The notes below the pieces were generated by a model, which was not told the origin of the DNA, searched no databases, and saw only the letters and a program-made list of their open reading frames with translations. Positions 1-28,464 of a DNA stretch of 28,464 nucleotides are shown here, piece by piece. Numbering within the stretch: position 1 is the stretch's first letter; every line of letters starts with the position of its first letter. Made by a program: the position numbers and the translations under genes. The DNA comes from a virus: the IMG/VR virus record IMGVR_UViG_3300022200_003906, positions 1 through 28,464 of that record; one strand, given 5' to 3'.

Positions 1-20
1 CCTTTAGGGTTATAATACCA

Positions 21-52
21 AAAAAGAAAGGGCGGAAACGCCCTTTCTTTTT
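21..52. terminator. Strong bidirectional intrinsic terminator
   Basis: A perfect 14-bp stem is closed by a GAAA tetraloop (loop 35-38). The GC core GGGCG/CGCCC is flanked by an A-rich run on the left and a T-rich run on the right, so it can end transcription in both directions. It separates the gene to the left of the window from the fibre operon starting at 108. Confidence 0.9.
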
Positions 53-79
53 GACTAAAATTTCTAATCACATAACCAG

Positions 80-86
80 ATAAATA
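80..86 (+). promoter_or_regulatory. T4-type late promoter for the fibre gene at 108
   Basis: The heptamer ATAAATA (GATAAATA with its preceding base) matches the T4 late -10 box TATAAATA. With the T4 spacing the transcript would start near 92, leaving a leader of about 16 nt that contains a weak AAAGGT ribosome binding site. Confidence 0.7.
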
Positions 87-107
87 TGTAAAAAGGTAAA
101 GAATACA

Positions 108-1046
108 ATGGGCTTAACTAGACCAAAACTTGCACAGATATCAACTACTACGTCAGCGTTTGACGACCCAATTATTGTTTTAAACAATAATGCTAGTTCA
201 GGTATTAGCAATGACAAAGACATTGGCATTGTTTTTGAACGCGGTGGCGACACTAACCAAGTTTTATTATGGGATGAATCAGCTGATCAATTTGTCTTAG
301 CTAGTTCTAACGAACAAGGTGGCACGTCTGGTGATGTAACACTAATTGGATATGCTCCATTACAAATTGGTGCATTAAAAGCGTCTAGTTTAATTTTAAA
401 CAGCACACTAACATTTCCAACCTTAGATGGTAGTGCTAATCAATTCTTAAAAACAGATGGGTCAGGCACACTAAGTTGGGGCACAGTAACCTCAAGCCTA
501 ACACTTGCTGCTGATTCAGGCACACCAGATACGTTTAATACTGGTGAAACATTAACGTTTGCTGGCGGCACCGGTATTGACACTACAGTAAGCAACAACC
601 AAATCAGTGTTGCTATTGACTCAACAGTTGCTACACTAACTGGTTCGCAAACACTAACAAACAAAACACTTGGCGCTACTACTATTGCTGGCAATTTAGT
701 CCCTGCAACAAATGAAACATACAGTTTAGGTACCAATAGCTTACGCTTTTCTGAATTACACGTTGCTGGATCTACAATTTATGTAGGCGGAGCAGCATTA
801 AGTATTAGTAGTGGTACACTATATGTAGATGGATCACCAGTTGGCGCTGATGCTGACTGGCCTGGCGCAAGTGGAAATTACGATTTAAGTTACGATGCTG
901 CACAATCGGCTCAAGAAACTCCGTTTGAAAGCGGTGGCACAGATGCGTTTGGTGTAGATCTAACTGTGTTGTTTGATAACATGGATCCAGGTGGCTCTAT
1001 TATTACATATGATTACGCAGACGGTGAAGCCTACTTAGGCGCATAA
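108..1046 (+). CDS. Tail-fibre-like structural protein
   Basis: This 312-residue protein is rich in Thr, Ser, Gly, Ala and Asn and has almost no Cys. It has the low-complexity beta style of phage fibre shafts: segments such as GTGIDTTVSNNQISVAID followed by LTGSQTLTNKTLGATTI, which I recognise as common in fibre-like proteins of marine T4-like phages. A later segment, YSLGTNSLRFSELHVAG (about residues 204-220), looks like a beta-helical or knot repeat. The C-terminus is acidic. No catalytic motif is visible. It has its own late promoter at 80-86 and is followed after 28 nt by another fibre-like gene, so the two are probably made late and assembled together. The role as fibre or adhesin is inferred from composition and neighbours; the exact place on the virion is unknown. 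Confidence 0.7.
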   Translation: MGLTRPKLAQISTTTSAFDDPIIVLNNNASSGISNDKDIGIVFERGGDTNQVLLWDESADQFVLASSNEQGGTSGDVTLIGYAPLQIGALKASSLILNSTLTFPTLDGSANQFLKTDGSGTLSWGTVTSSLTLAADSGTPDTFNTGETLTFAGGTGIDTTVSNNQISVAIDSTVATLTGSQTLTNKTLGATTIAGNLVPATNETYSLGTNSLRFSELHVAGSTIYVGGAALSISSGTLYVDGSPVGADADWPGASGNYDLSYDAAQSAQETPFESGGTDAFGVDLTVLFDNMDPGGSIITYDYADGEAYLGA

Positions 1047-1049
1047 ATA
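1043..1049 (+). promoter_or_regulatory. T4-type late promoter for the fibre gene at 1075
   Basis: ATAAATA overlaps the stop codon of the upstream gene. The predicted start is near 1055, which gives a leader of about 20 nt containing AAGGA upstream of the ATG at 1075. A second promoter between two adjacent fibre genes suggests separate control of their amounts. Confidence 0.65.
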
Positions 1050-1074
1050 TAGATAACGTATTAAGGATTGGGAA

Positions 1075-2034
1075 ATGCCTACAGTATTACAACTACGCCG
1101 CGGAACAACAGCACAGAATGATGCTTTTACTGGTTCAGCTGGCGAATTAACATTTAACACAACAACAGGTGCGTTGAGAGCGCACGATGGTACAACAGCC
1201 GGCGGTGCTGAGATGCTCGTCAATACTGGTAGTAACGCAAATATTTCTCAATCAGTCACACTAACTGGAGCAGTCACTGGGTCAGGCACTATTACTAATC
1301 TTGGCAATTTAACTATTGCTACAACTGCTACAAATGACCCAACTATTACACTAGCGGGAGATTTATCTGGTAGTTGTACACTAACTAACTTAGGAGATGC
1401 TACACTAACAGCAACTATTGCTGCTAATTCAGTAGCATTAGGAACTGATACAACTGGTAATTATGTAGCAGCAGGAGCAACTTCAGGAAATGGTATTAGC
1501 GGTTCTGTAAGTAGCGAAGGTGGTACGTTTACTGTAACGTCAAATGCTACTTCTGACAATACAGCAAGTACTATTGTATATAGAGATATTTCAGGAAACT
1601 TCTCAGCAGGTACTATTACTGGTACAGCTACTACAGCACAATATGCTGACTTAGCTGAAAATTACATGGCCGATGAAGCATATGCTGCTGGTACTGTTAT
1701 CGCATTTGGTGGCGCAGCAGAAGTTACTATTGCTAACACATTTGCTTCTCGCAATACAGCAGGTGTAGTATCAACCAAACCAGCACACTTAATGAATTCA
1801 GAGTTAACTGGAGACACAGTAGTAGCATTAGCACTAGCAGGACGTGTTCCGTGCCGTGTAGTCGGCGTAGTACGTAAAGGAGACTTAATGGTAGCATCAA
1901 ACACTCCAGGATGTGCTATAGCGTGGGGAGAAGAGTTACGCGATCCACCGGCCGGTTCTATCATTGGTAAAGCACTTGAAGATAAATCAGGACAAGATGA
2001 AGGAATAATTGAAGTAGTTGTTGGTGTACGATGA
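1075..2034 (+). CDS. Tail fibre protein with tropism-determinant-like N-terminus
   Basis: The 319-residue protein opens with VLQLRRGTTAQNDAFTG followed by GELTFNTTTGALRAHDGTT (about residues 4-41). This is the familiar short N-terminal domain of many phage fibres and of major tropism determinant-like proteins, thought to attach the fibre. Residues about 60-185 are Thr/Gly-rich repeats (TGAVTGSGTITNLGNLT, then LAGDLSGSCTLTNLGDATLT), compatible with a shaft. From about residue 189 (YADLAENYMADEAY, GTVIAFGG, VVSTKPAHLMN, GRVPCRVVG, IGKALED) lies a compact C-terminal domain that I recall from many marine phage fibres and that resembles the self-cleaving chaperone-type ends. Cleavage cannot be judged here. 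Its stop overlaps the next start (ATGA), so that gene is translationally coupled. Confidence 0.8.
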   Translation: MPTVLQLRRGTTAQNDAFTGSAGELTFNTTTGALRAHDGTTAGGAEMLVNTGSNANISQSVTLTGAVTGSGTITNLGNLTIATTATNDPTITLAGDLSGSCTLTNLGDATLTATIAANSVALGTDTTGNYVAAGATSGNGISGSVSSEGGTFTVTSNATSDNTASTIVYRDISGNFSAGTITGTATTAQYADLAENYMADEAYAAGTVIAFGGAAEVTIANTFASRNTAGVVSTKPAHLMNSELTGDTVVALALAGRVPCRVVGVVRKGDLMVASNTPGCAIAWGEELRDPPAGSIIGKALEDKSGQDEGIIEVVVGVR

Positions 2035-2705
2035 TTGAAGAACAGTACAGAACAGAGTATGAAGGTGAATTTGTAATCACCGGCGTAAAATACGTTAATG
2101 GACGCAAACAACAAGAACGCGAGTTTGTTGATAACCCAATTGAAGTTAAATCAATTTCTGGTCGTGCTACTTGTGTTAGTAACGGCATTTCGTCGACTAA
2201 AATTATACTAGAACGTTTAATGAAATATCACGGGCTGTTAAATACACTACCATTAAACGTTTACAGTACAGGCGATTTATATAAAAAATTTCATGCTAAT
2301 TTTCATGTGTCATTTAACACAGACGAATTACAAGAGCTGATTGAAACTAACTTAACCGAAAATATTATTGTGTATACTAGCACTACACAATGTGTGAAGT
2401 TTCCAGGTGAATTCTTCATTATTCCTTATTCATACAAAAGCACCAAAGAAGCTGTAGCAGCATATCTAGCGGCGTTTGATGGACATCGAGAAGTGTTCTT
2501 ATTAGGATACGATGAGTATAGCGCAGATGGATTAACACGCCGCACTAAAATGATCGAATCATTAATACCAGTTCTTAAAACATACTCAAACACTAAGTTT
2601 TATCATGTTATTAGCGAAGGTAATACTCCAAAAGAATGGTTGTCGTATAGAAATTTAAAGACTATGCCATTGATGGAATATGTTAGTTACTGTGATATTT
2701 CGTAA
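2031..2705 (+). CDS. Conserved-looking unknown protein coupled to the fibre gene
   Basis: The 224-residue product starts inside the stop of the fibre gene (ATGA overlap), so it is probably translated by coupling and made at the same time. I do not recognise a named family with confidence. The second half has alternating hydrophobic strands and helices: ENIIVYTSTTQCV (about 112-124), FIIPYSYKSTKEAVAAYLAAF, then EVFLLGYDEYS (about 157-167) and NTKFYHVISEG. This looks like a Rossmann-type fold, and the LLGYDEY segment recalls nucleotide-sugar or DUF115-like enzymes, which is only a resemblance. A role in modifying or assembling the adjacent fibres is possible from position alone. Its 3' end overlaps the convergent Nudix gene by 19 nt. 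Confidence 0.7.
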   Translation: MIEEQYRTEYEGEFVITGVKYVNGRKQQEREFVDNPIEVKSISGRATCVSNGISSTKIILERLMKYHGLLNTLPLNVYSTGDLYKKFHANFHVSFNTDELQELIETNLTENIIVYTSTTQCVKFPGEFFIIPYSYKSTKEAVAAYLAAFDGHREVFLLGYDEYSADGLTRRTKMIESLIPVLKTYSNTKFYHVISEGNTPKEWLSYRNLKTMPLMEYVSYCDIS

Positions 2706-3133
2706 CTGTATAAATTTTCTACAGTTTCAATTTTGTTATAGATATCCTCAATATTGATAGTAGCCCACAAACCTGGGTGTAATGGTTTTGGAATAACACC
2801 TTTGTCAATCCACGAATATCCTAAATGTTCGTCGTTAAGTTTTGGAATAAATTCATCTGCTACTAAACAAAAAAATGTATGGTATATGAAATGATTGTTA
2901 GGGCCAGTAAAACGTTCAATAGGTACTAATTTAATATAATCAGGCATAGAGCCCATTTCTTCAGAACATTCGCGTGTAATAGTATCTAATAGTGTTTCGT
3001 TTTCTTCTACTTTGCCGCCAGGTAACCCCCAATGATAAGGATGTTTGGGATCATTACGCATTAAGTACAAATAACGTTGTGTGTTATAGGCGTAAAACCA
3101 AATACCTACTGCGTTTAGATCACCAGTGACCAC
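2687..3133 (-). CDS. Nudix hydrolase
   Basis: The 148-residue protein carries a complete Nudix box: G40-x5-E46-x7-R54-E55-x2-E58-E59-x-G61. Nudix enzymes hydrolyse a nucleoside diphosphate linked to another group, with Mg2+ held by the REXXEE glutamates. The preceding WGLPGGK is typical of the MutT/ADP-ribose pyrophosphatase group. Family knowledge allows oxidised nucleotides, nucleotide sugars, NAD derivatives or capped RNA as substrates; the sequence does not decide. It begins with GTG at 3133 and overlaps the end of gp15 by 19 nt, with a G-rich run just upstream, so it is likely coupled to gp15 translation as the last gene of the gp14-gp15 operon. A metabolic gene at the end of a tail operon is odd. 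Confidence 0.9.
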   Translation of the reverse strand: MVTGDLNAVGIWFYAYNTQRYLYLMRNDPKHPYHWGLPGGKVEENETLLDTITRECSEEMGSMPDYIKLVPIERFTGPNNHFIYHTFFCLVADEFIPKLNDEHLGYSWIDKGVIPKPLHPGLWATINIEDIYNKIETVENLYSYEISQ

Positions 3134-4551
3134 TGGCCCCCCGTGTATAATCCTTCATAACTGCGAACCCACTGAACACCATCCCACTTATATTGTAATC
3201 CGGTGTTTAAGTTAGTAACGTATTCTGTAACTGCTGCATTACTAGAGTCAAATACTACATTCCACTTCTGCCCATCATATTCAACAATATCATTCGCGCT
3301 AGCAATTAATTCGTAGTCATCACCTTGCGTGTTGAATCCTTTCCATGCTAACGCCATTGGGTCAACGGTTGAACCGTCGCTAATATCTTCGTCGCCAGCT
3401 GAGCCAATACTATCTGTTAACAAATAACGTTGTCCTGTTGCCGCCGCGGCTAATCCTGCGCCAGGACCACTACGTTGTGGGTCAATTACAGCAGTCACTG
3501 GTAATAAAGAATTAACAGGTAGTGTATCTTCATCTACTGTAAACAACATAATACGGTCATCTGTTGGATGATAAGCAACAGTACCTACGATTTCAATGTC
3601 ATTTGTACTATTTTCCAAACGAATTTGACTAATCCCGTCTCGTAGTTTACCGTATTCTTCAACAACGGCGTGCCACAGTACATTACTGTCATCTTGTGTA
3701 CTTAGACTTCCCAAATTGGTATTTGCTTCGTCTACAGCACTTGCTTTTAATACTTGTAATTGATTACCGATTAATAATACCTGATATCCATGCGGTGTAA
3801 CCTGTAGACGAGTACCTAATAACAAATCATCGTTTTCTAAAATACTATTAGTATTACCGTCGGCATCGTACATACTAGCAATAACTTTATGTATAACGCC
3901 AAGTTTAGTAACTTTAGCAGGCATGCTAATCCACACAGGCAAGGTAAATGTCATTGTCATAATATCAATTGGTTCTTCTGTGCCAACTGGAATTGTGCGA
4001 GAACTATAATTAATATCATTTAGCTCGATAACGCTTAGACTTGTCCAGTCAATGTAATTGTCTGTGCTTTGAATTTCCAACGATGGGTTAAACATTGGGG
4101 CAATTTGTTCAAACAATTGCCATTTTTGATTTGTGTTTGTAGTCCAAATATCTAACTTAATAGTTACGTCATACGGAACCGGCATGTGACGTTTAACTGT
4201 AAATGCGTTACCTTGTGTTGTTTCGTATGTTTCAGTGTCGGCATCCCAGGAACGCTGACGATAACTGCGGGTATCAACATGATACGGTTCTTGTACTCGT
4301 CCTCTGGCATATTTTAAGCCGTTTACATAAAAACTCATCATTGGAGCTGACAACATCTTATTAGCACTATTGTCTTGAATAATGTTCTGAGCTTGGCGAG
4401 AAGCATCGCCATAACGAATAGGAACAGTTAAGTATGTTGGATTACCAGAATCGTCTTTACCATACTCTACTTGAAAACCAGAAAAAATTCTTGTAAATTG
4501 TAATAAGAACCTGCGTAATTGTTCGTCGTAAAAGAAGTCAACTTGTGCCAT
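3115..4551 (-). CDS. 15: Proximal tail sheath stabilization protein, T4 gp15-like
   Basis: The N-terminal part resembles T4 gp15, which caps the top of the tail tube and sheath and joins the tail to the neck. The starts correspond: FFYDEQLRRFLLQFTRIFSG against T4 FYNSSFRRYATLMGDLFS, then TVPIRYGDASRQ against RVPITYAS. The stretch PYDVTIKLDIWTTN also fits the family. At 478 residues it is much longer than T4 gp15 (272). The extra C-terminal part from about residue 370 contains RYLLTDSIG, NDIVEYDGQKWNVVFDS and QYKWDGVQWVRSYEG, a Trp-rich pattern also found at the end of gp14 and inside gp18. Its ATG overlaps the gp14 stop (TAATG), so the two are coupled. Identity is firm for the N-terminal half; the job of the extension is unknown. 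Confidence 0.85.
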   Translation of the reverse strand: MAQVDFFYDEQLRRFLLQFTRIFSGFQVEYGKDDSGNPTYLTVPIRYGDASRQAQNIIQDNSANKMLSAPMMSFYVNGLKYARGRVQEPYHVDTRSYRQRSWDADTETYETTQGNAFTVKRHMPVPYDVTIKLDIWTTNTNQKWQLFEQIAPMFNPSLEIQSTDNYIDWTSLSVIELNDINYSSRTIPVGTEEPIDIMTMTFTLPVWISMPAKVTKLGVIHKVIASMYDADGNTNSILENDDLLLGTRLQVTPHGYQVLLIGNQLQVLKASAVDEANTNLGSLSTQDDSNVLWHAVVEEYGKLRDGISQIRLENSTNDIEIVGTVAYHPTDDRIMLFTVDEDTLPVNSLLPVTAVIDPQRSGPGAGLAAAATGQRYLLTDSIGSAGDEDISDGSTVDPMALAWKGFNTQGDDYELIASANDIVEYDGQKWNVVFDSSNAAVTEYVTNLNTGLQYKWDGVQWVRSYEGLYTGGQWSLVI

Positions 4552-5750
4552 TAGTTATCTGCCTCTGGTCTAAGCAAATCGCTTAGGCTTTGTTTGCTCG
4601 GAATATTGCCGCGATCGGTTGTAGCTACTGTAGCATTGTTATTAACAAACGAACTGCGTTGCGTAGTATTGTCATTGTTTAAGTAAGTCATTTCAGTTCT
4701 TACATTGTCTTCTACTTTCACCCAACGTGCTCCGTCATATCTAAATAATCTATTCGGATGATAATCCAAACGTAAACAATAATCACCACTTCTTGCGTTA
4801 ACTGGGAAGCTAACTCCTGGTGTTACAGGTAAACCATTTGGTGGCATTGTGTTGCCAGTTAAGTAACCAACTAAGTAACCATCTGAAGTCGGTGATACTA
4901 AACTACGATCTGCTCTAACTGCGCCCAGATCTGCTGTTAATAATGAATTATCAGCACTAATGCCAGTGCCATCTTCTGGCTCACCGTCGCTGCCATACGG
5001 AGCAACGTAGAACTTACTAACATCATATCCTGCTAGCGGAACTTCAACTTCTGCCTGAGCAAGGATCTTGTCATTAATGTCTTTGTTCTTATTGTATGTA
5101 GTTAAGTAATCGGTTAGGTCACCAGTTTCGTTGCCCTTCTCGTTAGTGTAGCCATCTAATATATCTTTGTATTCTTGTGCGCCCACCATTGGAACTGCTT
5201 TAACACGCCAAATGTGAGGCATCCAAGTTTTGGAAAAACCTTCGCTAGCAAATGACGCATCTTGAATAACATAAAACTTTGGCATACCAATTGGAATATT
5301 AGGATCCAACGGGTGAAAGTCTTTTAAATTAGGAACTTCGATAACATCGCCTGACATTAATTTACGTCCTACAGTATCGATCATATCATTATAATGAAAT
5401 GTTACAAAGATAGTGTCGTTTTGAATGAATAATCCAAATTGACTTAAATTAAAATCAATATCCTGAACATTATACACACCTCTTAATCTGTAAATAGATT
5501 CATCATAATCACGATCTCTATTTTCTAAAGTGAATAAGTCTTCGATAAAAAGCGGATTAGTTTCTGAATATACAGGACGAGTAACATCGTAATTACTTGA
5601 TTCTGTAGAATAATCCCCTGAAACTTTAGGACCTAAATATTTGTGAATATATATGTCTAAACCGCCAACGGTATATTGCTCGGAAATTACTCGATCCAAA
5701 TATTTGTAATCGTTTCGCTTTTCAGGAGACCATAAACTTAATCTTGGCAT
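4551..5750 (-). CDS. 14: Neck protein, T4 gp14-like
   Basis: The 399-residue product resembles T4 gp14 (256 residues), which forms the neck with gp13 and closes the packaged head. Shared features are LFIEDLFTLENRDRDYD (T4 has LIFGEDLKNKFTKAW), QFGLFIQNDTIFVTF (T4 FGMQVQDEVTLSI) and SGDVIEVPN (T4 EGDLIYFPM). The C-terminal 150 residues are extra and include GDYCLRLDYHPNRLFRYDG followed by ARWVKVEDN (about residues 322-349), a Trp-containing motif echoed in gp15 and gp18. It is the first gene of a minus-strand operon with gp15 and the Nudix gene. The nearest consensus late promoter lies at 5829-5823, giving a leader of about 67 nt; the region just before the ATG has no clear Shine-Dalgarno. Confidence 0.85.
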   Translation of the reverse strand: MPRLSLWSPEKRNDYKYLDRVISEQYTVGGLDIYIHKYLGPKVSGDYSTESSNYDVTRPVYSETNPLFIEDLFTLENRDRDYDESIYRLRGVYNVQDIDFNLSQFGLFIQNDTIFVTFHYNDMIDTVGRKLMSGDVIEVPNLKDFHPLDPNIPIGMPKFYVIQDASFASEGFSKTWMPHIWRVKAVPMVGAQEYKDILDGYTNEKGNETGDLTDYLTTYNKNKDINDKILAQAEVEVPLAGYDVSKFYVAPYGSDGEPEDGTGISADNSLLTADLGAVRADRSLVSPTSDGYLVGYLTGNTMPPNGLPVTPGVSFPVNARSGDYCLRLDYHPNRLFRYDGARWVKVEDNVRTEMTYLNNDNTTQRSSFVNNNATVATTDRGNIPSKQSLSDLLRPEADN

Positions 5751-5822
5751 ATTAAATAATCTTTATATGTTGTAAATTTACCACAATAAGTACAGTTTAT
5801 GAACTCACGGCAAATTTTTATG

Positions 5823-5829
5823 TATTTAT
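5823..5829 (-). promoter_or_regulatory. Late promoter for the gp14-gp15-Nudix operon
   Basis: On the minus strand the sequence reads GGATAAATACA, matching the late -10 box. It lies back to back with the plus-strand sigma-70 promoter at 5844-5872. The leader to the gp14 ATG would be about 67 nt, longer than for other late genes in the window. A one-mismatch box, TATAAAGA, lies nearer the ATG, so the true start is uncertain. Confidence 0.5.
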
Positions 5830-5843
5830 CCGCTTTGACCAGG

Positions 5844-5872
5844 TTGACAGCATTGGATCAGGGTTCTATAAT
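5844..5872 (+). promoter_or_regulatory. Consensus sigma-70 promoter for the gene at 5903
   Basis: TTGACA (5844-5849) and TATAAT (5867-5872) are both exact consensus with the optimal 17-nt spacer. The start would fall near 5879, followed by a leader with AAGGAG (5891-5896) ahead of the ATG at 5903. This marks the gene as early, read by unmodified host polymerase, in the middle of late structural genes. Confidence 0.92.
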
Positions 5873-5902
5873 AAGCAGATACTAACAAACAAGGAGTTAG
5901 AC

Positions 5903-7033
5903 ATGGCTCGTAAGCCACAAAGCAATAAGATCAAAGTAGCAGCAGCAGAAGCCAAGTATGTAGGTTCTGAACCTACATGGGAAGCACAACCTGCGGAAGA
6001 AAAACGCACCGGTGCGCTAGTATCAGCACTGAACTGGTACAATTACGCTTGCGATAAAAAGCAGGCTAAAGAAATGATGCTTGAATACTTAAAAGCAGCA
6101 GGCAACGCTGATAGTTATAAAGTAATCAAGGGCGTAGCAGACGGTAACTTGAATCTTACTGCTGCTTGGTTGTGCCGCATGAGTACACAAGGATTTGAAC
6201 TAAACGAAAATGAGCGCGAGCGCATCTCAATCGAAGTGTCGCGTCATAAAGACACCAAACCAAAAGTAGCAGAAACAGAAGAATCAGAGGATACTAAACC
6301 TAAAGGACCAAGTATCCAGGATCGTATGCTTGAAAAAGCAAATGAAGCCGCCGGGGAACTAGAAGGGATACTGGACAACTTTATTCTCAACGGTTGTAAG
6401 CCGGTTAAAGGCGAGGATGCTATTAGTGTACTAAAAGTGGCTAATATCCTGCCGCAGCATATTTCAGTAATCACCGATGTGTGGGAAGCAAAGCTCAATG
6501 AATTCCGAGCAGCGCACGATGGTGACGAAGAAATTGCCGAGTACTATGCTAATTATGGCAAGATTGAACTGCGTAACCTTGTAAAATTTGCTGAACAAGT
6601 GATTGCTGACGCATTGAGTTATGTACAATTTAAGAAGGTTGCTAAAACTCCGCGTCGCAAAAAACCAGTGCCGCCAGAAAAAGTAGTAGCAAAACTCAAG
6701 TACCAAAAGGAATTTGGCGATATTAAGTCAGAAAAGCCGGTAAAGATCCTCGGTGCTAAAGAAATGTTTGTATACAATACAAAAACTCGCAAACTACAGT
6801 ATTATGTAGCAGATCAACACGCAGGTAGTTTGTATGTAAAGAGCAATGCTATCATTGGGTTTGATCCTATTGCGAGCGTGAGTAAGACTCTACGCAAGCC
6901 CGACGAACAACTTAAAGAACTCATGAAAGCGAGCAAGCCAAATAGCCGCAAGTTCTTTAAAGACGTGCGAGCAGTAGAAGCCAAATTAAATGGACGCTTT
7001 AATGAGAACCTGATCATCCTGAAAGTACACTAA
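5903..7033 (+). CDS. Unknown lysine-rich protein under an early promoter
   Basis: I do not recognise the family of this 376-residue protein. The N-terminal third (to about residue 115) has hydrophobic helices, including GALVSALNWYNYACDKKQAKEMMLEYLKAA compressed here as GALVSALNWYNYA and AKEMMLEYLKAA. A charged Lys/Glu linker runs to about 135. The middle is helical (DRMLEKANEAAGELEGILDN, ILPQHISVITDVWEAKLNEF). After a basic stretch, KTPRRKKPVPPEKVV (about 247-261), the C-terminal domain contains LGAKEMFVYNTKTRKLQYYV and ends in strongly basic sequence. It has no signal peptide or membrane segment and looks cytoplasmic, perhaps nucleic-acid binding given the basic tracts. The perfect sigma-70 promoter and good ribosome binding site point to strong early expression, so it is probably not a neck protein despite sitting between gp14 and gp13. 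Confidence 0.85.
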   Translation: MARKPQSNKIKVAAAEAKYVGSEPTWEAQPAEEKRTGALVSALNWYNYACDKKQAKEMMLEYLKAAGNADSYKVIKGVADGNLNLTAAWLCRMSTQGFELNENERERISIEVSRHKDTKPKVAETEESEDTKPKGPSIQDRMLEKANEAAGELEGILDNFILNGCKPVKGEDAISVLKVANILPQHISVITDVWEAKLNEFRAAHDGDEEIAEYYANYGKIELRNLVKFAEQVIADALSYVQFKKVAKTPRRKKPVPPEKVVAKLKYQKEFGDIKSEKPVKILGAKEMFVYNTKTRKLQYYVADQHAGSLYVKSNAIIGFDPIASVSKTLRKPDEQLKELMKASKPNSRKFFKDVRAVEAKLNGRFNENLIILKVH

Positions 7034-7036
7034 ATA
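7030..7036 (+). promoter_or_regulatory. Late promoter for gp13
   Basis: CTAAATA overlaps the TAA stop of the upstream gene. The predicted start is near 7042 with a 19-nt leader containing AAGGA-like and ACAGGAT elements before the ATG at 7061. It lets gp13 be expressed late although the gene lies downstream of an early transcription unit. Confidence 0.6.
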
Positions 7037-7060
7037 GTGTAATAAGGATGGACAGGATAT

Positions 7061-7813
7061 ATGAGTTTAGATTCTCTAAAGCAAGATCTCTTTAAATACG
7101 TAGGACTAAGATTAGGCGATGGCATCATTGACATTGAACTTGATCCAGAGCATTATGAAATTGCTTATCAAGAAGCACTTGGTATTTTTAGACAACGATC
7201 GCAGGCTAGCACGGAAGAGAGCTATGCGTTTTTAACACTCCAGGAAGGGCAGGATACTTATACACTACCACAAGAGGTAACACATGTCCGTCAAATTTTC
7301 AGACGTACTCTGGGGGATGCTACTGGCCCTTATAGTAGTAGCTTTGACCCATTTAGCCAGGCTACTCTTAACGTCTACCTTCTAAACTACACTTACGCAG
7401 GTGGATTGGCCACCTTTGAAATGTACTCGCAGTATGTTGAACTTGCGATGCGTATGTTTGGTGGGTTTATGAACTACACGTTCAACCCTGTAACAAAAGA
7501 ACTTCGTGTTGTGCGTGATCCAAAAGGCACAGGTGAAGAAATTCTACTATGGGTGTTTAATGCCAAACCTGAGGTAACATTACTACAAGACTATCAAACT
7601 TCACAGTGGATTAAAGATTACACAACTGCTGCTGCTAAAGTTATTATTGGCCAAGCACGTGAGAAGTTTGCTTCAATTGCTGGTCCGCAAGGTGGTTCTG
7701 CGCTAAACGGTTCTCAAATGAAGCAAGAAGGTATGGCTGAAAAAGCAACATTAATCGATGATTTGCGCAACTATGTAGATGGCTCTCAGCCACTTACTTG
7801 GGTTATTGGTTAA
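7061..7813 (+). CDS. 13: Neck protein, T4 gp13-like
   Basis: The 250-residue protein fits the gp13 neck family, which with gp14 joins the filled head to the tail. The start LKQDLFKYVGLRLGDGIIDI with ELDPEHYEIAYQEALGIFRQ is the characteristic head-connector opening, followed by LQEGQDTYTLPQEVTHVRQI. The middle, FGGFMNYTFNPVTKELRVVR, and the C-terminal helix QWIKDYTTAAAKVIIGQAR also fit. T4 gp13 is 309 residues. gp14, its partner, is on the opposite strand 1.3 kb to the left, unlike T4 where 13 and 14 are adjacent and co-directional. The next gene starts immediately after the stop codon. Confidence 0.85.
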   Translation: MSLDSLKQDLFKYVGLRLGDGIIDIELDPEHYEIAYQEALGIFRQRSQASTEESYAFLTLQEGQDTYTLPQEVTHVRQIFRRTLGDATGPYSSSFDPFSQATLNVYLLNYTYAGGLATFEMYSQYVELAMRMFGGFMNYTFNPVTKELRVVRDPKGTGEEILLWVFNAKPEVTLLQDYQTSQWIKDYTTAAAKVIIGQAREKFASIAGPQGGSALNGSQMKQEGMAEKATLIDDLRNYVDGSQPLTWVIG

Positions 7814-8281
7814 ATGCGAGCAGGCGAATTTATTCCTAAGGGCGAACCGGATATATTGATTCGTATGCGCGACTTAATAAAGCGTATACAAACAATTAAG
7901 AACCCAGAATTAAAGGATAAACTGCTACAATTAACTGCGTCGGTTAGAACTATCTCCGATATCGAAATGATAGACAGCGCATTGTACAAGTTTGGCGTAA
8001 AAGAACTTAACGAACACGAAATGGTTTGGAGTCGTTCTAAAACTACAACACGCGGCGGCAAAGCAAAACTAAAATGGCGTTGTACTTCTGGTAAGCGTAA
8101 AGGGCGTATTGTTCCTTCTGTTTCGGATTGCGACAAGCCAATTAACGTAGCCAAGCGTGAAAAAATGAAGCGCACAAGAGCACAAACTTACAAACAACAA
8201 GCCCGCAGAAGCGAGCGTTCTAAAAAAATCAACACAGCAAGCAGACTGATTCGTGCTTTGAATAAAGCACGTAAAGGTTGA
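7814..8281 (+). CDS. Small very basic unknown protein
   Basis: The ATG follows the gp13 stop directly, so it is probably co-translated with gp13. The 155-residue product has a helical N-terminal half (DILIRMRDLIKRIQTIKNPE, LKDKLLQLTASVRTISDIEM) and a strongly basic C-terminal half: WSRSKTTTRGGKAKLKWRC, then CTSGKRKGRIVPSVSDC with two Cys, then REKMKRTRAQTYKQQARRSE. This composition suggests a nucleic-acid-binding tail. Because of its link to gp13 it could be a virion or packaging-associated protein, but no named family is recognised. Its TGA stop lies inside the -35 box of the next promoter. Confidence 0.75.
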   Translation: MRAGEFIPKGEPDILIRMRDLIKRIQTIKNPELKDKLLQLTASVRTISDIEMIDSALYKFGVKELNEHEMVWSRSKTTTRGGKAKLKWRCTSGKRKGRIVPSVSDCDKPINVAKREKMKRTRAQTYKQQARRSERSKKINTASRLIRALNKARKG

Positions 8282-8306
8282 CAACTACTCAACACTCTAC
8301 TATAAT
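8278..8306 (+). promoter_or_regulatory. Consensus sigma-70 promoter placed for a leaderless transcript
   Basis: TTGACA (8278-8283) and TATAAT (8301-8306) are exact consensus with a 17-nt spacer. The usual start, seven bases after the -10 box, is 8313, the A of the ATG of the exonuclease gene. There is no room for a Shine-Dalgarno sequence. The -35 box includes the stop codon of the upstream gene. Confidence 0.92.
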
Positions 8307-8312
8307 ACAACT

Positions 8313-8837
8313 ATGCAACTAATGTTGGACATAGAAACCCTAGGCTCTGCACCCGACTCTGTAATTCTTACGATTGCAGCGTGTGCATTTGATCCATTTT
8401 CTGGAACCATTTATGATAAACATGCGATGTATCGTCGAATTGATACTGAATGTCAGGACGATAGAAGCATTGATGATCTAACTGTTGAATGGTGGTCAAA
8501 ACAAAGTTTTGAAGCACAAGAAGAAGCGTTTGGCGAAGCAGATCGTGTTCCGCTAAAAGACGCACTAGAAGAACTCAAAGGTTTAATGTGGCATGCAGAA
8601 TATATCTGGGCTAACGGTATTGCGTTTGACATGACTATTATTGAACACGCATTTAAAAGTTACGGTATGCCAATTCCGTGGCAGTATTATAAAGTAATGG
8701 ATGCTCGTACCGTATATAAAATGAGTCCAGACCGCGAGAAATTAGGCAACAGCCATCACGCTTTTGAAGATGTTATTTTACAAATTGGATTACTACAACG
8801 TACACTTAATAAGTTAAACGTTAAAAGTCTCGCATAA
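8313..8837 (+). CDS. dexA: DexA-like 3'-5' exonuclease (DEDDh family)
   Basis: The 174-residue protein is a small DnaQ-fold exonuclease of the T4 DexA / Rv2179c-like group. The acidic residues that bind two metal ions are visible: D6 and E8 in LMLDIETLG (Exo I), D106 in WANGIAFDMTI (Exo II), and H148 with D153 in HHAFEDV (Exo III, H-x4-D, hence DEDDh). The family removes nucleotides from 3' ends of DNA or RNA; T4 DexA is thought to help degrade host DNA. It lies behind a perfect sigma-70 promoter, so it is probably expressed early. The promoter geometry predicts an mRNA starting at the AUG; a second in-frame ATG lies at 8322. The 3' end overlaps the convergent nuclease gene by 17 nt. Preferred substrate cannot be told from sequence. 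Confidence 0.88.
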   Translation: MQLMLDIETLGSAPDSVILTIAACAFDPFSGTIYDKHAMYRRIDTECQDDRSIDDLTVEWWSKQSFEAQEEAFGEADRVPLKDALEELKGLMWHAEYIWANGIAFDMTIIEHAFKSYGMPIPWQYYKVMDARTVYKMSPDREKLGNSHHAFEDVILQIGLLQRTLNKLNVKSLA

Positions 8838-9477
8838 GATCGCCCTGCTTCCAAGGCGAGTCATCCTTATCTATCTCAACAACACAATTCAGACAAATGC
8901 TGCGTAGATTTGTGATTGTAGCATCGTCTAAATTTCCATTGACATGAAACACAACTATTTGTGATGGATACTTTGCTCGGAATCCGCACCTATCGCATGT
9001 AGTTTTTTGCTTATAACCCTTCTGTTTCCATCGAGGAACAAACGGTTTGTGCCTTTTTTTAATCCCGTTGCATTCGTTGCATTTTGATCGGTAATAAACA
9101 ATATCGTTCTTTACATAGTTAATTGCCGCAGGTTTAACTCTACAAACAGAACAAAGTGGGCGATCTTTAGTTGGGATTTTATTTTCTCTAGTATATGGAT
9201 TATTATAGAATAACTCGCTAATATCTGCTCTGTGTTCTCTTATTAACTGTGTTTCGTGTGCGTGTGCTTCTTTTCTTGTAGGCCAGACAGCAATAATAAT
9301 CTTTTCAACATTGTTAGTATTAGAAATAATTTCTTCTAAAAATTGCTTATCTGATGACGATCCATAATATGGATCGTTTTCGGGGTTGCCGTAACATGAT
9401 CTAAATCCTATATAATACTTTTTTTTGGATTTTGGAGATAAGTTTGTTAGTAAATAGGTGTAATGCGTCTTATTCAT
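8821..9477 (-). CDS. Putative GIY-YIG homing endonuclease with zinc-finger / HNH-like tail
   Basis: The 218-residue protein starts with a diverged GIY-YIG module: YTYLLTN (residues 6-12), KYYIGFRS (20-27) with the usual Arg, a HETQLIREH segment (74-82) supplying a catalytic Glu, and FYNNPY (90-95). Then come Cys pairs: C109/C112 with C133/C136, and C161/C164 with C195/C198. The second set encloses FHVNGNLDDATITNLRSIC, which resembles an HNH beta-beta-alpha finger, so the tail may be a zinc-ribbon DNA-binding part or a second, degenerate nuclease. It stands alone on the minus strand between dexA and gp18, as expected of a mobile intergenic endonuclease. A late promoter sits only 8 nt before the ATG. 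Confidence 0.75.
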   Translation of the reverse strand: MNKTHYTYLLTNLSPKSKKKYYIGFRSCYGNPENDPYYGSSSDKQFLEEIISNTNNVEKIIIAVWPTRKEAHAHETQLIREHRADISELFYNNPYTRENKIPTKDRPLCSVCRVKPAAINYVKNDIVYYRSKCNECNGIKKRHKPFVPRWKQKGYKQKTTCDRCGFRAKYPSQIVVFHVNGNLDDATITNLRSICLNCVVEIDKDDSPWKQGDLMRDF

Positions 9478-9485
9478 ACTAATCT

Positions 9486-9492
9486 TATTTAT
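9486..9492 (-). promoter_or_regulatory. Late promoter very close to the nuclease start
   Basis: On the minus strand GATAAATAAGATTAGTATG puts the late box 8 nt before the ATG at 9477. The expected start is about 9480, giving a leader of only about 3 nt and no Shine-Dalgarno. A second, one-mismatch box (TATAAATC) lies upstream at about 9519-9512. Confidence 0.55.
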
Positions 9493-9496
9493 CGGC

Positions 9497-9510
9497 CACC
9501 TTTAAAGGTG
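9497..9510. repeat. 14-bp perfect palindrome between divergent late promoters
   Basis: CACCTTTAAAGGTG is a perfect palindrome lying between the minus-strand nuclease promoter and the plus-strand gp18 promoter. There is no T-run, so it is not a terminator. It could be an operator-like binding site or chance; no factor can be named. Confidence 0.4.
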
Positions 9511-9541
9511 ATTTATAAACCGCTGATTTATGGTGAAACTA

Positions 9542-9548
9542 ATAAATA
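9542..9548 (+). promoter_or_regulatory. Late promoter for tail sheath gp18
   Basis: ATAAATA lies 31 nt before the gp18 ATG. The predicted start near 9554 gives a leader of about 26 nt with CGAGGAAA as ribosome binding site, the layout expected for a highly expressed structural gene. Confidence 0.75.
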
Positions 9549-9579
9549 GATATAACAACATATTAACGAGGAAATCAAT

Positions 9580-12500
9580 ATGGCATTAGTTTCACCAGGC
9601 GTTGAAGTTTCGATTGTCGATGAAAGCGCATACCGTTCAGCTGCTACAAACAGCGTTCCTTTTATTCTAATTGCTACGGCACAGAATAAAGTTAACGCAG
9701 CAGGTACAGGTGTTGCTGCTGGTACACTTGCTTCAAACGCTAACGCTACTTATTTAATCACAAGTCAACGTGAACTTGTGAACACATTTGGTAATCCATT
9801 CTTCTATAACACAACCGCTGGTACTCCAATTAACGGTTATGAATTAAATGAATATGGCCTACTAGCTGCTTACTCAGTATTAGGTGTTAGCAACCGCGCT
9901 TATGTTCAGCGTGTTGATGTTGACCTAGCTGAATTAGCCGCTAGTTTAACACGCCCAACTGGTGCTCCAACTAACAATACCTGGTGGTTAGATACAGTTG
10001 AAACAACCTGGGGTATTTTTGAATGGAATTCATCAACGAACGCATTCACTAATAAGGTACCTTTAGTAATTACCAGTACTAGTGATTTGGATTCGGGCAT
10101 TCCTAAGGATAGTATAGGAACAATTGGATCTTACGCAGTAGTTGCTACAAACGCCAATAACCCAATTTATCATAAAAATTGGAGCAACGAATGGAATTTA
10201 GTCGGGTCAGATGATTGGAAAAAGAGCTGGCCAGCAGTTTCTGGAACAGAAACAAGCCCAACACTTGTTGCCGGCGAAAGTGTTACCGTTAACGGAACTA
10301 CTATTTCACTAAGTGGCACAACAGTTGCTAGTTTTGCTGCTGATATTAATTCAGCAGCAGTTCCAGGGGTAACTGCTACAGCAACAAATAACAGATTACA
10401 AATCCGTGTTGAATCTTTAGCATCAGGAAGCGAAGCAGATAGTTCTGAAGATCATAGTGTAACACTTACTGATGCGTCTGGAACGCCATTTGCAGATTGT
10501 GGTATTACTGTTGGAACTTATTACGCTCCAATTCTATACCACGGAACACACGCAAATGTGCCACGTTGGAGAAGCACAGATACATACCCACGTCCATATG
10601 GATCAGTATGGATTAAAACTAGCAATGTTAATAGCGGTGCTAATCTCTCTGTTAAAAAATATAGCACAACAACCGGAAGTTTTGTATCTCAGAATTGTCC
10701 ATTATATATTAATGACGAAACAGCGAATTACAATCTAGATATTACCGGAGGCGGCTCTAACATTGCGCAGAATAGTACATATGCGCAATATGATGTTAAC
10801 GAAAATAATACTTCTACATTAAAAATCTTCCAGCGTATTGCTAGTGGAAATACGGTAGTTACTAGTGCGGATACTAGCCCAAGTTTTACATCTGGTGAAA
10901 CATTTAGTATTAGCGCAAGTGTTAAAGGAAGTGCGTCTATGTCAACTCCGGTAGTTGCTACACTAGCCGGTACCGGTGCTGCAGACTTTGTAGCAGCGTT
11001 TTTAGCAGCGAATGTTGCTAATGTTAGTGCTGAAGTGTTGTCGACTGGAGCAGTACGTATTAGTCATACACAAGGTGGAGTAATCCATCTACGTGATATT
11101 AGCGGCACTCCTGTAGCAGATGCTGGTATTACTACTAGCTTAGACGGTGTACGTAATAATGTTGTTGACGGGGTAAATGATGGATTAATTATTAGTGGAT
11201 GGATGCCGTTAGAAAATCCAGACGGAACTGCTTATTCAGCTAATAGCACCGCTCCAGGGCAAGATCCGTCAGATGGTACTTACTGGTATTATAGTACTAT
11301 CAATGAAGTTGATATTATGATCAACGATGATGGTACATGGAAAGGTTACACAAACGTATCCAATGATGTTCGTGGGTTTGACTTAACATCAACCGATAGC
11401 TACGGTCCTCAGGTAAGTGCTACGGCTCCTACAACACAAAGTACAGCAAGCGGTGGCGCCGCACTTGAATATGGCGACTTGTGGATTGATACGTCAGATT
11501 TAGAAAACTACCCAATAATCAAACGTTGGGAAGCTGTTGACGGTGTCGATCAATGGGTAACCATTGATAATACAGATCAAACTACTAGCAATGGCGTAGT
11601 TTTTGCTGATGCCCGTTGGGGAACAGCAGGTACTGTAGATCCAGTTACTGATAGTATTCCTACTATTGTAAGTTTGTTATCAAGTAACTATGTAGATCTT
11701 GATGCTCCAAGCGCAAGTTTATATCCATCAGGTACCTTACTGTTCAATACACGTCGTTCAGGTTACAATGTTAAGCAGTTTGTATTAAATTACTTTAATT
11801 CTACTGATTATCCAGGCGAAACATTACCAACAGAAAAGAACGCATGGGTAACAGCATCAGGTAACAAAAATGATGGTAGCCCGTATATGGGTCGTCAAGC
11901 ACAACGCCGCATCGTAACACAGGCATTAGCAAGTGGTATTGATGCTAATACAGAGGTTCGCGAAGAACAACGTGTGTTTAACTTGATTGCTGCTCCGGGA
12001 TACCCAGAATTAATTCCAAACCTGGTAGCGTTAAACAATGATCGTAACAATACTGGATTTGTAGTTGGCGATACTCCATTGCGTCTAAATGATTCAGGCG
12101 CAAGTTTAATTAATTGGGCAACTAATAATAGTGGTTCAGGATTAAGCACAGCAGATGGGTTAGCAACTAACGATAGCTATTTAGGAGTTTTCTATCCATC
12201 AGGACAGACAAACGATCTAAGCGGTAATACAGTAGTTGTTCCAGCAAGTCATATGATGTTACGTACATTAATCCGCAATGATGAAATTGGTTATCCATGG
12301 CTAGCGCCAGCAGGCACACGTCGTGGCACAATCGATAATGTTAGCGCATTAGGCTACGTTAACGCACAAACAGGCACGTTTGTACAAGTTGCAAATCGCC
12401 TATCGGTACGCGATACATTATATGAAAATAATGTTAACCCACTAACCTTTATTCCAGGTACAGGTCTGGTTAACTATGGTAATAAAACTACACAAAGTGG

Positions 12501-12831
12501 TACATCATTAGATCGTATTAACGTAGCACGTTTAGTTGCTTATGTTCGTACACAAGTCGAGTCAATTGCTAAAGGGTTTGTGTTTGAACCAAACGACAAA
12601 CTAACACGCGATGAACTTAAGAACCAAATTGAAGGATTAATGAATGATTTGGTTGCGAAACGTGGTATTTACGATTATCTAGTTGTATGTGATGAAACAA
12701 ATAACACAGCAGCACGTATTGATCGTAACGAACTATATGTTGATATTGCCATTGAACCAGTTAAGGCAGTAGAATACGTTTACATTCCAGTACGTATTAA
12801 GAATACTGGCGCAATCGCAGCAGGCTTATAA
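9580..12831 (+). CDS. 18: Tail sheath protein, T4 gp18-like, greatly enlarged
   Basis: Both ends are typical of contractile sheath subunits. The start ALVSPGVEVSIVDESAYRSA and YLITSQRELVNTFGNPFF are hallmark gp18 sequence. The C-terminal 200 residues (YPWLAPAGTRRGTIDNVSAL, LSVRDTLYENNVNPLTFIPG, RDELKNQIEGLMNDLVAKRG, YVYIPVRIKNTGAIA) form the conserved core that packs around the tube. The protein has 1083 residues against 659 in T4. The excess lies between about residues 125 and 660 and is modular: Trp-rich units (GxxWxxT-type) near residues 128, 340, 565 and 632 alternate with two copies of a roughly 80-residue beta domain at about 232-311 and 441-520, both ending SGTPxADxGIT. These should project from the sheath surface. 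A late promoter precedes it and a strong terminator follows, so it is a single-gene unit. Confidence 0.92.
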   Translation: MALVSPGVEVSIVDESAYRSAATNSVPFILIATAQNKVNAAGTGVAAGTLASNANATYLITSQRELVNTFGNPFFYNTTAGTPINGYELNEYGLLAAYSVLGVSNRAYVQRVDVDLAELAASLTRPTGAPTNNTWWLDTVETTWGIFEWNSSTNAFTNKVPLVITSTSDLDSGIPKDSIGTIGSYAVVATNANNPIYHKNWSNEWNLVGSDDWKKSWPAVSGTETSPTLVAGESVTVNGTTISLSGTTVASFAADINSAAVPGVTATATNNRLQIRVESLASGSEADSSEDHSVTLTDASGTPFADCGITVGTYYAPILYHGTHANVPRWRSTDTYPRPYGSVWIKTSNVNSGANLSVKKYSTTTGSFVSQNCPLYINDETANYNLDITGGGSNIAQNSTYAQYDVNENNTSTLKIFQRIASGNTVVTSADTSPSFTSGETFSISASVKGSASMSTPVVATLAGTGAADFVAAFLAANVANVSAEVLSTGAVRISHTQGGVIHLRDISGTPVADAGITTSLDGVRNNVVDGVNDGLIISGWMPLENPDGTAYSANSTAPGQDPSDGTYWYYSTINEVDIMINDDGTWKGYTNVSNDVRGFDLTSTDSYGPQVSATAPTTQSTASGGAALEYGDLWIDTSDLENYPIIKRWEAVDGVDQWVTIDNTDQTTSNGVVFADARWGTAGTVDPVTDSIPTIVSLLSSNYVDLDAPSASLYPSGTLLFNTRRSGYNVKQFVLNYFNSTDYPGETLPTEKNAWVTASGNKNDGSPYMGRQAQRRIVTQALASGIDANTEVREEQRVFNLIAAPGYPELIPNLVALNNDRNNTGFVVGDTPLRLNDSGASLINWATNNSGSGLSTADGLATNDSYLGVFYPSGQTNDLSGNTVVVPASHMMLRTLIRNDEIGYPWLAPAGTRRGTIDNVSALGYVNAQTGTFVQVANRLSVRDTLYENNVNPLTFIPGTGLVNYGNKTTQSGTSLDRINVARLVAYVRTQVESIAKGFVFEPNDKLTRDELKNQIEGLMNDLVAKRGIYDYLVVCDETNNTAARIDRNELYVDIAIEPVKAVEYVYIPVRIKNTGAIAAGL
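10275..10512 (+). other. Insert domain copy 1 inside gp18
   Basis: Residues about 232-311 of gp18 read SVTVNGTTISLSGTTVASF, AADINSAAVPGVTATA, RLQIRVES and DASGTPFADCGIT. The layout (a short strand pair, an AADIN-type helix, VPGV, then a final GTP-x-AD-x-GIT) resembles the IN-type modules of flagellar hook-associated proteins. It is paralogous to the copy at 10900-11139. Confidence 0.65.
10900..11139 (+). other. Insert domain copy 2 inside gp18
   Basis: Residues about 441-520 of gp18 repeat the layout of copy 1: TFSISASVKGSASMSTPVV, ADFVAAFLAANVANVSAEV, AVRISHTQGGVIHLRDISG and GTPVADAGIT. The two copies share pattern but are diverged, so the duplication is not recent. Confidence 0.65.
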
Positions 12832-12859
12832 AAAGTAGATCATTCTTTCTACTAACTTT

Positions 12860-12888
12860 AAGGGGGTCTTAATTGACCCCCTTTTTTT
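12860..12888 (+). terminator. Intrinsic terminator after gp18
   Basis: The stem AAGGGGGTC pairs with GACCCCCTT around a TTAATT loop and is followed by a run of Ts. It ends the gp18 transcript before the gp19 promoter, separating sheath from tube expression. Confidence 0.92.
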
Positions 12889-12903
12889 GCCTTCTGGTTC
12901 TGG

Positions 12904-12910
12904 ATAAATA
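12904..12910 (+). promoter_or_regulatory. Late promoter for tail tube gp19
   Basis: ATAAATA lies 32 nt before the ATG at 12943. The predicted leader holds a good ribosome binding site, TAGGAGAAA (12929-12937). Confidence 0.75.
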
Positions 12911-12942
12911 ATAGCATATACTTTAATTAGGAGAAACATAAA

Positions 12943-13560
12943 ATGGCGGTTTCATCATTAACTAGAATGACAGTACCTTTATCGAGCGATCAATCAAGCT
13001 CAACACAAGGTCTATTAATGCCTAAGCTAAAATATCGCTTCCGCATTATTTTTGAAAACTTTGGTGTATCAACACCACGCACAGAATTAACAAAACAAGT
13101 AATGACATTTGCTCGTCCGCAAGTTTCGTTTGCTGAAGTAAACATCCCAATTTATAACTCAACTGTTAAATTAGCAGGTAAGCATACATGGAATGATGTT
13201 ACTGTAAGTCTACGTGATGATGCGTCTGGCAACGTTAGTAAATTAGTCGGCGAACAATTACAGAAACAATTTGACTTTATGGAAATGAGTTCAGCAAGTT
13301 CTGGTATTGATTATAAGTTCATTACACGTTGCGAAATCCTAGATGGTGGCAACGGTGCGAACGAACCAACTGTGCTAGAAACTTGGGAACTATACGGTTG
13401 TTACCTACAACAAACTAATTATCAAACATTAGATTACGGTTCGAGTGATCCTGTTAGCATTGATCTAACTATTCGTTATGATAATGCCTTACAAACTCCG
13501 CTTGATACAGGTGTTGGAGCACAAGTTGGACGCACATTAGGTACAGTAGTTACTGGCTAA
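12943..13560 (+). CDS. 19: Tail tube protein, T4 gp19-like
   Basis: The 205-residue protein belongs to the gp19 tube family, which stacks as hexameric rings to form the inner tube through which DNA passes. Family-like segments are LMPKLKYRFRIIFENFG (about 25-41), VMTFARPQVSFAEVNIPIYN (about 52-71), GKHTWNDVTVSLRDDASGNV and, near the end, NYQTLDYGSSDPVSIDLTIR, which matches the T4 C-terminal pattern of a conserved strand before the final helix. T4 gp19 is 163 residues; this is moderately longer. It follows gp18 as in T4, with its own late promoter and strong ribosome binding site, in keeping with the high copy number needed. The next, tube-like gene begins 6 nt after its stop. Confidence 0.88.
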   Translation: MAVSSLTRMTVPLSSDQSSSTQGLLMPKLKYRFRIIFENFGVSTPRTELTKQVMTFARPQVSFAEVNIPIYNSTVKLAGKHTWNDVTVSLRDDASGNVSKLVGEQLQKQFDFMEMSSASSGIDYKFITRCEILDGGNGANEPTVLETWELYGCYLQQTNYQTLDYGSSDPVSIDLTIRYDNALQTPLDTGVGAQVGRTLGTVVTG

Positions 13561-13566
13561 TAGATT

Positions 13567-14838
13567 ATGGGGTTTGGCAGTCGCCTTAGTAATGCGTTAA
13601 ACGGGTTTAGCAGTGGGTTTACCCAGGGTCTGTTTGGTACAGACACGGTTAAAGATTATAAACATGCTTCAAAAACTTTTGTTTCTGATGGTCTTGCCCT
13701 TGCGCCACAACAGAAGTTTTTATTTCATGTTTATTTTAATTTAAACACGTCGATTCCAGGGTTATCAGAATCGTTAGGGTCTGCACAAGATCTAAGTCAA
13801 CTTGGCATGATGGTTAGAACCGCCGATGTCCCGTCATACCGAATTGATGTCGACGAGTTAAATCAATATAACCGTAAAAGATATATCCAGAAAAAAATAA
13901 ATTATCAACCAGTAAACATTACATTCCATGATGATGGAAGTGACCTTGTGCGTAGCATGTGGTATAATTATTACGTGTATTATTTTTCTGATGCTAGACA
14001 TGGATACGACGGAGTATCAACAGGGCAAGCAGGTAATGGTCCTTTTGATTTTAATCGTCGAGATGTTTACGATGATCTAAGAAGTGTACACGACTGGGGA
14101 TATAATGGCGAAAGTCCAAGCGGCGGTTATAAACCAAACTTTTTTAGAGATATTAAAATATACGGTCTTAATCGCGGTAACTTTGTACAATATACTTTAA
14201 TCAACCCGGTTATTGTAGACTGGAGAAGCGATACGTTTGATTATAGTCAGGATAGTGGTACAATGACAAATACCATGACACTACAATATGAAACTGTCAA
14301 GTTCTCTAGAGGGCGTATTGGAACACCGGGTAGTAGCGAAGTTAGAGGTTGGGGGCAGAATGAAAGTTATGACAGCTCACCTAGTAAACTTAGCCAGGGT
14401 GGCGGAACACAGAGTGTATTAGGGCAAGGAGGTCTATTAGACGCCGGAACAAGCATTTTAAATGATCTTCAGAATGGTAATATTCTTGGTGCGATTGTAA
14501 CAGCTGGAAGATCATATACTACTTTTAAAGATGCTGATGTTGGTGATATAGCAGCATCTGAGATACTACAACAAGGAACAGCACTAGCTACAACAGCTTT
14601 AACATCAAGATCGGTACAGAACTCACTAAATAATTTTTTATTTACTAAGCCAGACGAAGGAATACAGAACTTTCCGCCAGGTTCTGCTACAGTACAGAGT
14701 AATAATAAATTATCAAGCGCAACAAATTGGCAAAATCCAAATTTAACTCCTTCGTCTGGATCTGCGTATAACACCGCAGCCAACGATGTTCAAAGTAACG
14801 GAATTAGCACCAACCGGCTTCCTCCAACAACTTCATAG
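13567..14838 (+). CDS. Second tube-like tail protein (gp19/gp54-type)
   Basis: The 423-residue protein shares the tube-fold signature of the previous gene: PQQKFLFHVYFNLNTSI (about 47-63), LGMMVRTADVPSYRIDVDEL (about 80-99), KKINYQPVNITFHDDGSD and the helix LVRSMWYNYYVYYFSD, then INPVIVDWRSDTFDYSQDSG and MTNTMTLQYETVKFSRGR. This pattern is found in tube, tube-initiator and baseplate proteins such as T4 gp54 and gp48. The C-terminal 170 residues are low-complexity, rich in Gly, Ser, Gln and Asn, and start with Ala-rich helices. It could initiate the tube at the baseplate (gp54 role), be the tape-adjacent tail tip, or be a minor tube protein. Position directly after gp19 supports a tail role; the exact identity is not settled. 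Confidence 0.8.
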   Translation: MGFGSRLSNALNGFSSGFTQGLFGTDTVKDYKHASKTFVSDGLALAPQQKFLFHVYFNLNTSIPGLSESLGSAQDLSQLGMMVRTADVPSYRIDVDELNQYNRKRYIQKKINYQPVNITFHDDGSDLVRSMWYNYYVYYFSDARHGYDGVSTGQAGNGPFDFNRRDVYDDLRSVHDWGYNGESPSGGYKPNFFRDIKIYGLNRGNFVQYTLINPVIVDWRSDTFDYSQDSGTMTNTMTLQYETVKFSRGRIGTPGSSEVRGWGQNESYDSSPSKLSQGGGTQSVLGQGGLLDAGTSILNDLQNGNILGAIVTAGRSYTTFKDADVGDIAASEILQQGTALATTALTSRSVQNSLNNFLFTKPDEGIQNFPPGSATVQSNNKLSSATNWQNPNLTPSSGSAYNTAANDVQSNGISTNRLPPTTS

Positions 14839-14851
14839 AGATAAAATTATT

Positions 14852-15205
14852 ATGGCAAGCATTAATGTTCAACGTTCGTCAACAACAACAAAAATCTTAG
14901 ATCAATTTTATAATACAGAATTTTCTATTCCTACAAATGAATACGACATTGTACTTTCTTTTTTTACTAAGGTACTAGAGGATAACGAAGCTGCTGTAAG
15001 TTTCACTGCAAATTTATTTCAAATAGCTGGTGATACAGGAATTTCTGCGTTAACTTATTTAGAAAATATCAAAGATCAAGACGAATTGCAATTGTCAATG
15101 ACAATGTCATATTACCTGAATAGTACTCGATCGAACTCAACATTATTAGGTGTAGGACAAGTTATTACACCAAACTACTACGCTGCGAGAAACGTGGTAA
15201 TCTAA
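14852..15205 (+). CDS. Small probable virion protein
   Basis: The 117-residue product starts at the ATG at 14852, 13 nt after the previous stop. The frame is open upstream to 14786, but that start would overlap the tube-like gene by 53 nt and add a poor-looking N-terminus. Recognisable pieces are SSTTTKILDQFYNTEFSIPT, YDIVLSFFTKVLED and FTANLFQIAGDTGISALTYL. I recall similar short proteins beside gp4 in marine T4-like phages, without known function. It is soluble and has no Cys. It lies between tail genes and gp4 in one run of genes with short spacers (the gp4 ATG follows after 4 nt), so co-expression is likely. A small head-tail joining or tail component is a guess from context. Confidence 0.7.
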   Translation: MASINVQRSSTTTKILDQFYNTEFSIPTNEYDIVLSFFTKVLEDNEAAVSFTANLFQIAGDTGISALTYLENIKDQDELQLSMTMSYYLNSTRSNSTLLGVGQVITPNYYAARNVVI

Positions 15206-15209
15206 CACA

Positions 15210-15638
15210 ATGGCTAAACCTAAATTCTCACAAGGAGTTTACGAAGTTCGCAATGCTAACAAATATGTAGGCAAAGGCAAACCACGCTATCGCAGCTCGT
15301 GGGAACTTGCGTTTATGAACTTTTGTGATAATAACGAACATATCCTACAATGGGCAAGTGAAAGCATTTCCATTCCATATAGACATCCACTAACAGGTAA
15401 ACAAACTATATATGTTCCTGATTTTTTTGTTGTTTATCGAACTAAAAACAACAAACAAGTAGCAGAAGTTGTAGAGATTAAACCCAAAGGTCAGTCAATG
15501 CTAACTGAAAAACAAAACCCACAACAACGTGCTACGGTAGCAGTCAACTATGCCAAATGGGAAGCAGCCCAGCATTGGTGTAAACGTCAAGGACTAATCT
15601 TTCGTGTAATTACCGAAGATCAAATTTTTCACAAGTAA
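15210..15638 (+). CDS. 4: Head completion protein, T4 gp4-like
   Basis: The 142-residue protein resembles T4 gp4 (also 50/65; 150 residues), needed to complete the DNA-filled head. Shared landmarks are RYRSSWELAFMNFCDNN (about 27-43), ILQWASESISIPYRHPLTGK, YVPDFFVVY, VVEIKPKGQ and, near the end, AVNYAKWEAAQHWCKRQGL with FRVITEDQIF. The set E32, D71, E89-x-K91 has the order and spacing of a PD-(D/E)XK / TnsA-type nuclease core, so it may trim or hold the packaged DNA end. It follows the small protein at 14852 by 4 nt, and the stop is followed at once by a new late promoter. Confidence 0.85.
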   Translation: MAKPKFSQGVYEVRNANKYVGKGKPRYRSSWELAFMNFCDNNEHILQWASESISIPYRHPLTGKQTIYVPDFFVVYRTKNNKQVAEVVEIKPKGQSMLTEKQNPQQRATVAVNYAKWEAAQHWCKRQGLIFRVITEDQIFHK

Positions 15639-15640
15639 TC

Positions 15641-15648
15641 TATAAATA
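15641..15648 (+). promoter_or_regulatory. Perfect late promoter 6 nt before a start codon
   Basis: TATAAATATACATTATG contains the exact T4 late octamer TATAAATA followed by 6 nt and the ATG at 15655. The predicted start is 15654, one base before the AUG, so this mRNA would be essentially leaderless. Confidence 0.75.
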
Positions 15649-15654
15649 TACATT

Positions 15655-16146
15655 ATGGGATACCGCAAACTACAATATTCAAATGTTCAAGGCTCACGTA
15701 GTACAGAAACACTAGGGCACGGTGTTATTGCTGTTGACGAAAACGATAACTCATTATACATTGGCGACGGTTCTACCGTTGGCGGTAATCCTGTTAACGC
15801 AGCAAATAGTGTAAACACAATCACGCACACCGCCAATACATTAGCGTCAGGAACAAACTGGGGCGACGGCAGCGATATTAGTGTATCAGACAATTCACAA
15901 ACAGAATTTCTAACCATATCAAATAGCCTTGGCGCACTCGGTCGCGCCTCGTTGCCGATTATAACCACTGCTGGCAAAATGCTTATTATGATTGCTACCG
16001 ACGGCGACGATAGCACTTTAGTTGATTACACAAGATTAGATGCTGGTGGCACACAAGCCTCTGTTCAAGTTGGCGATGGTCCAACTAGTGTTGCTATTAT
16101 GATTTCGTTGGGAAGTCGTGGGTGGCAGTTAATACCGCAATCTTAA
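15655..16146 (+). CDS. Small fibre-like virion protein
   Basis: The 163-residue protein begins YRKLQYSNVQGSRSTETLG and then GVIAVDENDNSLYIGDGSTV, the same general pattern as the tropism-determinant-like N-terminus of the fibre gene at 1075 (a strand, a variable helix, then GE/GV-x-A-x-D...L-x-IGDG). The rest is Ser/Thr/Gly-rich beta sequence ending in MISLGSRGWQLIPQ. I infer a small fibre, tip or decoration protein, but the family is not firmly known. It has its own late promoter with almost no leader and stands between gp4 and gp16, away from the main fibre genes. Confidence 0.7.
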   Translation: MGYRKLQYSNVQGSRSTETLGHGVIAVDENDNSLYIGDGSTVGGNPVNAANSVNTITHTANTLASGTNWGDGSDISVSDNSQTEFLTISNSLGALGRASLPIITTAGKMLIMIATDGDDSTLVDYTRLDAGGTQASVQVGDGPTSVAIMISLGSRGWQLIPQS

Positions 16147-16197
16147 CCTCCCTTCTTAGCAATCTCACGCAATAACTCTTACTATTAAAAATAGTCA

Positions 16198-16204
16198 ATA
16201 AATA
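16198..16204 (+). promoter_or_regulatory. Late promoter for gp16, leaderless geometry
   Basis: AATAAATACGACTATG: the late box is followed by exactly 5 nt and the ATG at 16210. With the T4 box at -12 to -6 the start falls on the A of the AUG. A small stem (ACTATT/AATAGT, 16181-16195) lies just upstream. Confidence 0.7.
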
Positions 16205-16209
16205 CGACT

Positions 16210-16689
16210 ATGAAGAAACTTGAAGAACTTTTTGATCTCCCAGAATCAGGTTCTGATCACGAACCACTTGTATCTGAATCAGAAGAATCATTTAGCATTC
16301 CGCAAACTTATGAAGGATATAGTAACTTAGAAAAAATTGATGCTGCGTTACCTGCTGTTAAAGGGTTAGAAGCAAGCGATAAGGAAATGGATAGTCTTGC
16401 CGAGATGGCTACTAAAACATACCAGGATTTAGTTGATTTGGGCATGAACGTAGAAGCACGGTTTTCATCTGAGATTTTTAGTGTAGCGGCAACGATGTTA
16501 GGACATGCTATTACAGCAAAGACAGCTAAAATGAACAAGAAACTTAAAATGATTGATCTACAATTAAAGAAACAAAAATTAGATCAAGATCGTGGCGACG
16601 AAGATGCTACCACTAGCACCGGACATATTTTAGATCGCAATGAACTTCTTGAAAAGCTATTGAACCCAAATACGAACAATGACGCATAA
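16210..16689 (+). CDS. 16: Terminase small subunit, T4 gp16-like
   Basis: The 159-residue product has the size and layout of T4 gp16 (164 residues), the ring-forming regulator of DNA packaging that works with gp17. After an acidic N-terminus come GLEASDKEMDSLAEMATKTY (about 54-73), DLVDLGMNVEARFSSEIFSV and TMLGHAITAKTAKMNKKLKM, followed by the Lys-rich helix IDLQLKKQKLDQDRG. The central part is strongly helical with heptad-like spacing, as expected for the oligomerizing core. gp17 lies 5.8 kb downstream rather than next door; the genes between them are mostly unknowns plus a radical SAM enzyme and two nucleases. The late promoter has the 5-nt leaderless spacing. Confidence 0.85.
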   Translation: MKKLEELFDLPESGSDHEPLVSESEESFSIPQTYEGYSNLEKIDAALPAVKGLEASDKEMDSLAEMATKTYQDLVDLGMNVEARFSSEIFSVAATMLGHAITAKTAKMNKKLKMIDLQLKKQKLDQDRGDEDATTSTGHILDRNELLEKLLNPNTNNDA

Positions 16690-16692
16690 ATA
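16686..16692 (+). promoter_or_regulatory. Late promoter starting inside a hairpin
   Basis: ATAAATA overlaps the stop codon of gp16. The expected start, 16698, falls inside the left arm of the hairpin at 16693-16714, so late transcripts would lack about five of its nine base pairs. Confidence 0.7.
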
Positions 16693-16714
16693 TACTTAAC
16701 TCAGGAGTTAAGTA
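16693..16714 (+). promoter_or_regulatory. Hairpin that masks the ribosome binding site of the gene at 16716
   Basis: TACTTAACT pairs perfectly with AGTTAAGTA around a CAGG loop. The ribosome binding site AGGAG (16703-16707) is partly in the loop and partly in the stem, and the ATG starts 2 nt after it. A transcript coming through from gp16 would form the full stem; one started at the late promoter would not. T4 uses the same design for lysozyme gene e and the I-TevI ORF. Confidence 0.6.
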
Positions 16715-16715
16715 A

Positions 16716-17267
16716 ATGCGCTCGCTACACGAATTTTTAACAGAATCTAAAAAATCATATGAATACCGCATCAAGTATGTTGGTGACTTTACAAAAGAAA
16801 AGCAAGATATCTTAAAGAACATCCTTGCTAAATTTAATCCGCAATCATACGGTGCTATTAAAACTAGTCCTGTTATGAAATGTCCATATGATTTTCCAAG
16901 TTTTGAAAATGAATCTGTAAGTTCAATGGATGTTACATTAGAATATCCTGCGTCAATCTCACAAATTATGGAATTAGCATCAACTAGAGGGTGTGATGTT
17001 AATCGTTTGAAGATTTTAGATAAACGGTTTTCGGATTCAATTAATACTGAGCATGATAACAAAGAAGAAGGTACAATATTAGATAATGCCGAACTTCCTG
17101 CTCAAAATAAAGAACAAAAAGAAGCGGCAGAAGCGTACGGTAATAGTTTTCAAGATGTAGTTAAAAACATGGAGACTCGCAAGTATGAAATTGCCGGCGG
17201 CGAAACCTCTGTAGCATCAACAACAAATGATTTACCGCAAGGTACAAAAAGTCCGTTAGGAAGCTAA
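16716..17267 (+). CDS. Unknown protein with a short head-protein-like leader
   Basis: The 183-residue protein opens MRSLHEFLTESKKSYEYRIK. Its N-terminal pattern (Met, charged, Leu, two residues, hydrophobic, Leu, then Glu) recurs in the next genes and resembles the short leaders of T4-type internal head proteins, but cleavage is not shown. The body mixes strands and helices (YVGDFTKEKQDILKNIL, VTLEYPASISQIMELAST) to about residue 110, then becomes acidic and disordered, ending in a Ser/Thr/Gly tail. I do not recognise the family. Its translation may depend on the late promoter because the ribosome binding site sits in a hairpin. The next gene follows after 6 nt, so the two are probably co-transcribed. 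Confidence 0.75.
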   Translation: MRSLHEFLTESKKSYEYRIKYVGDFTKEKQDILKNILAKFNPQSYGAIKTSPVMKCPYDFPSFENESVSSMDVTLEYPASISQIMELASTRGCDVNRLKILDKRFSDSINTEHDNKEEGTILDNAELPAQNKEQKEAAEAYGNSFQDVVKNMETRKYEIAGGETSVASTTNDLPQGTKSPLGS

Positions 17268-17273
17268 TTAAAA

Positions 17274-18737
17274 ATGGATTTATATAAAATTTTAGAAAAT
17301 TTTAATCAAGTGTCGCGTGTAGTTAATGAAGCACCACCGCCTGAGAGGTCGTCTGTATCATTATGGTCACACCTTAAACCAGCAGATGAGGAATGTAGAT
17401 TAAAAATGAAAGATATTCCTCGTCCAATCGATGATCCGAAATTTGACCCAATTAAAAAACAATTAAAATCGCCGGTACCAGATGAAAATGACTGGGTTCC
17501 AGACTGTAAAAATTTAGCCTGGGTCCCAGCAAATAGAAAGGCATTAGTCTGGTGGCAAGAAGCATTAGAAGAACTTTCTGATTATCATGATGTTGAAGGA
17601 AAGGATCCTCTATTAAGTCCAACTAAAGAAGAATCATGGGGTGCTCTTGCTAGACAATTACAGTTGTATGTTTTTAATAGCACCCCTGGACAAAAATGGT
17701 GGGCGCAATACCCAGACCATTCCTGGGAAATGTTAGTTAGACTAATCAACGAGGTAGCTGAACTCTATGGCGACATGTATGATAAAGGACAGAAAAAAGG
17801 AGCGGAACAACATCCTGGACCTGGAGGCGTAACATATTGGTTAGCCAGCGATGACGAAGTAGTTGATATGTTTAAGGGATTAGTATACATTTACCCATCA
17901 CCACGTGTTGTATGGGGAAAAGATGAAATGGATGTTAGCGAAAGTAAAGAAATTTCAGAATCCACAGATGTAAATGAATTGATTGAATTAATTGCTAGCG
18001 AAGCATATATTAGAATGCCTCAAGTATTTAACGAACATGGCGACGACTATATAATGTCAATTATTGATGATGTTGCTAACAAATATGCCGGTAAAGATGC
18101 TAGTATCGATGAGATGTTATATGCGTTAACTGAGAAATTAGAAGATGATGAAGATCTCAATGAAGGTGCCGCAACAGTATTCAGTGATGCTAAAGGGCAT
18201 CATTTAAAAAATGCCGGCGGTGAAGTCGTACAAAGTTTTGAAGGAACACCAGAAGGCTTGCGACAAGCTCGCAATGCTCTATACGCAAATTACAATGTAT
18301 TAAGCATGGAAAAACCCAAGGAAAGTGCCATGAATGAATTTAAAAATAAATTTGAAAAAGCTCTTAACGAGTCCTTAACCATTAACACAACTGCTGGTAC
18401 AGATCAGCCAGATTCGGTTAATGTTACAGCAACAGATGAAGATGCACATACACTTATTGCTATTCTTAAAGCAGCAGGTTTGCCATACAAAGAACAAGAA
18501 GCTAAATTAGTAGCAGCAACTCCTTGTGCAATGGGCGAAGCTGACGACAATTTAGCATATACACCAAATGATGCTAACTCATTAGCAGGTAGTGTTGATA
18601 CAATGGTTAACCAATTAGCCGGCGGATTAAATCGTGCTAAATCTCAATACAGAAAAGAATATCCTGGCGATAATCCAATGGCAGTTAATGAAGAAAACTT
18701 AATGCGTGGTCTTTGGGACTTATATAAAAAGGTATAA
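17274..18737 (+). CDS. Unknown acidic protein, probable virion or head component
   Basis: The 487-residue product starts MDLYKILENFNQVSRVVNEA, again with the leader-like pattern. Residues about 20-225 form a Trp-rich globular region (WVPANRKALVWWQEALEELS, WWAQYPDHSWEMLVRLINEV, GGVTYWLASDDEVVDMFKGL). Residues about 236-300 are acidic and helical. After AATVFSDAKGHHLKNAGGEV an internal leader-like segment, KESAMNEFKNKFEKALNES (about 348-366), introduces NTTAGTDQPDSVNVTATDED, AHTLIAILKAAGLPY and a tail. The last module is one I recall from unknown proteins of marine T4-like phages. The arrangement suggests a fusion of two units that each began with a leader. No enzyme motif is visible. It has no obvious Shine-Dalgarno and is followed after 2 nt by the next gene. 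Confidence 0.8.
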   Translation: MDLYKILENFNQVSRVVNEAPPPERSSVSLWSHLKPADEECRLKMKDIPRPIDDPKFDPIKKQLKSPVPDENDWVPDCKNLAWVPANRKALVWWQEALEELSDYHDVEGKDPLLSPTKEESWGALARQLQLYVFNSTPGQKWWAQYPDHSWEMLVRLINEVAELYGDMYDKGQKKGAEQHPGPGGVTYWLASDDEVVDMFKGLVYIYPSPRVVWGKDEMDVSESKEISESTDVNELIELIASEAYIRMPQVFNEHGDDYIMSIIDDVANKYAGKDASIDEMLYALTEKLEDDEDLNEGAATVFSDAKGHHLKNAGGEVVQSFEGTPEGLRQARNALYANYNVLSMEKPKESAMNEFKNKFEKALNESLTINTTAGTDQPDSVNVTATDEDAHTLIAILKAAGLPYKEQEAKLVAATPCAMGEADDNLAYTPNDANSLAGSVDTMVNQLAGGLNRAKSQYRKEYPGDNPMAVNEENLMRGLWDLYKKV

Positions 18738-18739
18738 CA

Positions 18740-19144
18740 ATGGAATCAATTTATACAATTTTAGAATCGTTGAATGTAGTTGAAGGTTTTAGAAATAAAC
18801 GAGAAGCACAAGCATATCTTGTGAGTGTGTATAAAGAAAACGATTATGATATGTCATACGAAGATTGGCTAGATGATATTCGTAATGGTGGTTATTCTCC
18901 GGCTATAACCAGAGCAGTTAAAGCAATTGACACACTTCAAGAAGCAGAAGAAGAAGAAAAACGTTATTATGTGACGGTTGGGATGATGATGTATGCTGAT
19001 AGTGACGAAGCAGTCGTTAAAAAAGCCGAAGCGTTTGCTAGCCAATTAAGGGCCAAACATGATAACCGTGCTAATGTATTAAGTGTATATGAAAACCCAT
19101 TTGGGTCACTAACCGATCGCAAAGTAATAGATAAATTAGACTAA
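18740..19144 (+). CDS. Unknown small acidic protein
   Basis: This 134-residue protein begins MESIYTILESLNVVEGF, nearly the same start pattern as its upstream neighbour (MDLYKILENFNQVSRVVNE), which supports a shared leader or a common origin. After RNKREAQAYLVSVYKENDYD and a helical stretch there is an acidic run EAEEEEK (about 68-74), then a small alpha/beta unit, YYVTVGMMMYADSDEAVVKK. No family is recognised. Its stop shares one base with the ATG of the next gene, so translation is coupled. Confidence 0.75.
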   Translation: MESIYTILESLNVVEGFRNKREAQAYLVSVYKENDYDMSYEDWLDDIRNGGYSPAITRAVKAIDTLQEAEEEEKRYYVTVGMMMYADSDEAVVKKAEAFASQLRAKHDNRANVLSVYENPFGSLTDRKVIDKLD

Positions 19145-20118
19145 TGAAAAAACTTTCAGATTATATGTTTGACGTACAAAAGCCGCATGTAGGCGATACT
19201 GTGGTTATTAGTGTTAACAACGAATATGTAATTGAAAGTAAAATTACAAGGGTAGCAGATCGTATTTCAATTGTAATGGATGCTGCTACAAACGAAGTGT
19301 TAAAACACGCTATTGCTAACGAAGCAAAAGGCACAAGCGTAGTAGATTTTGATCGCATTGGGCGTTACAGCAAATGGGGCAAAGCGTTATTACAAGTATT
19401 AAAATGGTCTAGTAATCCTAACGTGATGGATAAGCACACAACAGATAATGATGTTGTAATTATTATTCGCGACAATGTACTAAATCAAATCTTAGAAAAA
19501 GAAGCGCCGGGCGTTAGTTCAAACCAAATTGCCCTGTATGCCAAAGCGATTCCTGAGCTTGATTATCAATGGGCTTCTAAAAGTAAGCAACATATAATTA
19601 CAATGCCACGTGATTTAAAATTAGCATCGTTTCCAGGGGTTAAAGATGTTGATGAAAGTCAGCTAACATTTGAAAATAACATTTGGAAGTTAGAGTTTAA
19701 TTCTAGTAAACCTGTTGCTGTTATTATCTCTGAGGTAAAACAACAAGCTAAAGAAATTATTGCTGAAGCAAAGGTTGGAAAAATGCCTTTAAACTATTGG
19801 GAAGCTAATCCTGGATCAGTATATACAGCAGACAAATACTACGACATGTATCGTGCTTCTATGTTGATGGGTCGTTTATCTAACAAACATTCTGACGAAG
19901 ACTTTGGGGACATTGATGCGTATAGTTGGATTAATAACGCCCCTATGTTAGTTACATATACTCCTGAAGAATATGAAATGGCTAAGCGAGCATTTGCGTT
20001 TATGGGCGTTCCCATGAAAGCACACGTTCCACTAGGAAGTGACGAACCAGCTGCTGTAAACAAAGTATCACCTTTTAAACCATTTAAAGGTTATAAAGGC
20101 GCTCAACGCCGCTCCTAA
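19144..20118 (+). CDS. Unknown protein
   Basis: The 324-residue product starts MKKLSDYMFDVQKPHVGDTV; the ATG overlaps the previous stop by one base. The first 75 residues look like a small beta barrel (GDTVVISVNNEYVIESKITR, VADRISIVMD). The middle has NDVVIIIRDNVLNQIL and QIALYAKAIPELDYQWASKS. The C-terminal 120 residues carry AKVGKMPLNYWEANPGSVYT and ADKYYDMYRASMLMGRLSNK, a pattern I recall from unknown proteins of other marine phages, and end in a basic tail (GYKGAQRRS). No catalytic motif or membrane segment is seen. It is the last gene of the coupled set starting at 16716. A virion role is inferred from neighbours only. Confidence 0.78.
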   Translation: MKKLSDYMFDVQKPHVGDTVVISVNNEYVIESKITRVADRISIVMDAATNEVLKHAIANEAKGTSVVDFDRIGRYSKWGKALLQVLKWSSNPNVMDKHTTDNDVVIIIRDNVLNQILEKEAPGVSSNQIALYAKAIPELDYQWASKSKQHIITMPRDLKLASFPGVKDVDESQLTFENNIWKLEFNSSKPVAVIISEVKQQAKEIIAEAKVGKMPLNYWEANPGSVYTADKYYDMYRASMLMGRLSNKHSDEDFGDIDAYSWINNAPMLVTYTPEEYEMAKRAFAFMGVPMKAHVPLGSDEPAAVNKVSPFKPFKGYKGAQRRS

Positions 20119-20124
20119 TAAGTA
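20118..20124 (+). promoter_or_regulatory. Possible weak late promoter for the radical SAM gene
   Basis: ATAAGTA, one mismatch from ATAAATA, lies exactly 5 nt before the ATG at 20130. The spacing equals that of the leaderless class, which makes the imperfect box more believable; by itself it would not be called. Confidence 0.35.
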
Positions 20125-20129
20125 ATTAT

Positions 20130-21269
20130 ATGAATAAAACTTACTGTGCCGCTCCGTGGCATGGCCTCCATATTAATCCTTTTGGAAACGTAAAAACCTG
20201 CTGTGCTGGCGATCCTAATATTCTAGGCGATTTAAACACGTCTAATATTAGTGATATATTGTTTGGCGATAAGTTAAAAGAAATACGTGCTACGTTACGC
20301 GAAGGTCGTATGCATGAACAATATTGTTATAATTGTATACAAGCAGAGAGATATGGTCGTAGCGAAAGAGATTGGCATAATTCTGTTAGCGAAGATTTTG
20401 ACTCAACAACCGCAGAGTTAGATTATCATAGACCTGTACTAGTTGATGTACGTTGGAACATTACTTGTAATCAATCATGTAATTATTGTGGCGATAAATG
20501 TAGTAGTAAATGGGCAGCATTACAAGGTATCCCCCATAAGTCTCAGGTCCGGCCTTATTACCAACAAGTTCACGACTATTTAGAACAGTATCAAGGCTGG
20601 GTGAGAGAAGTAGCATTAGTCGGCGGCGAGCCATTATTGCTTCCGGAAAACGAACGCTTATTAGATATTATTCCTGAAGGAGTTACGGTTACAGTTATCA
20701 CTAATTTTAGTATGGACCTAGCTAGTAACAAAATATTTGAAAAATTATCGCAGAGAAATAAAGTTGGATGGAGTTTAAGTTTTGATAACATCAGTGAGCG
20801 GTATGAATATGTGCGATACGGAGGAAAATGGGAACAACTTGAACGCAATATAGAATTACTCAAACCTTTATTTGAAAAAGGACATTGGGGCGGAATACAC
20901 GCAGTATACAATTTATACAATGCTACACGTTTAAATGAATTCACGGTCTGGGCAAGAAAAAATAACTTAGCAATACAATGGCAAAGTTTATATCAGCCAG
21001 ATTGTTTAGATCCGTTGAAACATAACAGCGAAGTTAAAAGAATAGCACGAACAGAAATAGAAACATTACTCAAAAGAACTGATTTAACCGATAGCGAGCG
21101 CAATTTCTTTGAAACAGCACTAAATAATTTTAACGGTGCTGAAGAACAAGACGAGTTAACAAAGCTCGCACAGCACATAAATGATATAGAGACACTATAT
21201 CATTCCGATAAAGCAGGCTATTTTCTCAAATTATGGCCTGAACTGGCTTGTGCCTTAGGACCATTATAG
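20130..21269 (+). CDS. Radical SAM enzyme with N-terminal auxiliary iron-sulfur motif
   Basis: The 379-residue protein has the radical SAM signature C113-x3-C117-x2-C120 (NITCNQSCNYC), which binds the 4Fe-4S cluster that cleaves S-adenosylmethionine, and the SAM-contacting GGEP at 165-168. Ahead of it lies CAAPWHGLHINPFGNVKTCC (C6, C24, C25) and YCYNC (C66, C69), a SPASM/twitch-like set of Cys that probably holds a second cluster. In most such enzymes this part is C-terminal, so the order is unusual. Family members modify peptides, proteins or small molecules; the substrate here is unknown, and no obvious short precursor peptide gene sits beside it. It lies between unknown virion genes and the packaging genes, so modification of a virion protein or a host target is conceivable. 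Confidence 0.88.
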   Translation: MNKTYCAAPWHGLHINPFGNVKTCCAGDPNILGDLNTSNISDILFGDKLKEIRATLREGRMHEQYCYNCIQAERYGRSERDWHNSVSEDFDSTTAELDYHRPVLVDVRWNITCNQSCNYCGDKCSSKWAALQGIPHKSQVRPYYQQVHDYLEQYQGWVREVALVGGEPLLLPENERLLDIIPEGVTVTVITNFSMDLASNKIFEKLSQRNKVGWSLSFDNISERYEYVRYGGKWEQLERNIELLKPLFEKGHWGGIHAVYNLYNATRLNEFTVWARKNNLAIQWQSLYQPDCLDPLKHNSEVKRIARTEIETLLKRTDLTDSERNFFETALNNFNGAEEQDELTKLAQHINDIETLYHSDKAGYFLKLWPELACALGPL

Positions 21270-21360
21270 GCACGGCTTACGGCAAAATCCGTAGGCGTCT
21301 GGTGCTAGCTACCCAGAAGCAAATCTCGCTACCATTGCTTTTAAAGTGAGAAGCCCGTGT
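21270..21360 (+). ncRNA. Candidate structured RNA or attenuator leading into a terminator
   Basis: The gap after the radical SAM gene can form several nested stems: CACGGCTT (21271-21278) with AAGCCCGTG (21351-21359, one bulged C); ACGG/CCGT (21279-21292); TCTGG/CCAGA (21298-21317); and AAGCAA/TTGCTT (21317-21340). A further pairing TCTCGCT/AGTGAGA (21324-21351) would cross the last stem as an H-type pseudoknot. The outer stem uses the left arm of the terminator at 21351-21374, so the two are mutually exclusive, as in riboswitches and attenuators. No known RNA family fits well. It may instead be just a folded 3' untranslated region. Confidence 0.3.
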
Positions 21361-21374
21361 AAGCGGGCTTTTTT
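21351..21374 (+). terminator. Intrinsic terminator after the radical SAM gene
   Basis: AAGCCCG pairs with CGGGCTT around a TGTAAG loop and is followed by a T-run. It separates the radical SAM transcript from the GIY-YIG gene, whose own late promoter starts 3 nt later. Confidence 0.9.
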
Positions 21375-21376
21375 AT

Positions 21377-21383
21377 GTAAATA
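21377..21383 (+). promoter_or_regulatory. Late promoter for the GIY-YIG gene, leaderless geometry
   Basis: GTAAATAGTATTATG: the late box, exactly 5 nt, then the ATG at 21389. It follows directly on the terminator T-run, so the gene is an independent unit with no room for a leader. Confidence 0.65.
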
Positions 21384-21388
21384 GTATT

Positions 21389-21919
21389 ATGAAAATTAAT
21401 GAAGTATTTCCGCCACTAGGCAAGTCTGTAAGATATAATTTTTTTGATATCTTTAGCTTTGTGCGTGTTAAGGAAAACGGAAAATTAAAAATTTCACTGA
21501 ACCGCAGCCGCCCTGCTGAAACAAAACGCTCAGGCATCTACGTGTGGTATCATCCAGACTGGGGATACTTCTATGTAGGTATTGCCGCAGCAGACAACTT
21601 CACAGAGCGTTGGAATAAGCATATTCAAAAACTATTAGATAATTGTTCTAGTGCAAAACAAATGAAAAATTGGAAAGCGTTTGCTGATAAATTTAAAGCA
21701 GCAGGGTATGGAATTGATGATTTAAAAGACATTACATTACGTTTCTTTCCTATAGCCAGCCGCACAGAGTTTCCGGGCGAGGAAGAAGAGTTTAAAAAGT
21801 ATTTGTCTGATATTGAAACACGTATTGTTGGTATTATTAACCCTGCGTGTAATAAAGAATACAATCCAGAGCGCCGTAGCGCAACACGGTTCCCTACAGC
21901 AAAAATTAACGCTGATTAA
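21389..21919 (+). CDS. GIY-YIG family endonuclease
   Basis: The 176-residue protein shows the family core: GIYVWYHPDWG (G49-I50-Y51), then YFYVGIAAADN (Y62-V63-G64), R74 in FTERWNKHIQ, and a catalytic Glu candidate E143 in SDIETRIVGI followed by INPACNKEYN. Such enzymes cut DNA with one metal ion. Whether this is a homing endonuclease or serves repair, exclusion or DNA processing cannot be told; no separate DNA-binding zinc finger is seen, unlike the nuclease gene at 8821-9477. It sits alone between a terminator and a convergent HNH gene, which it overlaps by 14 nt, next to the large terminase. Late expression is predicted from the promoter. Confidence 0.82.
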   Translation: MKINEVFPPLGKSVRYNFFDIFSFVRVKENGKLKISLNRSRPAETKRSGIYVWYHPDWGYFYVGIAAADNFTERWNKHIQKLLDNCSSAKQMKNWKAFADKFKAAGYGIDDLKDITLRFFPIASRTEFPGEEEEFKKYLSDIETRIVGIINPACNKEYNPERRSATRFPTAKINAD

Positions 21920-22448
21920 TTACAATAGGTTCTTGTTCTAAGTTTAAGTACTGTGCCCACGAAGGGTGATTGATGCGTATCTGAGTCTTGCGTATTGAAT
22001 TTGCTAATTGATAATAATCTGGTGTAAACGGAGCACGTTTAGGTTTAATTAAACGATCACTCTTATCCCAGTTACAAGGCTTACAAGCAGTGACACAATT
22101 ATCCCATTCTGTTTTGCCACCGTGACTTTTTGGGACAACATGATCTATAGTTAATTGTGTAGGTGTAAAAGTATCTCCGCAATATTGACATTGAAACATG
22201 TCTCGAATATATAGGTTTGCTCTACTAAACGTTTTTGTTTTGCGTTTAGTATATCCAGACTTTAATGCAATCACACTAGGAACACGCATAATAGTCTTTT
22301 GACTGTGAACGTTCCAATCATCGTACCATTCTAGTACATGTACCTTGTCAAGAAATAATAGTTTAATTGCTTGTTGCCAATGTACAGCACTAAGCGGAAT
22401 GTAACTTAGTGGTTGGTAATCTGGACCTAGAACTAATGTGTGAGCCAT
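21906..22448 (-). CDS. HNH endonuclease
   Basis: The 180-residue protein has a full HNH finger of the HNH_5-like type: zinc pair C87-x2-C90 (FQCQYCGD), the LTIDHVVPKSHGG segment with D102-H103, W115-D116-N117 and the second zinc pair C122-x2-C125 (ACKPCN). The N-terminal 80 residues (HTLVLGPDYQPLSYIPLSAV, WQQAIKLLFLDKVHVLEW) match the usual front domain of bacterial and cyanophage homologues. It is transcribed divergently from gp17 through a shared palindromic promoter. HNH nucleases beside the terminase assist packaging in some other phages, while in T4-like phages they are often mobile elements; both readings are open. It would be expressed together with gp17. Confidence 0.88.
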   Translation of the reverse strand: MAHTLVLGPDYQPLSYIPLSAVHWQQAIKLLFLDKVHVLEWYDDWNVHSQKTIMRVPSVIALKSGYTKRKTKTFSRANLYIRDMFQCQYCGDTFTPTQLTIDHVVPKSHGGKTEWDNCVTACKPCNWDKSDRLIKPKRAPFTPDYYQLANSIRKTQIRINHPSWAQYLNLEQEPIVINQR

Positions 22449-22450
22449 TG

Positions 22451-22470
22451 TTGTATTTACGTAAATACAA
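22451..22470. promoter_or_regulatory. Palindromic divergent late promoter for gp17 and the HNH gene
   Basis: TTGTATTTACGTAAATACAA is a perfect 20-bp palindrome. Each strand reads GTAAATA (22461-22467 on plus, 22460-22454 on minus), a late box, and in each direction exactly 5 nt separate it from an ATG (22473 plus, 22448 minus). Both genes would thus be started leaderless from one symmetrical site. Confidence 0.7.
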
Positions 22471-22472
22471 TT

Positions 22473-24038
22473 ATGTCTAAATCTTTAGAAGGCGTTTTAG
22501 TTAAAAAAGCACATAGCAAAATGAATTACACTCCTGAGCAAATTCAGGAGTTTGTAAAATGTGCTGATCCTACAACCGGCGCCATATATTTTATGGACAA
22601 CTTCTTTAATATTCAACACCCGACCAAAGGTAAGATGATTTATCATCCGTTTGAATATCAAAAAGAATTAATTAACACGTACCATAACTATCGTTTTAGT
22701 ATTAGCTTAATGCCTAGACAATCTGGTAAGTCCACTAGTGCTGCTGGTTATTTGTTATGGTATGGAATGTTTAAACCAGATTCGACCATCCTTATTGCTG
22801 CGCACAAATACTCCGGCGCACAAGAAATTATGCAGCGTATTCGTTATGCGTATGAGTTATGCCCGGATCACATACGAGCCGGGGTTACATCATATAACAA
22901 AGGTTCTATAGAGTTTGACAATGGATCACGTATTGTAGCCCAAGCGACCACTGAAAACACTGGACGTGGTATGTCCATTACACTCCTGTATTGCGACGAG
23001 TTCGCTTTTGTGCGACCTACGATTGCGAAAGAATTCTGGACTTCAATTTCACCTACACTATCAACAGGTGGTAAGGCAATTATTACCTCCACACCAAACT
23101 CAGACGAAGACCAGTTTGCGTTAATTTGGAAACAGGCTAATAAAACTGAAGATGAGTTTGGTAACGAAACAGAATTAGGTATTAACGGATTCCGTGCCTA
23201 TAGATCTTATTGGAGAGACCACCCAGACAGAGATGACAAGTGGGCTGAAGAAGAACGTGGTCGCATTGGCGAAGAACGTTTCCGTCGTGAAATGGATTGC
23301 GAATTCATCATCAACGACGAGACTCTTATTAATGCAACTACCCTTGTAGATCTGGAAGGCATCGAACCAACATACAAAACAGGACAAGTACGTTGGTATA
23401 AAGAGCCACAACCAGGTCGTGTTTATGTAGTAGCACTTGATCCATCGTTAGGAACAGGCGGCGACCCTGCTGCTATACAAGTGTTTGAAGCAAATACTAC
23501 AACACAAATTGCTGAGTGGAAACATAACAAAACACCTATTCCCACACAAATTCGTATTTTAAATGATATTGTAAAAACAATTTACGATAAAACACAAGAT
23601 GGCACTTCCATATATTATTCGATTGAAAACAATACAATTGGCGAAGCAGCACTTATTAGTTTAGCAGAATTTGGTGAAGACAATTTTCCTGGTATGATGC
23701 TATCTGAACCTAAATCAGCAGGATCAGGAAGACGTTTCCGCAAAGGATTTAATACTACTAACAAGTCTAAGATTTCTGCTTGTGCTAAACTTAAAAATTT
23801 AGTAGAAACTAAGAAGATGACTGTTAATAGTAAAAGTTTAATTTCTGAATTCAAAACATTTGTAGCACACGGCACAAGTTATGCTGCTAAGATTGGCGAA
23901 ACAGACGACTTAGTAATGGCAACTGTTCTTGCTGTACGTATGATGCAAGTACTACAAAACTACCACGCTGAACTTAACACACAAATTGCTGATTTTGGAG
24001 ATGAGGTTATTGAGCCAATGCCGTTTATAATGTTCTAA
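22473..24038 (+). CDS. 17: Terminase large subunit, T4 gp17-like
   Basis: This is the packaging motor ATPase and headful nuclease, 521 residues from the ATG at 22473. The frame is open to a GTG at 22440, but that start would lie upstream of the promoter's predicted start. ATPase motifs: Walker A MPRQSGKST (80-88), Walker B LLYCDEFAF (171-179; D175, E176) and coupling motif IITSTPNS. Nuclease domain: D323 in VVALDPSLGTGG, E385 in YYSIENN and D478/D479 in GETDDLVMA, the RNase H-like acidic set. T4 gp17 is longer (610 residues). It works with gp16 and the portal, which is not in the window. The HNH gene shares its promoter. Confidence 0.97.
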   Translation: MSKSLEGVLVKKAHSKMNYTPEQIQEFVKCADPTTGAIYFMDNFFNIQHPTKGKMIYHPFEYQKELINTYHNYRFSISLMPRQSGKSTSAAGYLLWYGMFKPDSTILIAAHKYSGAQEIMQRIRYAYELCPDHIRAGVTSYNKGSIEFDNGSRIVAQATTENTGRGMSITLLYCDEFAFVRPTIAKEFWTSISPTLSTGGKAIITSTPNSDEDQFALIWKQANKTEDEFGNETELGINGFRAYRSYWRDHPDRDDKWAEEERGRIGEERFRREMDCEFIINDETLINATTLVDLEGIEPTYKTGQVRWYKEPQPGRVYVVALDPSLGTGGDPAAIQVFEANTTTQIAEWKHNKTPIPTQIRILNDIVKTIYDKTQDGTSIYYSIENNTIGEAALISLAEFGEDNFPGMMLSEPKSAGSGRRFRKGFNTTNKSKISACAKLKNLVETKKMTVNSKSLISEFKTFVAHGTSYAAKIGETDDLVMATVLAVRMMQVLQNYHAELNTQIADFGDEVIEPMPFIMF

Positions 24039-24039
24039 C

Positions 24040-24046
24040 ATAAATA
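24040..24046 (+). promoter_or_regulatory. Late promoter for the 1159-residue protein gene
   Basis: ATAAATA starts 2 nt after the gp17 stop. The predicted start is near 24052, with a leader of about 18 nt and a weak GAAG ribosome binding site before the ATG at 24070. Confidence 0.65.
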
Positions 24047-24069
24047 CAACATATTAATGAAGAAATATA

Positions 24070-27000
24070 ATGAATAGCACAGCAAATGATCTTTTTAATT
24101 TATTAGTTGGCAGAGATTACACAGTTAAAACACTTAGTAACCAAGGAAAACCTGTGGTTAATCCAAGTGAAGCCGAAATGTTTTCGTTTGACTTTGAAAC
24201 TTCAAACAGTAATTATGGCACGGTAGTAATTCTTCTAGATGACGAAAGTAACTTTGAAGTTTATTATGGCGATAATATTGGCAAGAACATGGAAGGCAAC
24301 GATAAAGATGTTTGGTATGATTTCTTAAATCAGCTAAAACGTTTTGCTACTCGTAACTTGTTAAACTTTAATCTAAAGAATCTAAATAAATTAAAATATT
24401 CTATGCAAGGCATGGCTGCTATCAATGAAGGTTTGTTTGAAGGCTGGAACGGCACTAAACACACCAGCTATAATAATAAACCAGGTACAACACGACTAAA
24501 GATTGTACACAGTAAAGCAATTGAAGAAGGTGAGCAACGCTGGAGAGCAATTGACAAACTGTATGTCGAAAACGCCGACGGTGAACGCTTTAAGTTACCA
24601 TTTACATCATTGGTTGCTGGACGTGCCATGGCACGTCACGTAGCTGAAGGTGGCACACCATATGACGTATTTGGTCAACATATTATTGACATTGTTCGCG
24701 AAGCAAACGTACTAGCTAAGTTTACGCAAGCGACTCGCACCATTACAGAAGAAGACGGTGAGCAGTTTGATGTAGTTGAAGCTGGTCGCGAACGCTACAA
24801 AACTCTACGTCATCGTTTAAAAAGTTTAGCAGGTAAGCGTGGATATCACGCTTATAAAGAATCGTGGAATCCAGCAACAATTGAAGAAGGTATTGCAGAT
24901 ACCAACGATTTACATCGTATTTTTACACGTGAAACTATTGATCCGCGAATTGAAGAAGCGTTACCATATCTAACACACACTACTAAAGAAACCGAATCTA
25001 AGGAATCGACCATGAAAGAATTTGACAAATTTGCCAATTGGGCAGACAGTATCACCGAAGGCACCTGGGCCATTCCAGATGACGAAACTAAAATTAAACA
25101 ATTAAAAAATATTTTAGCAGAGCCACTGCCTGTTGGAGTTGATGCAATGAATGCTACTAATGTGCTTTATGATATTATTGGTGACGATGGATTGTTTGAT
25201 AGTTTAGCAGAATTAGCAGATGAAGATCCTGAAGCAGATGCTCGTCCAATTATTGAACATTGGATTGAAATGTATACTAATTCTTATCCAGGATTAGAAG
25301 ATCTAGCTGATCGTATACTTAGTGGAAATGATGAATTAGAATTTGAAGAAGCTCAAGATTTTGACGCACGTGGAATGAACAAATATGGGTTGAGTGCTGT
25401 TAAAGGCCCAGACGGGTTTTACGCTTTAGTTGATGGTAAGGTAGTTGCTGGTCCTTTTGCTTCATTGGAAGAATTAAAAGCATACCAAGAAGAAGAATTA
25501 AACAAAGATGTTAATGAACAGCTAGATATCGATACCGGCAAAGAACAACGTAAGCAAGAGCGCGACTCGATGTTAGAAATGAACGCATATCGTCGGTTAG
25601 CTGGGCTACAAGAAAAAGTTTACGAAAATTTTGATGCGTTTACAAAATCAGAGTCGCAACAAGTAGAAGAAGGATTCCACGATACTCCGTTATTAGACAA
25701 AGAAGATTTCTTAGAAAAAAGTAAAGCATTATACGATATGATGATGAATCCAGAGTTTCAAGATGAAGAAACTCTGCAATTAATTCAGGATCGTATTAAT
25801 CGCTTAAATGATGAAGCACGCAAAATGGGTATTATTGAAACTACTGAGCAAGAACGTGCTAATAGCTTAAAACAAGATATTTTAGGAGAGCTAGATGCTA
25901 GCGATCTAGGCAAAGAAGGTGTTGATTGGTTTGCTCCTGCAGACACAGAACCATACGATCCAGAACGCGATGATCCACGTGATGATCCTAACTATGGGTT
26001 TGACCGTAAGCCAACTAAACCACAACCAACAATTGCGCCAGGAGCAAAGAAGACACAAGAAGCTAACGCTGGTAGTTTTGGGCAGCAAGATGACGAGCTA
26101 GGACAAGGTAAGAATACAGATCCGGCTCAAATTGTTCCAGGGCATGAAGGCATGAAAGACGAAAAGTTAGAAGAAGCACCGGGTGACGAACAACTACCAC
26201 CAGGGTATTCGCGTGTAGGACCTAGAGGTGTTTTAGTAGGTCCATCGGGTAATTTATCAAACTGGAGAGATCCAAACATGGATCCAGACTACTGGGCCAG
26301 AGATAACATGACCAAGTACGATATGGATGCTGATAATGAATGGGATGAACTTGAAAACTGGTTAACTAGTGGTTCATACAAGGCAGGTAACGATCTACGT
26401 AGATCAATGATGCTTAAAAAATACGGATTAGATCAAGGCGTCACCCCAGAAAAACTAGCAAAAGCAAGAGCAAAAGCAGATGCTATTAAAAAAGCAGCAC
26501 AAGACAAAGAAGACAAGTTCTATAAAGATATGGAAATTGCTCGTATCTTAGGACGCGATGCAGGATCTACTGCTGACCTAGAAAGAAACCGTGCTGAAAC
26601 AGAAAAAGAACTTGCTGGTCTTAGAAAAAATGCTGGGTTAGCTACTTCTATTAAAGCAACACCATTAAATGTATCAAACAAGACTGGTTCTAAGGGTTCT
26701 GTTAACGTAGGACAAGGTTGGAGCGATCAAATGGATATCGATGACCTAGATCGTGTAAGTGCTAAGTATGGCACTAGTCCTGCTTCGGATCAAACCGCAG
26801 CACTAGCACACCAGGAGCGTGAATTTGCTCCAGGTAGTGACGAAGCGTGGGATCAATACGTAGCGAAGCACGGTAGCAAGAGCAAAGTTCCAACTACTAG
26901 AAAGATGGGCATGGACGTAATGGATCTTGGGCTAAAGGGTGAAAGCAAAGTTAGTGAAGCAGGTAAGCCAGATTATCTAGATTTAGATAAAGATGGTAAC

Positions 27001-27549
27001 AAAAAAGAGCCAATGAAGCAGGCTGCTAAAGACGCTGAAAAGAAAGACGACAAAGAACTCGACGAACGCTCACTAACAAAAGGCGAAGAAAAGAAACGCG
27101 AAAAGTATGTTAAGGGCATGAAAAAATCAAAAGCAGACTTCAAAAAGCGTTACGGTAAGCGTGGCGAAGAAGTAATGTACGCAACTGCTACCAAGATGGC
27201 AAAAGAAGGCGAAGGCGAAACTACCGGAGGAACAAACGTGTACGGCAAAGGAATTTATGAAAGTTTAACAGAACTTGAAAACGACTTAGATGTAGCACTA
27301 GGCAATGGTATTACTGCTACTAGTCAATTAGACAAACCAGAAAATCCGGTTAATATGATTGAACCAGATGAAATTAGCACCACTGATGTTCCAGTCGGAA
27401 TCCCAACTGATATGGATGTTGAAATTGTCGCAGCAGAACCTAAAGAAAAGAACTTAGGCGATAAGATTGCCGATAAAGGCGCAGAACTAAGCGCACAAAT
27501 TGATGCCGCACTAGCGGATATTAAACGATTAGCGGGAATGGGCAACTAA
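24070..27549 (+). CDS. Very large charged protein of unknown function, probable virion component
   Basis: At 1159 residues this is the largest protein in the window. Residues about 120-280 form a conserved-looking block: NEGLFEGWNGTKHTSYN, GTTRLKIVHSKAIEEGEQRW, LPFTSLVAGRAMARHVAEGG, TPYDVFGQHII and LKSLAGKRGYHAYKESW. I recall this from unknown proteins of marine T4-like phages. A leader-like segment, KESTMKEFDKFANWADSITE (about 312-331), starts a second part. From about 480 it is highly charged and low in complexity. PDYLDLDKDGNKKEPMKQAA (about 968-987) contains a DxDxDG loop like a calcium-binding site, followed by a Lys-rich helix ending RYGKRGEEVMYATATKMAKE. Position after gp17 and the composition suggest a head, scaffold or injected protein. 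Function is unknown. Confidence 0.85.
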   Translation: MNSTANDLFNLLVGRDYTVKTLSNQGKPVVNPSEAEMFSFDFETSNSNYGTVVILLDDESNFEVYYGDNIGKNMEGNDKDVWYDFLNQLKRFATRNLLNFNLKNLNKLKYSMQGMAAINEGLFEGWNGTKHTSYNNKPGTTRLKIVHSKAIEEGEQRWRAIDKLYVENADGERFKLPFTSLVAGRAMARHVAEGGTPYDVFGQHIIDIVREANVLAKFTQATRTITEEDGEQFDVVEAGRERYKTLRHRLKSLAGKRGYHAYKESWNPATIEEGIADTNDLHRIFTRETIDPRIEEALPYLTHTTKETESKESTMKEFDKFANWADSITEGTWAIPDDETKIKQLKNILAEPLPVGVDAMNATNVLYDIIGDDGLFDSLAELADEDPEADARPIIEHWIEMYTNSYPGLEDLADRILSGNDELEFEEAQDFDARGMNKYGLSAVKGPDGFYALVDGKVVAGPFASLEELKAYQEEELNKDVNEQLDIDTGKEQRKQERDSMLEMNAYRRLAGLQEKVYENFDAFTKSESQQVEEGFHDTPLLDKEDFLEKSKALYDMMMNPEFQDEETLQLIQDRINRLNDEARKMGIIETTEQERANSLKQDILGELDASDLGKEGVDWFAPADTEPYDPERDDPRDDPNYGFDRKPTKPQPTIAPGAKKTQEANAGSFGQQDDELGQGKNTDPAQIVPGHEGMKDEKLEEAPGDEQLPPGYSRVGPRGVLVGPSGNLSNWRDPNMDPDYWARDNMTKYDMDADNEWDELENWLTSGSYKAGNDLRRSMMLKKYGLDQGVTPEKLAKARAKADAIKKAAQDKEDKFYKDMEIARILGRDAGSTADLERNRAETEKELAGLRKNAGLATSIKATPLNVSNKTGSKGSVNVGQGWSDQMDIDDLDRVSAKYGTSPASDQTAALAHQEREFAPGSDEAWDQYVAKHGSKSKVPTTRKMGMDVMDLGLKGESKVSEAGKPDYLDLDKDGNKKEPMKQAAKDAEKKDDKELDERSLTKGEEKKREKYVKGMKKSKADFKKRYGKRGEEVMYATATKMAKEGEGETTGGTNVYGKGIYESLTELENDLDVALGNGITATSQLDKPENPVNMIEPDEISTTDVPVGIPTDMDVEIVAAEPKEKNLGDKIADKGAELSAQIDAALADIKRLAGMGN

Positions 27550-27574
27550 ACCCAAGCGATATACGCTAAAACAC

Positions 27575-27600
27575 AACGGGTCTTTTTAGACCCGTTTTTT
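27575..27600 (+). terminator. Intrinsic terminator after the 1159-residue gene
   Basis: AACGGGTCT pairs perfectly with AGACCCGTT around a TTTT loop and is followed by a T-run. Confidence 0.93.
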
Positions 27601-27606
27601 ATTGTC

Positions 27607-27613
27607 TTAAATA
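27607..27613 (+). promoter_or_regulatory. Late promoter for the terminal gene, leaderless geometry
   Basis: TTAAATAAACAAATG: a late-type box, exactly 5 nt, then the ATG at 27619. It lies 7 nt beyond the terminator, repeating the terminator-promoter-ATG layout at 21351-21389. Confidence 0.6.
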
Positions 27614-27618
27614 AACAA

Positions 27619-28464
27619 ATGGACGCAATAGCATTAATTAATTATCCTGGACATTTTTTATCTACGCTAGGAACTATTAAAAACTTTTTAGAGATAACAG
27701 AATGGCGTCCTCCGTGGTATATTTTTGTTGACGATCTAGGACCGCAATGGGATGCTTGGCCAAATTATCTACAAGATTTAAAAACAGCAATTGATAATAA
27801 TTTTCCAGAATTAAATCCCACATATATTTTGTTTTCAGAATTTCAATTTCCTTATATATGGGATGGTTGGTTAAGACAGCAAATAGTTAAACTTAACTTA
27901 GATCGGTTCTTACCTGGGGATCTGTGGTATGTTACCGATGGCGATGTTATTTGCGAAAGATTGATCTCTGCTAATGAAATTCCTTACAATTATCAAAAAA
28001 CGCATAATACATTAATTAATGCGCAACAGCATTCATATTTAAAACAAATGCTAGGAATCAGCGAAACATTAAACATCAATGGTGATAATATATACACGCA
28101 TCATATTCCTGTTAGATGGGTAGCTAGAGATGACTTACATGGTTTATATAGGCACATTTCTGATGTAAATGGAAACGATTCAAACATTGTTCATTTTAAC
28201 TTAATGAAAAACGAACGTATAATTGGATACGGCCCTACAGCAGAACATCAAAGTATGACAGAGTGGGATTTATTAGAAACATGGCGTATTTTAATAGACA
28301 AACAACAATCTCACTTTGAATATTGGTTAATTGATGATGGCGGACAACCGGAGCCTGATCACGCACCTACATACATAAAAACGTTTTTTGGTACAGATCG
28401 CGATAAAACACTGGAATACTTTCAAAAACAGGGTCTACAGGTACCTGTAGACCCTGTTTTTGAA
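27619..28464 (+). CDS. Glycosyltransferase-like protein (DUF6492-type), 3' end missing
   Basis: The frame is open for 282 codons from the ATG to the window edge without a stop, so the gene is partial. GWLRQQIVKLNLDRFL (83-98) followed by DLWYVTDGDVI (101-111), with D107 and D109 as a DxD-like metal site, fits the glycosyltransferase group called DUF6492, in which a QQ-x-x-KL helix precedes the acidic motif. Such proteins would transfer a sugar from a nucleotide-sugar donor; donor and acceptor are unknown here. A phage might use it to glycosylate virion proteins or change host surface sugars. The last 15 codons lie inside a perfect 44-bp palindrome, so the extreme C-terminus should be treated with caution. 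Confidence 0.7.
   Translation, partial: MDAIALINYPGHFLSTLGTIKNFLEITEWRPPWYIFVDDLGPQWDAWPNYLQDLKTAIDNNFPELNPTYILFSEFQFPYIWDGWLRQQIVKLNLDRFLPGDLWYVTDGDVICERLISANEIPYNYQKTHNTLINAQQHSYLKQMLGISETLNINGDNIYTHHIPVRWVARDDLHGLYRHISDVNGNDSNIVHFNLMKNERIIGYGPTAEHQSMTEWDLLETWRILIDKQQSHFEYWLIDDGGQPEPDHAPTYIKTFFGTDRDKTLEYFQKQGLQVPVDPVFE
28421..28464. repeat. Perfect 44-bp palindrome at the window end
   Basis: Bases 28421-28442 are the exact reverse complement of 28443-28464, with the centre at GT/AC. The core CAGGGTCTACAG/CTGTAGACCCTG is flanked by A5 and T5, the shape of a bidirectional terminator, but it lies in an open reading frame. Its end coincides with the window end, which is also what a contig breaking at a fold-back would show. 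Confidence 0.85.

Follow-up and report, generated by a model that had tools for sequence, protein, structure and literature searches.

Late and sigma70-type promoters placed for predicted leaderless mRNAs in a clade of large uncultivated T4-type myoviruses

The window considered here is the whole stretch of 28,464 nt formed by positions 1-28,464 of the virus record IMGVR_UViG_3300022200_003906, the record itself being a 28.5-kb fragment only. It was compared with nine uncultivated relatives, namely G001, G002, G003, G005, G007, G008, G009, G010, and G011, within a clade of large uncultivated T4-type myoviruses; no known phage with DNA similarity to the window was found, and a search for the host via the phage bS21 across 84,980 species genomes returned one weak match of 38%, in an Anaerolineales MAG, which was uninformative. 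A box resembling the T4-type late box TATAAATA occurs in the clade with TAAATA as its core and with enrichment of the A preceding it. Respective to d, i.e., the number of nucleotides between the TAAATA box and the start codon, the late promoters read from the sequence of the window are, on the one hand, the short-gap ones:

16199..16212, + strand, late box TAAATA, 5-nt gap, ATG of 16210-16689 (conserved phage protein, phrog_16202)
21378..21391, + strand, late box, 5-nt gap, ATG of gene 21389-21919; conserved in L006 and L007
22446..22459, - strand, late box, 5-nt gap, ATG of the HNH nuclease gene 21906-22448
22462..22475, + strand, late box, 5-nt gap, ATG of the large terminase gene 22473-24038
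22454..22467, both strands, divergent late boxes back-to-back, forming the palindrome TATTTACGTAAATA; same in L006 and L007
27575-27596, terminator with a 9-bp stem, just 5' of the 27619 box
27608..27621, + strand, late box, 5-nt gap, ATG of the gene from 27619 (DUF6492-like)
20119..20132, + strand, variant late box TAAGTA, 5-nt gap, ATG of the radical-SAM gene 20130-21269
15643..15657, + strand, late box, 6-nt gap, ATG of gene 15655-16146
9475..9491, - strand, late box, 8-nt gap, A at nucleotide 6, ATG of gene 8821-9477

and, on the other hand, the long-gap ones, with an SD-like motif in 6/7 leaders, that of 24070 being the weak one:

81..110, + strand, late box, 21-nt gap, SD, gene 108
1044..1077, + strand, late box, 25-nt gap, SD, gene 1075 (tail protein)
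7031..7063, + strand, late box, 24-nt gap, SD, gene 7061 (head-tail adaptor); class kept in orthologs
9543..9582, + strand, late box, 31-nt gap, SD, gene 9580 (tail sheath)
12905..12945, + strand, late box, 32-nt gap, AGGAG, gene 12943 (tail tube); leadered in 10/10 genomes
16687..16718, + strand, late box, 23-nt gap, AGGAG, gene 16716 (virion protein); leadered in 10/10 genomes
24041..24072, + strand, late box, 23-nt gap, weak SD, gene 24070 (virion protein)

These promoters had been pointed out in a sequence-only reading of the same DNA, whose coordinates were all correct, be it for the 5-nt genes, the TAAGTA variant or the 6-nt, 8-nt and 21-32-nt cases. The orthologs of 16210 in nine divergent relatives carry the box 4-5 nt before the ATG despite diverged flanking DNA, and those of the HNH nuclease, from different genomes, exhibit the short-gap geometry in 5/5 (d = 5, 5, 5, 6, and 8). 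Ahead of the terminase, a 5-nt box, either TAAATA or TAAGTA, is encountered in L006, L009, L012, L014, L015, and L124, with an SD leader of ~20 nt instead in L010 and G001/L113. The short gap of 27619 is kept in L006, L013, and L113, the radical-SAM box is TAAGTA in L013 as well, and for gene 15655 no ortholog with a comparable start was found among the loci compared. Both products of the divergent 22448/22473 pair are predicted to be leaderless. Directly upstream of the 21389 box lies a terminator-like hairpin with a T-run.

In the window, TAAATA-N5-ATG is seen 5 times against 0.97 expected, with at least 5 in 1/100 shuffles, and gaps of 4-6 nt ahead of an open frame of at least 60 codons number 6 against 0.5 expected from the hexamer control, i.e., the count averaged over the alternative permutations of AAAATT; the excess in the window taken alone is statistically weak and no more than suggestive. 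The genome-wide distance count by which the sequence-only reading had proposed to be judged turned out to be decisive in the relatives. Over the nine relatives and the window, the TAAATA-to-start distances are bimodal, with a sharp peak of 85 genes at 5 nt, an almost empty interval at 9-15 nt and a hump at 16-32 nt, and TAAGTA forms a separate 5-nt spike in the clade (27 genes). For d of 4-6, observed against expected numbers are 21 vs 2.8 in G001, 7 vs 1.6 in G002, 22 vs 3.1 in G003, 14 vs 1.3 in G005, 14 vs 2.2 in G007, 10 vs 1.6 in G008, 8 vs 0.9 in G009, 18 vs 2.2 in G010, and 11 vs 2.8 in G011. The empty middle range first noticed in the window extends to the clade, where d of 9-13 stays at about the control level or lower, and at least one gene with d of 4-8 is present in 80/80 terminase-containing loci.

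As for the position of the start site, the T4 late box is numbered from -13 and comprises 8 bases, so its last base is -6 (PMC2988020); the +1 of a T4-type box would therefore be nucleotide 6 after it, and this numbering agrees with the earlier proposal that a 5-nt gap makes the first letter of the AUG the +1. Nucleotide 6 is enriched in purine/A in the leadered promoters of the clade, T4, Syn9, and PA5oct, an indirect indication of the start site, and the 5' ends are predicted from the promoter geometry; in the leadered promoters of the clade it is an A in 58-62%. In genes with d of 5, the A of the AUG occupies nucleotide 6 and follows a pyrimidine in 92%, while ordinary starts have an A before them in 38%. 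Gaps of 4-6 nt would fit the lack of any leader, and the 7-8-nt subclass would probably yield 3-nt leaders, with a likely leader “AGU” predicted for gene 9477 (- strand); as the 4-6-nt and 7-8-nt patterns differ, the 6-nt and 8-nt cases do not make up the single class in which they had been lumped. The proposal of two late geometries with separate SD use was borne out, an SD 4-mer being present in 82% of leadered genes vs 6% of those with d of 4-6 and 4% of those with d of 7-8, although its absence within ~11 nt of short-gap starts is partly forced because the box occupies that space. Start codon identity was rejected as a class discriminator, ATG dominating both classes (99/109 in d of 4-6 and 174/198 in leadered genes).

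The same placement is met at sigma70-type promoters, illustrated in the window by one short-gap case and its leadered contrast:

8278..8315, + strand, TTGACA (8278-8283)-N17-TATAAT (8301-8306)-N6-ATG of the exonuclease gene 8313-8837; consensus sigma70, non-late
5844..5905, + strand, TTGACA-N17-TATAAT, 30-nt gap with AAGGAG SD, ATG 5903

The orthologs of gene 8313 in L172 (G011) and L189 (G008) also exhibit TATAAT-N6-ATG. In these genomes, sigma70-type TATAAT peaks at 6 nt instead of 5, where its own +1 would coincide with the first letter of the AUG, and a -35 element of at least 5/6 accompanies 15/31 of these boxes vs 7% of the TATAAT without a gene. This sharing of the leaderless placement is a new observation: the class proposed earlier stands for late promoters, but its restriction to them does not. 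Start regions being commonly A/T-rich, TAAATA near the ATG could be thought of as an A/T-rich translation enhancer, or as unstructured sequence, rather than a promoter; this is highly improbable, since A/T hexamers of the same composition give no spike, the peak of TATAAT boxes having a -35 element is farther off by one nucleotide, as their own start-site geometry predicts, and the flank preferences of short-gap boxes are those of leadered late promoters, unlike TAAATA elsewhere (AUC 0.73, p=5e-17). As both promoter types have their distance peak where their respective start sites would place it, leaderless transcription is the best explanation. At a substantial share of the promoters in the clade, transcription very likely begins with the first letter of the AUG, which would give a leaderless mRNA.

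Mechanistically, the TAAATA box of late genes would presumably be read by a gp55-like late sigma, the 5-nt gap placing +1 on the AUG, and the 6-nt gap of sigma70-type promoters would provide some other genes with the same AUG start. At the remaining promoters, the gap would leave room for a leader with an SD, lengths in between that cannot accommodate one would be avoided, and each gene would tend to keep its mode across long evolution. Initiation on the leaderless mRNAs would be by 70S ribosomes, and the clade phages thus conceived probably run two translation-start modes. Matches of a gp55-type late sigma to phrog_234 (E ~1e-23 to 1e-25) are present in G002-G007 and G009-G011; none was found in G001, the closest large relative, or G008, whose contigs may be partial, nor was gp55 among the 27 genes of the window fragment.

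Alternatively, the short-gap boxes could be promoters whose genes are mostly translated from longer upstream transcripts, the placement reflecting mere genome compactness. Some short-gap genes, e.g., 15655 and 20130, do closely follow same-strand genes, but 21389, 27619, and 22448/22473 are preceded by terminators or located where divergent genes meet, and clade-wide terminator-like hairpins precede 17/164 short-gap boxes vs 21/717 gene-less TAAATA. As the short-gap genes furthermore lack an SD, and compactness would not empty the 9-13-nt range, this explanation is very unlikely.

Returning to leaderless transcription, the assignment of genes to one mode is conserved, with 32/462 ortholog pairs mixed vs 215 expected, and ortholog N-termini align at the leaderless ATG. 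The split by function that had been suggested holds for the sheath, the tube, the gp6-like baseplate wedge, the tail-spike and other structural genes, all leadered, and is looser otherwise; packaging genes are not consistently leaderless nor structural ones excluded from that class, which includes the genes of the gp25-like wedge, of several virion proteins and, in some cases, of the portal, and terminase and portal change class between relatives. The choice of mode may set translation yield, with leaders for abundant structural proteins and none for many lower-copy ones. That leader choice is mainly a matter of dose, leaderless meaning low-copy, is compatible with leaderless transcription, concerns its function and is a reasonable, if tentative, possibility: besides the leadered sheath, tube and many structural genes, the low-dose idea finds modest support from proxies, namely second-codon Ala (31% leadered vs 6% leaderless) and codon adaptation (0.639 leadered vs 0.619 leaderless, p=0.004). 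Against it, these effects are small, some structural proteins are leaderless, portal and terminase switch class, and in bacteria rich in leaderless genes such mRNAs can be expressed well.

The leaderless mRNAs might otherwise serve a phage-modified ribosome, e.g., one with phage-encoded bS21, which is encoded in G001, G003, G004, G007, and G008, ribosome composition being known to affect leaderless initiation (PMC9031893). However, PA5oct and Atu_ph07, both without the spike, carry bS21 too, it was not found in G005, G009, G010, and G011, all with the spike, and early-type promoters share the geometry, which likewise argues against a late-only purpose of the leaderless mode, such as the selection of a ribosome state late in infection that had been suggested. 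Phage bS21 was rejected as the cause given this mismatched distribution, and the modified-ribosome explanation at large is unlikely.

Compared with known systems, the late promoters of the clade share with those of T4 (TATAAATA, gp55/gp33/gp45-dependent) the core box and the inferred start-site distance, but (C/G)A is preferred before TAAATA where T4 has TA, the -13 letter being C/G in many rather than T; a related variation at the late box was noted for Aeh1 (PMC2988020). The late box of T4 itself mostly lies 14-32 nt before the start, and the 5-nt spike is absent in T4, Syn9, PA5oct, and Atu_ph07; given these phages and Cr30, which lacks it as well, the idea that T4-type or alphaproteobacterial phages in general share the leaderless placement was rejected. 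No more than a trace is seen in P-SSM2 (4 at d of 5), and there was no clear excess of TAAATA-N5-ATG over the control in Phosso, GAP32, KVP40, phiM12, Vibrio 2.275, XaC1, and Hallingskeid. In phiKZ-like phages, late promoters are a short motif at the start codon, very near the AUG as in the clade; a difference is that phiKZ uses its own multisubunit RNA polymerase, which the T4-type sigma of the clade would make unnecessary. For AR9, leaders of 26-491 nt are reported, in a paper that also remarks in passing on the frequency of leaderless transcripts in phages (PMC5312081).

Work on leaderless translation has usually dealt with the genes of hosts or with individual phage genes, e.g., lambda cI, itself leaderless, and leaderless mRNAs are known from bacteria such as Mycobacterium and Deinococcus. 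With the leaderless mRNAs of bacteria and lambda cI, those of the clade share an AUG at or within ~3 nt of the 5' end (predicted here), no SD and an almost constant AUG start; what differs is a mode that is promoter-wide, specific to individual genes and conserved, in a T4-type phage and beside SD-led genes under one promoter type. The clade thereby offers a natural comparison of leaderless and SD-led genes under one promoter, and gene calling is affected, SD-less start codons being genuine here. No description of a leaderless class in T4-type phages was found in the open-access papers searched.

The geometry is also found in HTVC008M and Mosig, of a distant T4-type branch (Kyanoviridae) with genomes smaller than those of the clade. 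It is somewhat favored that, in the clade and separately in Pelagibacter phages, leaderless and SD-led modes coexist under the same promoters, the mode being selected per gene, with leader gain or loss acting as an evolutionary output switch for early and late genes. In Mosig EXVC030M, 7/11 TAAATA-N5-ATG are at annotated starts, the class being weaker; in the Pelagibacter phage HTVC008M, 12/14 fall at annotated CDS starts, and this cultured carrier makes direct testing possible.

Among the late promoters (late boxes, core TAAATA) of the window and its uncultivated large T4-type relatives, the distance d between promoter hexamer and start codon takes one of two forms, i.e., a long gap, usually with a Shine-Dalgarno (SD) motif (hereafter leadered), or a gap of 4–6 nt, and typically of exactly 5 nt, from which a leaderless mRNA is predicted (hereafter leaderless). 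The window, an IMG/VR fragment of 28,464 bases from a large T4-type myovirus, carries genes for sheath, tube, head-tail connector, exonuclease, HNH nuclease, radical-SAM, and large terminase proteins. No near DNA match to it was found among 50,697 phage records searched, and the closest cultured terminases are those of Pseudomonas phage PA5oct (53.6%) and Sinorhizobium phage Phosso (51.9%). The comparison covered 80 related loci collected via the terminase, some on contigs of 200–340 kb, with most or all of the sequence being read for the relatives' genomes G001, G002, G003, G005, and G007–G011, as well as phages T4, Syn9, PA5oct, Atu_ph07 (400 kb), HTVC008M, Mosig, P-SSM2 (240 kb), and Cr30.

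On rechecking, every promoter-to-ATG distance given for the window by the sequence-only reading proved correct. Taken alone, the window is only moderately unlikely, with five exact TAAATA-N5-ATG for 0.97 expected and 1 out of 100 shuffles reaching five. The distance distribution, which that reading had suggested counting in relatives, exhibits a sharp excess at d=5. With distances taken from each TAAATA to an ATG that starts a frame of 60 codons or longer, counts at d=4, 5, 6, and 7 in the 80 loci and the window are 25, 128, 14, and 47, followed by 0–5 at each of d=8–16 and then a broad hump, the d=5 genes being drawn from 17 distinct protein families. In 9/9 relatives' genomes, TAAATA at d4–6 is 4- to 11-fold above the mean of 14 permuted hexamers; these nine genomes pooled with the window give 85 at d=5 and 2–4 at each of d=9–15, and the stricter motif NATAAATA gives 76 at d4–8 and 1 at d9–14. 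No short-gap class was found in T4, Syn9, PA5oct, or Atu_ph07, where TAAATA at d4–6 numbers 3, 0, 3, and 3 against permuted-hexamer means of 2.2, 1.7, 4.4, and 2.3, respectively. In clade genomes, TAAGTA acts like a variant of the late box and likewise spikes at 5 nt (27 genes), and TAAATG occurs 17 times at 5 nt.

In T4, the numbering of the 8-bp late box begins at -13 (PMC2988020); the box thus ends at -6 and +1 is the sixth base after it. This base is A in 58–62% of leadered clade promoters, is also purine-rich in T4, Syn9, and PA5oct, and in d=5 genes is the A of AUG. The base before AUG is a pyrimidine in 92% of d=5 genes (n=84), while A precedes 38% of ordinary starts in clade genomes. 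The letters flanking short-gap boxes resemble those of leadered promoters and not those of TAAATA elsewhere (AUC 0.73, p = 5e-17). Judging from this geometry, 5' ends would fall at the AUG and initiation would be leaderless. Of the d=7 subclass, 81% have a purine at nt 5, with mostly pyrimidines at nt 6–7, and 8/10 d=8 genes have a purine at nt 6; both patterns agree with a 3-nt leader, R-N-N-AUG. Of the d14–32 genes (n=174), 82% have an SD 4-mer upstream, compared with 6% of d4–6 genes (n=99), 4% of d7–8 genes (n=25), and 40% of other genes, the shortage in short-gap genes being partly forced since the box takes the place of the SD. The empty distance trough may arise because a leader of about 4–9 nt would have no room for an SD.

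The class is conserved between relatives. Among reciprocal-best-hit ortholog pairs with a box at both genes, 149 are leaderless-leaderless, 281 leadered-leadered, and only 32 mixed, against an average of 215 (minimum 168) after shuffling within genomes. Families with at least three box-bearing members number 37, of which 10 contain leaderless genes only, 19 leadered genes only, and 8 both; in leaderless families, N-termini line up at the predicted AUG. The box of gene 16210 lies 4–5 nt before the AUG in nine relatives, where the adjoining DNA has diverged. The terminase box of the window belongs to a divergent pair:

Window 22454-22467, both strands: two divergent late boxes 2 bp apart, forming the palindrome TATTTACGTAAATA, at the HNH nuclease and terminase genes, both predicted leaderless.

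In HTVC008M, a similar divergent pair (18914-18945) separates the DNA end protector gene from the head closure gene. At the terminase start of two close relatives, locus L010 and genome G001 (locus L113), 94% and 91% identical, the same box is followed by a leader of about 20 nt with AAGG, an SD-bearing stretch of about 15 nt lying between box and AUG as compared with the leaderless form. This difference represents a natural gain or loss of a leader, in either direction.

Leaderless placement, described for late promoters in the sequence-only reading, is not late-specific, a point missed by that reading, since a sigma70-type spike occurs at 6 nt. In clade genomes, TATAAT peaks at d=6 (31 genes; neighboring distances mostly 2–13), one base farther than TAAATA in the same genomes. 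A -35 element matching TTGACA at 5/6 positions or more accompanies 15/31 of these, vs. 107/1436 TATAAT without a gene; when both hexamers are required, 21 sites remain at d=6 and hardly any at d=11–15, and a second hump appears near 29–30. As position -7 is the last base of the sigma70 -10 hexamer, +1 falls on the A of AUG here as well when the gap is 6 nt. The window holds a perfect-consensus example:

Window 8278-8315, plus strand: sigma70 promoter TTGACA-N17-TATAAT-acaact-ATG of exonuclease gene 8313, with a 6-nt gap, i.e., leaderless placement.

The arrangement is identical at its orthologs in G011 and G008. TATAAT-based promoters form a second, independent promoter type with leaderless placement.

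Beyond the clade, TAAATA-N5-ATG occurs 14 times in Pelagibacter phage HTVC008M, and 12 of these coincide exactly with starts annotated by others, among them those of gp25-like wedge, tube cap, DNA end protector, tail completion protein, and tape measure. Mosig has 11, with 7 at annotated starts and a weak ORF-based excess, and P-SSM2 has 4 TAAATA at d=5. The DNA end protector gene belongs to the class in both HTVC008M and Mosig, as does, apparently, the tail completion gene. No description of such a promoter class in T4-type phages was found in the open-access literature searched. The AR9 paper (PMC5312081) mentions in passing that transcripts of phages frequently lack a leader; as this kind is already known, the novelty lies in the systematic use of two modes, leaderless and SD-led, in T4-type phages.

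Leadered genes encode tube, sheath, head-tail adaptor, gp6-like wedge, tail spike, baseplate lysozyme, and virion proteins, and leaderless genes HNH nuclease, gp25-like wedge, several virion proteins, and a heptose-kinase-like enzyme; the portal is leaderless in 3/6. Alanine at the second codon is found in 31% of leadered vs. 6% of leaderless genes (p = 3e-10), and leadered genes score higher for codon adaptation to tube and sheath (0.639 vs. 0.619, p = 0.004), the leaderless ones being on par with the remaining genes. These differences make it plausible that leader choice sets dose.

The 218-aa protein at window 8821-9477 (minus strand) weakly matches homing endonucleases at its N-terminus; grouping by best hits places it with nine 115-aa leaderless proteins from relatives, to which its first 70 residues do not align, and it may have arisen by insertion or fusion. 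Five loci of relatives (L211, L214, L215, L216, and L218) and PA5oct have in common a ClpX-like gene with bS21 after it and an Hsp20-like gene close by; no host bS21 close to the phage bS21 was found among 84,980 species genomes searched. Finally, a leaderless virion-structural-like protein (L124:920-3154) and its orthologs match sigma-70 region 4 (PF04545) in the C-terminal half.
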